Part shown: positions 1-27,753 of the stretch, piece by piece | How the letters are laid out: every line of letters begins with the position of its first letter | Numbering within the stretch: the stretch's first letter is position 1 | Source: a virus | Length of the DNA stretch: 27,753 nucleotides | Direction: 5' to 3' (one strand) | IMG/VR virus record: IMGVR_UViG_3300015076_000009 | Coordinates: 1-27,753 of that record | Notes under the pieces: model-generated | Databases searched by the model: none | The model's input: only the letters and a program-made list of their open reading frames with translations | What the model was told of the DNA's origin: nothing | Position numbers and translations under genes: made by a program

Positions 1-801
1 TGTAGCAGCGGAACCAGCCGAACCGCCTGCGCCACCGTTGCCGCCAATACCGAAGCCCAAACAGTTGCAGCCGCCGCCCCCGCCACCGAGGCTCACGCTT
101 CCAGTCGTCGAGCCTGCACCGCCTGTTGGGATAGCTGGGCCATATGATTCCATGTTGGAATTGGCAGTGCCACCATTGCCACCATTGCCACCTGCGACCG
201 ATCCAGTGGGGTTGCCACCGCCACCGCCACCGCCACCGCAGGAGTTTCGAGTGCCGCCGAACATACCATTGGGGCTATCGCCGCCTGCAGATCCGTTGGC
301 ACCAGTAGCAGCACCGCCCGCGCCAGCTTGACCGTAAGGTACCCCGGTACCACCGCTGCCACCGGACGATCCGACAGAAGACGAACTGTTGCCCGGAGCA
401 AAGGCAGGACCCCCGGCGCAGTAGAATGCTACGAGACCGCCTGTGATGCTAGAGGTTCCACCTGCACCGCTGGCGCCGCCTTGCACACCGGCGTTACCAG
501 CAGCACCAGCAGCAATTGTCAAGGTTGTACCTTGAACAACCGGCATCAGGGCTTGGACTAGCTGTGCACCTGCTGCACCGCCGCCACCCCCCGCGCGACT
601 GACCGTACCGGTATTGACGCCACCCCCAGCACCACCCGCCCCACCACCGCACATGTCGATGACAAGCTGAGCAACTGCCTGAGGAACAGCCCACGTCCAG
701 GGGCTTGCCGTGGACGTGGCGTCAACGACACCGTCTGTGACCACACCAGTGCCGGGGATGAACTCGACGACGTGTTGTGTTACTGCTTCTCCGCCGAACA
801 T
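1..801 (-). CDS. Glycine-rich tail/adhesin-type protein, 3' end outside window
   Basis: The frame is open from an ATG at 801 down to base 1, so at least 267 codons are present and the C-terminus lies beyond the window. GGAGAG lies 5 bases before the ATG. The first ~35 residues are ordinary and include PWTWAVPQAVAQLVIDMCGG, the pattern that opens phage glycine-rich (Gly_rich-type) tail modules. The rest is dominated by runs of Gly with Ala, Ser, Asn and Thr, for example GGGGGGGG near the middle. Such segments in phage tail-tip adhesins form packed polyglycine helices at the distal end of the fibre. It follows the structural-type gene at 826-1242 by 24 bases, so the two are probably co-transcribed. 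The tail assignment is inferred from composition and neighbour; the frame itself is clear. Confidence 0.8.
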   Translation of the reverse strand, partial: MFGGEAVTQHVVEFIPGTGVVTDGVVDATSTASPWTWAVPQAVAQLVIDMCGGGAGGAGGGVNTGTVSRAGGGGGAAGAQLVQALMPVVQGTTLTIAAGAAGNAGVQGGASGAGGTSSITGGLVAFYCAGGPAFAPGNSSSSVGSSGGSGGTGVPYGQAGAGGAATGANGSAGGDSPNGMFGGTRNSCGGGGGGGGNPTGSVAGGNGGNGGTANSNMESYGPAIPTGGAGSTTGSVSLGGGGGGCNCLGFGIGGNGGAGGSAGSAAT

Positions 802-825
802 GTTCTCTCCCTCTAGCCGGTAGGC

Positions 826-1242
826 TTAGTTCGCGTTGGTCAGCGTGCCACCGGTGACCGACACGACTTGCGACGTCGCGATCGAGGTGTTGTTCAGGTT
901 GATGTCGCAGCCCGTCGTGCCGACCGAACCGTCGATCACTGCCGTGGTGCCATCCGACTTGAACAGGCGGAAGAAGCCTGCGGTCGTGCCCGCTGCGGCG
1001 CCGGCTGTACCGGTACCGTTGGCGATCGAGTTCAGTGTCAGGACGCCAGCCGACGAAGCTGGGGCGAACGTTGCGTTGCAGATCAGCTCGGCGAGCATAA
1101 CCTGAGCGCCGAGCGCAGTGTCGGGGGTTGCCGGTTGCGAACCGCTGTAGAAGCGCAGCTTGGCACTGCCGCCCACAGCCGTGGTGATCGCGTCTTGCTG
1201 TGCGTTCTTGAGAACCGCGCTGTACTTGAGGTTAGAGGCCAT
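826..1242 (-). CDS. Phage structural-type protein, tail-fibre region
   Basis: This 138-residue protein has GGAG 7 bases before its ATG. It lacks a signal peptide or membrane segment and is rich in Ala, Gly, Thr and Ser. The stretch KLRFYSGSQPATPDTAL followed by LAELICNATFAP matches a recurrent small-protein type found near tail-fibre genes of proteobacterial phages; its exact role is unknown. The predicted character is beta-rich, without catalytic motifs. It precedes the glycine-rich protein by 24 bases in the same direction, so both likely belong to virion morphogenesis or host-recognition genes. Upstream (1243-1319) there is a CACTG/CAGTG stem but no clear promoter. Confidence 0.8.
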   Translation of the reverse strand: MASNLKYSAVLKNAQQDAITTAVGGSAKLRFYSGSQPATPDTALGAQVMLAELICNATFAPASSAGVLTLNSIANGTGTAGAAAGTTAGFFRLFKSDGTTAVIDGSVGTTGCDINLNNTSIATSQVVSVTGGTLTNAN

Positions 1243-1319
1243 GTGCTGCTCCGCAGGTTGCTAGGAAGATTTCGTAGCGCAATACTACACTGCGGAATCA
1301 GTGATCAACGGAGCAAATA

Positions 1320-1553
1320 TCACATTTCAGTTGCAACATACAGGTGAGTGATCCGACTTCTCACGCGGTAGACAGGTCGACCATTATATGTCGGGGGTTC
1401 GGTGGATTGGTTCAACCAATGATCAAGCGAACCGTTCATGATTCGTCGATCGCATTCGGAGGCTAGCTCAACGAACGAAGTGTCATCTATGTAGACTGCG
1501 ACAGGTTGATGCGCTTGGCTATATAGTTCTTCAAGGCGCTTCAGTATCGACAT
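1320..1553 (-). CDS. Hypothetical protein, 77 aa
   Basis: Not recognised. The ATG at 1553 has GGAG 6 bases upstream; a GTG at 1556 is a possible alternative giving one more residue. The protein begins MSILKRLEELYSQAHQPVAV, is charged, and looks like a small soluble alpha/beta protein without Cys motifs. Its start overlaps the end of the preceding gene (1531-1734) by 23 bases, which suggests coupled translation. Codon use resembles the neighbouring genes. Confidence 0.72.
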   Translation of the reverse strand: MSILKRLEELYSQAHQPVAVYIDDTSFVELASECDRRIMNGSLDHWLNQSTEPPTYNGRPVYRVRSRITHLYVATEM

Positions 1554-1734
1554 CACATTCTCCGCAACAGCAAGGCGGGCGTGCCTTAGCTTGGAAGATC
1601 ATAACATGCATGTCGCTTGATGTTTTTTCTCCTTGCTGTTGAGCAGTAGGAGACAAATGTCCGGACTGCAATAGAGCGTCCAGCTCTGCTAGACTTTTTT
1701 CGATGATTCGAAGGGAATGTGCAGAGACAGTCAT
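1531..1734 (-). CDS. Hypothetical protein with Cys-rich C-terminus, 67 aa
   Basis: Not recognised. The start at 1734 is preferred over the longer ATG at 1752 because AGGGG lies 6 bases before it. Most of the chain is helical (SLRIIEKSLAELDALL). The last residues hold a dense cysteine cluster, PPCCCGEC, which could bind a metal ion or form disulfides. The 3' end overlaps the next gene by 23 bases. No function can be inferred. Confidence 0.68.
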   Translation of the reverse strand: MTVSAHSLRIIEKSLAELDALLQSGHLSPTAQQQGEKTSSDMHVMIFQAKARPPCCCGECDVDTEAP

Positions 1735-1786
1735 AAAAGACCCCTGATGCATAAAAAGGCAACTGACGTTGCACCAGGAGTATGAA

Positions 1787-2032
1787 TTAGCGCTTAGGAA
1801 TCGGATACTTTTGGGCGTCCTGCTCGGCAGTGTCTCCCATCGGAAAGAAGTCGTTCAGAAGAACAACTTGCTTCAGATGGAATCCGATCTTTCTTTCAGC
1901 ACGCATCTTGATACGCGGATCTTCCTTGGACTGTTCGTAGGCACGTAGCTTCATTGCTTCCCGCCAATGGTACAGTCGAAGATGACGAACGCCGTCGAGG
2001 TCGACTGTTACAGTTGTGGTGATAACTCTCAT
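1787..2032 (-). CDS. Hypothetical basic protein, 81 aa
   Basis: Not recognised. The ATG at 2032 overlaps the stop of the helicase gene as ATGA, so the two are translationally coupled. The protein has a short beta-type N-terminus (MRVITTTVTVDLDGVRHLRL) followed by a charged helical part rich in Lys and Arg. Coupling to the helicase suggests an accessory role in DNA transactions, but that is inference only. Confidence 0.75.
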   Translation of the reverse strand: MRVITTTVTVDLDGVRHLRLYHWREAMKLRAYEQSKEDPRIKMRAERKIGFHLKQVVLLNDFFPMGDTAEQDAQKYPIPKR

Positions 2033-3324
2033 TTGACCGCCAGAACAAGAAACTTCGAAGGACGCGTTGCACCAACGTACATCATTTGCGTACGATCGTT
2101 CGAACGGAAGATGTTCGCCCAGTCAACGAAGGCAATGTCGTACGTAGAGCCTTGCGACTTGTGCGTCGTGCAGGAATACGAATGACGCAGCGGAGCCAGC
2201 TTATTCAACGGCTTGCGCAAGTCAATGAGGCGTTTCACCTCTGCATTGTTCCCAGCCTTGCGGGCTTCCCAGACCCCGTTGGTGAGGTTCTTATGCGTTG
2301 CCGCAGCGTGGTCCGCGTCCAAGGCGACGTCCAGCACATACTCCACGCGCTGGGGTACGCCGTTCACCTCCAACGTGCGCCCTTCGCCCCGTAGGACCCC
2401 TACAGCGAACGTCCGCACTCCGCATTCCAGGATAGGATTCTCGACGCAGCTCACAACCGTCAGCATCTCGCCGTTATACAGCATGTCGGTTTGTTCGCTG
2501 TCCGGGTCGATTGTAGGCAGTTCGAAGGTTTCGTTGACAACAACCTTTTCACTGACACCGAACAATGCAGCATCTGGGAACAGAGCATGATGCATGATTG
2601 CATTGTGCTCATTCACAGCGGCATTCGTGAATGCGACGATGCGGGAATCCATCCCCTTACGTACCGCTTGCAATGCCCAATTGTGCAAATCGCCCATCTT
2701 GATTACAGACAAGGTGCGGGCCTCATCCTTGAATACAGTCAGATCAGACAAGACGAATGAACGTCCCGACTCATAGCAGTCACGCAAGAACGTTGCAACC
2801 TTGATGATTGCGCCTTCATAACGGACGACTTGTGTCATCAGGAACGTGTATTCGCAATTGAAGGTCGTCGACAACTTTTCGTTGATCGGAGGAAGCTGAG
2901 CAGGATCACCCAGATAGAGCAGCTTGACACGGCGTCCGCGAAGCTGCGTATCGTATTCCGCCTTTACCATCGATGCTTCATCGCAGATGATGAGGTCCGG
3001 ATTCTCCGAACCCTTACCCTGCGAGCGCTCCATTTCCCCGTCGTCATTTCGCTTGATGCGATTTCCGAGGAAAGAGTCGATTGTGCGGAACCCTGCGTTC
3101 AGGTGACCACACTTCTCGCGCAGCACGTCCAACGCCTTGTTCGTCGGCGCCAGGATCATGATGTTGATTTTCGGGTTTGCCGCGAGGACCTGTTTAGCCC
3201 AGTCAGCAGCAAGCCACGTCTTACCGGTTCCCGCGTACCCCTGCAAGCAGGCAGTCATCGCCCGGGGGTCGCTCAGCCAGTTGTTCAGAAACTGGCGAGC
3301 TTGTTCTTGTTGAATATAATGCAT
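2029..3324 (-). CDS. SF1B DNA helicase, Dda/RecD2-like
   Basis: This 431-residue protein shows the superfamily 1 helicase motifs in order: Walker A GYAGTGKT at residues 29-36, motif Ia-type LAPTNKA, Walker B with DEAS (LIICDEAS), motif III LGDPAQLPP, a motif V-like TTHKSQGSTYD and motif VI YVGATRPSK near the C-terminus. This arrangement is that of RecD2/Dda-type 5'-3' helicases, which unwind DNA at forks and displace bound proteins. The length matches Dda (about 440). AGGA lies 6 bases before the ATG, and an extended -10 (TGCTATACT) lies just upstream, so the gene can be transcribed separately. A coupled 81-aa gene follows. It sits away from the main replication operon, so it may serve initiation or recombination rather than the main fork. 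Confidence 0.93.
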   Translation of the reverse strand: MHYIQQEQARQFLNNWLSDPRAMTACLQGYAGTGKTWLAADWAKQVLAANPKINIMILAPTNKALDVLREKCGHLNAGFRTIDSFLGNRIKRNDDGEMERSQGKGSENPDLIICDEASMVKAEYDTQLRGRRVKLLYLGDPAQLPPINEKLSTTFNCEYTFLMTQVVRYEGAIIKVATFLRDCYESGRSFVLSDLTVFKDEARTLSVIKMGDLHNWALQAVRKGMDSRIVAFTNAAVNEHNAIMHHALFPDAALFGVSEKVVVNETFELPTIDPDSEQTDMLYNGEMLTVVSCVENPILECGVRTFAVGVLRGEGRTLEVNGVPQRVEYVLDVALDADHAAATHKNLTNGVWEARKAGNNAEVKRLIDLRKPLNKLAPLRHSYSCTTHKSQGSTYDIAFVDWANIFRSNDRTQMMYVGATRPSKFLVLAVK

Positions 3325-3384
3325 GTCGGTTCCTCAGTTGCTGAAGCAAGTATAGCACAAGCCTCGTACCGATGGAACCGACAT
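3323..3384. repeat. 11-bp inverted repeat flanking the helicase promoter
   Basis: ATGTCGGTTCC (3323-3333) and GGAACCGACAT (3374-3384) are perfect inverted copies 40 bp apart. The left copy contains the helicase start codon and Shine-Dalgarno region; the right copy lies beyond the -10 box. It could be a two-site operator. As RNA it could hide the start codon only if transcription began upstream of the local promoter. Confidence 0.6.
3349..3354 (-). promoter_or_regulatory. Extended -10 promoter for the helicase gene
   Basis: On the minus strand the sequence is TGCTATACT, an extended -10 (TGn-TATAMT). It is followed by TTGCTTCA and then by the helicase Shine-Dalgarno sequence. The -35 region is poor. 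The downstream TTGCTT also follows the -10 at 4436-4441. Confidence 0.5.
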
Positions 3385-3387
3385 ATT

Positions 3388-3558
3388 TCAGCTTTTTCGC
3401 TTTTCCAGCGCACCGGCGATGATGCCAGCAAGTGCCCTGTCATTCGGGTTTGTCTTGCCGGATTGCACACGTTTCAACAGCTCGGCAGCATTGTGGTGCA
3501 CCACTGCGAGCTCTTGATTGTTACGGGGAGACTTCATATGGGGGAAATGGGTGTTCAT
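3388..3558 (-). CDS. Hypothetical protein, 56 aa
   Basis: Not recognised. The ATG at 3558 is chosen over the upstream start at 3672 because GGAG lies 8 bases before it and the longer N-terminus would cross an inverted repeat. The protein is MNTHFPHMKSPRNNQELAVV followed by an amphipathic basic helix and ends EKRKS. It is small, His/Asn-rich at the start and basic overall. It lies between the DUF2786 gene and the helicase promoter. Confidence 0.65.
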   Translation of the reverse strand: MNTHFPHMKSPRNNQELAVVHHNAAELLKRVQSGKTNPNDRALAGIIAGALEKRKS

Positions 3559-3627
3559 GACTACCGCTCCAAAAGTTGCAAGAAGCAAGCACGAACTGCA
3601 CTTGCTATCTATGACTTTACAGCGATC

Positions 3628-3665
3628 ACAGGGGTAAATATGTGCGCTAGGGCTCCTACCCCTGT
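3628..3665. repeat. 9-bp inverted repeat in the 3559-3696 gap
   Basis: ACAGGGGTA (3628-3636) and TACCCCTGT (3657-3665) are perfect inverted copies with a 20-base loop. There is no clear T-run on either side. It may be an operator or an RNA stem-loop separating the DUF2786 gene from the genes after it. Confidence 0.5.
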
Positions 3666-3696
3666 AAGCCAACAGGCCAGTTACCGCACTGCCGAG

Positions 3697-4410
3697 TTAC
3701 TTGATGCTTCGGATTGCCTCAGGGGCCTTGATTTGCTTGCTGAGGTTCACTTTGTCAGCCGCTGAACGTCCAGCACCCATCGCCGCATCGTTGATGTTGC
3801 GCATACTGATTGACTTACCCGGCTTGACGTTCATGTTCTCGTTAAGCCAACCTTCGTTTTCCTTCGCGAAGTTGGTCTGAACGACAACAAGGTCTCGACC
3901 GCTAGACTGCTTCATCTCTTCGACAGCAGCGGCGCGCAGAAGGGAGACACGCACGGAGAGACGTTCAGCGAAACCGAGTCCGAACGAACGTCCTGCGGAC
4001 GTGAGACGGTGCCCGCCCGCCTTGTCGGCTTCGCGCAGCGCGTCCTTCACGATCCAGTCTGCCATCAGCATGGCCGTCGTGGCGTTGGAGGCACGACCGA
4101 CATAGGTGTACTTGCCGCGCGTGGCATTGATCTTGCCCATGTTGATGTACCGGCAGTCGAACAGCTTCGCAACCGCATTCCGGATCATCTGACACCAGGG
4201 CAGGTACCAACCTTCGCCATCGAAACGGCCGAGCGGATCGTCTCGCTCCCGCTGCGCTTGCGGAATGTCGGACATATCGAGCTGGTACTTCGCCATGAGC
4301 GAACTTGCCATGCGCATGGCAAGTTCGCGCTCATTCTCGGTACTGCCGCGCTCGTCATTCGCACGCTCCAGCAGCTTGCGAATCTTCTCGAGGACCTTTT
4401 CTTCAGCCAT
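3697..4410 (-). CDS. DUF2786 domain protein
   Basis: This 237-residue protein starts with the DUF2786 pattern: KIRKLLERAND, then TENERELAMRMASSLMAKYQLD (residues ~9-45). This helical module is common in phage and plasmid proteins, where its role is unknown. The remainder resembles the C-terminal domain usually paired with it in phages (WYLPWCQMIRNAVAKLFDCR, YTYVGRASNATTAMLMADWI, then SFGLGFAERLSVRV). GGAG lies 8 bases before the ATG and a promoter-like TTGCTG-N18-TATACT precedes the gene. No catalytic residues can be named with confidence. Confidence 0.85.
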   Translation of the reverse strand: MAEEKVLEKIRKLLERANDERGSTENERELAMRMASSLMAKYQLDMSDIPQAQRERDDPLGRFDGEGWYLPWCQMIRNAVAKLFDCRYINMGKINATRGKYTYVGRASNATTAMLMADWIVKDALREADKAGGHRLTSAGRSFGLGFAERLSVRVSLLRAAAVEEMKQSSGRDLVVVQTNFAKENEGWLNENMNVKPGKSISMRNINDAAMGAGRSAADKVNLSKQIKAPEAIRSIK

Positions 4411-4435
4411 TTGCTTCTCCAGTTGCGATTAAGCA

Positions 4436-4441
4436 AGTATA
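4436..4441 (-). promoter_or_regulatory. Sigma70-like promoter for the DUF2786 gene
   Basis: Minus-strand -10 box TATACT with -35 TTGCTG and an 18-base spacer. It is followed by TTGCTTAA and the GGAG of the gene starting at 4410. The -10 and following TTGCTT match those of the helicase promoter. Confidence 0.55.
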
Positions 4442-4450
4442 ATCTGAAGT

Positions 4451-4645
4451 TCAGAGTTTCAGCAAGTCCTTCATTTTCGGAGGGTATTCAGGATTAAGGC
4501 TGTACAGCTCTGAATAGAATCGCATAAGAGTGGACTTCCCCGGGCCTCGTACCCCGCTGTACGTAAGTCCAGCGAACCTATGCGTAGCTTGTTTGCCGCG
4601 CAGACGCTTCTTTTGCTTGCGCCGCCTTGTATTGGAATTGCTCAT
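4451..4645 (-). CDS. Hypothetical basic protein, 64 aa
   Basis: Not recognised. The start at 4645 overlaps the preceding stop as TGATG, which favours it over the longer ATG at 4711. The N-terminus is very basic (TRRRKQKKRLRGKQ), suggesting contact with nucleic acid, and is followed by a less charged part ending in a Tyr/Pro/Lys segment. It could be a small RNA- or DNA-binding protein, but nothing more specific can be said. Confidence 0.7.
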   Translation of the reverse strand: MSNSNTRRRKQKKRLRGKQATHRFAGLTYSGVRGPGKSTLMRFYSELYSLNPEYPPKMKDLLKL

Positions 4646-4884
4646 CAGTATTTGTAAATCGCCAGACCGAAGCTGAAAATTACAACGATCACATCGATGA
4701 TGTGAGACCATTTGGTCAGTTTGATGGCAATTCTACGATCATCAGTTGATTCGCCGAACATGTCTTTCAACATCTCCATGTTCGCTTGCACCGTTTTTTC
4801 AGGCGACAAAAGGCTACGAATCAACATGGACAGGATAACCAGTCCAATCAAAGCCATCAGGATAGAGCTAGAATGGGATGTCAT
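4645..4884 (-). CDS. Small membrane protein with two transmembrane segments
   Basis: Not recognised. With the start at 4884 the protein has 79 residues; an in-frame ATG at 4908 would add eight. Neither start has a strong Shine-Dalgarno sequence, and the first codons overlap the preceding gene, so coupling is likely. Two hydrophobic helices are visible, SILMALIGLVILSMLI near the N-terminus and IIDVIVVIFSFGLAIY at the C-terminus, joined by a charged ~40-residue loop. This hairpin topology is seen in holins and superinfection-exclusion proteins, but no lysis genes are nearby, so the role is open. Confidence 0.68.
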   Translation of the reverse strand: MTSHSSSILMALIGLVILSMLIRSLLSPEKTVQANMEMLKDMFGESTDDRRIAIKLTKWSHIIDVIVVIFSFGLAIYKY

Positions 4885-5128
4885 CTTCGGGAATGCGATT
4901 GTACGCATCTTTAGAAGGTTGTTTGATCGGAGTGTAAGAAGTTGACGCAGGACGCGGCTTCGCCGCGAAATTCAGATTGCCACTGCGAACATGATGTTCG
5001 ATGATTCCATCCGTTGCATTGATATAAGACGGGCAACGATAGACGATCACGCGCACAGGTGGGCGCAGACCTACAAGCGTGCACACTTCATGCGGTTCGT
5101 TGAAGTTTTTGCAGTCCAGACAGCTCAC
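4868..5128 (-). CDS. Small Cys4 protein with SSB-like acidic C-terminal tip
   Basis: This 86-residue protein starts with GTG at 5128, overlapping the preceding stop as GTGA, with GGAG upstream. Cysteines at 3, 6, 16 and 32 (CxxC then two single Cys) could hold a zinc ion. The middle is Pro/Ser/Thr-rich and looks disordered. The last six residues are EDDIPF, essentially the acidic tip of bacterial single-stranded DNA-binding protein (DDDIPF), which recruits repair and replication proteins. No OB fold fits in the remaining length, so it is not an ordinary SSB. It may imitate the SSB tail to attract or occupy host SSB partners; that is inference from the tail sequence. Confidence 0.75.
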   Translation of the reverse strand: MSCLDCKNFNEPHEVCTLVGLRPPVRVIVYRCPSYINATDGIIEHHVRSGNLNFAAKPRPASTSYTPIKQPSKDAYNRIPEDDIPF

Positions 5129-5583
5129 GATCCGTTCTCCGAGTAGAAGTTGGGCTTCTTGAGACGTCCGTGAAGACCTTGTTCGAAGATCATATGCACG
5201 CCGTAGTCATGGCACACGAACCAGTTCTTGTCTCCGTGAGTAGTCATCCCCCAGTTTTCCCGCTTAGTATCAGTAAAGAATGTGGGGATTTTGTCCGGGT
5301 ATTCCGACAACCCTGCGGGACGCGTGCGCTCCTGAATCAGGATCTTGCCATCCGGGGAGATACTGTCAATGGCTGCGAACCAACGACTGTGCTTCGTGCT
5401 GCGCACAGCCTGCCAGATATGCCACTCAGCAAGGTTCTGATAATTGGGGTACGGGTCAACTTCCACTTTGACCACATATCCAGGCTTCAACTTGCACTCA
5501 TAAACCTGGCGCGACATTCCGCCGCCCAATTTCTTTCCACACAGGATGTTGAATGCTTCTTGGCCGATTTCTTCAGCGATCAT
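5125..5583 (-). CDS. Minimal protein-kinase-fold protein, 152 aa
   Basis: With the start at 5583, one base after the preceding stop, the chain shows the main kinase landmarks: glycine-rich loop GGGMSRQV (20-27), VVKV with Lys39, a possible helix-C Glu53, hinge-like LIQERTRP (82-89), catalytic-loop-like TDTKREN with Asp105 and Asn110 (the D-x4-N spacing of HRDLKxxN) and DYG at 126-128 in place of DFG. Only 24 residues follow DYG, so most of the kinase C-lobe is absent; kinases are normally 250 residues or more. It could be a reduced kinase, a pseudokinase or an aminoglycoside-phosphotransferase-like relic. It starts right after the PEP-CTERM-like gene and overlaps the next gene by 4 bases. Confidence 0.7.
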   Translation of the reverse strand: MIAEEIGQEAFNILCGKKLGGGMSRQVYECKLKPGYVVKVEVDPYPNYQNLAEWHIWQAVRSTKHSRWFAAIDSISPDGKILIQERTRPAGLSEYPDKIPTFFTDTKRENWGMTTHGDKNWFVCHDYGVHMIFEQGLHGRLKKPNFYSENGS

Positions 5584-5584
5584 T

Positions 5585-6148
5585 TTACTTCGTCCGACGG
5601 GAAAGCCAGCGGTAGTAGCATGCAACAGCAATCCCGAAGCATGCCCACAGGCGCCAGATAGCAGCTTCCGGGACCGGGCTTGTCATCCTGTCCAATGTGA
5701 TTGTTCCGTTGACGTATTCGTTGAACGGCAGAGCGATCAAGAATGTGCCTGCATACATGTTGATATCCGCGTCACCTACGCTGAAAACGACACCTGCATT
5801 GTCGAATGCATCGCTTGTGCTCCATCCGTGCGGCACGTCGGTAGGACCGAAAAAGCGGTTGTCGTAGTCGTAAGCAGGATCCTTGCCAATAGGAATGATG
5901 CCGGAGATCGAAGAACCGTTCAGAACCCCTGAGAACGACAGAATTTGTTGGCCTAGTCCTCGGTCCACATCGGCAGTTGCCGTGGTGAATTGACCGGAAA
6001 GGTTGAACGCCGGATCGCTGTCGTAGACGTTGGAGAGTTCGATATCCCACACGGCTGCGGCGCTTGCAGGGGAAGACCAGCACAGCATGAACAGTGCCAT
6101 GACGGCAAGCATGATTGCGGAAACGAGCAGAGACTTGAATGTGGTCAT
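5585..6148 (-). CDS. Secreted protein with PEP-CTERM-like C-terminus
   Basis: The start at 6148 overlaps the preceding gene as ATGA; the longer upstream start at 6271 would run through that gene and is rejected. The 187-residue protein has a classic signal peptide (basic start, LLVSAIMLAVMALFMLCW core, ASA-AA cleavage site near residue 30). It has a beta-rich secreted body with many Asp, Gly, Ser and Thr. The tail has VPEA at 159-162, a hydrophobic span (WRLWACFGIAVACYY) and a basic end (RWLSRRTK). That order, VPEP-type motif, membrane span, arginine cluster, defines PEP-CTERM proteins, which exosortase sorts to the outer surface in polysaccharide-forming Gram-negatives. A host exosortase would be needed. 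The proline is replaced by alanine, so sorting is not certain. Confidence 0.75.
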   Translation of the reverse strand: MTTFKSLLVSAIMLAVMALFMLCWSSPASAAAVWDIELSNVYDSDPAFNLSGQFTTATADVDRGLGQQILSFSGVLNGSSISGIIPIGKDPAYDYDNRFFGPTDVPHGWSTSDAFDNAGVVFSVGDADINMYAGTFLIALPFNEYVNGTITLDRMTSPVPEAAIWRLWACFGIAVACYYRWLSRRTK

Positions 6149-6399
6149 TTGACGATTTGTCCTGTGACACAATTGCGCCAGCCGTGTGCGACGTCCGACA
6201 TGATTCGTTTCGGGGAAAGGACGATCACAGGGTAATGATTCCCCATTGCGAGCGGGCTGAAGGGGCGACATTCAACAGTGACGACGATTCCGACAGCTTC
6301 GGCAGCCATCAGAATTTCTGCGATACACTCCGAGAAGCGTTCCAAGTCGACATTGCTGTCGTAAAGCTTTTCGGAAATCTCGACCAGAATGTTGTTCAT
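6145..6399 (-). CDS. Hypothetical protein, 84 aa
   Basis: Not recognised. AGGCGAG precedes the ATG by 4 bases. The N-terminal half is helical (FSECIAEILMAAEAVGIVVTV) and the rest mixed, with no signal peptide or metal motif. Its stop overlaps the start of the PEP-CTERM-like gene as ATGA, so the two are translated together. TATACA and TATAGT boxes lie just upstream at 6416-6433. Confidence 0.75.
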   Translation of the reverse strand: MNNILVEISEKLYDSNVDLERFSECIAEILMAAEAVGIVVTVECRPFSPLAMGNHYPVIVLSPKRIMSDVAHGWRNCVTGQIVK

Positions 6400-6415
6400 T
6401 AGACTCGCCTGTTGA

Positions 6416-6433
6416 TGTATACTGCTTACTATA
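6416..6433 (-). promoter_or_regulatory. Candidate promoter(s) before the 84-aa gene
   Basis: Two -10-like hexamers occur on the minus strand, TATAGT (6433-6428) and TATACA (6421-6416), in the 29-base gap between genes. The region resembles the other internal leftward promoters. No good -35 is seen. Confidence 0.35.
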
Positions 6434-6677
6434 CGCGTATCTGCTTGGCGCGCAAAGCTTGAAGCTTGAAATCGTTCATCGCAATACGAGAATTGGTTTC
6501 GATCAACATCTCGAGGAATCCACCTCTCACTTCTGAGAAGGTAGGGTATAGATCGTCCATCGCCTTCTTCTTGGCATGTAGACCGGCTAGGGATTCTTCC
6601 AGTTTTTCGATCTGGGAAAGAAGCTTCTTCGCTTTGCGTTCTTCACGCCAAGCGAAGTATTGATAAATGATTTTCAT
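6429..6677 (-). CDS. Coiled-coil protein, 82 aa
   Basis: Not recognised by function. The ATG at 6677 overlaps the previous stop as ATGA, with AAGGTGG upstream. The chain is almost entirely helical and charged, with heptad-like REERKAKKLLSQIEKLEESL and further Leu/Lys/Glu-rich helices, so a short coiled coil and oligomerisation are expected. It is the third of three coupled genes (7398 to 6429), two of which encode coiled coils or helical bundles. Confidence 0.72.
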   Translation of the reverse strand: MKIIYQYFAWREERKAKKLLSQIEKLEESLAGLHAKKKAMDDLYPTFSEVRGGFLEMLIETNSRIAMNDFKLQALRAKQIRV

Positions 6678-6913
6678 CCTACCACCTTGATATCGTTACG
6701 GACACCTGCAACGGACAGAGCTGTGGTCAAGTCCATTACTTTCATTTCGACGAACATTGCGAGCAGTCTGCCGATTGCTTCCGCATTGGCATTTGCTTGC
6801 GCTTGTGCCTGCTCAACAGAACCGCCGTCGTGATAGCAGGAAGGTTGAAGTACAGTTTCCAACCTTACCGATCTCTCTCGACCTGAGAAGTCTGTGATAA
6901 AGTAGTGAGGCAT
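6674..6913 (-). CDS. Hypothetical helical protein, 79 aa
   Basis: Not recognised. The start overlaps the stop of the coiled-coil gene before it by one base (TAATG), and the stop overlaps the next start as ATGA. The N-terminus is beta-like (HYFITDFSGRERSVRLE). The middle is an Ala/Gln/Asn-rich helix (VEQAQAQANANAEAIGRLLA). Tight coupling on both sides suggests one functional unit with its neighbours. Confidence 0.75.
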   Translation of the reverse strand: MPHYFITDFSGRERSVRLETVLQPSCYHDGGSVEQAQAQANANAEAIGRLLAMFVEMKVMDLTTALSVAGVRNDIKVVG

Positions 6914-7398
6914 TAACGCACCATACGTGCGAGATCGTCAACAAGATCGAGAAGATCCTTCGTGTTGACAGAGAAGGAAAGTGCTTCTTCGCGAATGCGA
7001 TCGATGAGTTGGTATTTCTCGACCTTTCGGCGAAGGTGTGCAATCTCTTCGTTGAGTTGTGCAATCTCTTCGTTGAAGCGTTCGGCAGCATCGCTGGCGC
7101 GTTGCCTTTCCAGCGTGCAGGCGCTTTCGACCTTCTCCTGAGCGATCTTTTTCGCTTCATTCAAAGTGTCTTCACGCACACGCCACATCGCCGACAGAAC
7201 CCAGCTATGGGGACGAAATTCGTGCATCTCCTGCTGTGTTGTCGGCAAATATTCGAACCTGTCAATCTCACCAGGGACGCCGGGCATCGGGAGGTATGAA
7301 GAACCTTGCGCGTATGCAGCCTTCTGGCTATGCACGATAAACTGTGCAGTTATCGGATCAACCGGGGGAGGCAAGGGAGGAAAAGGGGCAATCGGCAT
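6913..7398 (-). CDS. Coiled-coil protein with proline-rich N-terminus, 161 aa
   Basis: GGAG lies 6 bases before the ATG. The first ~15 residues are proline-rich (FPPLPPPVDP). Residues ~80-135 form a long coiled coil with repeated Asn-Glu-Glu-Ile-Ala units (NEEIAQLNEEIAHLRRKVEK). The end is helical (DLLDLVDDLARMV). No membrane segment or catalytic motif is seen. Such proteins act as scaffolds or oligomeric adaptors, but no specific role can be given. It is the first gene of a three-gene coupled set. Confidence 0.78.
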   Translation of the reverse strand: MPIAPFPPLPPPVDPITAQFIVHSQKAAYAQGSSYLPMPGVPGEIDRFEYLPTTQQEMHEFRPHSWVLSAMWRVREDTLNEAKKIAQEKVESACTLERQRASDAAERFNEEIAQLNEEIAHLRRKVEKYQLIDRIREEALSFSVNTKDLLDLVDDLARMVR

Positions 7399-7419
7399 TC
7401 TGTTCTCCTGATAAAAAGT

Positions 7420-8349
7420 TCAAACCTTGTAGTTCTTGTCGGCGAAGCCGAGTGTTTCGTCGCCGCGCAGATGCCACTTGATCCACGTCTTGTGTTCCTC
7501 GTAGTGGCGCCAGTGTCCGCGTACGAAGTGAAGGCGTTTTTGCGCTCCCGTTGCGTTGCCAGGTGCCCCGCAGGACGTACGGAAGCGCTTTGCCAGCGAC
7601 AGCGTGTGGAAGTCGTACATGGGTAGCTTACCCGTGGCCGCGCGCTTTGCCGCGAGTTTGTGCGGCACGCGCTGCACTTCGCGAACGGCGACTTCAGCTT
7701 CAAGCATGATACAAATCGCTTGAATCTTCTGTTCCCATTGACGATATCCGAGTGTGCTGATATTTAGCCAATGTCCTTCTTTGGATTCATAAAATGTGCG
7801 CATAAAAACTCCTTGCTCGTCTTTCGAAGCAAGGACGATAACAGTTCGATTACTTACACGAAACTCAAATGCGCAATTTTCGAACGGGAGTTGATAGTCT
7901 CCAATCAACTCTTTTTCATCGATCAGAGGAGCCCAATCATGTTCAACAACGAACGACTGAACGTTAAACGGAAAGATGACCTTTCCGTTAGCAGGCTGCA
8001 ATTCCAGATTTTCATCTATCCATCCGACCTGTTGCTTACCGAATGCTTCCATTAACTTATGCAGACGAGAACAGTCATTTGACTGCATCTGAATGCTCAT
8101 GAATGCATTCAGCGATTCTTCACGAACATTCCATGCTGAAATAAGATCACGAACAATCGCACGCATGAAAGTCGCATGTTCTAACTCAGCGGTCAATCGT
8201 GCCATTTCCTCATTAGCGTCCGCCTTGAGTTTAATCTTCTCAGAAGAATGCAACATAGCCAATTGTTCAATACTGAACTTGCCAGTTTTTTCGACTTCGG
8301 CTAGCACGTCCTCGAACTTACTGCCGGGAGGGAAGATTTTGTCTTTCAT
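7420..8349 (-). CDS. Hypothetical phage protein, 309 aa, probably leaderless
   Basis: The N-terminal ~75 residues are helical and charged, the centre looks globular and mixed, and the C-terminus carries VRGHWRHYEEHKTWIKWHLRG. That basic His/Trp segment is a recurrent ending of otherwise unassigned phage proteins. No known enzyme motif is visible. There is no Shine-Dalgarno sequence. Instead an extended -10 box (TGCTATACT) ends only six bases before the ATG, so transcription should begin at or next to the start codon. Confidence 0.82.
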   Translation of the reverse strand: MKDKIFPPGSKFEDVLAEVEKTGKFSIEQLAMLHSSEKIKLKADANEEMARLTAELEHATFMRAIVRDLISAWNVREESLNAFMSIQMQSNDCSRLHKLMEAFGKQQVGWIDENLELQPANGKVIFPFNVQSFVVEHDWAPLIDEKELIGDYQLPFENCAFEFRVSNRTVIVLASKDEQGVFMRTFYESKEGHWLNISTLGYRQWEQKIQAICIMLEAEVAVREVQRVPHKLAAKRAATGKLPMYDFHTLSLAKRFRTSCGAPGNATGAQKRLHFVRGHWRHYEEHKTWIKWHLRGDETLGFADKNYKV

Positions 8350-8355
8350 GAAGCT

Positions 8356-8361
8356 AGTATA
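8356..8361 (-). promoter_or_regulatory. Extended -10 promoter placed for a leaderless transcript
   Basis: Minus-strand TGCTATACT is followed by AGCTTC and then ATG. A start site about 7 bases after the -10 would coincide with the ATG at 8349. The -35 region is weak, which is common for extended -10 promoters. Confidence 0.5.
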
Positions 8362-8377
8362 GCATGAATTTCAGAAG

Positions 8378-8818
8378 TCACCCACGCTTCGACATGCGGT
8401 ACCACTCAGGCTTCATGGCAACCTTCTCCGCGATGCGTGTGCGAATAATGTGCAGCGCCTCCGATGTGATAGTCCATTCGCCGTAGAGACGTAGATCGCT
8501 CTGGAAGACCCTGTCAGGGTCAAGTTCAGATTCGACATTGAAGTTGATCTTTCGCACTGACAGTTCATGTCGCAGGTGCGAATAGCGCCTTTCCAGGTAT
8601 GACCCTTTATCGTAGAAGAAGCTGACGTGTCCAGTGTTCAAGGTGAACGCTTTCGGAATACGTCCAAGCACCCATTCAACCGGATCCGTAACCCCGCGAG
8701 CACGCCCAGCCGCGAGACTTCGTGACAGCGACTTCGGAATCATCTTGATCTCGCGAAACTCAGCGAACAGGTGCTGATCGTAGAGTTCGGCGGGGGGAAC
8801 GAGGTTGATGCGAGTCAT
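8378..8818 (-). CDS. denV: Pyrimidine-dimer DNA glycosylase / AP lyase (T4 endonuclease V family)
   Basis: The 146-residue protein begins MTRINLVPPAELYDQHLFAE, nearly collinear with T4 endonuclease V (138 aa). The key residues fall at the same numbers: Thr2, whose alpha-amino group attacks the sugar after Met removal, Arg3, and Glu23, the catalytic acid. GHVSFFYDKGSYLERR matches the family's GHVTFFYDK region. The C-terminus has KPEWYRMSKRG, equivalent to the RPTWYKYYGK part that grips the lesion. The enzyme removes UV-made cyclobutane dimers and cuts the abasic site. It repairs phage DNA in the host cytoplasm. It sits in the leftward operon 2 bases after a small gene, and no partner repair enzyme is adjacent. 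Confidence 0.95.
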   Translation of the reverse strand: MTRINLVPPAELYDQHLFAEFREIKMIPKSLSRSLAAGRARGVTDPVEWVLGRIPKAFTLNTGHVSFFYDKGSYLERRYSHLRHELSVRKINFNVESELDPDRVFQSDLRLYGEWTITSEALHIIRTRIAEKVAMKPEWYRMSKRG

Positions 8819-8820
8819 GG

Positions 8821-9006
8821 CTACAGCTTCACAGGATTCTTAAGTCTAGGATCCGTAGAATCGTACATCAAATGTCCAAAGCCGTCGTCGAAGAAACCCG
8901 GTTTGCCCGGAACGTCCTTATAGTTCTTGAACGAACCTTGAGGAGCTTGATCTTTGGAAGGTGCGTTATCACGCCGACGTTGCCGGGCATCCAGACTATC
9001 TGGCAT
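8821..9006 (-). CDS. Hypothetical protein, 61 aa
   Basis: Not recognised. AAGGA lies 6 bases before the ATG. The chain is rich in Asp, Arg, Lys and Pro and low in hydrophobics (DARQRRRDNAPSKDQ at the start), so the first half is probably disordered. The second half has a compact FFDDGFGHLMYDSTDPR segment. It ends 2 bases before denV. Confidence 0.7.
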   Translation of the reverse strand: MPDSLDARQRRRDNAPSKDQAPQGSFKNYKDVPGKPGFFDDGFGHLMYDSTDPRLKNPVKL

Positions 9007-9007
9007 A

Positions 9008-9211
9008 TCAGATCCTTACAAGGTTGCCGAAGTCGTCCATGACTGCATCGTAGACGATATCATCTTCGTACCAAGGCATATAGAACACGTTCCAAATGCC
9101 TGCGCGGCAGTGTCTGGAATGACGCTCCATGCAGACAGCATTTTTCGTGATGTTGCTTTGAAACATCAAGACGAGCCCTGTCGCCTCCAGACTTTCCAGT
9201 GCTTCAAACAT
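9008..9211 (-). CDS. Hypothetical protein, 67 aa
   Basis: Not recognised. A strong GGAGG precedes the ATG by 7 bases. The protein has scattered Cys/His (CMERHSRHC) that could bind metal, and a mixed aromatic, acidic C-terminal part (FYMPWYEDDIVYDAVMDDFG). It sits one base before the next gene in a tight run. Confidence 0.72.
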   Translation of the reverse strand: MFEALESLEATGLVLMFQSNITKNAVCMERHSRHCRAGIWNVFYMPWYEDDIVYDAVMDDFGNLVRI

Positions 9212-9213
9212 GC

Positions 9214-9786
9214 TTATTCCTCCAGGACAGCGTAGACGATGGGAACGATACGTTCGTACCCGTTGCAGCGCCGGTCAGGTTCTTTGAATACGATTACGAC
9301 GTCTCCATCGTAATCGTAGCAGAGCCAGGCGAGTTTTCGACCGTTATCCTTGCAGGCACGCAGGAAGGCATGGAGTGCAGCTTCGTAGCGATGACGGACA
9401 GCTGGATAGTCGTCATCGACGATCGCAGTCTGCTGTATCTGCTGATACGCTCGAGACAAATTCTCGACGCAATTGAATTCTTTTCCCTGCCCATCTCCGC
9501 TGGGCACCGGAAAGAATTGAATCACATGTGAAGGTTCAACGCAAACGCCATTCACGAGGAAACCGATACCGAACTTGTCAGCATCCACCGCCGCGAGTTT
9601 CTTCTGCGTGTCGTTGTCCTTGCGCACCTGTTCGATAGTCAGGCAAGGTGAAGGATCAGGCTTGGTGTTGGTCAACACACGATCCTGCATCCAGCCGGCA
9701 CCCAGCACGAATGCAGCCATCTTTTCGGGGTCGTACTGCTCGTAATGACGTGCGGCAGCGTGTTCCATCTCTTTTTCGGGAATCAT
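9214..9786 (-). CDS. Hypothetical protein, 190 aa
   Basis: Not recognised. The start at 9786 is chosen over the ATG at 9810 because GGAG lies 6 bases before it, while the longer form has no ribosome site. The chain begins MIPEKEMEHAAARHYEQ, then FVLGAGWMQDR, a pattern seen in small phage proteins whose function is unknown. The second half holds alternating strands and a helix (YPAVRHRYEAALHAFLRACKD). No signal peptide or catalytic motif can be named. Confidence 0.78.
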   Translation of the reverse strand: MIPEKEMEHAAARHYEQYDPEKMAAFVLGAGWMQDRVLTNTKPDPSPCLTIEQVRKDNDTQKKLAAVDADKFGIGFLVNGVCVEPSHVIQFFPVPSGDGQGKEFNCVENLSRAYQQIQQTAIVDDDYPAVRHRYEAALHAFLRACKDNGRKLAWLCYDYDGDVVIVFKEPDRRCNGYERIVPIVYAVLEE

Positions 9787-9822
9787 GTAGGGCTCCAGTT
9801 GTGTAAGCATATTGTCGCAGGC

Positions 9823-9927
9823 TCACTTATGATTCTTCCAGATGTGCACAATCATCGCAATGACTACGATGATATAAAGAGCAGCAAAACCTCCCGCGAA
9901 AATACGAGCTGTTTCGATGGAGATCAT
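9823..9927 (-). CDS. Single-span membrane peptide, 34 aa
   Basis: This small gene encodes MISIETARIFAGGFAALYII, then VVIAMIVHIWKNHK. One hydrophobic helix covers most of the chain and a short basic tail follows, so an N-out/C-in inner-membrane peptide is expected. GGAG lies 8 bases before the ATG. It fits exactly between two hypothetical genes. Phages use such peptides as membrane-protein regulators or holin-like factors; the role here is unknown. Confidence 0.65.
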   Translation of the reverse strand: MISIETARIFAGGFAALYIIVVIAMIVHIWKNHK

Positions 9928-9930
9928 CTG

Positions 9931-10293
9931 TCAGTCTCCTAGCGCAGCAGCCCAGGCTTTCGCCTTGTTTTGCGAGTAGTCTTTGACGAGTCGGTCAAAT
10001 TCTTCGGCATGTTCCGGCGGACAACTGTGATGTCCGAGTTCTTTGTATCGATCGTGAACAGCCTTCAGGCGCACGAGTTCCTGCAATGCTTCGATACATC
10101 GCAGAGCACGCATCTGCTTTTCGATGAAATCATCACTCAGATTGATTGCAGGACCTGGCATCAGATGAGTGATTGGTGCAGCACCGCAACTAGGATCGAA
10201 ACGATCATCGCAGTAGTCACAGAGTCCGTCCGACTTATTGATATCCTGGACAGGGAACAGGCGATAGCAGCGGATGCAGTTAATAGAATTCAT
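9931..10293 (-). CDS. Zinc-ribbon-type protein, 120 aa
   Basis: The start at 10293 has AGGG 6 bases upstream and comes one base after the previous stop; a longer frame start at 10419 overlaps the preceding gene and is rejected. Near the N-terminus are two Cys pairs, CIRC and CDYC, about 18 residues apart, forming a likely four-Cys zinc site. The rest is helical and charged (FIEKQMRALRCIEALQELVR). Such proteins often bind nucleic acid or act as small adaptors, but no family was recognised. Confidence 0.75.
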   Translation of the reverse strand: MNSINCIRCYRLFPVQDINKSDGLCDYCDDRFDPSCGAAPITHLMPGPAINLSDDFIEKQMRALRCIEALQELVRLKAVHDRYKELGHHSCPPEHAEEFDRLVKDYSQNKAKAWAAALGD

Positions 10294-10294
10294 T

Positions 10295-10576
10295 TCAATC
10301 CCTGATTTGTGCGTAGAGGCGATCACGGCGTTCTTTGTTGATGTAACGTTGACAGCCTTGCATCGACATATCGATCTCGTTCCATTCATGACCTTGCAGA
10401 ACCTGAACGTCCAGATCACTATGCACGATTCGGCAATACGTGATTGTCTCGTGCGAAGGATCCTCGACCGTCATCGACCCGTGACGAACGATCAATTCAT
10501 CATCTTCGCGATATTTCTGTTCCATCCACTCGCGACGTTGCGTCGTGCTCGCAAACAGCTTGAGGATGCGTTTCAC
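10295..10576 (-). CDS. Hypothetical protein, 93 aa, GTG start
   Basis: Not recognised. The GTG at 10576 has GGAG 5 bases upstream and begins two bases after the previous stop; a GTG at 10591 is less well placed. The protein starts with a basic helix (VKRILKLFASTTQRREWMEQ) and continues as a mixed, charged chain with no special motif. Confidence 0.72.
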   Translation of the reverse strand: MKRILKLFASTTQRREWMEQKYREDDELIVRHGSMTVEDPSHETITYCRIVHSDLDVQVLQGHEWNEIDMSMQGCQRYINKERRDRLYAQIRD

Positions 10577-10578
10577 GA

Positions 10579-10773
10579 CTACTCCGAGCACTGAATGGAA
10601 ATGTTGACCACATCATCGTCCAGCAGCTCGATCTGGTCGTCTATTTTCGGAAGCTCGGACAGCGCAAGGATCTGATCGCCTGCATGTCGTGCACAGTATG
10701 CCACGAAATTTTGCAATTCACGGTTTCTGTAGGACTCCGGATTCTTGACGATGATATAAAGGTTGAATTGCAT
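10579..10773 (-). CDS. Hypothetical acidic protein, 64 aa
   Basis: Not recognised. The start at 10773 overlaps the previous stop as TAATG. The N-terminus MQFNLYIIVKNPESYRNREL is beta-strand-like and the rest is helical and acidic with a DDDVV motif near the end. The long frame to 10929 crosses another gene and is not used. Confidence 0.7.
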   Translation of the reverse strand: MQFNLYIIVKNPESYRNRELQNFVAYCARHAGDQILALSELPKIDDQIELLDDDVVNISIQCSE

Positions 10774-11009
10774 TATTGCACCCACAAGATAAGAATGGCA
10801 CCGAGAACGTGGTTTTCGAAGCGCGTGAACTGCAGCTCGCGCTCGATAATGTGAACTTCCGGTGCGTCTGCGCCGAACAGACATCCGCTCAGCTTGTCGC
10901 CGACCTTCGCATTCGCAAGCGGATGCCATTCCGTGCTGAAAATAGCTTCCATCAGAAAGACCGTTTTTGCGGTCCTGTGCTGGATGATGACTTGATTCAG
11001 GCTAATCAT
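10773..11009 (-). CDS. Hypothetical protein, 78 aa
   Basis: Not recognised. The start at 11009 has GGAAGG upstream and lies one base after the previous stop. The chain reads as a small beta-rich soluble domain (MISLNQVIIQHRTAKTVFLM, then EVHIIERELQFTRFENHVLG). Its stop overlaps the next start as TAATG. It belongs to a run of five or six tiny beta-type proteins at the beginning of the leftward block. Confidence 0.72.
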   Translation of the reverse strand: MISLNQVIIQHRTAKTVFLMEAIFSTEWHPLANAKVGDKLSGCLFGADAPEVHIIERELQFTRFENHVLGAILILWVQ

Positions 11010-11010
11010 C

Positions 11011-11232
11011 TCAGACACCTTCCTTGATCGTGACGTCATGCAGCTTGCGAACAAGCGTATTTTCATGGTGACGGTCCCACATGAGACCGTTTTCGAGGGA
11101 CACCGCAATGATTTCGTTCTCCCGGCCTCCTACGCGAATGAACATCTCACTTTCGAAGACGAAGTAATCTCCGCGTTGGAGGTTCGAAACAACCTGTTCC
11201 GAACTTTCCAACTTAACGTGAACTTGAGTCAT
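11011..11232 (-). CDS. Hypothetical small beta protein, 73 aa
   Basis: The start at 11232 has GGAAG 4 bases upstream. The chain shows the pattern LQRGDYFVFESEMFIRV, then IIAVSLENGLMWDRHHENTL, alternating strands typical of a small beta-barrel seen repeatedly in early regions of phage genomes. Its function is unknown. An ATG at 11280 would lengthen it without a ribosome site. Confidence 0.75.
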   Translation of the reverse strand: MTQVHVKLESSEQVVSNLQRGDYFVFESEMFIRVGGRENEIIAVSLENGLMWDRHHENTLVRKLHDVTIKEGV

Positions 11233-11286
11233 GGAACTTCCTTGATTTGGATCGAGAGATATTGCGAACCTCGGAGGCATGCAGGA

Positions 11287-11427
11287 CTACACTCGCAGCG
11301 TCTTGTGAGTGTCCTTCCGAATCTTCCACAAGGCGAGCGACATGAGGACTGCCCGCTCACTGATGGGCGGTGGAGGGACGTAGAAGATCATGACTCCGCG
11401 ATTTTCAACATCGGCGAAATTGACCAC
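11287..11427 (-). CDS. Hypothetical protein, 46 aa, GTG start
   Basis: This short frame reads VNFADVENRGVMIFYVPPPP and continues with a basic helix ending KTLRV. AGGA, which overlaps the stop of the preceding gene, lies 4 bases before the GTG. An internal ATG at 11391 would give 34 residues but has poor spacing. It fills an otherwise empty gap in a tightly packed operon, so it is probably real. Confidence 0.6.
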   Translation of the reverse strand: MVNFADVENRGVMIFYVPPPPISERAVLMSLALWKIRKDTHKTLRV

Positions 11428-11433
11428 ATGTTC

Positions 11434-11748
11434 CTAACGTCGTTGCAGGATGCGTGCACGCGCAGCATCGTTGAATTGAATGTCGGACGCCTTGAAGACA
11501 GTCACGCCGCGTTTGTTGAAGAACTGCTCTGCAGTCACGAGGTAACCTGCGCAGCGGGACGAATCGGGTACGGGTGCGTAGATCCAATATTCAGGCTTCT
11601 CGCCTGCGTCTTGCACTTGCGACGCATTGTGAATCAGGATCTGCGGATCGTGTTCCGGTCCTACATCCGTTGCACTAAAAAGATCGCCCCAAGCCCAGCG
11701 GCTGTTGGCTTCGTCGATCAGAGCAAATCCGGTGATGATGCATTGCAT
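11434..11748 (-). CDS. First gene of the leftward operon, hypothetical, 104 aa
   Basis: Not recognised. AGGA lies 7 bases before the ATG at 11748, just after a GTTAATTAAC palindrome. The protein is soluble with mixed strands (MQCIITGFALIDEANSRWAW; CAGYLVTAEQFFNKRGVTVF). As promoter-proximal gene of the leftward block it is likely made early and strongly. Confidence 0.75.
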   Translation of the reverse strand: MQCIITGFALIDEANSRWAWGDLFSATDVGPEHDPQILIHNASQVQDAGEKPEYWIYAPVPDSSRCAGYLVTAEQFFNKRGVTVFKASDIQFNDAARARILQRR

Positions 11749-11956
11749 GTGCGCGTCCTGTTAATTAACCGATGCATGCATATTAACATGAAAAGGAGAA
11801 ATGTGGGAGATATGGGTGTAACGTAAGCAATTGTAACAATTCGATTTGGAGCCCAGAACCGGATTGTGGGAGTCCGAAAGACCCTACGCTTTTGGGGGGT
11901 TTCGATGTTCGTGCTTCCGAACCGAGGGTAAACCCTCTGAGCATCAACCCTTATAC

Positions 11957-11974
11957 GAAGTAAGCGCTTACTTC
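11957..11974. repeat. 18-bp perfect palindrome (GTAAGCGCTTAC core)
   Basis: GAAGTAAGC is followed directly by its reverse complement GCTTACTTC. Related GTRAG-N2-CTYAC sites occur at 16341-16352 and 16723-16734, and a half-site near 12117. A dimeric DNA-binding protein is the likely reader. Confidence 0.6.
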
Positions 11975-12083
11975 TCTTCAAGGTATGTCGTCACTCACCT
12001 ACATTTCGATATAGTCGACTACTCTAATACACTACTACCGATGTAGGTTAGTAGCTACACACCTAGCAGGTATGTGCACGCTC

Positions 12084-12099
12084 ACCTACACCTGTAGGT
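12084..12099. repeat. 16-bp palindrome ACCTACA-CC-TGTAGGT
   Basis: Perfect 7-bp arms with a two-base centre. Single half-sites lie near 11998 (ACCTACA) and 12043 (TGTAGGT), giving an array of four half-sites across ~100 bp. Confidence 0.6.
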
Positions 12100-12190
12100 T
12101 AGGCACTACTCACATAGAAGTAAGCGCCCGCTCTCCCTCCTGCCCGCCTCCTTACAGAGCCAGCAAATATCGAATAATCGATATGTGAAA

Positions 12191-12206
12191 GGCGGCTCAC
12201 GCCGCC
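12191..12206 (-). terminator. Hairpin terminator after the 53-aa gene
   Basis: GGCGGC-N4-GCCGCC is a perfect 6-bp stem lying 14 bases after the stop at 12220 in the direction of transcription, followed by TTT. The T-tract is short, so termination may be partial. Confidence 0.55.
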
Positions 12207-12219
12207 TGTGCGTTGCAGG

Positions 12220-12381
12220 TTAGTGCACGCTCGCCAACTTCAGCGCCGCCTGCACGTCGGCAATGGGCTTGCCGTCCTTGTACATCTGCAGCGCAACAGC
12301 AGCAACGCCGATCACGCGCATACGGTTCACGTACACGGACAAGGACTGGAGACGCTGGGAAGGTTGCGGGAAGTGGGTCAT
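12220..12381 (-). CDS. Hypothetical protein, 53 aa
   Basis: This frame begins with ATG at 12381, preceded by TAGGAG at 6-7 bases. The protein is MTHFPQPSQRLQSLSVYVNR, then a helical part with VAAVALQMYKDGKPIADVQAALKL. It has its own TATAAT-type promoter (12428-12433) with an upstream TGTAAAG box, a ~45-base leader and a hairpin terminator. It is therefore a one-gene transcription unit. No family was recognised; the small helical fold suggests a host-interaction factor. Confidence 0.72.
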   Translation of the reverse strand: MTHFPQPSQRLQSLSVYVNRMRVIGVAAVALQMYKDGKPIADVQAALKLASVH

Positions 12382-12427
12382 TACGAACTCCTAGGTGCAC
12401 TGTGCGTTGCGCTGTGTGCATGTAGCA

Positions 12428-12477
12428 ATTATATGCGATGCACCTGGTTAGTAGACGCTTCGTTTGCATCTTTACAA
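12428..12477 (-). promoter_or_regulatory. Promoter with TGTAAAG box, copy 1
   Basis: On the minus strand TTGTAAAG starts at 12477 and TATAAT at 12433, 44 bases apart, with TGCATCG just before the -10 and TGCTACATGCA just after it. No TTGACA-like -35 is present, so an activator at the TGTAAAG box may replace it. It serves the 53-aa gene. Confidence 0.6.
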
Positions 12478-12498
12478 AGTAGGCAGATTATTCGAAGT

Positions 12499-12543
12499 GT
12501 GTAAAGTCGCTTGACGTAGCAGACTGTATGTGCATCGTATAAC
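12499..12543 (+). promoter_or_regulatory. Promoter-like TGTAAAG / TGCATCG-TATAAC, reading into the AT-rich region
   Basis: GTGTAAAG at 12499 and TATAAC at 12538 are 39 bases apart, with TGCATCG before the -10 as in the other copies. No gene starts downstream for over 700 bases, so a transcript from here would be a leader or a replication primer. Confidence 0.4.
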
Positions 12544-12586
12544 CACACTGATCAGCAGGTTATGCGAATTACTTGACAGATCGCAA

Positions 12587-13002
12587 ATTAACAGAATGGA
12601 GCGCAACGCGCACAATTAACCGATATTTGCAAACATTCTTACATCTGTTACATCGAGAAATATTGTACAGATTCCCGATGCATATTGTGGATGCTGTATA
12701 GTGTATAAATAGTAATAATTAACTAAATAACAAAGAAATACAGCTTGACAAAATACCTCTTTTTTTATTTTTTTACGTACATCGTGTTAATCGCATTCCT
12801 TCTGTTAATCCTCCCACATAACACAATTAACGTATTATGCGCATTTCCCAGTGCATATGCGTTTTTATTATATATAAAAATTTTCCCCTATATATAGCGC
12901 AGCGTACATATGTTAAGCGCGCTCCATAACACACCTACTTCCAATTAATAATTTTTACGCGTAAGTCCACTACTTCTTGTTAATCGCAATAGTTCTGTTA
13001 AT
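12587..13002. repeat. Array of GTTAAT/ATTAAC boxes
   Basis: Eight exact boxes occur: ATTAAC at 12587, 12615, 12718 and 12826, and GTTAAT at 12786, 12804, 12979 and 12997. Two GTTAAT pairs are each spaced 18 bp and sit within a 26-bp near-repeat (12784-12809 and 12977-13002). Two more sites lie at 11760 and 11782. The spacing suggests an iteron-like or cooperative binding array. Confidence 0.55.
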
Positions 13003-13237
13003 AGCTTTTCTTGCCTGGACAGCACAGCATTTAACGTTCTGTAAAGTGCTCACAGCTCTCCCTGATAATGTGCTAACTGCACAAAGTTGGTCTGCACGTG
13101 GAGCGCACGCAAGTAGCACAGCCGCTAGCACAATCACAAGCTTTTTGTGTCCACTTTACAAAGATGCATATTCACGCTGTGCACAGTGTGGTCATGTCGT
13201 CAAGCACTATCTGCAATAACCCTCTGATCAGGTTTAA

Positions 13238-13278
13238 TTGTAAAGCTGATCCCGCTGCTGCTTTGCGCATCGTATAAT
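13238..13278 (+). promoter_or_regulatory. Promoter with TGTAAAG box before the 60-aa membrane gene
   Basis: TTGTAAAG at 13238 and TATAAT at 13273 are 35 bases apart, with GCATCG just before the -10. Transcription would start about 13285 and give a ~20-base leader carrying AAGGAG. An AACCCTCTGA site lies just upstream (13218-13227). Confidence 0.6.
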
Positions 13279-13303
13279 TGTGCATCAACACAAGGAGTCC
13301 GCA

Positions 13304-13486
13304 ATGTCCCGTTCCGAGTACGCTGCTAATATCGATCAACAATGCGAGCAGCCGTCCCGCGCGCAAATGCAGCAAGCTGCAATGCACGATAGCGCTTACA
13401 GCAACCTGCTGTTCGCTGTCCTCGGCTTTGCTGCTACGTGCGCAGTTGCCGCGCTCTGCGTGTTTTACATCTCCCGCTTGTTTTAA
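13304..13486 (+). CDS. Small membrane protein, 60 aa
   Basis: AAGGAG precedes the ATG by 7 bases. The first ~35 residues are polar and Gln-rich (MSRSEYAANIDQQCEQPSRA). The end is one hydrophobic helix (NLLFAVLGFAATCAVAALCV) with a short aromatic tail, so it should anchor in the inner membrane with the N-terminus facing the cytoplasm or periplasm. It forms a complete single-gene unit with promoter at 13273 and terminator at 13496. It is unrecognised; early phage membrane peptides of this kind often modify host membrane proteins or block superinfection. Confidence 0.75.
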   Translation: MSRSEYAANIDQQCEQPSRAQMQQAAMHDSAYSNLLFAVLGFAATCAVAALCVFYISRLF

Positions 13487-13495
13487 AGCTTGACA

Positions 13496-13520
13496 GCCTG
13501 CCTAGTGCGGGCTTTCTTTT
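13496..13520 (+). terminator. Rho-independent terminator
   Basis: AGCCTGC, a short loop and GCGGGCT pair with one G-T wobble, followed by TTCTTTT. It closes the 60-aa membrane gene. Confidence 0.7.
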
Positions 13521-13620
13521 ACTCTGCAGAGAAGTCCGCACTCACTTCTAACGACGCCCACCCTCTGGGCCACCATCCCGAGTGTGCCTCTTCGAACGCA
13601 TGCATTAATTCTAACAGAAA

Positions 13621-13642
13621 ACTAGGCGCTTGCGCACCTAGT
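13621..13642 (-). terminator. Hairpin terminator for the leftward 81-aa gene
   Basis: ACTAGGCGC and GCACCTAGT form a 9-10 bp stem with wobble. On the minus strand it is followed by TTTTCTGTT. It lies 14 bases after the stop at 13656. Confidence 0.6.
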
Positions 13643-13655
13643 AGTTTCGCTCAGC

Positions 13656-13901
13656 TTACTGCAAGTGTATGCAGACTTCTTCCATTGCGAACTGCAACGC
13701 GATGTCCAGCGTTGCGCAGCAGAACACGAGCTGCTGTCCGGACAGCGTTTGCATCGTGCCCTCCGCGTCCGTGCGGATCACGATAAACTCTTGTCCGCTG
13801 TTGCGCATGTTCAAATCTTCGTAGACACGAACTTCCGTGCGCTCGCTGTTGTCCGTTTGTTCTGCAACGAACGTTGCGACGCGAATTTTCTCTTGCGGCA
13901 T
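13656..13901 (-). CDS. Hypothetical protein, 81 aa
   Basis: Not recognised. The ATG at 13901 has AAGGAG 5 bases upstream, which decides it over the frame start at 13955. The protein begins MPQEKIRVATFVAEQTDNSE and has a beta-rich centre (TEVRVYEDLN, EFIVIRTDAE) and a helical end with two adjacent Cys. It follows the HTH gene in the same direction after an 93-base gap and ends at its own terminator. Confidence 0.7.
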   Translation of the reverse strand: MPQEKIRVATFVAEQTDNSERTEVRVYEDLNMRNSGQEFIVIRTDAEGTMQTLSGQQLVFCCATLDIALQFAMEEVCIHLQ

Positions 13902-13994
13902 AGCTTCTCCTTGTTGTCCAGCAGAATTGCAAACACTTACACCTAGCAGATGCAAATGTTTGCAAGCAGGCTTGCGCCTACTTGCTTGTCGTAC

Positions 13995-14243
13995 TTAGTT
14001 CGTGACGACTTGCTTCTTCATGCGCGCGTTGCGGCAGCGCACGGCAGCGGGCGTGCTCGACTCGGCGCGCCAGCGGTAGAACTGCAGGCGGACCGTCGTC
14101 GGGTGCATGCCGAGCTGTTCCGCAATTGCGGGGAGGTGCTTGCTCGTGATCACGGACGTGCTTTCCTCGAACACTTCGCGGATCACGCCGCACAGCGTTG
14201 CCTTCGTGTCGTTCATGGCTTGGGTCTTGGCTTGTTCGGACAT
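13995..14243 (-). CDS. Small helix-turn-helix protein, 82 aa
   Basis: The ATG at 14243 has GGAG 6 bases upstream. The N-terminal half is helical. Residues ~35-65 read SVITSKHLPAIAEQLGMHPT followed by TVRLQFYRWRAE. This matches a helix-turn-helix in which AEQLGMHPTTVRLQFYRW would be the turn and recognition helix. The C-terminus is basic (RCRNARMKKQ). It is a candidate reader of one of the palindrome families around it. It has its own TATAGT promoter with a TGTAAAG box. Confidence 0.7.
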   Translation of the reverse strand: MSEQAKTQAMNDTKATLCGVIREVFEESTSVITSKHLPAIAEQLGMHPTTVRLQFYRWRAESSTPAAVRCRNARMKKQVVTN

Positions 14244-14306
14244 TTTAAACTCCTGCGTGCTTTGCACTTTGGGTTGCGGGGAGCGACTTGCTTTCCCGAT
14301 GTGTTA

Positions 14307-14356
14307 ACTATAACTCAGATGCGATGCGCTGTGTCAGCGTTTTTGCATCTTTACAG
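14307..14356 (-). promoter_or_regulatory. Promoter with TGTAAAG box, copy 3 (HTH gene)
   Basis: CTGTAAAG begins at 14356 and TATAGT at 14312 on the minus strand, 44 bases apart as in copy 1, with GCATCTGAGT before the -10. Confidence 0.55.
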
Positions 14357-14458
14357 AGTAACCAGAATTGCGATTTGCGTGCGCACAGCCAACAGCAGAT
14401 CAGCCCAGCCGAAGCCGGTTGCGCGGAGCGCGTGCGAAATGTGTTGGACTGTTTGCAT
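14351..14458 (-). CDS. Possible leaderless small protein, 35 aa
   Basis: A frame MQTVQHISHALRATGFGWAD, then LLLAVRTQIAILVTL, with codon choice like its neighbours, starts six bases after a TATAAT box. No Shine-Dalgarno sequence is present, so it would be a leaderless message. The second half is hydrophobic. Its stop codon overlaps the TGTAAAG box of the next promoter. It may be only the transcribed leader of the HTH gene; the coding call is tentative. Confidence 0.4.
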   Translation of the reverse strand: MQTVQHISHALRATGFGWADLLLAVRTQIAILVTL

Positions 14459-14464
14459 GTAGCA

Positions 14465-14504
14465 ATTATAAGATGCAAAACATCTTGCAGGTGCATCTTT
14501 ACAA
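14465..14504 (-). promoter_or_regulatory. Promoter with TGTAAAG box, copy 2
   Basis: TTGTAAAG begins at 14504 and TATAAT at 14470 on the minus strand, 34 bases apart, with GCATCT directly before the -10. TGCTACATGCA follows it, exactly as in copy 1. Confidence 0.6.
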
Positions 14505-14538
14505 TGCTGGCAGATTATGCACCTGCGTGCACGCGCGC

Positions 14539-14803
14539 AAATAGCTCAGAAAATATTTTTAGGCAAGCGATATTTTGCTGCTCTTTTGTGCTAGCGCCGA
14601 AGAAAGATGTATTGCACACCTTGCTTATAAAAGAGGCACAAGTGCTAGCACATAAAAGAGCTAAAATACACCTTGCCAAATAAATATTTTCGTGCTCGCA
14701 CCGAGTAAGACATATTCTGCAACTTGCCTAGTAATGTGGCCACACTGCTAGCACAAGTCGGGCTGAAAATATCGCTTGCGCAAACTTTATTTCTGAGCTA
14801 TTT
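14539..14803. repeat. Long interrupted inverted repeat
   Basis: Left blocks AAATAGCTCAGAAA (14539-14552) and GCAAGCGATATTTT (14563-14576) recur as exact reverse complements at 14790-14803 and 14766-14779, with the same 10-base gap. TTGTGCTAGC follows each arm at the same offset inward, so about 57 bp per arm is organised alike. The ~150-base interior has the palindrome GTGCTAGCAC (14641-14650) and two ACACCTTGC copies. No gene lies inside. Confidence 0.75.
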
Positions 14804-14862
14804 ACAGCGCGTTTTATGCTCGATGTTTAGGCAGGACAAACATCTAAAAAGAGCTGATACAA

Positions 14863-14877
14863 CGGAGACACTCTCCG
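14863..14877 (+). terminator. Hairpin before the 76-aa gene, terminator or attenuator
   Basis: CGGAGA-CAC-TCTCCG is a perfect 6-bp stem followed by CCTATTTTCTT. It lies 62 bases before the next start codon, so it could end upstream transcription or act as a leader hairpin. Confidence 0.45.
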
Positions 14878-14939
14878 CCTATTTTCTTAGATACTACGTA
14901 CATGGGTTGCAAAGTGCAGCTCGCAACAAGGAGTTCCAA

Positions 14940-15170
14940 ATGTACGCACTCGAAACGATCAGCAAGGATGTCAAGTCCTACGCAACGGAAGCGAACGCAG
15001 TAAAGGCTGTGGTTGCTTACTTCGGCCCGCAAAACGACAACACGGATCGCCACTGCAACATCCTGATCGTGTGCAACGCGCAAGGGCGCTTTGTCCCGAT
15101 GTGCATCAACATTCGCCCAGGTCCGTCGTTCAGCGTGTGCCTCAACAGCGGCTTTTTCTGCGCGAACTAA
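14940..15170 (+). CDS. Hypothetical protein, 76 aa
   Basis: AAGGAG lies 6 bases before the ATG at 14940. The protein MYALETISKDVKSYATEANA has a helical N-terminal half and a beta-like second half with four Cys (HCNILIVCNAQGRFVPMCIN). It has no signal peptide and no known motif. It is preceded by the inverted-repeat region and followed by a CGGGT/ACCCG hairpin. An upstream in-frame extension to 14724 has no ribosome site. Confidence 0.7.
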   Translation: MYALETISKDVKSYATEANAVKAVVAYFGPQNDNTDRHCNILIVCNAQGRFVPMCINIRPGPSFSVCLNSGFFCAN

Positions 15171-15199
15171 GCAGCAAAAACATCGGGTGCATCTACCCG

Positions 15200-15257
15200 G
15201 TGCAAATTATAGTGCGTGCTCTAGGCGCGTGCTCTACGCGCGTGCTATAATTTGCAC
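15200..15257. repeat. 13-bp inverted repeat enclosing a triple 13-bp direct repeat, with TATAAT promoter
   Basis: GTGCAAATTATAG (15200-15212) and CTATAATTTGCAC (15245-15257) are perfect inverted copies. Between them GCGTGCTCTA-type units repeat three times with a 13-base period, the last one merging into TGCTATAAT. Each arm contains a TATAAT, one on each strand. The rightward extended -10 serves the gene at 15275. Confidence 0.7.
15246..15251 (+). promoter_or_regulatory. Extended -10 promoter for the 61-aa gene
   Basis: TGCTATAAT followed by TTGCACATCAAC and then AGGAG. The early transcribed sequence resembles that after the 13273 promoter (TGTGCATCAACAC). Confidence 0.6.
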
Positions 15258-15274
15258 ATCAACTAGGAGCTAAC

Positions 15275-15460
15275 ATGCCCAATGTCCTTACCGTGTCCGC
15301 TTTCGCGCATTTCGTAGCGATCACTCTGCAAAACGACAAAACGCATAACGTCGAGCTGCTCGGACTAATTGCGGATATGGAGGAAACCGCTCGGGACATG
15401 GATAACCCGCTGTTGGCGCAAGCTGCGCGTTTGCTTGCGCAAGCCGAACAAGAGCTATAA
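15275..15460 (+). CDS. Hypothetical helical protein, 61 aa
   Basis: AGGAG lies 5 bases before the ATG. The protein MPNVLTVSAFAHFVAITLQN continues as an acidic helical region (IADMEETARDMDNPLLAQAA, RLLAQAEQEL). It is probably a small helical bundle or coiled pair. It is a single-gene unit with its own promoter and paired hairpins downstream. No family was recognised. Confidence 0.72.
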   Translation: MPNVLTVSAFAHFVAITLQNDKTHNVELLGLIADMEETARDMDNPLLAQAARLLAQAEQEL

Positions 15461-15467
15461 TCCTCCT

Positions 15468-15513
15468 AAGCCGGTTTCCGGCTTAAGCCTGTGTCCTTTA
15501 AGAGGACAGAGGC
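15468..15513 (+). terminator. Two tandem hairpins after the 61-aa gene
   Basis: AAGCCGG-TTT-CCGGCTT is a perfect 7-bp stem. It is followed by AAGCCTGTGTCC and GGACAGAGGCTT, a 12-bp stem with one mismatch (15483-15513). No T-run follows, so it may be a structured leader or an RNase-stop for the next gene rather than a plain terminator. Confidence 0.5.
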
Positions 15514-15537
15514 TTAATCACGTAAGGAGTAAATGAT

Positions 15538-15810
15538 ATGCTGGTTTCATGCTTCAAAATTTCCGCCCCGGACGTGCAAAGCGCAGCGCAAGCGCAGGAA
15601 CTCGCGGACACGTGGGTGCACGAGCAGGATGTGTGCACAGTCGAAACGGTTAGCGTCCACGAGCTGCACTCCGACAAGCGCTACTCTGCGGAATACGAGT
15701 TCCGCGTGCACCCGTACGAGATGCATTTTTCAGGCCCGGCGCACGTCGAAAGGACCTACTTTGCACTCGAGCAGAGCCTGCATCAAATGCTCGCGCATTA
15801 CCTGGGTTAA
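15538..15810 (+). CDS. Hypothetical acidic protein, 90 aa
   Basis: The ATG at 15538 has GGAG 8 bases upstream within AAGGAGTAAATGATATG; the ATG at 15533 in another frame opens a longer but arginine/threonine-rich shadow. The protein is acidic with several His (VSVHELHSDKRYSAEYEFRV) and looks like a small alpha/beta domain. It has no recognised family. It lies between two sets of hairpins and shares its leader style with the next three genes. Confidence 0.72.
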   Translation: MLVSCFKISAPDVQSAAQAQELADTWVHEQDVCTVETVSVHELHSDKRYSAEYEFRVHPYEMHFSGPAHVERTYFALEQSLHQMLAHYLG

Positions 15811-15820
15811 AACCCTCGTC

Positions 15821-15888
15821 AGGGTGGAAACACCCTGCAAACGCCTGCGCCTCATTAGGGTGCATGCGTTTGCAACGCGCATATGCGC
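15821..15888 (+). other. Cluster of three hairpins between two small genes
   Basis: AGGGTG-GAAA-CACCCT (15821-15836) has a GNRA tetraloop. TGCAAACGC (15836-15844) pairs with GCGTTTGCA (15866-15874). GCGCATATGCGC (15877-15888) is a 12-bp palindrome right before the next ribosome site. The last could hide or expose the start of the 85-aa gene. Confidence 0.5.
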
Positions 15889-15904
15889 TTTAGGAGTAAC
15901 TGAT

Positions 15905-16162
15905 ATGCCGGAAGTAAACGCACTGCAACGCGCACGCATGGACGCAGCGCTGGAGCGCATGCGGGACCTCGGAGTGACTGCGCACGAACTGTTTGCCTAC
16001 ACGGTTGCGCAAGGCGCAATTGAGATCACGCGCGGCATGCAAGAAGAAGACCCGGAAGTGGATATGCCGGAAACGTGCGAAGCATATCTGGAAACCGAGG
16101 AAGAGTCGCTGAACGACACGGCAGACGCCTGGTTGTCCTACCTGCTCAATTCCGGTGCATAA
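15905..16162 (+). CDS. Hypothetical acidic helical protein, 85 aa
   Basis: The start at 15905 has TAGGAGTAACTGATATG, the same leader pattern as the gene at 15538. The protein begins MPEVNALQRARMDAALERMR, is helical, and becomes strongly acidic (MQEEDPEVDMPETCEAYLET, EEES). A long in-frame extension upstream is arginine/threonine-rich and is rejected. Very acidic phage proteins sometimes mimic DNA, but that is only a thought here. A terminator follows. Confidence 0.72.
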   Translation: MPEVNALQRARMDAALERMRDLGVTAHELFAYTVAQGAIEITRGMQEEDPEVDMPETCEAYLETEEESLNDTADAWLSYLLNSGA

Positions 16163-16168
16163 CGCGCC

Positions 16169-16190
16169 CGGGCCAGAACTAGGCCCGTTT
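16169..16190 (+). terminator. Rho-independent terminator
   Basis: CGGGCC-agaacta-GGCCCG followed by TTT, seven bases after the stop of the 85-aa gene. Confidence 0.7.
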
Positions 16191-16210
16191 CTGGCGAGTA
16201 CGCACGAACC

Positions 16211-16335
16211 GAGGGTTTGTCCCCCTGAGTATTGACCCTATGAGGGTATACCCTCTGATGGTTAGTACCCAGAGTAGAAACCCTCTGATAGAATACCCTG
16301 TAAATATTTACCCTCAGGTGCCTCACGCTGAGGCA
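16211..16335. repeat. ACCCTC/GAGGGT site array
   Basis: GAGGGTATACCCTC is a perfect 14-bp palindrome at 16242-16255. Single sites lie at 16211 (GAGGGTT), 16234 (GACCCTA), 16279 (AACCCTCTGA), 16294 (TACCCTG) and 16309 (TACCCTCAGG). A TGCCTCA-CGC-TGAGGCA hairpin ends the array (16319-16335). The same sites recur near 11931, 13218, 16776 and 16791. Confidence 0.6.
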
Positions 16336-16375
16336 TGTTGGTAAGCGCTCACGAGCCCGGTTCCGACCTATAAAG

Positions 16376-16464
16376 AAGCATGCTTTTTCAAAAACGTCTG
16401 GATTCGTTTTTGCCTAGTTTTGGAGAAGCATGCTTTTTCTTCCCCGCAACAAAGAAGCATGCTT
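16376..16464. repeat. AAGCATGCTT cluster 1 (three copies)
   Basis: Copies at 16376-16385, 16426-16435 and 16455-16464, the last extended to AAAGAAGCATGCTTCTTT. A 26-bp sequence (16397-16422) between copies 1 and 2 recurs at 16849-16874 with one mismatch. The last copy is 19 bases before the ATG at 16484. Confidence 0.75.
16397..16422 (+). repeat. 26-bp direct repeat, copy A
   Basis: TCTGGATTCGTTTTTGCCTA and six more bases. Copy B at 16849-16874 differs only at one position. Both precede small genes with the AAGCATGCTT operators, as if the control region had been duplicated. Confidence 0.7.
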
Positions 16465-16483
16465 CTTTTATCTAGGAGTTGAT

Positions 16484-16699
16484 ATGACAATTCGTACTGG
16501 AACTGTTGCCGTCCCGTTCTTCTGCGGAACGCGAAACGAGTTCGATCCTGTGCTGCACTGCAACATTCAGAAGCGCGCATACTGGACAGTTGGCACCGAC
16601 GTGCACGTCCTGGAATCCCGTCCTGGACAGATCTATATCGAACTGCCCAACGGAACGAAAGCCTGGGTCGGTTTGTCGCGGGTGCACTTGAACGACTGA
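16484..16699 (+). CDS. Hypothetical small beta protein, 71 aa
   Basis: TAGGAGTTGATATG gives a clear ribosome site. The protein MTIRTGTVAVPFFCGTRNEF is beta-rich and contains WTVGTDVHVLESRPGQIYIE, then LPNGTKAWVGLSRV. That alternation resembles an SH3-like barrel, although no family was matched. It is expressed from the region controlled by AAGCATGCTT cluster 1. Confidence 0.72.
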   Translation: MTIRTGTVAVPFFCGTRNEFDPVLHCNIQKRAYWTVGTDVHVLESRPGQIYIELPNGTKAWVGLSRVHLND

Positions 16700-16722
16700 T
16701 CTATATCAGCGAACTTGCTGAA

Positions 16723-16803
16723 GTGAGCACTCACGAACGAGCGCAGGTTTGTTCGTGCTCACTATCCTGAGAGTTTACCCTCTAGCTGAGAACCCTCAGG
16801 ATA
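16723..16803. repeat. Palindromes after the 71-aa gene
   Basis: GTGAG-CA-CTCAC (16723-16734) is related to the GTAAGCGCTTAC palindrome. TATCCTGAG (16763-16771) and CTCAGGATA (16795-16803) form a perfect 9-bp inverted repeat enclosing ACCCTC sites at 16776 and 16791. Confidence 0.55.
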
Positions 16804-16848
16804 CTGATCAAGCATTTGGCCCGGATCCTCGGTAGATTTTGCAAAAGC

Positions 16849-16874
16849 TCTGGATTCGTTTTTACCTAGTTTTG
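16849..16874 (+). repeat. 26-bp direct repeat, copy B
   Basis: Differs from 16397-16422 at a single base (G to A at position 16). It lies 14 bases before AAGCATGCTT cluster 2. Confidence 0.7.
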
Positions 16875-16887
16875 ACTTTTGCTTGAA

Positions 16888-16948
16888 AAGCATGCTTCTT
16901 TGTTTTTGCGAAAAGCATGCTTCTTTCTGCTACAATAAAAGCATGCTT
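16888..16948. promoter_or_regulatory. Operator-promoter: AAGCATGCTT cluster 2 overlapping a TACAAT promoter
   Basis: Copies at 16888-16897, 16913-16922 and 16939-16948 are spaced 25 and 26 bp. A -10 box TACAAT (16931-16936) lies between the second and third copies. The second copy fills the -35/-10 spacer and the third covers the start point. This is the layout of a three-site repressor-controlled promoter. The gene at 16964 follows after a GGAC ribosome site. Confidence 0.7.
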
Positions 16949-16963
16949 TGAAAGGACTTTGAT

Positions 16964-17233
16964 ATGACGAATTCTACAACGCTTGCCATCTTCGACGGAC
17001 GATACGTGGTTTCTGCAACCGGTGAGGACTACGAAGCGTCTGACCATAGTGTCGGACTGCAAGGCGGCTTCACATCGTTCGTGCTGAACAGCGCCTTCAA
17101 TGGCGTCACCAAGGAAGACTTAACCGAAGAGCAGTTGCGCGAGATCAATATTCGAATCGACAATAGCTCGTTCGAGACGGAGCGCATCCTCGAAGCGCTG
17201 GACGCTGCATACGATCCGGGTTGCGACGACTGA
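16964..17233 (+). CDS. Hypothetical acidic protein, 89 aa
   Basis: AAGGACTTTGATATG precedes the start, the same leader form as the three genes before. The protein MTNSTTLAIFDGRYVVSATG is acidic and ends with a helical segment (TEEQLREINIRIDNSSFETE) and CDD. It is unrecognised. Three operators overlap its promoter, so tight control is expected. Confidence 0.73.
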   Translation: MTNSTTLAIFDGRYVVSATGEDYEASDHSVGLQGGFTSFVLNSAFNGVTKEDLTEEQLREINIRIDNSSFETERILEALDAAYDPGCDD

Positions 17234-17380
17234 CCTTGCGTTACACTGCAACTCCTGCGGCCTGCATGTGGCTAGCGAGTGCACACCAACCTTGGATGAT
17301 CAAGTGCCTGAATCAGATCGACCCTTGCCTATCAGTTTCTGGTCCCAACCTGTCCCTGCAGCGACAGCGGACCAGGATAA

Positions 17381-17418
17381 AAGCATGCTTCTTTCTGCAG
17401 AGGAAGAAAAGCATGCTT
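17381..17418. repeat. AAGCATGCTT cluster 3 (two copies)
   Basis: Copies at 17381-17390 and 17409-17418. The 20 bases from 17379 are identical to those at 16911-16930 in cluster 2, so part of the operator-promoter was copied. The first copy contains the ATG proposed for the next gene. Confidence 0.7.
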
Positions 17419-17909
17419 CTGATCTGAATCTTAACGATTGGATGCCGAGCTTCGATTCCAAGGGTTTGACACGCGCCGACGTGCAAGCGCTGTACGGAAC
17501 GTTCAGCCAGCAGATGGGTCAAGAGCTTCGCACGTACGAACAGATCTATCAGCATGTCTGCATGGTTCAGATTGCTATGCAGAAGCAACCGCAAGCAAAT
17601 ATCGATCCGGTTTGGGTTGCGCAGCACGATGCATTCACACCGAAAATTTTTGTTGGGGAAGACCCGGCAAGCGCTTCCGCAGCGGACGCTATGGAAGCGC
17701 AGGACAACGCACACGCACAGCAGGCAAGCGCTTTGCCGCGTGCTCAACTCCACGATATCGCAGAGGCTGCGCGCCTATCCTGGAAGGATGCTGTCGAGCA
17801 ACGCCGAAAAGCTGTATCAGACTGGGATGAATACGTCCGCATGAAGCATGCGGACTACGATCAAGCAAAAGCCAACCTGAAGGCTTTTCGAAAGCATGCT
17901 TCTACGTAG
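17385..17909 (+). CDS. Hypothetical protein, 174 aa, start codon inside an operator
   Basis: The frame is open from a GTG at 17268 without a ribosome site. AGGA lies 7 bases before the ATG at 17385, which is chosen. The protein is helical, with DWMPSFDSKGLTRADVQALY, an Ala/Gln-rich middle and a basic helical end (EQRRKAVSDWDEYVRMKHAD, YDQAKANLKAF). No domain was recognised. Four AAGCATGCTT copies lie in or touching the frame: two at the start, and one at the end encoding KHAS plus one just after. If the longer start is real, cluster 3 lies within the coding sequence. Confidence 0.65.
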   Translation: MLLSAEEEKHASDLNLNDWMPSFDSKGLTRADVQALYGTFSQQMGQELRTYEQIYQHVCMVQIAMQKQPQANIDPVWVAQHDAFTPKIFVGEDPASASAADAMEAQDNAHAQQASALPRAQLHDIAEAARLSWKDAVEQRRKAVSDWDEYVRMKHADYDQAKANLKAFRKHAST

Positions 17910-17925
17910 ATAGGAAAGCATGCTT
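17892..17925. promoter_or_regulatory. AAGCATGCTT cluster 4 with possible promoter
   Basis: Copies at 17892-17901 and 17916-17925, spaced 24 bp. A TAGATA box (17907-17912) lies between them, in the same relation as TACAAT in cluster 2. It precedes the HTH and primase operon. A second possible promoter, TTGCGA-N18-TAAACT, lies at 17950-17979. Confidence 0.55.
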
Positions 17926-18019
17926 ACGGCAATTTTCACTTAACAGATGTTGCGATCGGTAGGGACGCGCTGCTAAACTGCACTCCCGCATCGCTTTTTA
18001 CGAAACTTCGGAAGCGCAC

Positions 18020-18256
18020 ATGAGTTCAACAACTGCCCAGGACCGTTTTAACGAGAAGTATGTCTCGTCGCGGGAGATCCTGAAGCGCCTGAAGGTGACG
18101 CGCCCCACGATCAGCAAAGCTCGAACACGGGGATTGCTGCCTGATCCTATTGTCATTCACGATACGCTGATCTTCCTGTGGGAACGGGAAGTGGTGGAGC
18201 CATACATCGCGGCGTGGGAACTCCTGCTCAATGCGAAGCGTGCACACAAGCAATGA
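18020..18256 (+). CDS. Helix-turn-helix DNA-binding protein, 78 aa
   Basis: GGAAG lies 5 bases before the ATG. The region YVSSREILKRLKVTRPTISK, then ARTRGLLPDP, is a winged-helix or MerR/excisionase-like HTH: helix SSREILKRL, turn, and recognition helix TRPTISKARTRG. The rest is an alpha-helical tail (ILWE...YIAAWELLLNAKR). Its stop overlaps the primase start as ATGA. It could repress this operon, load the primase at the origin, or read the AAGCATGCTT sites just upstream; sequence alone cannot say which. Confidence 0.78.
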   Translation: MSSTTAQDRFNEKYVSSREILKRLKVTRPTISKARTRGLLPDPIVIHDTLIFLWEREVVEPYIAAWELLLNAKRAHKQ

Positions 18257-20652
18257 ATCAACTGCCGCGTTGGGGCGAAATCCCCGAGGAAATGCGTCAG
18301 CGTCGGCAATGGTTGCTTGCCGCTCCTGACGCCCACGGACAATTGAAGGTCCCTTCCCGCATGTCTGACGGACGTGTGGTTAAGACGGACAACACCGATT
18401 CCGAAACGTGGATGACCTTCGACGAAGCTGCATCTACCGCCTATCAAAACGGCATGGGGATCGGCTATTGTATCCACTATACAGATCCATACGTGTGTAT
18501 CGATCTGGATGTGAAGGGTGATCACAATGAGCCTGATCCTTCTAAGTGGACCACTCAGCAGCAGATCGACCGCTACTGGTTCATGGTACAAGCGTTCGAC
18601 TCGTATACTGAACTGTCGCAGTCAGGCAAGGGCTTGCACATCTGGGTTCGTGGGGTCACTAAGGACGGTGCGAGACACGACGGCGTTGAACTCTATGCTG
18701 AGTCGCGTTTCATGGTGTGCACTGGTGCACAACTGTTCGCGGGTAAAGAAATTCAAGAGCGTCAAGCGCTCGTAAATATTCTTTACGACGAAATTCGTGA
18801 ACACCAGGCAGCGAAGCAAAAGTTCGCTGACCTCGAGGAACGCGAAGAGACCGAAACAGACGAACAGATCCTCGAGCGTGCGCGCAATGCGGACAACGCT
18901 GCAAAGTTCATCGAGCTCTACGAAGGTCGCTGGGAGCAATATAACTTCCCTTCGAACTCCGAAGCTGATCTCGCACTCATGTCGATCTTCACCTTCTATA
19001 GCCGTGCAGACGAGCAGTGCCGTAGACTGTTCCGTGGTTCGAAGTTGGGCACACGCGAGAAGTACGCACCTGACAAGGATTACCACATCAACCGCTTGCT
19101 CGGCTTGATTCGTGGGCGTCAAGCTGCTGAAGATGCGCGCGATGCAAAGTTCGCGGAGCAAGGCGCAGACATGGCGAAGCGTATCTCTGAAGAAGCTGCA
19201 CTGAAAGCGTATGCAGCATCGTTGGGGGCGCCTGAACTGAATAGCGCTGGGGCTGGTCTCCCTCCCGCCCCTGTACAGGAACTGCCCGCCCCGCCCGCTG
19301 TAGGAAGCGAAGCTTCTATCCAGTGGCCTCCAGGCTTTGCCGGTGCCCTTGCAGGCTTCGTCTACGACTCGGCGCCGCGTCCGGTCAAGGAAGTTGCTAT
19401 CGTTGCAGCACTAGGCTGGCTCGCTGGTGTGTGCGGCAAGATGTGGAATATCCCCGGTTCTGGTCTGAATATCTACCTTATCCTGGTTGCACGTAGCGCA
19501 GTCGGCAAGGAAGCGATGCACAGCGGTCTAGGCGCATTGCTGGCTAAGCTGCGCGAAGCTATCCCGTCCGCACAGGACTTCGTGGACTTCAACGATTACG
19601 CTTCCGGCCCTGCACTTGTCAAAGCATGCGCAGTCAATCAATCCTTTGTAAATGTGGCGGGCGAATGGGGCAAGAAACTGAAACGCCTGTCGATGGACGG
19701 GGACAAGGACGGTCCGATGCAGCAATTGCGGACCGTGATGACCAATCTGTATCAGAAGAGCGGTCCTGCATCGGTCGTTGGCGGTCTTACGTATTCGGAC
19801 AAGGAGAAGAACATCGGTTCTGTTTCGGGTGTCGCGTACAGTATGATCGGGGAGACAACGCCCGGAACATTCTACGACTCGTTGACTGAAGGAATGATGG
19901 AAGACGGTTTCCTGTCACGCTTCACGATCGTGGAGTATACAGGAGAGCGTCCGCCTGCGAACTATCAGCCCGTCAAGGAACCGCCTACACCAATCGTCGA
20001 ACAGTGCATCCAGATTATGATGCACCAGAAAACATTGTTCGGCAACCGTACCCCTCCTGTTCAGGTGTTGCGAACTGCTGAAGCTGGCGAAATGATGCTA
20101 GCGTTCGACAAGGAGTGTGACGCAGAGATCAATAAGACGACAGACGAGTCCTGGCGTCAGATGTGGAACCGCGCCGCGCTCAAGATGATGCGCATAGCTG
20201 CGCTTCTGGCTGTAGGTGACAATCCGTTCCAGCCTGTGGTCACAGTCGAACAAGTCAAGTGGGCTTTGGACCTCATTCGTCGCGATATCGCCATTATGCG
20301 CCGGCGTGTTGAGTCCGGTGATATCGGCAATGGCGACGGTGTGCGGGAACGCAAGATTATCTTCATCACGAAGAAGTTCTTCGAAGAGGAACCGGGCCCG
20401 GGTTACAAAATTCCTGCGGGCATGCGCGGCAAGGGTGTCATCCCTCGTTCCTATCTGCAGATCCGTACATCCAGGCTGGCTCCGTTCATGAATGCACGCA
20501 ATGGGGCGACGAAAGCCCTTGACGAAGCCATCCGATCCTGTGTCGATTCTGGTTACCTTGTGGAAGTCGACAAGGCAAAGCTCGCTGAAGAATATGGCGC
20601 AGCGGGTAAGGCATATCGTGTGATCTCACTTCCGAACTATAATGTTGAATAG
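18253..20652 (+). CDS. Primase-polymerase / DUF3987 replication protein, 799 aa
   Basis: The start at 18253 is coupled to the HTH gene (ATGA). The N-terminal ~200 residues resemble the PrimPol domain of NrS-1-type phage polymerases: VCIDLDVKGD gives the metal-binding pair Asp84/Asp86, and SYTELSQSGKGLHIWVRG gives the SGxGxH motif with His129. After a charged helical linker and a Pro/Ala hinge, the C-terminal half is DUF3987, a P-loop module of phage and plasmid replication proteins. Its Walker A is ARSAVGKEAM with Lys419; the usual Ser/Thr is Glu. FVNVAGEWGKKLK may be the following acidic motif. It should prime and perhaps unwind phage DNA. It is the replication core of the window. Confidence 0.88.
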   Translation: MNQLPRWGEIPEEMRQRRQWLLAAPDAHGQLKVPSRMSDGRVVKTDNTDSETWMTFDEAASTAYQNGMGIGYCIHYTDPYVCIDLDVKGDHNEPDPSKWTTQQQIDRYWFMVQAFDSYTELSQSGKGLHIWVRGVTKDGARHDGVELYAESRFMVCTGAQLFAGKEIQERQALVNILYDEIREHQAAKQKFADLEEREETETDEQILERARNADNAAKFIELYEGRWEQYNFPSNSEADLALMSIFTFYSRADEQCRRLFRGSKLGTREKYAPDKDYHINRLLGLIRGRQAAEDARDAKFAEQGADMAKRISEEAALKAYAASLGAPELNSAGAGLPPAPVQELPAPPAVGSEASIQWPPGFAGALAGFVYDSAPRPVKEVAIVAALGWLAGVCGKMWNIPGSGLNIYLILVARSAVGKEAMHSGLGALLAKLREAIPSAQDFVDFNDYASGPALVKACAVNQSFVNVAGEWGKKLKRLSMDGDKDGPMQQLRTVMTNLYQKSGPASVVGGLTYSDKEKNIGSVSGVAYSMIGETTPGTFYDSLTEGMMEDGFLSRFTIVEYTGERPPANYQPVKEPPTPIVEQCIQIMMHQKTLFGNRTPPVQVLRTAEAGEMMLAFDKECDAEINKTTDESWRQMWNRAALKMMRIAALLAVGDNPFQPVVTVEQVKWALDLIRRDIAIMRRRVESGDIGNGDGVRERKIIFITKKFFEEEPGPGYKIPAGMRGKGVIPRSYLQIRTSRLAPFMNARNGATKALDEAIRSCVDSGYLVEVDKAKLAEEYGAAGKAYRVISLPNYNVE

Positions 20653-20657
20653 GCGGG

Positions 20658-20687
20658 TTGTTATCGTTACTGATGTTGCGCTAACAT
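20658..20687 (+). promoter_or_regulatory. Sigma70-like promoter TTGTTA-N18-TAACAT
   Basis: It follows the primase stop by 6 bases. Six bases separate the -10 from an ATG at 20694, so a transcript would begin at or near it. It would drive the structured spacer, and possibly the nucleotide operon beyond. Confidence 0.5.
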
Positions 20688-21082
20688 ACTCGTATGCCTT
20701 CCGTCCTCTCCACGCGCCTTTCCGCAGTGCTTGCCCTTCTAGGGGCGGTACGTGCGACGGCGGCTCAAGCCTGCGACGAGGGTATCCACGCCCTTCGCAG
20801 GCTGCGCCACTCCGTGGAGAGTTTGCCGCCTGCTGCGGCTGATTGGGAAACCAGAACCGGCGCATTCCCTCCTGCGCTGATCGTAGTCCAGCTACGGTGT
20901 TTCTGGCGCGTTGTGCGGCGTTACTGCACACCCGGGTTTGCCCGGCAGGTGCCATTTCGATTAGCGACTGATGCACGTGAAACCGTGCGTCGGCGCTATG
21001 CCCGGCACATCTTTCTGACTACCAATCAGAAGTGGATCAACACGAGGGGCGCCGGCGCTCTATGTAGATACGGAGTGCCGGC
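20688..21082 (+). ncRNA. Candidate structured RNA in the 20653-21113 spacer
   Basis: In ~390 bases there are at least seven stems: CTCTCCACG/CGTGGAGAG (20706-20714 with 20813-20821) enclosing AGCCTGCGA/TCGCAGGCT (20768-20803); CGTAG/CTACG (20882-20896); CCGGG/CCCGG (20932-20945); GCACG/CGTGC (20973-20988); TTCTGA/TCAGAA (21013-21031); and GCCGGCGCTC/GAGTGCCGGC with one wobble (21051-21082). A promoter points into it. A 131-aa frame (20694-21089) also spans it, starting with ATG but without a ribosome site and rich in Arg, so a leaderless protein is the alternative. The spacer is the only large break in an otherwise overlapping operon. Confidence 0.45.
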
Positions 21083-21113
21083 TACCTGACCACATTCAAC
21101 TGGACACAAGAAC

Positions 21114-22076
21114 ATGACCGATATTTCGCGCCACCCGATCCTCGGGATGATTTACATCGCCGCAGGGCTCGTCGAAAACCTGGGCGCAAGTCCGCGTCAT
21201 ACCGATGCCGCACAGGCCGTATTCAGCCTGCTCGGGCATACCGATAAGCTACTCAATCAGAAGGACGAAGCCGAAGCGCTCGTCGACACGCTCAAGGCTC
21301 ACCCGCTGCACGACATCTTCGGCGACGTTGTCGACATGAACGAAGCCTTCGGCAACCCGAAGGGCGATCCGCACTCGATCAACGGCAAGAAGCTGTTCAA
21401 TCAGTGCAAGAACATCGGCGACGAGTTCATCGAGCTCATGAACGCCTTCGGCTGGGAATGCGAGATCAAGCTCACCCCGCGCGCTCCGCATCCACACGAC
21501 ATCCGCACTCCTCAAGGCGACGCCCAAATCATCGCGATCCGAGATGCGCTGTGCGACATCAACGTCTTCAGCCTGGGTGCGCACCACTTCACCGGCTACG
21601 ATGCCCGCATCGACATGCGCGCTGTGTATGAGTCCAACATGTCGAAGTTCGTCAAGAACATTTCCGACGAAGTGCAGACACGCGCCAAGTTCGATGCTGC
21701 TGGCGTCCAGTACACAATCGACGGTGAGTATCCCCGCGTCGTGTTCCGCAGTGCATTCGATCAGCCCGACATGCCTGCCGGCAAGTTCTTGAAGTCGGCA
21801 TCGACGTTCAAACCCGTCTTCGTGCTCGCTGCCAAGCCCCAGTCCGCCGAAGACGTCGTTGCCAAGATGCATGCGGAACATGCGGCTCGCAAGGCCGAAC
21901 ACGATCGGAAGATGGCGCAACTGCAAGATGAAGTCGCTGCCTTCTGCGCCAAGCGCGAACTCGAACTATTCGGCTTGCCTGCATTCGATGATCACTTGAA
22001 CCAGACGCCGGGTGCTGTCAACGAGGGCGCGCTCCGCGACTTGCACGATGCATCCTACGTGCACAAGGTAGGCTGA
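21114..22076 (+). CDS. All-alpha NTP pyrophosphatase (MazG/HisE-like), 320 aa
   Basis: The chain has the features of phage phosphoribosyl-ATP/dNTP pyrophosphohydrolase-like proteins: FNQCKNIGDEFIELMNAFGW supplies the first acidic helix (DExxE type). IRDALCDINVFSLGAHHFTG is the second, with RDALCD. YESNMSKF is the typical NMSK-type motif before the FLKSASTFKPVF segment that resembles the K-x-x-x-F-x-P ending of HisE-like enzymes. It should hydrolyse nucleoside triphosphates to monophosphates, shaping the nucleotide pool for phage replication. The C-terminal ~80 residues are a helical extension. The ribosome site is weak (GGACACAAGAAC). It heads the nucleotide-metabolism part of the operon. Confidence 0.8.
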   Translation: MTDISRHPILGMIYIAAGLVENLGASPRHTDAAQAVFSLLGHTDKLLNQKDEAEALVDTLKAHPLHDIFGDVVDMNEAFGNPKGDPHSINGKKLFNQCKNIGDEFIELMNAFGWECEIKLTPRAPHPHDIRTPQGDAQIIAIRDALCDINVFSLGAHHFTGYDARIDMRAVYESNMSKFVKNISDEVQTRAKFDAAGVQYTIDGEYPRVVFRSAFDQPDMPAGKFLKSASTFKPVFVLAAKPQSAEDVVAKMHAEHAARKAEHDRKMAQLQDEVAAFCAKRELELFGLPAFDDHLNQTPGAVNEGALRDLHDASYVHKVG

Positions 22077-22078
22077 TC

Positions 22079-22642
22079 ATGGCAGCGCGTAAGCCTGTGG
22101 AAGAAGCAGACCCGCTGCCGACACGTGAGCAGTGGATCGCTTACTGCGCCACGTTCGTCGCGGCCGATTCCAACTTCATTCCTCCCGAGCAACTGTGCGT
22201 GGAGGATATCGAGGACTGGCAAGCGGCCTCCAAGCGCATGAAAGAAGCGCAAGATATCGAACGCAAGTACCGTGACAAGATTTATCGTCACCTCTTCAAG
22301 AACCCTGAAGAGGGCGCGAATAACGTCAAGCTCACCGACGGCCGCAAGATCACTGCAACGCGCAATATCACGCGTAAGCCTGACGCAGGGCTTATCGATG
22401 CCATGGGCAGGCGCACTGTCGGTGATATGCGCAGTTACTTGACGCAACTCGGCGTCGACCTCAGCGCTTTCGACGACAGTGAACTTGTGGTCAATGCTGT
22501 GCAGTTGCGGCTGGATGAAGTGTTCAAGTGGACACCCGAACTCGTCACGGCCGATTACCGCAAGCTGACACCCGAGCAACTGATCCTGGTGGATTCACTG
22601 CTCGAGATCAAGGACGGCTCTCCGCAAGTCAAGATCGCCTAG
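22079..22642 (+). CDS. Hypothetical phage protein, 187 aa
   Basis: The ATG lies two bases after the previous stop. The protein has a mainly helical N-terminal half (WQAASKRMKEAQDIERKYRD, KIYRHLF), then beta-type segments VKLTDGRKITATRNITRKPD and a helical end (LTPEQLILVDSLLEIKDGSP). This pattern occurs next to replication and recombination genes in many phages, where it has no assigned function. It is not an obvious enzyme; no nucleotide or metal motif is seen. Coupling suggests a link to nucleotide or replication functions. Confidence 0.78.
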   Translation: MAARKPVEEADPLPTREQWIAYCATFVAADSNFIPPEQLCVEDIEDWQAASKRMKEAQDIERKYRDKIYRHLFKNPEEGANNVKLTDGRKITATRNITRKPDAGLIDAMGRRTVGDMRSYLTQLGVDLSAFDDSELVVNAVQLRLDEVFKWTPELVTADYRKLTPEQLILVDSLLEIKDGSPQVKIA

Positions 22643-22650
22643 GAGGCATC

Positions 22651-23238
22651 ATGGATCTGAATCTTTTGAACGGAGCCAACGCGCTCCGTCTGCCGCAGTT
22701 CAAGAATAGCCATGGCGACCCGGCGCATACCCACCCGGAAGGCGCGGACTGGTCTCCCCGCATGTGGCTTGTCGCTCTGATGGGTGAAGTCGGTGAGCTC
22801 GTCGACGCAAACGAAATTCGTAATCCACAACAGATCGCGGACGAAGCTGCGGATGTGCAGACTTACCTGGACATCTACTGTCAGCGTTCGTTGGACGGAT
22901 ACAAGGTGGATGATAAATCGACTATGGAGTATGGACTTCTGCGTCTGATCCATAGCGTAGGTCGATTATGCGAGATGCATAAGAAGTTTACGCGGGGTGA
23001 CATGGCTCGTCTGGACTACATCGCCAAGCATCAACATGTCGCTCTGTGCCTCATTGACGAAACACGTTCGTTGCAGCAGATGACATTCGATGCGCATCAT
23101 ACACCTGCCCCAAAGGACGGTATCAACCTTTCGGACGCGACGATGCGCAAGTTCAACCACGTTTCCGAACGTGTTCAGTCCGACGTCTTCCTCACCCCGA
23201 CACGCATCGTGCGTTATCATCCCGGAGAAATCGAATGA
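22651..23238 (+). CDS. MazG-like nucleotide pyrophosphohydrolase, 195 aa
   Basis: AGGAGG precedes the ATG at 22651 by 4 bases; a longer frame to 22528 has no site and overlaps the previous gene. The MazG signature is clear: WLVALMGEVGELVDANE carries the ExxE pair and IADEAADVQTYLDIY the ExxD pair, which bind Mg and cut the alpha-beta phosphate bond of (d)NTPs. The C-terminal part contains MRKFNHVSERVQSDVFL, a segment often present in dNTPase-type members. It is the second all-alpha NTP-PPase in this operon, two genes from the first, so different substrates are likely. Its stop overlaps the next start as ATGA. Confidence 0.88.
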   Translation: MDLNLLNGANALRLPQFKNSHGDPAHTHPEGADWSPRMWLVALMGEVGELVDANEIRNPQQIADEAADVQTYLDIYCQRSLDGYKVDDKSTMEYGLLRLIHSVGRLCEMHKKFTRGDMARLDYIAKHQHVALCLIDETRSLQQMTFDAHHTPAPKDGINLSDATMRKFNHVSERVQSDVFLTPTRIVRYHPGEIE

Positions 23239-23441
23239 AAGATATCTCAAAGGGGTCGGCGGCAATCGCTGCTGTCCTGTGCCGCGTCGTGGACTACTAC
23301 GTCGCCAAGCAGGCTGAAGCCGTCGCCAAAGAGAACGGCTTCGAAGGCACTTCCGAAATGGAAGAAGCCACTGCACTCTGCAATGTCGCTGAAACGCGTA
23401 TTGCAGATGCCGTCGCAAACATCGCAACCGAGGTGCAATGA
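23235..23441 (+). CDS. Hypothetical helical protein, 68 aa
   Basis: Not recognised. The start overlaps the MazG stop as ATGA and the stop overlaps the ThyX start the same way. It is almost wholly helical and Ala/Glu-rich (VAKQAEAVAKENGFEGTSEM; DAVANIATEV). It is conserved in position between nucleotide-pool enzymes, so it may be a small subunit or regulator. Confidence 0.75.
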   Translation: MKDISKGSAAIAAVLCRVVDYYVAKQAEAVAKENGFEGTSEMEEATALCNVAETRIADAVANIATEVQ

Positions 23442-24205
23442 TGAATACAATCAAAGTTCTTGATCACGGTTCTGTGACGCTGCGTAACCTTGCGGGACCG
23501 ACACGGCGTGTGAAGGTCTTCGTCGAAACAGGAACCGGGAACGACGGAGAACCCTGCGGCTATTCGCGCGACCGCGTGTTCGATGCAGACGACACAGATG
23601 TGGCCAACGCGGCCCGCCTGTCGTTCGAAGGACAGGACCAGTCGCGCACGTACGACAGCGAGATGAAGCTGACGCGTTACCTGGCAATGCATCATCACGA
23701 TACGTCGTTCGAGATCATCGAAGTCTGGCTCGAGATGAAACTACCCATCTTCGTCGCCCGGCAGTTTGTGCGTCAGCGCACGCAGACGATCAACGAAGCA
23801 AGCGGCCGTTATATCACTCTCCCTGAAGAGTGGTACATTCCTGCACTTGTCGGCGGTCAGGCTGCTAACAAGAAGCAAGGCCAGGAAGATAACCTAGACG
23901 CCGTCACCCAGGGCTGGTTTCGTCAAGCGCTAAACATGGAGTGCGAGAACTCTTATGCGCTCTACAAGATGGCAATTGCCCGCGGTGTCGCCAACGAGCA
24001 TGCACGCCTGTTCCTCCACGTCAACCACTACACCCATTGGATGACAAAGATGAACCTGCGTAATCTGATGTTCTCGCTGCTCAGGCTGCGGGATCATTCG
24101 CATGCTCAGATCGAAGCGCAGATCTATGCTCGTGCAGTCATCGACCTGCTGGATCCGCATCTTCCCGGTCTCATGAACCTCTACAAGGAGTTGATCCGTC
24201 AATGA
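23438..24205 (+). CDS. thyX: Flavin-dependent thymidylate synthase
   Basis: ThyX makes dTMP from dUMP with FAD, NADPH and methylene-tetrahydrofolate. The ThyX motif appears as RQFVRQRTQTINEASGRY at 109-126, i.e. RQR-x7-S in place of the consensus RHR-x7-S; the Ser122 and flanking NEASGRY fit NEYSxRY. Upstream RYLAMHHHDTSFEIIEVWLE is the substrate/FAD helix region (H85-H87). Near the C-terminus RLRDHSHAQIEAQIYARAVI matches the family's SHAQWE-type end. Length 255 is slightly above average, with a ~40-residue N-terminal extension. Histidine to glutamine in the signature may affect flavin binding. Neighbours clear NTPs and ligate DNA, consistent with supplying dTMP to replication. Confidence 0.92.
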   Translation: MMNTIKVLDHGSVTLRNLAGPTRRVKVFVETGTGNDGEPCGYSRDRVFDADDTDVANAARLSFEGQDQSRTYDSEMKLTRYLAMHHHDTSFEIIEVWLEMKLPIFVARQFVRQRTQTINEASGRYITLPEEWYIPALVGGQAANKKQGQEDNLDAVTQGWFRQALNMECENSYALYKMAIARGVANEHARLFLHVNHYTHWMTKMNLRNLMFSLLRLRDHSHAQIEAQIYARAVIDLLDPHLPGLMNLYKELIRQ

Positions 24206-24450
24206 CTACTTCCAAAGGTGGTATCCACCTCGTCGGCGCTGCTGCACTCATCGCACAAGCTGAAGAGCGCGGGCGACAAGAACAGCAGTCACGCGCAACC
24301 GTGATGACCCGTGACGGTATCCGGGTTCAGACTGCACTGATCATGTGCAAGCAATTTCGCGAACAGTGCAATGCCGTACCGCAAGGTGATCCGGCCCGCA
24401 CAGTCGTGGAACTCATGCTAGACTCATTCGAGGGAGTGCTGACAAAATGA
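24202..24450 (+). CDS. Hypothetical protein, 82 aa
   Basis: Not recognised. Coupled by 4-bp overlaps to ThyX and the next gene. The chain is helical and charged (LIAQAEERGRQEQQSRATVM; VQTALIMCKQFREQCNAVPQ) with two Cys. It could be an accessory to the surrounding replication enzymes; no motif supports more. Confidence 0.75.
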   Translation: MTTSKGGIHLVGAAALIAQAEERGRQEQQSRATVMTRDGIRVQTALIMCKQFREQCNAVPQGDPARTVVELMLDSFEGVLTK

Positions 24451-24692
24451 ATATCCGACTCTTTGGTAAGACGGTGTGGGGGGACGAACCTCCATTGCCG
24501 CTCGCGCAGTCAATCAAGGAACGCGAAGAGGAGTTCGAACGTGAACTCATCAAGCAAGAGCTCGACTTAATCGATGCGGCTGCTCGAAAGGAAGGTCTTC
24601 GTCAGAAGATCGAATACCTGCGCAAGTACAACCGTATCGCAGATATCGACATGCCTGCGATTACGCGCATCCGAAAGGAATCTTCGAAGTGA
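24447..24692 (+). CDS. Hypothetical coiled-coil protein, 81 aa
   Basis: Not recognised. It starts MNIRLFGKTVWGDEPPLPLA and continues as a charged helix (IKEREEEFERELIKQELDLI), likely a coiled coil, then a basic helix. Both ends overlap neighbours by 4 bases; its stop overlaps the GTG of the ligase gene. It may be a partner of the ligase. Confidence 0.75.
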   Translation: MNIRLFGKTVWGDEPPLPLAQSIKEREEEFERELIKQELDLIDAAARKEGLRQKIEYLRKYNRIADIDMPAITRIRKESSK

Positions 24693-25591
24693 AGCCGCAT
24701 CTTGCAACGGACTGGGTGCGGGAGAAGCAACGCTTTCCTTGCATCGTCCAGCCGAAGATTGACGGCGTGCGTGGTATGACGTTGGCGAACGGGCTAACCA
24801 CACGTCGACTCAAGCCTCATCGCAATGCATACACGACCTCGCTCTATTCGCATCCCGACTTCAACGGATTCGACGGTGAGCTCGCTGCAGAACTCGAAAC
24901 GCATCCTGACCTCTGTCGAAAGACGGCGTCAGCGCTCAGCACGCGCGAAGGCCAGCCGTTCACACTCTGGTGGCTGTTCGACTATGTTACCGCCGCAACG
25001 CGTTATCTGCCCTACCGCGAACGCCACGATGCGTTGCTGTTGCGCGTTGCACAGATCCAGCAGAGCAACTTCATGGCGCAGCGACACCTGCGTATCGTAC
25101 CGACGTACGATATCATGAACATGGACCAGCTGGACGCCAAGCACGCGGAGTTCTGCGACGAGGGTTACGAAGGTTCGATCCTGCGCGATCCGGCAGGGCT
25201 GTACAAGGAAGGGCGCTGTACTGTTCGGGAAGGCGCGTTGCTTCGGATCAAGGACTTCGACTACAAGACAGCAGTTGTGGTCAGATACGAGGAAGGCCAG
25301 TCCAATGGCAACGAAGCACAGACCAACGAGTTGGGCAAGACGTTTCGTTCAACACATCAAGAGAACATGGTCCCTAACGGACTGGTTGGAACGATCGTTG
25401 CGCGCTGGGCAGACTCCGACGAAGTGTTCAATTGTTCTCCAGGCAATATGGATCATGATGAACGTTCCCGGGAATGGACCGCCCGTTCTGCCGCGCCGGG
25501 AAAGCTCTTCACGGCAAAGCACTTCGCGCACGGAGTAAAAGACAAGCCACGCTTTCCGACGTGGGTTCAATGGGGTGAGTTTGCAGCCTGA
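24689..25591 (+). CDS. ATP-dependent DNA ligase
   Basis: This 300-residue protein starts with GTG at 24689, coupled as GTGA. The nucleotidyltransferase motifs are in order: motif I QPKIDGVRG with Lys23, the residue that takes AMP; motif III NGFDGEL; motif IV EGYEGSILRDP; motif V LLRIKDFDYKTA. The C-terminus has the OB-fold segment (VGTIVARWADSDEVFNCSPG) and an FAHGVKDKPRFPTW ending typical of T7-like phage ligases. It seals nicks during replication and recombination. It is shorter than T7 ligase (359) but has every core motif. Confidence 0.95.
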   Translation: MKPHLATDWVREKQRFPCIVQPKIDGVRGMTLANGLTTRRLKPHRNAYTTSLYSHPDFNGFDGELAAELETHPDLCRKTASALSTREGQPFTLWWLFDYVTAATRYLPYRERHDALLLRVAQIQQSNFMAQRHLRIVPTYDIMNMDQLDAKHAEFCDEGYEGSILRDPAGLYKEGRCTVREGALLRIKDFDYKTAVVVRYEEGQSNGNEAQTNELGKTFRSTHQENMVPNGLVGTIVARWADSDEVFNCSPGNMDHDERSREWTARSAAPGKLFTAKHFAHGVKDKPRFPTWVQWGEFAA

Positions 25592-25599
25592 AACTAGGC

Positions 25600-25605
25600 T
25601 ATACT
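25600..25605 (+). promoter_or_regulatory. Promoter for the tRNA-like array
   Basis: TATACT lies 9 bases after the ligase stop, with a transcription start near 25612, just before the first tRNA-like RNA at 25615. The -35 region is weak. Confidence 0.5.
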
Positions 25606-25614
25606 GTTTTTAAC

Positions 25615-25779
25615 GGGTCGCGGTGCAATGGTGCACCGAGTGGGTTCTGTAAAAGTTGAGGTCAAACCGATTCTGCCCTAAACGTTGTCGGGCACAGAGC
25701 GTAGCGGGAAAGGCACTTCGGTGCAGCTGAACCGTCCATTCAACACTTGCGGCAGGTTCGATTCCTGCGCGACCCACCA
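25615..25779 (+). tRNA. tRNA-like RNA with a ~94-nt insertion in the anticodon region
   Basis: The acceptor stem is perfect (GGGTCGC 25615-25621; GCGACCC 25769-25775) with A and CCA at 25776-25779. The T arm GCAGG-TTCGATT-CCTGC is canonical. The 5' half has a D-arm-like TGC-AATGGT-GCA. GAGTG (25638-25642) can pair with CACTT (25744-25748) as anticodon stem, leaving 101 bases instead of 7. The insert has its own fold: GGTTC/GAACC closes it, with TCTGCCC/GGGCACAGA and GCAC-TTCG-GTGC hairpins inside. The anticodon cannot be fixed; CTGTAAA would give GUA (Tyr). Too short for a normal group I intron or tmRNA. Confidence 0.6.
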
Positions 25780-25786
25780 AGTTTAT

Positions 25787-25868
25787 GCGAGCTGGAATCG
25801 GATCGTTACCGAGGTGCTAAGGTGCTACCACACCGGGTAGGCGCTCACGGGATGCTCAGCTCGCACCA
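25787..25868 (+). tRNA. tRNA-like RNA without a canonical T arm
   Basis: GCGAGCT (25787-25793) pairs fully with AGCTCGC (25858-25864), followed by ACCA, in an 82-base unit sitting in the array. The inside is not tRNA-like: TCGG-N7-CCGA forms a small stem and GTGCTACC/GGTAG-G-GCGC a long bulged hairpin, but no TTCRA loop or normal anticodon arm is found. It may be a decayed tRNA or an RNA that keeps only the acceptor end. Spacers to its neighbours are 7 and 5 bases. Confidence 0.45.
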
Positions 25869-25873
25869 ATTTC

Positions 25874-25949
25874 GCCCCCTTAGCTCAGTTGGTAGAGCAT
25901 CTGCCTTGTAAGCAGGAGGTCAGAGGTTCGAATCCTCTAGTGGGCACCA
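25874..25949 (+). tRNA. tRNA-Thr (UGU)
   Basis: All arms are canonical: acceptor GCCCCCT/AGTGGGC with one C-T mismatch, D arm GCTC-AGTTGGTA-GAGC, anticodon stem TCTGC/GCAGG with loop CTTGTAA giving UGU, variable AGGTC, T arm AGAGG-TTCGAAT-CCTCT, and encoded CCA. It is the one clearly functional tRNA of the array. It reads ACA and, by wobble, other Thr codons. Confidence 0.95.
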
Positions 25950-25953
25950 GTTT

Positions 25954-26040
25954 CGCCGTATAGCTCAGACTGGTAGAGTCACCGTTCTGCCCGTGCACGG
26001 GTTCCGGAGGTCGTTGGTTCAAATCCAACTACGGCGACCA
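25954..26040 (+). tRNA. tRNA-like RNA with a palindrome in the anticodon arm
   Basis: Acceptor CGCCGTA/TACGGCG with ACCA, D arm GCTC-AGACTGGTA-GAGT, variable AGGTC and T arm GTTGG-TTCAAAT-CCAAC are normal. The anticodon arm is not: CCG and CGG enclose TTCTG, a perfect 12-bp palindrome CCCGTGCACGGG (25990-26001) and TTC. Removing the 12 bases gives near-normal tRNA length (75 with CCA). The isotype cannot be assigned. Confidence 0.65.
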
Positions 26041-26053
26041 ACATGATTTGCAG

Positions 26054-26059
26054 TACAAT
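26054..26059 (+). promoter_or_regulatory. -10-like TACAAT before the recombination genes
   Basis: TACAAT lies 30 bases before the Sak4-like start at 26089. The -35 region overlaps the end of the last tRNA-like RNA. Weak support. Confidence 0.35.
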
Positions 26060-26088
26060 GAACTTCAGTGTTCAACAAGGCTAACCAC

Positions 26089-26934
26089 ATGTCCCTTCTC
26101 CAAAGCATCACCGCAGGTCCTACGAAGTCCGGACTCCGCATTGTCGTCGCCGCGCTGGAGAAAATGGGTAAGACGACGATTGGCTCGCAGGCGCCCGGTG
26201 TGCTGCTCATCCCTCTGGAAGTTGGCTTTAGCGGCGTGACATGCCCCAAGACTCCGATGGTGACCGACTTCCCGCAGTTCATGCAGATCCTGATGGAGAT
26301 CAAGGACCTGGCGCAGAAGGGGCAATTCCCCTTCAAGACGCTTCTGCTGGACAGCGTCACAGGTCTGGAGAAGCATATCCACCAGTACGTGATCAGTCAG
26401 GACCCGCTATACAAACCGAACAGTCCGAAGAAGTCCGTTACGATGGACTCCGGGCATGGCGGGTATGGCAAGGCGTACAACCTGGCCAACGATTACTTCA
26501 ACCAGGTGCTGGCTCTGCTAGACGATCTCGCCGTCTACGCGAACATCAACATCGTGTTCACTGCCCACGTCTTCAGCAGCACCGTGAAGGATCCGACTGT
26601 CGGCGAGTACAACAGCTGGGACATTCTTCTTCACTCCCCCAAGAACGAGAAGACCTACGGCAAGCGTGAAATCCTGACGCAGTGGGCTGACGTGATTGGT
26701 TTCATGTACGAGCCGACGTCGATCAGCAAAGCGAACGACAAGGCAATGGCTATGGGTGTCAGCCTGAACAAGGGACGCATGCTCGCACTTTCGCGCACGC
26801 CATCATACACAGCGGGCAATCGTCTGGGTATAGTGGGCGAACTGGCTATCCCGGCTCCGCCGGAAAACGGCTGGAACACACTGGCGACGGCGATCCACAG
26901 CGCGTCGGGGATTGACATCTGGAACAAAGGGTAA
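26089..26934 (+). CDS. Sak4-like RecA-fold ATPase (AAA_24), 281 aa
   Basis: The start at 26089 has AAGG upstream; a GTG at 26068 is less likely. Walker A is ALEKMGKTTIG near residue 30, Walker B is FKTLLLDSVTGLEKHI around residues 82-97. NINIVFTAHVFSSTVKDP is the sensor-type strand. Proteins of this class (phage Sak4/AAA_24) act as single-strand annealing or RecA-like recombination factors, often together with a DUF669 protein, which is found here two genes later. The ATPase would assist recombination-dependent replication or repair. Length is as expected for the family. Confidence 0.88.
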   Translation: MSLLQSITAGPTKSGLRIVVAALEKMGKTTIGSQAPGVLLIPLEVGFSGVTCPKTPMVTDFPQFMQILMEIKDLAQKGQFPFKTLLLDSVTGLEKHIHQYVISQDPLYKPNSPKKSVTMDSGHGGYGKAYNLANDYFNQVLALLDDLAVYANINIVFTAHVFSSTVKDPTVGEYNSWDILLHSPKNEKTYGKREILTQWADVIGFMYEPTSISKANDKAMAMGVSLNKGRMLALSRTPSYTAGNRLGIVGELAIPAPPENGWNTLATAIHSASGIDIWNKG

Positions 26935-26937
26935 CTT

Positions 26938-27045
26938 GTGAAATTGAAGAAGAAATCCGCAGCCGTGACTGCGCGCAGCAAGCGCCAGAAGCTCGGCAAT
27001 CGCAAGTCGCGCAAGCAGAACCGCCGCGCGACCCGCAACCTCTAA
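26938..27045 (+). CDS. Very basic peptide, 35 aa, GTG start
   Basis: AAGGG lies 6 bases before the GTG, three bases after the ATPase stop. The peptide is VKLKKKSAAVTARSKRQKLG and continues RKSRKQNRRATRNL: 15 of 35 residues are Lys or Arg, with only one Asp/Glu-free, highly hydrophilic chain. Such a peptide would bind nucleic acid non-specifically or an acidic partner. It is placed between the two recombination genes, so a role with them is plausible. Confidence 0.65.
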   Translation: MKLKKKSAAVTARSKRQKLGNRKSRKQNRRATRNL

Positions 27046-27088
27046 TCAACCGCGCACATCTGAGCGCATTTTCCCTGGAGTATTACAA

Positions 27089-27753
27089 ATGGCATTGCTG
27101 AACTTCGATGCGCGCACCGTCAAGCCGGACGAAGGCCGCACGGGCCCCGTTCCGACCGGATGGTACGAGATGATCCTCGTCGAATCCGAGATGAAGCCCA
27201 ACAGCGGCGGTACGGGCGAATACCTGAAGCTGACGTTCGACATCGTCACCAACGGTCCGTTCAAGGGCTCCAAGATCTACCATCAGCTGAACCTGCGCAA
27301 CCCATCGGAGAAGGCTGTCATGATCGCCTACGGTCAGCTGAGCGCCATCGCCCATGCGGTGAATGTGCTCGATGTGCGCGACTCGTCGGATCTGCACAAC
27401 AAGGTCCTGAAGGTCAACGTGAAGCTGGTCCCGAAGGACGGCGACTACGAAGCCAAGAACGAGGTCAAAGCCTTCGCCGATGTCCGCAAGGAAACGCCGC
27501 CGTCGCCGACCAAGCACGAAGAAGTCGCCGCTGCTACACCGGCCGCAGCCCCCAAGGCTGCCTGGAACCCGGGCGCGCAACCGCCTGCACCGGCAAACGC
27601 CGCTCCGTGGGCTGCTTCGAACCAGCCGCCTGCACAAGCCCCGGCCGCCGCGCCGTGGAACACGCAGCAAGGTGGTCAGCCTCCGGTCCCGCAGGGCTAC
27701 GCTCCGCCCGCACAGCAGCCGCCGGCACAACCGCCCCAGCAGCCTGCGCAAGC
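27089..27753 (+). CDS. DUF669 protein, 3' end outside window
   Basis: GGAG lies 8 bases before the ATG. The N-terminal ~140 residues match DUF669, a single-strand-binding-like partner of Sak4-type ATPases: PTGWYEMILVESEMKPNSGG, TGEYLKLTFDIVTNGPFKGS and LRNPSEKAVMIAYGQLSAIA. The rest (residue ~145 on) is a long low-complexity tail of Pro, Ala, Gln and Gly with repeated PAAAPW-like units. It runs off the window, so an acidic SSB-type tip could not be checked. In SSBs a similar tail serves as a flexible tether. It should coat single-stranded DNA during recombination. Confidence 0.9.
   Translation, partial: MALLNFDARTVKPDEGRTGPVPTGWYEMILVESEMKPNSGGTGEYLKLTFDIVTNGPFKGSKIYHQLNLRNPSEKAVMIAYGQLSAIAHAVNVLDVRDSSDLHNKVLKVNVKLVPKDGDYEAKNEVKAFADVRKETPPSPTKHEEVAAATPAAAPKAAWNPGAQPPAPANAAPWAASNQPPAQAPAAAPWNTQQGGQPPVPQGYAPPAQQPPAQPPQQPAQ

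Follow-up and report, generated by a model that had tools for sequence, protein, structure and literature searches.

The stretch of DNA analysed here (the window) is a 27,753-bp IMG/VR virus record that carries, in a tight minus-strand cluster on the ORF map, a gene for a small protein with kinase motifs, referred to as the mini-kinase. The features of this cluster are listed below; conservation counts refer to 71 distinct family members and omit rows gapped at the position in question.

5125..5583, minus strand: mini-kinase ORF, 152 aa plus stop, by translation; matches phrog_4301 (E 4e-28)
5503..5526, minus strand: GGGMSRQV, residues 20-27, of the Gly-rich loop LGGGMSRQV, residues 19-27; G22 68/68, R25 68/68
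5467..5469, minus strand: K39, the beta3 Lys; 70/70
5425..5427, minus strand: E53, the alphaC Glu, placed with the AlphaFold2 model; 69/70, with one Ser
5272..5328, minus strand: short segment from hinge to catalytic loop, residues 86-104, predicted from DSSP of the model and from motif spacing to replace alphaD and alphaE
5254..5271, minus strand: catalytic loop D105-T-K-R-E-N110; D and N 71/71, K107 65/71, His in the other 6
5200..5208, minus strand: D126-Y127-G128, equivalent of DFG; D and Y 71/71, G 54/71, A 14/71
5128..5199, minus strand: 24-residue C-terminal tail after DYG, with the family trend R/K...K...W in the alignment
5585..6148, minus strand: upstream ORF, 187 aa, with a signal-peptide-like start and a C-terminus of VPEA, a hydrophobic stretch and RR
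4868..5128, minus strand: downstream small ORF, 86 aa, GTG start, matching phrog_23504 (function unknown; E 2.4e-4)

The upstream ORF runs in the same direction as the mini-kinase gene and ends 1 nt before its ATG, while the GTG start of the downstream ORF overlaps the mini-kinase TGA by 4 nt (GTGA). The initial annotation had described the neighbour as a secreted surface-type protein, and the signal-peptide-like start of the adjoining 5585-6148 product agrees with this. Comparison of this product with PHROG, Pfam, NCBIfam and phage sequences gave no match, and its C-terminus (VPEA, hydrophobic stretch, arginines) resembles a PEP-CTERM sorting signal; a phage-borne exosortase substrate, if it is one, would be unusual. 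Elsewhere the window encodes a primase closest to those of Nipunavirus phages (PaMx25, 50% identity), a Dda-like helicase, ThyX, a DNA ligase, and Sak4-like and SSB-like proteins. ARAGORN also reported a tRNA-like gene with a 2-base anticodon at 25954-26040 (+), directly 3' of a tRNA-Thr gene.

The mini-kinase had initially been annotated as bearing the invariant kinase residues in order with only 24 residues beyond them. Translation of 5125-5583 (minus strand) bears this out, with the Gly-rich loop, K39, E53, D105-TKRE-N110 and D126-Y-G each where they had been placed and 24 residues after DYG. The His and Arg of the HRD motif are replaced (F-T-D), and tail position 146, a Trp in 64 of the 71 members, is Phe. 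A chance occurrence of the motifs was rejected, as shuffling the sequence 200,000 times produced the ordered set just twice, and a single one of the 243 six-frame segments of at least 60 aa in the window contains it, the mini-kinase itself.

The window protein belongs to phrog_4301, a group labelled “unknown function” (99.5 bits over residues 7-143). Searches by tblastn with the window protein, the protein of Sphingomonas phage Birtae and that of a Vibrio jumbo phage (E limits 1, 0.1 and 0.1) each matched the same number of phage records, 90 of 50,697 with RefSeq duplicates included. Separate alignment-based scans gave 51 IMG/VR loci and 12 bacterial loci; single-protein short-word scans with the window protein, a narrow search, gave no matches in viral or genome contigs. 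Yuavirus, Nipunavirus, Nanhaivirus, Erythrobacter phage vB_EliS-L02 and Vibrio jumbo phages are among the carriers. At the bacterial loci 80 of 127 neighbour ORFs were scanned, and these include terminase, portal, head and tail families (tallies pooled across loci), which suggests that at least some of the bacterial copies are prophages. In a tree of the 71 members the rows nearest to the window by path are two further loci (L072 and L017) and the Janthinobacterium, Pelomonas and Roseateles loci, but support for this placement is not strong. The mini-kinase is thus, as judged by these matches, a member of a conserved family and not a one-off.

The 71 members include several near-duplicates and contig-edge fragments; outside them stand four plasmid proteins, EKU1 (a gene only partly open in frame) and near-identical phage records. 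G112 and V123 are, like the catalytic Asp, Asn and DYG Asp and Tyr, kept in 71/71. Among 32 pairs with at least 60% identity, which are non-independent and several of which have dS above 1, dN/dS was 0.025-0.295 in all 24 computable cases, with dS saturated in the other eight; these ratios are a clear indication of purifying selection on the family. Among the plasmid relatives, that of Methylobacterium pAMS5a has the complete catalytic set in the form D-x-H-x-x-N. Three from Rhizobium read D-x-K-P-x-A and are without the Mg-binding N110, so that some descendants may have lost catalysis. One of these N110-less genes adjoins a DUF4238 gene and a reverse-transcriptase gene (L084:1525-4420) and another, on a different Rhizobium plasmid (L083), lies near a zeta-toxin gene and an AbiGi-type gene, company that could be called defence-like.

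Structure prediction and a Foldseek comparison had been suggested as a check on the kinase assignment, and both upheld it. AlphaFold2, run with 45 aligned sequences, returned a model with pLDDT 94.5 and pTM 0.87, whereas the protein of locus L061 alone, modelled without an alignment, gave an uninformative pLDDT of 35. By DSSP the model has a helix at 2-14, beta1-beta3, alphaC at 49-60, beta4, beta5 ending at residue 85, beta7 at 111-116, beta8 at 119-124 and a short helix at 132-135. Against the PDB, 49 of the 50 Foldseek matches listed are titled kinase or aminoglycoside phosphotransferase and one is a pre-40S particle; the best listed is Wee1 (E 5.9e-4, prob 1.00), the only match with an E value under 0.001, and TM-scores lie near 0.5. 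All 50 VIA-align matches listed have the kinase fold, led by CDKL1 (Z 9.7, rmsd 3.8, 127 aligned) and including PRPK (Z 9.0), RIO2 (Z 8.7) and HopBF1 (Z 8.5). In the viral structure library the best matches come from the same family, the PaMx11 protein (E 7e-14) and that of Sphingobium phage Lacusarx; the top row has 205 aa, the length of the YuA-type protein, and lower matches are other phage and giant-virus proteins, many of them annotated as kinases. A search of PDB sequences with the family profile, which does not depend on the model, gave only kinases among its 14 matches at E<=10, all weak (E 0.3-1.4). No match over the curated cut-off was found for the window protein with Pkinase PF00069 or APH PF01636.

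The model and the alignment agree in the absence of the helical C-lobe (alphaD-alphaI). No helix longer than four residues follows residue 68 in the model, and the family's proteins, whether from unrelated phages or from bacterial loci, stop at a median of 21 residues after DYG, in keeping with the initial claim that there is almost no C-lobe. The distance from K39 to D105 is 65 residues in the family (63-81, n=70) vs 96.5 (91-107) in 20 bacterial PF00069 kinases, those of 30 fetched from bacterial carrier genomes that had the motif pattern, while the distance from D to DFG is unchanged, at 17 vs 18. This spacing indicates that the stretch from beta5 to the catalytic loop has lost some 30 residues, and with them alphaD and alphaE. 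The reduction goes further than was initially noted, as alphaD and alphaE are lost besides everything after the DFG region. All complete members seen share this short form; L039:4983-5582 has 74 residues after DYA, with a tail unlike those of its close relatives, which stop soon after, and this tail is a fusion, a frameshift or a misassembly. The earlier description of the protein as among the smallest kinase-fold enzymes is fair as far as this fold goes. E. coli diacylglycerol kinase, whose fold differs from that of protein kinases, keeps it from being the smallest kinase of any fold. PMC4703834 gives 121 residues per subunit for that enzyme.

The surroundings of the gene vary. Scans of neighbours in phage, IMG/VR and bacterial loci revealed no conserved partner gene common to the loci. 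TerL was detected in the available flank at 10 of 65 loci, and at five it is on the same strand no more than 300 bp away; the model used was built from eight of these TerLs and misses other TerL types; we estimate, without computing it, that this proximity is little above chance for flanks of such size. The mini-kinase gene adjoins TerL in Pan1, Dinoroseobacter phage R26L and a few contigs, follows a T5 A1-type ‘DNA transfer protein’ gene in L062, and elsewhere has primase, helicase, exonuclease or DenV genes beside it. In L054, L058 and L060 its neighbours are portal on one side and a gene for a MuF/ADP-ribosyltransferase-like head protein on the other. The latter genes, 3' of portal at L054:5500-7185, L058:5466-7193 and L060:5516-7237, encode MuF-type head-morphogenesis proteins matching ‘Bxa ADP-ribosyl transferase’ phrog_16625. 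Across loci, with 20 of the 26 large neighbours scanned, the families seen were portal, MuF/ADP-ribosyltransferase head proteins, primase, helicase, methyltransferase and T5 A1-type proteins, and 58 hand-picked neighbours belong to mixed families. The DNA hydroxymethyluracil-kinase domain PF18723 was present in 3 of 17 carrier records searched, and a general link to DNA hypermodification was rejected on that count. Since no neighbour is common to the loci, the mini-kinase gene appears to be a mobile accessory one that has a function of its own and does not belong to a fixed complex.

We judge it slightly on the probable side that the mini-kinase is a phage-made enzyme of the kinase fold, minimal by nature and with its catalytic apparatus complete. 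In the predicted architecture an N-lobe of five beta strands and alphaC is joined through the hinge to the catalytic loop and the DYG-bearing beta7-beta8 hairpin. The K39-E53 pair and the Gly-rich loop would hold ATP, N110 and D126 would bind Mg2+, D105 would position the acceptor hydroxyl and K107, or its His replacement, would steady the gamma-phosphate. As there is no C-lobe on which a peptide could bind, the enzyme probably has as its acceptor a folded protein of host or phage origin; this would dock at the open cleft, perhaps by way of the C-terminal R/K..K..W tail. Such an acceptor may itself complete the active site, the kinase core being completed in trans by target, partner or second subunit. 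During infection the gene would then serve as an accessory takeover function, a role that its scattered genomic positions fit.

The initial annotation had left open whether the protein is active or a decoy. We favour a working ATP/Mg phosphotransferase, a probable reading given the conserved catalytic set, the Asp above all, and the purifying selection. The catalytic Asp is not known to have a role outside transfer, and its presence in every one of the 71 members is our best argument for catalysis. Catalysis may be weak or partner-dependent, since the mini-kinase lacks the helices by which known kinases anchor the catalytic loop and has other residues in place of the HRD His and Arg; the absent anchoring helices are the best argument for such an enzyme. 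A more specific proposal, which we regard as tentative and on the doubtful side, is a natural half-kinase that consists of the N-lobe and catalytic hairpin without alphaD-alphaI and catalyses phosphotransfer once the missing half is provided by its target, by a partner or by a second copy.

Several other explanations were weighed. The protein might be a phosphotransferase that acts on small molecules or nucleic acids, similar to aminoglycoside or choline kinases, and not a protein kinase; APH(2'') appears at ranks 4, 7 and 23 among the Foldseek matches listed and APH(2'')-IVa at Z 8.1 with VIA, and D-x-H-x-x-N, which replaces D-x-K-x-x-N in the six His-bearing members, is a form known from APH-type enzymes. 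However, PF01636 gave no match, the acceptor-binding helical lobe is absent, and no metabolic neighbour is constant, with even PF18723 confined to those few carrier records, so we consider this unlikely. A pseudokinase or nucleotide-sensing decoy, which would bind ATP or a host protein and transfer nothing, could account for the missing alphaE, alphaF and activation segment, the replaced HRD residues and the Rhizobium plasmid relatives without the Mg-binding Asn. Pseudokinases typically lose at least one catalytic residue, whereas no such loss occurs in the 71-member alignment of the phage and prophage family, where catalytic Asp, Asn and DFG-Asp are universal, and this reading appears quite improbable. 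Degenerate kinase folds can also transfer AMP or other groups, as in SelO or SidJ. This precedent and the atypical surroundings of the HRD motif would allow a different chemistry here, but the active sites of SelO and SidJ are altered relative to the standard kinase order that the Gly-rich loop, K-E pair, D/N and DFG-Asp of the mini-kinase retain, and we hold such an activity to be highly improbable. Finally, a truncated or frameshifted ordinary kinase, suggested by short length alone and named at the outset as what might hide a full C-lobe, is refuted to the point of being negligible by the short form of all complete members save L039, by purifying selection and by the downstream ORF, which is no C-lobe and belongs to the separate family phrog_23504.

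 Family members are mostly annotated as hypothetical, with kinase names on a few records, among the 60 phage matches listed ‘cyclin-dependent kinase-like 5’ (H2), ‘protein kinase’ (H19) and ‘serine/threonine-protein kinase’ (H24), and on one further phage match (H144). The kinase idea is thus not new for this family. Our searches of PMC gave no publication on the phrog_4301 mini-kinase family and, as far as these searches show, its conserved C-lobe-less architecture is undescribed. The mini-kinase is real, conserved and unusual, and its activity is probable from what the sequences retain. Kinase catalysis is taught as two-lobed, with the C-lobe holding the substrate and anchoring the catalytic loop. 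A family that keeps all catalytic residues without alphaD-alphaI is a natural test of this view and may reveal the minimum of the fold that catalysis requires. The half-kinase proposal, if true, would make it the smallest kinase-fold phosphotransferase described and the helical C-lobe dispensable for chemistry. The small size of the protein puts complete mutagenesis and NMR within reach, and the protein may be an overlooked takeover tool in phages of Pseudomonas, Burkholderiales, alphaproteobacteria and Vibrio, including the well-studied YuA, M6, LKO4 and PaMx25.

The closest known proteins are Yuavirus gp39, Nipunavirus PaMx25_65 and Pan1_02, all in phrog_4301, which are homologous throughout (~30-45% identity), similar in length and equipped with the same catalytic set; YuA gp39 has an N-terminal extension, unlike the window protein. 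YrbL (PF10707) has the N-lobe motif G-x-G-x-x-R-x-x-Y...K in common with the family. PF10707 matches 13 of 45 members at E<=10, the window protein not among them, with a best value of 3.6e-5 and 24.0 bits that is below the 31.5-bit cut-off, and in four members listed singly the matches cover the N-lobe only. The E. coli PF10707 member is annotated ‘protein kinase-like domain-containing protein’. It retains a long hinge-to-loop segment, with K and the catalytic position 100 residues apart, in contrast to the mini-kinase spacing, and it reads SLKPQN and DNIG where the mini-kinase has D...N and the DFG equivalent; alignment of the family with this single sequence by hhalign gave a probability of 10.7%, in the N-lobe only. 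RIO2 and Bud32/PRPK, which are compact atypical kinases and rank high among the structural matches, possess a C-lobe and have longer chains, of 225-271 residues. The effector kinases NleH/OspG and HopBF1, which are structural matches of the model, also have a reduced kinase fold, with solved chains of 159-175 residues, whereas the window protein is shorter and also without alphaD and alphaE. NleH1 shows no significant sequence relation to the family (E 1.3, profile vs PDB sequences), and the mini-kinase, unlike these effectors, has no link to secretion into eukaryotes. HopBF1 is termed minimal and atypical in PMC9950578. PMC8196651 describes a mainly helical kinase domain for NleH/OspG, and reports OspG/NleH to be without the terminal helices and activation loop and to be stimulated by E2~Ub. 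By analogy, OspG/NleH offer a precedent for the activation of a reduced kinase by a partner.

Follow-up and report, generated by a model that had tools for sequence, protein, structure and literature searches.

A phage operon gene for an exported protein with a possible divergent PEP-CTERM-like tail

The window, which here means the whole 27,753-base virus record from IMG/VR, carries a gene at 5585..6148 on the minus strand whose product, as we read its sequence, may be a divergent PEP-CTERM-like exported protein with a tail of the VPEA type. We place this reading only just short of an even chance. The protein would then be one divergent instance of a wider practice, which we hold more tentatively, in which tailed phages of many kinds carry no exosortase of their own and use that of the host to bring PEP-CTERM cargo to the cell surface.

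The gene encodes 187 amino acids (coding positions 5588-6148, stop codon TAA at 5585-5587), and the borders 5585-6148 given in the first-pass annotation are exact. The upstream gene (6145..6399, minus strand; 84 amino acids, function unassigned) overlaps it by ATGA. Downstream, a phrog_4301 gene of the YuA gp39 family (5125..5583, minus strand) starts one base past its stop codon. The codon log-odds is +0.19 in the frame of the gene and negative in all five other frames, and the GC3 of 0.64 is similar to that of the neighbouring genes. The ORF is coding and lies inside a gapless phage operon. An untranslated ORF is very improbable. No more than a weak AGGA precedes the ATG, at a distance of 11 bases, and homologs were found nowhere, but the gapless operon with its ATGA overlap speaks for translation, as does codon usage that looks coding in no other frame.

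By its gene content, the window phage is a Nipunavirus-like tailed phage. The rightward genes include a primase, a MazG-like gene, thymidylate synthase, DNA ligase and a Sak4-like gene, a pattern seen in PaMx25 (Queuovirinae/Nipunavirus phages), and the primase is about 50% identical to those of PaMx25 and Variovorax phage VPv62. As in PaMx25, the primase has on its left a leftward block of mostly small genes without assigned function. PADLOC gave no match for the ORF at 5585-6148(-) or for five further genes of the same block, and no exosortase was found within the 27.7-kb record. Between the small genes immediately on that side of the primase (16358-17916), a palindromic AAAGCATGCTT element recurs several times and may serve as a regulatory or binding site. 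At the window edge (1-800, minus strand), a glycine-rich open frame (GGGGGGGGNPTGSVAGGNGGNGG...) runs off the end of the contig and probably encodes a tail or appendage protein rich in glycine. ARAGORN called two genes in 25874-26040: tRNA-Thr(TGT) and, after it, a tRNA-like one whose anticodon call has only two bases and which is perhaps degenerate or unusual.

From the N-terminus on, the sequence shows a signal peptide, then one exported domain, then one hydrophobic span close to the C-terminus, and lastly a basic end. The signal peptide (residues 1-30; 6059..6148, minus strand) reads MTTFKSLLVSAIMLAVMALFMLCWSSPASA and is followed by AAVWD. It has K5, a long hydrophobic core and a predicted cut after ASA, and is supported by the sequence, a crude hydropathy rule and a model helix, which likewise place no hydrophobic span inside the body. 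The exported body (residues 31-158; 5675..6058, minus strand) is acidic, with a net charge of -12, and contains no Cys. Its Ser, Thr and Asn content is about 23%, compared with 9-17% in seven other proteins of the window. A beta-rich body had been proposed and is probable, on the strength of a single-sequence AlphaFold model of low confidence (pLDDT 50) that has seven strands between helices at 2-25 and 161-186.

The C-terminus follows the order VPEAAIW-R-LWACFGIAVACYY-RWLSRRTK. The VPEAAIW motif (residues 159-165; 5654..5674, minus strand), recognized by sequence and motif score, is PEP-CTERM-like with Ala in the third place and Trp at position 7. After Arg166, the hydrophobic span LWACFGIAVACYY (residues 167-179; 5612..5650, minus strand) has 13 residues, close to the roughly 14 expected after the motif, and a mean hydropathy of 1.7; it falls within the second model helix, and its sequence is atypical. 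The end RWLSRRTK (residues 180-187; 5588..5611, minus strand) forms a basic cluster, sparser than the RRRR of typical members. The feature order claimed in the first-pass annotation, from signal peptide through body, VPEA and span to basic end, is thus present in the sequence.

Profile searches did not recognize this tail. The ORF protein matched nothing in Pfam, NCBIfam or PHROG (the first two even at E=10), and the PEP-CTERM profiles TIGR02595 and NF035944, the check that had been proposed, were silent across the whole record at E<=10. With the same tools, canonical phage-borne PEP-CTERM proteins match, several above curated cut-offs. The near-invariant Pro-Glu-Pro is replaced by PEA in the ORF. 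Since no curated model matches it, the accepted models do not place the protein in the PEP-CTERM family. Could the tail belong to another C-terminal sorting class, such as IPTL-, MYXO- or GlyGly-CTERM, with proteases of its own? IPTL-type tails have Pro at position 2 and Trp at position 7, a lead in that direction as the window tail shares both residues, but NCBIfam, which includes VPDSG_CTERM and MYXO-CTERM besides the PEP-CTERM models, gave nothing at E=10. We regard this class of explanation as improbable.

A position matrix built from 232 genuine viral tails separates the two halves of the window tail. The whole tail scores -2.1 bits, and the lowest genuine tail scores 23.5. A score of -2.1 is reached by 18 of 28,558 other ORFs, at least 13 of which resemble PEP-CTERM tails missed by the filter; these six-frame control ORFs are a biased sample, because their loci were fetched partly for PEP-CTERM tails. 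Over motif columns 1-9, the window tail reaches 14.9 bits, a score matched by 10 other ORFs, which are mostly genuine tails. In its span and basic half it is equalled by roughly a tenth of the ORFs. None of the 95 tabulated tails has its Arg at position 8 or its Cys, Phe and Gly at positions 12-14.

These scores bear on the possibility that the protein is a plain type-I inner-membrane protein, with a signal peptide, a periplasmic domain and a permanent C-terminal anchor, in which VPEA is coincidental. Its site of action would then be the periplasm or the inner membrane, with superinfection exclusion as one example of a function. The silence of the curated models and the ordinary span and basic end agree with it, and Arg166 and the aromatics would be more typical of interfacial anchors than of PEP-CTERM spans. 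However, VPExxxW directly ahead of a span is rare by chance, and a search of some 30 loci from related phages found no comparable protein with a signal peptide and a C-terminal span. We consider the plain anchor a serious possibility, somewhat under an even chance. A match to a simple tail anchor had been named in the first-pass annotation as grounds for abandoning its proposal; the hydrophobic and basic half does look ordinary, but the junction before it is rare.

The rarity of the junction was measured among 1038 six-frame ORFs with a C-terminal hydrophobic span and a basic end. Only four had VPE near the span without a PEP-type motif: two are genuine PEP-CTERM (VPEA) variants, and the remaining pair is a single sequence that occurs twice and has the wrong layout. 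A scan of IMG/VR for VPEAxxWA[M/L] returned 49 contigs, 34 of them with PEP-CTERM-style ends and one with VPEAATWAMM, which shows that VPEA does occur in nature as a form of the motif. One such form of the PEP-CTERM motif, VPEASTWA[M/L], is common (L306-L353, L043). The models may undercount it, because the example scored, L043, clears TIGR02595 by a narrow margin (16.1 against a cut-off of 16). As the VPE junction is rare and VPEA variants are real, the junction is hard to dismiss; the span lends no support.

Relatives that might show a conserved motif were sought widely. No homologs of the ORF were found in 50,697 GenBank phage records, 72,556 plasmids or the PDB, and none in IMG/VR or GTDB contigs, where exact 8-residue seeds were used and distant relatives would therefore escape. 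By phmmer, a homolog is absent from all loci compared, including the place beside phrog_4301 in YuA, Simon, Pan1 and R26L, and TIGR02595 had no match in 27 related phage records. One GTDB match (L005) was rejected as a chance 8-mer, IWRLWACF, within an unrelated frame. Weak phmmer matches to two viral PEP-CTERM proteins (L011, L066) were not accepted as homology, neither being significant in a larger set; the L011 alignment lies mostly in the signal peptide and the first part of the body. A consensus of a common PEP-CTERM body gave no match among the plasmids. On this evidence, the ORF appears to be an orphan accessory gene of the window phage.

The PEP-CTERM-like reading therefore has points on both sides. 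Only a handful of non-PEP ORFs among the 28,558 score as high, and the signal peptide, the lack of an internal span, the Ser/Thr/Asn-rich body and the lack of homologs fit the description of Haft et al. Against it stand the absence of a model match, the -2.1-bit tail, the ordinary span and the lack of a relative with a conserved motif. We judge it about equally probable that the protein works like a PEP-CTERM protein and that it is a plain anchor. Haft et al. (2006; PMC1569441) put the PEP motif on the outer side of the inner membrane and propose that EpsH cleaves it. If the protein is PEP-CTERM-like, it would be exported by Sec and lose its signal peptide. The C-terminal helix would then anchor it in the inner membrane, leaving the domain periplasmic and VPEAxxW on the outer surface of this membrane. 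A matching host exosortase, if present, would remove the tail and release the domain to the cell surface; with no matching exosortase, the protein would stay anchored. In either case the infected cell would have an altered envelope, and the role could be to exclude other phages, which we prefer, or to change surface contact.

PEP-CTERM proteins are better represented in other viral records. No canonical tail was found in the 50,697 GenBank phages, and two canonical pattern scans of IMG/VR gave at least 181 contigs with at least 201 PEP-CTERM-type proteins. Among 50 records checked from the first scan, 25 had a phrog_2 terminase and none had an exosortase. PHROG context showed phage genes in several further PEP-CTERM-bearing records; some other contigs may contain the host flanks of prophages. 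One phage group with PEP-CTERM genes comprises L119 (9250-10591), L182 of record G026 (1-1356) and L022 (8158-8232, minus strand). In L119, genes for a phage exonuclease, DNA polymerase, primase and helicase are followed by two tandem PEP-CTERM genes, one of them at 9998-10591, and the related G026 (locus L010) has two such genes with portal, amidase and terminase. The genes are tandem in two of the three records and adjoin helicase or virion genes, and two proteins of the group pass the FxDxF PEP-CTERM model NF038126 with 71 bits against a cut-off of 50. Elsewhere, a PEP-CTERM gene stands just ahead of HNH, terminase, portal and capsid genes (L055, 1689-2171, plus strand), between a primase and HNH, spanin and tail-fibre genes (L041 of G030, 3919-3945, plus strand) or next to an endolysin gene (L036, 2350-2973, plus strand). 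Together with L014 (11240-11266, minus strand), these three loci have short Pro- or Gly-rich PEP-CTERM proteins near endolysin, HNH/terminase or spanin/tail genes, possibly with a role in lysis or in changing the host surface. The 369-kb virus record G032 has a terminase, no exosortase match and three PEP-CTERM genes, one in L185 (G032:28000-46000) at 9249-10025 on the minus strand and others at G032 positions 37,026 and 148,744.

The idea that phages place PEP-CTERM cargo on the host surface through the host exosortase is thus supported by these records, which have canonical tails and no exosortase, but is unproven for the window; the general idea fares better than the example from which it started. 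Phage-encoded PEP-CTERM proteins are not described in the accessible text of any paper found, subscription journals lying mostly outside this scope. That phages use a host exosortase is plausible and seems not to have been described, although the evidence of novelty is weak. We know of no function for most PEP-CTERM proteins. Some activated-sludge bacteria need such proteins for floc formation (PMC9012009). If the idea is true, phages that export PEP-CTERM proteins via host machinery gain a route to exclude rivals or to change host aggregation, and such phages should either be restricted to hosts that have an exosortase or behave differently there. Taken by itself, the window protein is a weak example; the canonical phage-borne cases make the question directly testable.

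Three known systems can be set beside the window. PaMx25, VPv62 and related Queuovirinae/Nipunavirus phages share with it the primase, at about 50% identity, and an opposing leftward block with phrog_4301 and DenV-like genes, but have neither a counterpart of the ORF nor a PEP-CTERM match. With the PEP-CTERM/exosortase system (TIGR02595, PF09721; NF035944 for the PEPxxWA-CTERM form), the ORF shares a signal peptide, a unique body, VPE, a short span and a basic end. VPE, Trp7, Leu9 and Arg22 align with PEPxxWA-CTERM tails without gaps, 17 residues separate the motif from the first Arg, and VPEA is a natural variant. It differs in the Ala third in the motif, in Arg at position 8, in a span without Gly-Phe-Gly and in scoring below every curated model. 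Members of that system stand as single-gene operons, whereas the ORF lies in a phage operon without a known exosortase partner. The PEP-CTERM proteins of IMG/VR phages (L119, L010 and L022 of the FxDxF type, NF038126; L036, L055 and G032) match curated models, unlike the ORF, and their bodies are unrelated to its body. The window protein resembles them in its predicted export, in its C-terminal sorting-type tail and in its place in a phage genome without an exosortase.

Follow-up and report, generated by a model that had tools for sequence, protein, structure and literature searches.

The window, a fragmentary 27.7-kb viral record analysed over its full 27,753 nucleotides (IMGVR_UViG_3300015076_000009), contains, in its early region, a cluster of TGTAAAG boxes that are linked to -10 hexamers beyond chance. 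These elements most likely represent sigma70 promoters that depend on an activator, form a set peculiar to this phage, and would work in the manner of Mu Mor or T4 MotA promoters. We propose, with slightly less than even confidence, that the boxes are sites for a sequence-specific protein that turns on this small promoter set.

The TGTAAAG motif is real. The window has eight copies where chance predicts 2.17, and none of 100 shuffles reached eight; seven of these copies fall within 2.0 kb (12470-14503). In strictly intergenic window DNA, it is the top enriched 7-mer (7 vs 0.25 expected). Five of the seven regional copies have a match of at least 5/6 to TATAAT 30-46 nt downstream on the same strand (background 8.9% per position), and three have an exact TATAAT in that range (background 1.6%); a binomial estimate from those rates gives P ~1e-4 for each count. 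The five promoters (A-E), the two further copies (F and G), and the genes behind them are as follows.

12470-12476, minus strand: promoter A box TGTAAAG, within the full TGTAAAGATGCA site at 12465-12476
12428-12433, minus strand: promoter A -10, TATAAT, 43 nt from the box start, with GCATC 8 nt upstream
12220-12381: promoter A target, a 53-aa ORF with an AGGAG site
12500-12506, plus strand: promoter E box TGTAAAG, divergent from A, forming a CTTTACA-N23-TGTAAAG pair
12538-12543, plus strand: promoter E -10, TATAAC, 38 nt from the box start
13040-13046, plus strand: copy F, TGTAAAG, with GATAAT 24 nt downstream and the box near the -35 position
13154-13160, minus strand: copy G, TGTAAAG, with no -10-like hexamer in range
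13239-13245, plus strand: promoter D box TGTAAAG
13273-13278, plus strand: promoter D -10, TATAAT, 34 nt from the box start
13304-13486: promoter D target, a 60-aa ORF with an AGGAG site
14349-14355, minus strand: promoter B box TGTAAAG, full site 14344-14355
14307-14312, minus strand: promoter B -10, TATAGT, 43 nt from the box start
14497-14503, minus strand: promoter C box TGTAAAG, full site 14492-14503
14465-14470, minus strand: promoter C -10, TATAAT, 33 nt from the box start; C lies in tandem upstream of B
13995-14243, minus strand: helix-turn-helix (HTH) protein gene, candidate regulator, behind promoters B and C, with its ATG at 14243 and an AGGAG site

The first-pass annotation had found five of these copies but had missed those at 13040 (+) and 13154-13160 (-). 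It placed each box one base early, so its box-to-(-10) distances of 44 (A), 44 (B), 34 (C), 35 (D), and 39 (E) were one too large, the start-to-start values being 43, 43, 33, 34, and 38. The TATAAT that it described as shared is exact in A, C, and D but altered in B and E, and the GCATC that it noted is indeed present 6-15 nt upstream of the -10 in all five promoters. A constant TGTAAAG-to-GCATC spacing was considered and rejected: at 27, 28, 28, 32, and 35, it is no tighter than the spacing to the -10. Between the box end and the -10 lie 26, 27, 31, 36, and 36 bp.

The box region sits in low-GC DNA, where the leftward and rightward gene arms meet; the Nipunavirus-like phage MMDA13 likewise has a low-GC divergent region between two gene arms (PMC7472734). 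Judged from its genes, the window phage is itself Nipunavirus-like. It has the Nipunavirus-type replication gene order and homologues, its primase (18178-20652) is ~50% identical to the primases of the Pseudomonas phages PaMx25, NP1, and relatives, and it has homologues of thyX, ligase, and a small HTH protein in common with PaMx25, which is classified in Queuovirinae, Nipunavirus. A closer sister is found in IMG/VR, contig L002, whose primase is 66% identical. The box-region DNA found no match in the phage collection, nor did 12390-12600 among plasmids, and a riboswitch and known-RNA search of the window returned tRNAs only. A tRNA-like gene at 25954-26040, with an odd two-base anticodon call, adjoins tRNA-Thr.

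The -35 regions of the five promoters are poor. In A, C, and D, the best -35 hexamer at 16-18 nt spacing matches 3/6 positions or fewer, which agrees with the earlier statement that the promoters lack a -35. That statement fails for B, where a -35-like CTGACA is present, though at a spacing of 19 nt; the corresponding TTGACG of E is likewise off, with 21 nt. None of the five carries the TTGACA-like -35 at 16-18 nt of an ordinary consensus sigma70 promoter, a plain sigma70 consensus scan listed none of them, and none has an extended -10 (TGn before the -10). Promoters that share a box and a good -10 but whose -35 is absent or at the wrong distance look activator-dependent, a kind already known in phages. 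In the mechanism that we propose, host sigma70 RNA polymerase would contact the -10 (TATAAT or close), and a bound protein would stand in for a -35 contact that is missing or poorly spaced. Counted back from the -10, with its first base set to -12, the box of C centres at -42, that of D at -43, that of E at -47, and those of A and B at -52, and it is there that the protein would sit. The corresponding box extents are -45 to -39, -46 to -40, -50 to -44, and -55 to -49.

These positions also bear on an improbable alternative, in which the alpha-CTDs of RNA polymerase contact TGTAAAG directly, like an UP element, and no extra factor takes part. The alpha-CTDs occupy a proximal position at -46 to -38 and a distal one at -57 to -47, and boxes C, D, A, and B fall in these two positions, one turn apart. 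Box E, at -50 to -44, fits neither, and a strictly repeated 7-mer with G and C in it, extended to a 12-mer in A-C, exceeds the A-tracts of UP elements in specificity.

Promoters A, B, and C share 27-31 nt repeats, and their alignment shows diverged duplicates in which TGTAAAGATGCA is preserved, a kinship absent from the first-pass annotation. For A-C, TGTAAAGATGCA is therefore the better description of the site, TGTAAAG being the part of it common to all copies. In the A-C boxes, TGTAAA is followed by GATGCA, which the D and E boxes lack. A and C are identical at 24 of 28 positions in the box region and at 26 of 30 from the -10 to +24, and their linkers resemble each other no better than shuffled sequence does (0.35 of shuffles at or above). 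The A linker is exactly 10 bp longer than the C linker. Conserved islands on either side of a randomised linker that differs by 10 bp are the strongest hint that the box and the -10 lie on a fixed helical face, although this pair represents one event.

The broader claim that the boxes keep the same helical face is weak. The A/C difference of 10 bp favours it, and with four chosen copies, E being left out, the phasing appears significant (R=0.93-0.96, P ~0.01). Promoter E is about half a helical turn off, and phasing over all five promoters is not significant (P=0.22-0.23); counting A and B as one raises P to 0.46-0.49. Since A-C are duplicates, there are few independent cases.

The duplication also raises the possibility of shared ancestry with no shared regulator, A-C being recent duplicates and D and E chance matches around ordinary -10s in AT-rich DNA. 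The repeats among A, B, and C and the lack of the exact box in relatives are consistent with this explanation. We nevertheless judge it improbable, because the box of A and C has been kept beside a randomised linker, the 7-mer persists in D, E, F, and G although nothing around it is similar, and the enrichment holds against shuffles.

The genes behind the promoters support the activator reading: A and D lead via their AGGAG sites into short ORFs, and B and C lead into the HTH gene. The HTH protein is a candidate regulator encoded in the window, to which the first-pass annotation had not pointed, and B and C would then place its gene under its own control. The gene, listed as a 90-aa ORF from 14267, yields 82 aa from the ATG at 14243. 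The structure model contains a confident helix pair (42-52 and 56-69, pLDDT ~90). The protein is conserved in L002 (58% over the alignment), its only match among the viral contigs; a sequence search of genomes gave no match, and the Nipunavirus proteins gave weak 27% matches. No significant family was found in Pfam, NCBIfam, or PHROGs, the sub-threshold Pfam hits being homeodomain-like and sigma region 4, and the PDB returned weak HTH-type fold matches only, with E above 1. Judged by its position only, the 82-aa protein is the likeliest phage-encoded candidate for binding the box.

A near-perfect hairpin with 18-nt arms and a 3-nt loop (13927-13965) lies between the HTH gene and the next minus-strand ORF. 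A 38-nt inverted repeat (84%, 189 nt apart) occupies non-coding DNA at 14539-14803, between promoter C and the ORF at 14940-15170. At 15200-15257, a 20-nt inverted repeat with TATAAT on both strands and repeated GCGTGCTCTA units precedes the ORF at 15275-15460 and may be read as another promoter type of the window phage. Repeats of the AAAAAGCATGCTT type, possible operator or iteron elements, lie upstream of a conserved 78-aa small HTH gene and the primase, at ~16370-17460 in the window and ~4560-4740 in L002.

The lack of the exact box in relatives weighs against the activator reading. Among 18 loci with the primase, the window included, only the window contains the TGTAAAG cluster, and no similar cluster appeared in the other viral contigs searched. 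As far as these sequences indicate, the exact box is confined to the window phage. L002 has a single TGTAAAG, whose place upstream of its homologue of the HTH gene speaks for that reading. GATGCA is enriched in both the window and L002, and in L002 no 7-mer ranks above CGATGCA. The small-gene promoters of L002 carry (T/C)TCGATGCAAA-CATC ~23 nt before the -10, a geometry that differs from that of the window and puts the GATGCA core between the -35 and the -10. Searches for the box elsewhere were also discarded. Two gapped box patterns matched more than 140 loci in IMG/VR, nearly all of them in contigs of low GC that showed neither a cluster nor homology and hence chance matches, and the A-C box consensus and the 17-mer after the -10 found four unrelated loci.

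Repressor operators often lie between the -35 and the -10, and the GATGCA half-site with TGTAAA, together with GCATC by the -10, may instead mark sites at which a phage or host repressor shuts early promoters. Each -10 has GCATC a short way upstream, which reads as GATGC on the opposite strand and so matches the A-C boxes, L002 has a GATGC-AAA-GCATC palindrome between the -35 and the -10, and on this view B and C would let the HTH protein repress its own gene. We regard repression as unlikely, if less so than the other alternatives: with no -35, A, C, and D would be weak from the outset, the boxes of D and E lack GATGCA, and those of A and B lie well upstream of the -35 position.

Promoter E leads into AT-rich DNA with no obvious gene. 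In L002, position 1093 has GCATC directly before TATAAC, the same place as in promoter E, without TGTAAAG, and this counterpart also enters AT-rich DNA without a clear gene. Both (window 12538-13000; L002 ~1093) may give rise to an untranslated or origin transcript. TGTTAAT repeats, possible origin repeats, occur in the low-GC DNA upstream of the primase in the window (12570-13010, 5 copies, 0.4 expected), in L002 (801-1700, 5, 0.2 expected), and in three other relatives, namely L018 (3001-3900, 9, 0.2), L015 (2301-3200, 4, 0.2), and PaMx25 (L004, 8362-9261, 3, 0.0). The corresponding region of MMDA13 has four copies of a TGCGTTAACCAT-like repeat (PMC7472734). The TGTAAAG copies flank the AT-rich stretch 12600-13000, which holds TGTTAAT repeats, and could be conceived as replication-initiator boxes bordering an origin, their proximity to promoters being incidental. 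This is highly improbable, as five of the seven copies lie at promoter-like distances from -10s, B and C precede a gene at a distance of 1.4 kb, and the repeat conserved in relatives is TGTTAAT, not TGTAAAG.

We retain as the preferred reading an activator that replaces the -35 contact, on the strength of the linkage to -10s, the poor -35s, the A/C islands, and the genes behind the promoters. This part of the first-pass annotation is sustained by the shared box, the poor -35s, and the A/C pattern; it is weakened by the phasing, by E, and by the non-independence of A-C, and the sequence is mute on activation, repression, and alpha-CTD contact. Binding, activation as opposed to repression, the regulator's identity, and the start sites are what we infer. 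Should the box prove to bind an activator, the window offers a defined promoter set with an 82-residue candidate regulator, and its natural 10-bp spacing variants, A versus C, would allow a direct test of how far an activator may shift while replacing the -35 contact. A bolder and rather doubtful extension is that the 82-aa protein and its L002 homologue belong to an undescribed family of very small HTH activators that act at -35-less sigma70 promoters through a single half-site-like box, tolerate one-turn steps in spacing, and have boxes that diverge fast between sister phages. No description of this promoter set or its candidate protein was found in open-access papers. The open-access literature on transcription control in Nipunavirus-like phages gave computational promoter predictions only, and the field appears uncharted.

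Among known systems, the late promoters of P2 and P4 are -35-less and are activated by Ogr/Delta from a site at ~-55, the Ogr site being a TGT-N12-ACA dyad. That position is near the -52 of A and B; by eye, however, A-C show no TGT-N12-ACA, and a zinc-binding Ogr differs from the HTH candidate. MMDA13 resembles the window in that its low-GC divergent region has short direct repeats and both strands carry promoters, but its repeat is the 12-bp TGCGTTAACCAT-like element rather than TGTAAAG, and its promoters are Bprom predictions only (PMC7472734). The T4 MotA/AsiA middle promoters likewise combine an excellent -10 with a short box, further upstream, that takes the place of the -35. The MotA box (TGCTTtA) lies 12 ± 1 bp from the -10 (PMC2988021), whereas the window boxes are separated from it by a variable 26-36 bp. 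At the Mu middle promoter Pm, the Mor activator works with sigma70 polymerase from a site centred near -43.5 and binds two 5-bp inverted repeats within a 16-bp element (PMC4390567). As inferred from the -10, boxes C and D centre near -42/-43, close to the Mor site, whereas E (-47) and A and B (-52) are off that centre, A and B lying one turn further out. A by-eye comparison of the seven boxes found no dyad kept in all, with a weak one in A only. In a scan of selected window proteins, the 82/90-aa candidate had no Mor match and no significant Pfam or NCBIfam family. Overall, the box centres fall where class II-type and Mor-type activators act and outside the MotA range.

Follow-up and report, generated by a model that had tools for sequence, protein, structure and literature searches.

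What does a long, interrupted inverted repeat do in the non-coding gap between two divergent genes of a virus? The repeat lies in a window (the whole stretch of DNA analyzed here) that is a single virus contig of 27,753 bases from an IMG/VR record. The primase of the window is closest, at about 50% identity, to those of the Nipunavirus/Queuovirinae group (PaMx25, NP1, DoCa3, VPv62), and the record of PaMx25 classifies that phage as Queuovirinae, Nipunavirus. Further proteins encoded in the window are ThyX, an ATP-dependent ligase, a Sak4-like protein, SSB and a Dda-like helicase. Judged from its sequence, the carrier of the repeat is a Queuovirinae-like phage of bacteria. A nearer relative is found in the IMG/VR contig L004, whose primase is 66% identical, and no match at the DNA level to the 10-22 kb part of the window was found in the phage collection.

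The first-pass annotation had reported a 57-bp interrupted inverted repeat in which blocks of 14, 14 and 10 bases are identical while the linkers differ, and this was confirmed. The arms, 14539-14595 on the plus strand and 14747-14803 as reverse complement, match at 43 of 57 bases. Block 1, AAATAGCTCAGAAA, and block 2, GCAAGCGATATTTT, are each identical at 14/14 positions and block 3, TTGTGCTAGC, at 10/10, whereas the 10-nt linker agrees at 4/10 and the 9-nt linker at 1/9. Blocks at 38/38 against linkers at 5/19 is the pattern expected of a binding array, in which motifs are kept and spacers drift; when the matches were placed at random over the 57 positions, block runs this long arose in 34 of 200,000 trials. 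The match between the arms is also above all shuffles, with ceilings of 31-34 for whole-window Markov shuffles and 34 for 300 local-composition shuffles, and the runner-up 57-nt inverted pair anywhere in the window scores 33. BLAST recovered the same pair at 14531-14595 and 14747-14812 (79% identity); its extra length and its single gap come from an ACGCGC block that prolongs each arm outward with a 1-nt offset and places the ends at 14531 and 14812. The same annotation held that no gene lies inside, and this was borne out: we found no credible gene between the arms, the interior open reading frames (14288-14683 and 14724-15170) were judged mechanical, and the rightward gene most likely starts at ATG 14940, behind AAGGAG.

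As a description of the locus, however, the inverted repeat is incomplete, for the interior holds more copies of the arm unit. The 57-bp inverted repeat is the outermost pair of a five-unit array. The whole array spans 14531-14812, in a non-coding gap of 43% GC, and is made of five diverged ~52-bp units bounded by inverted end blocks; unit boundaries were obtained by cutting the stretch at its palindromes. Unit u1, the left arm, lies on the plus strand at 14539-14599, and u2 (14586-14653), u3 (14640-14703), u4 (14690-14756) and u5, the right arm (14743-14803), lie on the minus strand, so that u1 is inverted relative to u2-u5, which stand in tandem. Two subtypes alternate, with u1, u3 and u5 alike (subtype I) and u2 and u4 alike (subtype II). 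Among the units, u1 matches u5 at 47/60 positions (z 7.5) and u3 at 45/59 (z 6.4), and u2 matches u4 at 49/66 (z 7.7) and u3 at 41/64 (z 4.0). Ungapped, the left arm agrees with the reverse complement of the 14640-14703 unit at 36/57 positions, a figure that 1000 shuffles of the interior do not attain (at most 32). Taken as pairs, u2u3 and u4u5 are diverged direct copies with a repeat length of 103 bp; no other direct self-match in the window is as strong (65/115, where shuffles go no higher than 54), and the autocorrelation of the array peaks at 103 and 52.

The palindromes themselves, which we call P sites, are near-perfect copies of GTGCTAGCAC. Four of them, each with at most one mismatch, fall within 170 bp, and 200 whole-window shuffles reach no more than three copies. 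P1 is GTGCTAGCGC (14588-14597), P2 the perfect GTGCTAGCAC (14642-14651), P3 GTGCTCGCAC (14692-14701) and P4 CTGCTAGCAC (14745-14754). Their centers, at 14592.5, 14646.5, 14696.5 and 14749.5, are 54, 50 and 53 bp apart, and the set is symmetric about 14671-14671.5. Alternating with the P sites, about half a unit away, are five GGCAAG-type boxes, here called B: GGCAAGCGATATTTT on the plus strand at 14562-14576 and, on the minus strand, a GCAAG core at 14620-14624, GGCAAG cores at 14672-14677 and 14723-14728, and GCAAGCGATATTTT at 14766-14779. At the two array edges, P is replaced by the end block AAATAGCTCAGAAA, at 14539-14552 (plus) and 14790-14803 (minus). An array is marked by a motif repeated at least three times, more often than chance provides, over a short non-coding stretch, and that is seen here in the P sites, in the unit pairs with z of 6.4-7.7 and in the 103-bp self-match.

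The array occupies the gap between a leftward gene at 13995-14243 and a rightward gene at 14940-15170. The leftward gene, on the minus strand, encodes a small helix-turn-helix (HTH) protein of 82 amino acids that is a candidate binder of the array. It is 58% identical to a homologue in L004, the only contig in which a family scan found one. A helical HTH fold is predicted for it (mean pLDDT 77, from a two-sequence alignment); its match to Pfam HTH_23 is weak and below the cut-off (E 0.014), and a fold search with the predicted model gave no match at E <1. The rightward gene, on the plus strand, encodes a small protein of 76 amino acids without a reliable family match. The HTH gene has a promoter-like sequence, TATAATTGCTACATG, at 14456-14470 on the minus strand, and 12419-12433, upstream of a second leftward gene, has the identical sequence. 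The gap also contains TTGTAAAGATGCA at 14492-14504, a sequence that other genes have upstream as well. With 0-1 mismatch it occurs at 12465-12477, 14344-14356 and 14492-14504, in each case upstream of a leftward gene and near TATAATTGCTACATG promoter-like sequences, and it is possibly a regulatory motif of the phage. On the rightward side, a promoter-like sequence was judged by eye to have a weak resemblance, and a sigma-70 consensus scan of the gap returned no rightward promoter. We also considered the arms as two outward promoters (TTGCnn-17-TATTTr); these are too weak, and the sigma-70 scan finds nothing there. Beyond the rightward gene, at 15200-15257, a 20-nt inverted repeat (GTGCAAATTATAGTGCGTGC / GCGCGTGCTATAATTTGCAC) flanks a 13-bp tandem repeat; the feature amounts to two TATAAT promoter-like sequences in opposite orientations before the gene at 15275.

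We consider it very probable that the locus is some kind of multi-protein binding array, its motifs serving as cis-acting sites for one or two DNA-binding proteins. The P palindrome would bind a symmetric dimer, and the B box, GGCAAG adjoining AT-rich DNA, would be a second type of site. A P spacing of 50-54 bp is about five helical turns, which would put bound dimers roughly on one face of the DNA, where they could co-operate and join into a single wrapped or looped complex. Among specific functions we favor bidirectional control of transcription between the divergent genes, with a probability of roughly 0.45. Because the array sits between promoter-like sequences that face away from it, joint control of the two flanking operons is the most likely arrangement, and the array would switch both together, by repression or by activation. 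The neighboring small HTH protein would be the first candidate for the binder. In favor of transcription control we counted the blocks that are kept beside linkers that are not, the direct copies in the interior, the 103-bp repeat, the four P sites, the divergent gap with its promoter-like sequences, and the predicted HTH protein next door; against it we counted the lack of the array in L004, the weakness of the rightward promoter, and a size, 280 bp, that is large for a plain operator.

The comparison with L004 bears directly on the identity of the binder. The gap upstream of the HTH homologue in that contig has neither an inverted repeat nor a repeated motif, and when the two intergenic stretches were aligned with gaps allowed the score did not exceed that of shuffles. 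The L004 HTH gene has an identical HPTTVRLQFYRWR stretch yet no comparable array upstream. The signature of an operator, an adjacent regulator with target sites conserved in relatives, is thus not seen: the homologue is present in L004 and the array is not. Therefore, either this HTH protein does not bind the array or the binding sites have turned over. The first-pass annotation had stated that its view would be refuted if the blocks were not conserved in close relatives, and the absence observed here is in a relative that is only moderately distant (primase 66% identical).

That annotation preferred protein contact sites to a plain hairpin or a transposon end, and we arrive at the same preference, since the motifs recur between the arms in direct orientation, at ~52/103-bp spacing, and cannot pair there as a stem. 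A hairpin would not require such direct interior copies. The alternative of a structure-forming element, in which single-stranded DNA or RNA forms a large interrupted hairpin, would agree with a strand that is predicted to fold more stably than its shuffles (DNA -59.2 kcal/mol, z -6.5; RNA -100.5, z -6.5) and with arms that pair with each other in the predicted fold. However, any long inverted repeat folds well, so the folding score is not independent evidence, and the array has no Rfam match; with the interior copies unexplained, we regard this as very improbable. A transposon end is disfavored because no target-site duplication is visible (the flanks do not repeat) and the 27,753-base contig holds no second copy of the array; nor is there an above-chance match in phages or plasmids. 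The same two observations count against a functionless residue of local tandem and inverted duplications, or the remnant of a small mobile element. Duplication can generate both the 103-bp direct repeat and the inverted unit, and the array and its neighboring small genes fall in a stretch that L004 lacks. Decay of duplicates erodes identity evenly, whereas the arms have lost it in the linkers and not in the blocks, and we think such a residue unlikely. Distinctly unlikely, too, is a centromere-like, packaging or site-specific recombination site that would act as the platform on which a partition, terminase or recombinase complex assembles. The partition site of plasmid F, sopC, consists of repeated units with one palindrome each and a unit length similar to that of the array. 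In contrast to sopC, the units here are much more diverged, the first one is inverted, and no partition gene was recognized among the proteins scanned; about 20 proteins of the fragment included no integrase, resolvase, ParA/ParB or terminase, the sole exception being a weak excisionase-type HTH resemblance.

Second in rank, after transcription control, comes a replication origin, which we regard as possible and rather doubtful. P and/or B would be initiator sites, the AT-rich stretches between them would open, and the array would be the loading place of the helicase-primase whose gene lies 3.5 kb to the right. Consistent with this are the repetition and rough phasing of the sites, the AT-rich (43% GC) non-coding gap that holds them, its position a few kb upstream of the primase/helicase gene, and a relative (L029 8879-9063) with a seven-copy direct-repeat array, 27-29 bp apart, before its early operon. 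Against it, the window has no exact DnaA box anywhere, and L004 lacks the array. Set beside the iteron layout, direct repeats of one initiator site next to an AT-rich region, the array shows u2-u5 as direct repeats spaced 50-54 bp, with AT-rich DNA between them, and has no separate AT-rich region. An iteron origin would be expected at the place of the origin-like junction that relatives conserve, an AT-rich TGYTAAY stretch; the array has none, and in the window that junction maps to 12440-13290. This AT-rich, non-coding region has six TGYTAAY motifs against 1.2 expected (P 0.001, although the motif was noticed and then counted in the same sequences, which makes P values descriptive), and four of the six form two 18-bp-spaced pairs, of the TGTTAATCGCA-N7-TGTTAAT type, 193 bp apart. 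TGYTAAY is enriched in divergent junctions of most relatives examined (L004, L006, L007, L024 and others), with observed/expected counts of 5/0.75 in L004 1120-1720, 5/0.46 in L024 and 3/0.24 in L006; L015 shows no enrichment and L021 a weak one. Comparison with relatives thereby separates the array from a second, family-conserved AT-rich region, and it is 12440-13290 that may be the replication origin of the phage group and is the better candidate. None of the roles in recombination, packaging or origin function that the first-pass annotation had offered was borne out. A bolder reading makes the array an essential initiation or segregation site of the phage lineage and a nucleoprotein scaffold of a new kind, in which two site types interleave at half-unit distance and inverted end blocks close the row; this, too, we hold to be improbable.

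Operator arrays and iteron arrays are known kinds of element. The operator arrays of lambda-type immunity and early control likewise have several palindromic sites between divergent genes, beside an HTH gene; here, by contrast, two site types interleave in five units of ~52 bp, the end blocks are inverted, no repressor is known, and the sequence is unrelated to anything found. Iteron-type origins of phages and plasmids also combine AT-rich DNA with sites repeated in rough helical phase, but iterons are usually direct repeats of ~20 bp beside an AT-rich unwinding region, whereas the repeat unit here measures ~52 bp, one copy of it is inverted, and the conserved AT-rich junction of the group sits away from the array. 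The specific layout, in which two site types interleave, subtypes alternate, one unit is inverted and end blocks are present, is unmatched by anything searched. The limited open-access literature searched apparently contains no mapped early control or replication sites of Queuovirinae-like phages.

The array sequence had no match in any collection searched, and we do not take this lack of close relatives as a sign of rarity. Nineteen of the arm bases, used as a gapped pattern, gave one coding-sequence coincidence in IMG/VR. Scans with patterns for the arm, P pairs, P-B and the B-P unit in IMG/VR, and for the B-P unit in bacterial genomes, returned nothing or single chance matches, and blastn of the array region gave no plasmid hit and, in phages, only chance pieces of 24-33 nt. 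The pattern matches that we rejected are a transaldolase-like coding stretch, identified by eye (L005), a large repetitive open reading frame (L066), and one site, with no array, upstream of a large open reading frame in an Erwinia genome (L067). The AT-rich palindromes of L012, tried as an analogue, are probably driven by composition. The array is a well-delimited non-coding element of 282 bp with defined sites, a fragment small enough for assays of binding, promoter control and autonomous replication.

Relatives, too, have tandem site arrays in the non-coding gaps of their early regions: AGATCTCAAA occurs seven times in L029 and AAGCATGCTT six times in L004. These differ from the array in sequence, in their 24-29-bp spacing, and in having no inverted pair with end blocks. 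The seven tandem repeats at L029 8879-9063 are GATAAGATCTCAAAA-like and lie in the gap before the early operon of that related phage. The palindrome AAGCATGCTT, often followed by T runs, is interspersed in the window at 16361-16468, 16884-16955, 17372-17420 and 17784-17925, and in L004 at 4549-4692; its clusters, mostly with 24-29-bp spacing, lie in gaps upstream of wHTH/primase genes in both phages. Immediately before the primase of the window, 18020-18256 encodes a small winged-helix-like protein (phrog_11967) with homologues in L004, PaMx25 and VPv62 that also precede the primase, and its product is possibly an initiator or a regulator.

Follow-up and report, generated by a model that had tools for sequence, protein, structure and literature searches.

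Ten exact copies of the 10-base palindrome AAGCATGCTT were found in the window (the whole stretch of DNA analysed, an entire virus record of 27,753 bases), and all ten lie within 16376-17925, beside the genes of a phage replication module. The reading that we favour, at a probability of roughly 0.5, is that these palindromes would be operators for a dimeric phage-encoded protein that controls the replication module and the neighbouring small genes. The original prediction, which had counted ten copies in four clusters about 500 bp apart, was borne out: the copies start at 16376, 16426, 16455, 16888, 16913, 16939, 17381, 17409, 17892, and 17916, successive clusters begin at distances of 512, 493, and 511 bp, and the intervals within clusters are, in order, 50, 29, 25, 26, 28, and 24 bp, matching the predicted 24-29 bp with one of 50. 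A count of the 10-mer over the entire 27,753-base record, itself only part of the phage genome, returned no exact copy beyond 16376-17925, and shuffled sequence yielded a mean of 0.03 copies and at most one (100 shuffles). One-mismatch versions numbered only three in the window, all distant from the array (6107, 9206, and 13964; chance mean 1.16), and the same scan gave no degenerate copy in the array region. The spacers between the copies are mutually unlike, with a mean similarity of 0.23 vs 0.30 for random sequence.

Two of the four clusters precede small genes on the forward strand. Cluster 1 (16376-16385, 16426-16435, and 16455-16464; span 16376-16464), whose first copy is immediately preceded by TATAAA at 16369-16374, lies upstream of an ORF of 71 aa (16484-16699) with no family match, and cluster 2 (16888-16897, 16913-16922, and 16939-16948; span 16888-16948) lies upstream of an ORF of 89 aa (16964-17233) with no convincing family match (best E 0.11). 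Cluster 3 (17381-17390 and 17409-17418; span 17381-17418) is probably intragenic, in the 5′ part of a forward-strand ORF of up to 213 aa with a GTG start (17268-17909), because the blast match of this ORF to its homologue in the closest viral-collection record, G001 (24% identity over 179 aa, E 9e-10), begins before the cluster; an in-frame ATG at 17442, just past the cluster, is a possible alternative start. The same ORF weakly matches gp58 of phage NP1, and its last codons are overlapped by the first copy of cluster 4 (17892-17901 and 17916-17925; span 17892-17925). The original placement next to gene starts holds for clusters 1 and 2. Beyond cluster 4, the primase operon opens on the forward strand with a small winged-HTH-like protein (18020-18256, phrog_11967) and continues with a DUF3987 primase/helicase (18253-20652), which also has a weak, below-cut-off match to the NrS-1 polymerase HBD. 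A near-identical segment, CTGGATTCGTTTTTRCCTAGTTTTG, also occurs upstream of both small ORFs (about 16398-16422 and 16850-16874), and ACCCTCTGA-type repeats together with inverted repeats occur upstream of clusters 1 and 2 (16223-16299 and about 16765-16800).

A scan of 13900-18300 for consensus sigma-70-type promoters listed none, where 3.2 would be expected by chance, and the promoters described here therefore derive from comparison at cluster 4 and from pattern only at cluster 2. The putative forward-strand promoter of the ORF at 16964 (16906-16936) consists of TTGCGA (16906-16911), a long spacer of 19 bp, and TACAAT (16931-16936); one cluster 2 copy (16913-16922) falls in this spacer and another (16939-16948) covers the expected start site, in agreement with the arrangement proposed originally at a TACAAT promoter. 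The replication-operon promoter (17950-17979, forward strand) reads TTGCGA-N18-TAAACT and has counterparts in relatives, namely TTGCAA-N18-TAAACT in G001 and TTGCGA-N17-TACACT in NP1, PaMx25, DoCa3, and VPv62; in R7M the −35 box is present, and in MiCath, Salva, and Seurat no counterpart was seen. Cluster 4 ends 24 bp before the −35 box, so that it, like the copies in G001, stands upstream of a conserved promoter element and not on the promoter itself. In the stretch of about 100 bases that precedes the small HTH gene, Variovorax phage VPv62 and Pseudomonas phage NP1 are almost identical (L198, L197).

The primase/helicase had protein matches in 395 named phage records, the best of them in the Nipunavirus/Queuovirinae group (50% identity to PaMx25), and DNA matches in 44 records covered part of the region 15270-22650. 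Judged by these similarities, the record probably represents roughly one half of a Nipunavirus-like phage; the genomes of the nearest relatives are about 58 kb, and about half of the window phage is therefore probably missing. The interval 25874-26040 contains a tRNA-Thr gene and another tRNA-like gene whose anticodon is unclear. G001 (IMGVR_UViG_3300048907_000254; loci L066, L120, and L137), with a primase 66% identical, carries six AAGCATGCTT copies 24-28 bp apart at the place matching cluster 4 (L120:4538-4680). Not a single copy occurs in any of 14 complete named relatives, no palindrome arrays were seen at the matching place in the named relatives examined, and among the relatives compared only the window and G001 have palindromes at the replication-operon promoter. 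On this comparison the array is lineage-specific. It seems to have been added to a promoter that already existed, since the promoter is retained without the array in NP1, PaMx25, DoCa3, and VPv62, as is its −35 box in R7M.

Two local proteins are candidate binders. The first, immediately downstream of cluster 4, is the HTH protein at 18020-18256, which is 65% identical in G001 and present also in array-less relatives. The second is a small helical HTH-like protein on the reverse strand (13995-14243), for which a clear homologue was found only in array-bearing G001 (57% identity over the alignment, 68% over the best stretch): no convincing HMM homologue appeared in the other loci compared, and two collection scans gave G001 alone. 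A weak hit in the array-less NP1 group (27%, E 0.06) may be distantly related. Both candidates were modelled in structure from two-sequence alignments, with moderate mean pLDDT values of 77.0 and 77.5, and neither model gave a PDB match with E below 0.001; the model of 18020-18256 weakly resembled MerR/RacA-type folds. A single DNA-binding family shared by array-bearing phages was considered and rejected, as HTH_3 (14 of 40 records), GcrA (10 of 40), RHH_1 (4 of 25), and ParB_N (3 of 27, above cut-off in one) each occur in only part of the array-bearing records. Since about half of the genome is probably missing, the true binder may be encoded beyond the window.

If a dimeric phage protein reads these strict 10-bp sites, it could set the timing of transcription of the replication operon and the small genes. 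At cluster 2, occupancy of the sites in the spacer and on the start site would block RNA polymerase, and the array upstream of the replication promoter could act by cooperative binding or by looping, given clusters spaced about 500 bp apart. The sites of an operator array should be confined to regulatory regions; clusters 1, 2, and 4 do lie close to a promoter or to the start of a gene, but with cluster 3 probably intragenic the array shows this only in part. Besides the several intragenic sites, the position of cluster 4 off its promoter, the persistence of the HTH protein at 18020-18256 in relatives without sites, the lack of one DNA-binding family across array-bearing phages, and the empty consensus promoter scan all count against operators. 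Of the shared repressor regulon originally proposed, the non-random sites at one locus, upstream of two small genes and the HTH/primase operon, stand, the array before that operon being common to the window and G001; the upstream offset in cluster 4 and G001 and the probably intragenic cluster 3 fit it less well, and repression would be only one way in which a bound protein might act.

Several known systems offer partial parallels. Iterons of plasmid and phage origins are likewise repeated short sites adjoining a replication gene, but as a rule they are direct repeats spaced at regular helical intervals, whereas the window has palindromes spaced 24-29 bp apart (once 50) in several clusters. 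Temperate mycobacteriophages are described as carrying operator/stoperator arrays, with many short sites at promoters and elsewhere that are read by the phage repressor (PMC9283540); the likeness lies in the many copies of a short site in one phage genome, although stoperators are portrayed there as asymmetric and genome-wide, while AAGCATGCTT is palindromic and packed within 1.5 kb at the replication module, with a repressor that is only putative. The operators of RptR, presented as a small dimeric protein acting at its own promoter, also consist of a short repeated palindrome, but one of 6 bp (TAGCTA) in 9-bp repeats, in bacterial defence islands and with some variants tolerated (PMC12255303), as against 10-bp sites 24-29 bp apart in phages with a candidate reader only. 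In orf56/orf904 of pRN1, a small repressor gene is reported to precede a replication-protein gene in one operon, much as in the window, where the repressor role of the HTH protein is putative; pRN1 is, however, an archaeal plasmid, and its likely origin is given as a stem-loop, unlike the palindrome array here (PMC4234260). The literature matches listed for the AAGCATGCTT string, judged by title, included no phage study, and in one of these papers the string belonged to a cloning primer; those on phage palindrome arrays at primase genes held nothing relevant by title, one having primers only.

Arrays of the same palindrome recur well outside this lineage, which the original prediction, made from this one stretch, could not have shown. 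Three copies in a short range were found at 33 viral loci, a figure that includes duplicates (L096/L130 and L005/L121), and control palindromes of the same base composition formed triple arrays at two loci and one locus, the single locus being counted irrespective of tandem form. When the spacers within each array were compared for likeness, 9 of the 33 viral arrays proved to be plain tandem repeats and 24 (again including duplicates) non-tandem. Pairs of CAAGCATGCTTG exactly 23 bp apart were seen in many contigs among the matches listed (for example, L001, L024, and L080); these probably are CI-type operators of other phages, a different class, and such loci were excluded by eye, uncounted, from the 80 stretches listed out of 119.

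Gene content was compared in 28 contigs, comprising the window and 27 of the 39 records searched whole, with the other 12 records left out and some compared in part (G012 over 1-19000, G024 over 1-77000). Primase-helicases of clusterable families were present in 18 contigs and were not found in the other 10. In 13 of the 18, a palindrome lies within 800 bp of the primase-helicase gene or inside it, and in the remaining five (G004, G005, G006, G022, and G027) the distance is 5-18 kb; with tandem repeats excluded (two near cases, G015 and G023, and one far case, G004), the near cases number 11 of 15. These 11 fall into three groups with no blastp link between them (DUF3987, AAA_25/RepA-like, and VapE-like); G015, one of the tandem repeats, carries DUF5906 and groups with the DUF3987 primases. 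Members within one primase group are related, and the association therefore represents few independent events.

Proximity to at least three primase groups could also point to replication initiation, with the array forming all or part of an origin in which iteron-like sites bind an initiator (the small HTH protein or the primase/helicase) that melts DNA and loads helicase, promoter effects being secondary. We consider this rather unlikely. The free positions of the sites, coding sequence included, are such as iterons can have, and the cumulative GC-skew minimum falls on the array in G008 and 5-6 kb away in G007, G020, and G032; skew minima, however, also track gene orientation, the minimum is 7-8 kb off in G018, and two of the 13 near cases (G015 and G023) are plain tandem repeats. 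An origin would have no need of the clusters that precede the two small genes, such repeats are missing from relatives whose primase is related, and a rival candidate region exists at 14539-14803. The idea that a conserved origin is a general feature of the DUF3987 module was rejected, because the 14 complete named relatives lack the site and those examined have no palindrome array at the matching place. The rival region, situated between divergent genes, is AT-rich and contains a 38-nt inverted repeat (14539-14576 and 14766-14803; 84% complementary, 189 nt apart) as well as three degenerate 22-nt repeats 51-52 bp apart, making it another origin or control candidate.

The recurrence of one 10-mer in unrelated phages might instead reflect a host DNA-binding protein, toward whose sites several phage lineages evolved arrays independently. 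There is a published precedent in the clusters of CtrA sites in phages of Alphaproteobacteria, where sites of one regulator are described as having evolved independently in several lineages; CtrA is a host regulator that reads TTAA-N7-TTAA (PMC9437464), whereas almost no paired AAGCATGCTT sites occur in the bacterial genomes examined. Site pairs 14-44 bp apart were scored in only three of 754 genomes, 2 of 385 in one bacterial class and 1 of 369 in another; the classes were those to which a Bradyrhizobium and an Azoarcus genome belong, a sample that may exclude the true host, and two of the three positives are the seed genomes themselves, which had been picked because they carry arrays. The equivalent triple-array search of a whole bacterial genome collection gave nine loci, seven of them plain tandem repeats; the other two, L215 and L216, have the same array as viral loci L129 and L037. 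The non-tandem arrays are spread over phage loci of about 0.34 to 0.66 G+C. A host reader is thus disfavoured, and improbable on these genome comparisons; the contrast of 33 viral with nine bacterial loci, which concerns triple arrays, leads to the view that the reader of AAGCATGCTT is probably virus-encoded, as the operator reading supposes.

Turnover of the sites could be followed in the C10 lineage of AAA_25-type primases. A palindrome-blind search with a C10 primase recovered nine loci (two of them, L227 and L230, absent from the triple-array list, and one, L231, with the same site positions as L228), and all nine carry five to nine copies near or in the primase gene, amounting to 66 exact copies of AAGCATGCTT vs seven one-mismatch versions. 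In six homologous primases, the intragenic palindromes lie at partly different codons, with residues replaced and nothing inserted, a pattern that fits copies arising by substitution as DNA sites under selection rather than as a mobile repeat; transposition or insertion was accordingly rejected for this lineage. Because the copies are exact, repeatedly placed at primase-helicase genes, and turned over with few one-mismatch versions, AAGCATGCTT looks like a strictly read DNA site.

The local array is of a known sort, and what is surprising is its recurrence across unrelated phages, as arrays of operators or iterons are usually found in a single phage lineage only. The occurrence of the same exact palindrome at replication genes of unrelated phages, together with its scarcity as an array in bacteria and the exactness kept despite amino-acid changes in a primase, suggests a shared and undescribed reader. 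More tentatively, then, AAGCATGCTT might belong to a virus-specific control code, in which one novel phage protein of strict sequence specificity, or several unrelated proteins by convergence, would read it at replication modules of at least three primase-helicase kinds and even within a primase gene. Identification of the reader would give a handle on replication timing in these phages, and the 10-mer is usable as bait.

Strictness of sequence combined with freedom of position, intragenic sites included, is also what a partition or clamp-like system would display. KorB and ParB sites are strict palindromes found both near promoters and within genes. Such a system, or a structural use in packaging or recombination, nevertheless seems very unlikely, as ParB_N is scarce among array-bearing records and was detected in neither the window nor G001. 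That the array is a functionless mobile or low-complexity repeat, spread by insertion or tandem duplication as the tandem arrays with like spacers (9 of 33 viral, 7 of 9 bacterial) might suggest, is hardly credible given the unlike spacers in the window, and is largely refuted for the C10 lineage by the codon replacements.

Eight records of the C10 lineage (G007, G010, G017, G018, G020, G032, G044, and G045) all have AAGCATGCTT at the primase. Searches by primase or by GcrA-like protein found no close named relative of these eight, and the GcrA-like protein of G018 had no match in named phages. Two RHH-type proteins are encoded in all eight (one confirmed by HMM, the other recognised on visual inspection of blastp hits), and six of the eight also encode a GcrA-like protein; neither type was found in the window. 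In four of the eight records, a further element, GATTGCGNTATCG, lies between the AAGCATGCTT copies.

Follow-up and report, generated by a model that had tools for sequence, protein, structure and literature searches.

The closest described systems are two RNAs of phage T4 encoded as neighbours in its tRNA array, rnaC (species 1 RNA, 139 nt) and rnaD (species 2 RNA), both of which are made late in infection according to Northern blots and have no known function (PMC9697503). rnaC is a stable non-coding RNA, present in 720 phage records, with a T arm placed on an acceptor-like stem; this stem has two U-U mismatches in most homologues and all 7 pairs in Yersinia phage fHe-Yen9-01, and its pair 3 is A-U in T4 and G-C in the other homologues. 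We also observed that several Tevenvirinae genera carry rnaC homologues in their tRNA arrays without annotation (L022 and L035-L039), and found an rnaD homologue in a phage filed under Vequintavirinae (L043). Other structured non-coding RNAs without a known function, GOLLD and ROOL, lie near phage tRNA islands (PMC12286853), and are far larger than the units of the array described next.

The locus of interest here is a tRNA array in a separate virus record of 27.7 kb, hereafter the window (i.e., the whole stretch of DNA that was analysed), where it has an ATP-dependent DNA ligase gene (24689-25591) on one side and a Sak4-like gene (26068-26934) on the other. The array consists of four units in a row, placed 4-7 nt apart, with the following features (coordinates are those of the window):

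25615..25779, + strand: unit 1, expanded tRNA-like unit of 165 nt with an ACCA end (acceptor 7/7, T arm fully paired; not matched as tRNA by Rfam or ARAGORN)
25615..25621, + strand: unit 1 acceptor, 5' strand GGGTCGC (partner GCGACCC at 25769-25775)
25623..25636, + strand: unit 1 D-like arm GTGC-AATGGT-GCAC (from the sequence)
25637..25642, + strand: unit 1 anticodon-stem-like 5' strand CGAGTG (partner CACTTG at 25744-25749)
25643..25743, + strand: unit 1 body replacing the 7-nt anticodon loop (from the sequence)
25752..25768, + strand: unit 1 T arm GCAGG-TTCGATT-CCTGC (5/5 pairs, canonical T loop)
25787..25868, + strand: unit 2, tRNA-like unit of 82 nt without a T arm, with an ACCA end (acceptor GCGAGCT/AGCTCGC, 7/7; 2/5000 shuffles)
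25798..25812, + strand: unit 2 hairpin TCGG-ATCGTTA-CCGA (resembles the T4 rnaD hairpin; 6.2 bits, E 3, not significant)
25825..25840, + strand: unit 2 hairpin CTACC-ACACCG-GGTAG (from the sequence)
25874..25949, + strand: unit 3, tRNA-Thr (TGT), 76 nt (ARAGORN; RF00005 71.6 bits)
25954..26040, + strand: unit 4, tRNA-Pro-like unit of 87 nt with an expanded anticodon arm (RF00005 42.9 bits; no assignable anticodon)
25990..26001, + strand: unit 4 palindrome CCCGTGCACGGG in the anticodon arm
26013..26029, + strand: unit 4 T arm GTTGG-TTCAAAT-CCAAC (from the sequence)

The acceptor stems of units 1, 2 and 4 are Watson-Crick paired at all seven positions while that of the ordinary tRNA, unit 3, has one C-U mismatch, making the original prediction of four matching 7-base acceptor stems slightly too strong. 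The rest of the predicted anatomy was borne out: an encoded ACCA terminates each of the four units, and the spacers are uniformly short and T-rich (AGTTTAT between units 1 and 2, ATTTC between units 2 and 3, GTTT between units 3 and 4). The predicted insert of ~94 bases in the anticodon region corresponds to unit 1, where the stem CGAGTG/CACTTG encloses 101 nt instead of 7 (i.e., about 94 nt extra) and the T arm (5 bp, loop TTCGATT) stacks directly on the acceptor. The unit said to lack a T arm is unit 2, in which the 17 nt at the expected place pair at only 3/5 positions and give no convincing T arm; its acceptor pairing can be extended inward past the seven pairs. Finally, the anticodon-arm palindrome belongs to unit 4, whose T arm also sits stacked on the acceptor. 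Unit 4 resembles phage tRNA-Pro (Caulobacter phage CcrPW and Vibrio phage K479), which its 3' half matches, in the T arm and variable loop, and that of CcrPW in the D arm as well, but its anticodon arm is ~10 nt longer, carries the palindrome and has no assignable anticodon; an exact-pattern scan with this palindromic arm gave no match in genomes.

ARAGORN and the Rfam covariance models, which had been proposed as checks, agreed with the claim that only the tRNA-Thr is canonical. ARAGORN called units 3 (Thr, TGT) and 4 (amino acid not assignable) and nothing else in the window, and the Rfam tRNA model (RF00005) scored both, with unit 3 alone combining the two lines of support with an assignable anticodon and unit 4 being tRNA-like. 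Units 1 and 2 were not called as tRNA: they had no tRNA match in Rfam even at E<=10 and no Rfam family at a meaningful score. Neither program matched a tmRNA, a known intron, ROOL or GOLLD within the window, no further copies of the four units were found elsewhere in it, and no match to a sigma-70-type promoter was found near the array. Directly 5' of the array, where the ligase gene ends, a terminator-like hairpin was observed (25585-25600).

The arrangement of the array is not random. At least three such acceptor-plus-CCA units were obtained in 0 of 2000 dinucleotide shuffles of the array (mean, 0.06 units per shuffle), and when single segments were shuffled the stem arose by chance in 2/5000 cases for unit 2 and 73/5000 for unit 1, which however has its perfect T arm in addition. 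The stability gain upon whole-RNA folding relative to shuffles was modest for units 1, 2 and 4 (z of -1.83, -1.65 and -1.45, respectively).

Compared with the T4 RNAs, unit 1 shares with rnaC the position within a phage tRNA array and a T arm on an acceptor-like stem, but the expansion in rnaC is at the D-arm position, rnaC ends in ACA rather than CCA, and the U-U mismatches of most rnaC homologues contrast with the full pairing of unit 1. The points of likeness between rnaD and unit 2 are the rnaD hairpin (CCGG-GTCGCTA-CCGG), similar to the first hairpin of unit 2, and the end of rnaD, GCGCACC; yet the closing helix of rnaD excludes its hairpin whereas the unit 2 acceptor encloses its own. 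Homology between the two pairs of RNAs, plausible by eye from the array context and the shared hairpin, is not supported: covariance models built from seven homologues each gave 7.5 bits (E of 1.8, at noise level) for unit 1 with rnaC, and the score listed above for the unit 2 hairpin with rnaD. The architecture is similar; the place of expansion differs. The same loop as in the unit 2 hairpin, ATCGTTA, also occurs as an unusual T loop in a T4-like tRNA-Phe missed by ARAGORN (L022 838-912 and L037 1421-1495).

Searches for homologues of units 1 and 2 found none in annotated phages, in plasmids (short matches only, over the T arm and end of unit 1) or by pattern searches of IMG/VR; an exact-pattern scan with the unit 1 D arm returned eight unrelated matches and one with unit 2 returned none. 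A phage tRNA-Asn equals the T arm and acceptor strand of unit 1 at 23/25 positions, with acceptor pair 7 altered on both sides, a resemblance that is suggestive rather than proof. The original prediction would have been refuted by canonical tRNAs at the place of the array in related phages, and the relatives compared have no tRNA genes there. Specifically, no tRNA separates the ligase gene from the Sak4-like gene in L001, L018, L020 and Pseudomonas phage MiCath, where the two genes are neighbours or lie close together, and hence the cassette is peculiar to the present virus among the viruses compared. Given this absence from relatives, together with the lack of a homologue of unit 1 or 2, selection on the present copy is unproven.

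The architecture of unit 1 is, however, not unique, and occurs in other phages. We sampled IMG/VR by T-arm patterns and checked each T arm followed by a 7-nt acceptor strand and CCA (10 free bases before ACCA) for a partner strand, with swapped acceptors giving the chance level; the survey yielded 676 units called by ARAGORN and 97 uncalled ones, counts that reflect selection by T arm and are not population frequencies. Among the uncalled units, 16/97 had an acceptor partner only at 100-239 nt upstream, against 2.4 with swapped acceptors. Restricting the comparison to the 78 distinct uncalled units outside the window, 13 had such a distant partner only, against 2.1 (maximum of 7 in 200 trials), and 7 against 0.54 expected when GU pairs were disallowed. 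For 9-nt acceptors (12 free bases, a set that also takes in probable prophage attachment sites), 4 distant partners were found against 0.04 expected. Clearly, oversized tRNA-like units with matching acceptors exceed chance in phage DNA. Within the present array, unit 1 alone fits this expanded kind (i.e., matched acceptor, 5-bp T arm with a TTC loop, CCA, and 100-239 nt in length), while unit 2 falls outside it for lack of a T arm and unit 4 for its length (87 nt). Unit 2 is a separate case: chance is an improbable source of its acceptor, yet it lacks a T arm and nothing clearly comparable was seen elsewhere, since units of its type (7-bp stem without a T arm) numbered 10 against 4.8 expected, a weak excess not clearly above chance.

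Several of the expanded units recur. An unannotated 131-nt unit of Salmonella phage Munch with an ACCA end, located 4 nt after a tRNA-Glu (L051 8271-8401), is at least 99% identical across five jumbo-phage records. A 130-nt Leu-like unit of T4-like phages (SonariX/Kc304/KP1; L050 12548-12677, L037 2573-2702, and from 701 in both L176 and L177) was found in 143 phage records, mostly without RNA annotation. Two homologous RNAs of 134 and 135 nt with a T arm and ACCA (L071 3692-3825 and L126 1804-1938, the latter on the - strand in reverse-strand coordinates) have 9-bp acceptors that differ at three pairs, all of them compensated. These units, together with that of L062, are like unit 1 in having a matched acceptor, a perfect T arm and a body of >100 nt, often beside tRNAs; nonetheless, unit 1 has no sequence similarity to them outside the T arm, and some of them lack an encoded CCA or have 9-bp acceptors. 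Some expanded units are recognized by score as tRNAs carrying insertions (L062, 50.7 bits; L217, 49.5; L152, 41.4; L232, 38.7), and thus the kind is heterogeneous, comprising both insert-bearing tRNAs and look-alikes that are more distant. ROOL and GOLLD RNAs were also seen on the same phage contigs as expanded units (L134 3073-3704 and L152 3393-3857). In the open-access papers searched, oversized tRNA-like units were not described as a class.

Our best reading, to which we give about an even chance, is that units 1, 2 and 4 are maintained tRNA-like RNAs without a decoding role, whose tRNA ends serve their processing and stability. In tRNA operons, RNase P and 3' enzymes cut at the tRNA ends. 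The locus would accordingly behave as one short tRNA operon whose tRNA-like ends are recognized by these host enzymes, so that four RNAs are released, one being an ordinary tRNA-Thr and the other three being tRNA-shaped and probably non-decoding. The latter would retain the acceptor end and CCA (and, in units 1 and 4, the T arm) with the codon-reading part enlarged, replaced or missing. The most likely purpose of the tRNA-like ends would be maturation and a shield against exonucleases, allowing a structured RNA to accumulate during infection as T4 rnaC does. The predicted products would carry CCA and, for units 1 and 4, the acceptor-T domain, which is recognized by many proteins that bind tRNA, with no normal anticodon loop. 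As for what such RNAs might do downstream, we can only guess: they might act as decoys for host enzymes that bind or cut tRNA, or as regulatory RNAs.

The main rival, and a serious one for the present copy, is that these are ordinary phage tRNAs in decay, whose decoding part was destroyed by insertions and recombination and whose acceptor ends are intact because the damage is recent or local; we consider this a real possibility, if the lesser one. No conservation was seen in relatives, the match of unit 1 to tRNA-Asn would fit decay, and unit 4 is still tRNA-Pro-like, with a palindrome that could stem from a single template-switch event. Insertions into phage tRNAs do occur, as exemplified by L217 (3330-3481), where the anticodon loop of one tRNA harbours a whole second tRNA-like unit that has an ACCA of its own. 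Many unmatched 3' halves are present in phage DNA as well, but these cannot be read as decay because attachment sites also produce them. On the other hand, the acceptors are perfect in the three abnormal units whereas the ordinary tRNA-Thr has the mismatch, and the bodies of units 1 and 2 no longer resemble any tRNA, which argues against fresh damage. The excess over chance of oversized units with matched acceptors, some of them conserved, also speaks against decay. The original prediction had argued that preserved acceptor and CCA ends with altered bodies speak against simple decay; this holds for the kind, based on the excess, the conserved families and the compensatory changes, but not as evidence of selection on the present copy, for the reasons given above.

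A second alternative is that units 1, 2 and 4 are decoys or sponges: by imitating the acceptor, T arm and CCA they would tie up host enzymes or defences directed at tRNA. The original prediction had proposed CCA-dependent enzymes, RNase P or anticodon nucleases as the enzymes for which the units could be substrates or decoys. What has been retained is what CCA enzymes recognize, and defence nucleases likewise; Cas12a3, for example, engages the tRNA tail, acceptor and T arm (PMC12851939). Phages are also known to use tRNAs against defences that cut tRNA (PMC10264068, PMC11555353, PMC13096335). Unit 2, without a T arm, does not fit this idea well, and no published decoy of such a shape was found in the open-access papers searched. 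We regard decoys as rather unlikely for the three units; for unit 1, a decoy is the leading guess at its role, albeit an improbable one. It is important to note that the decoy idea overlaps with the reading of units 1, 2 and 4 as maintained non-decoding RNAs, being one possible function of these, and thus the likelihoods we attach to the readings do not add up to a whole.

That the inserts are introns, with units 1 and 4 being spliced to normal tRNAs, is very unlikely. The extra sequence does lie in the anticodon region, the usual site of tRNA introns, but no Rfam intron matched even at E<=10, and trimming the insert from unit 1 leaves no canonical anticodon loop by inspection. Further, the 94 nt of the unit 1 insert are too few for a known self-splicing group I intron, and splicing could not rescue unit 2, which has no T arm. 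An assembly or sequencing artefact is less probable still since, despite the cassette being carried by only one metagenomic contig, an artefact would not yield three evenly spaced units that each have ACCA and a perfect acceptor stem.

If units 1, 2 and 4 are mimics, the present array would contain three mimics for a single real tRNA. More broadly, phage arrays might commonly hide an unannotated kind of non-decoding tRNA mimic, selected for the acceptor, T arm and CCA while the bodies are rebuilt (e.g., as defence decoys), although we hold this generalization to be tentative and on balance doubtful. Annotation tools miss oversized tRNA-like RNAs because many of them do not score as tRNAs, while a simple search for a T arm, CCA and a distant matching acceptor strand detects them. 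Should phages maintain them widely, the oversized units would be candidates for countering tRNA-targeting immunity and would offer a testable route to the old question of the role of T4 species 1 RNA.

A few additional units recorded during the survey depart from the ordinary tRNA plan in other ways. In L127 (2239-2389, +) and L119 (2551-2728, -, in reverse-strand coordinates), two tRNA bodies appear to be fused tail to tail via their anticodon stems, in the order 5' half of A, 3' half of B, 5' half of B, 3' half of A; the B acceptor varies between the two with pairing kept (ATCCCC/GGGGAT vs. CACCGC/GCGGTG). Two odd T-arm units lie directly 5' of a tRNA-Tyr in L114 (about 560-697), one of which looks like a mini unit of ~53 nt with the 9-bp stem GAGGGCTGT/ATGGCCCTC.
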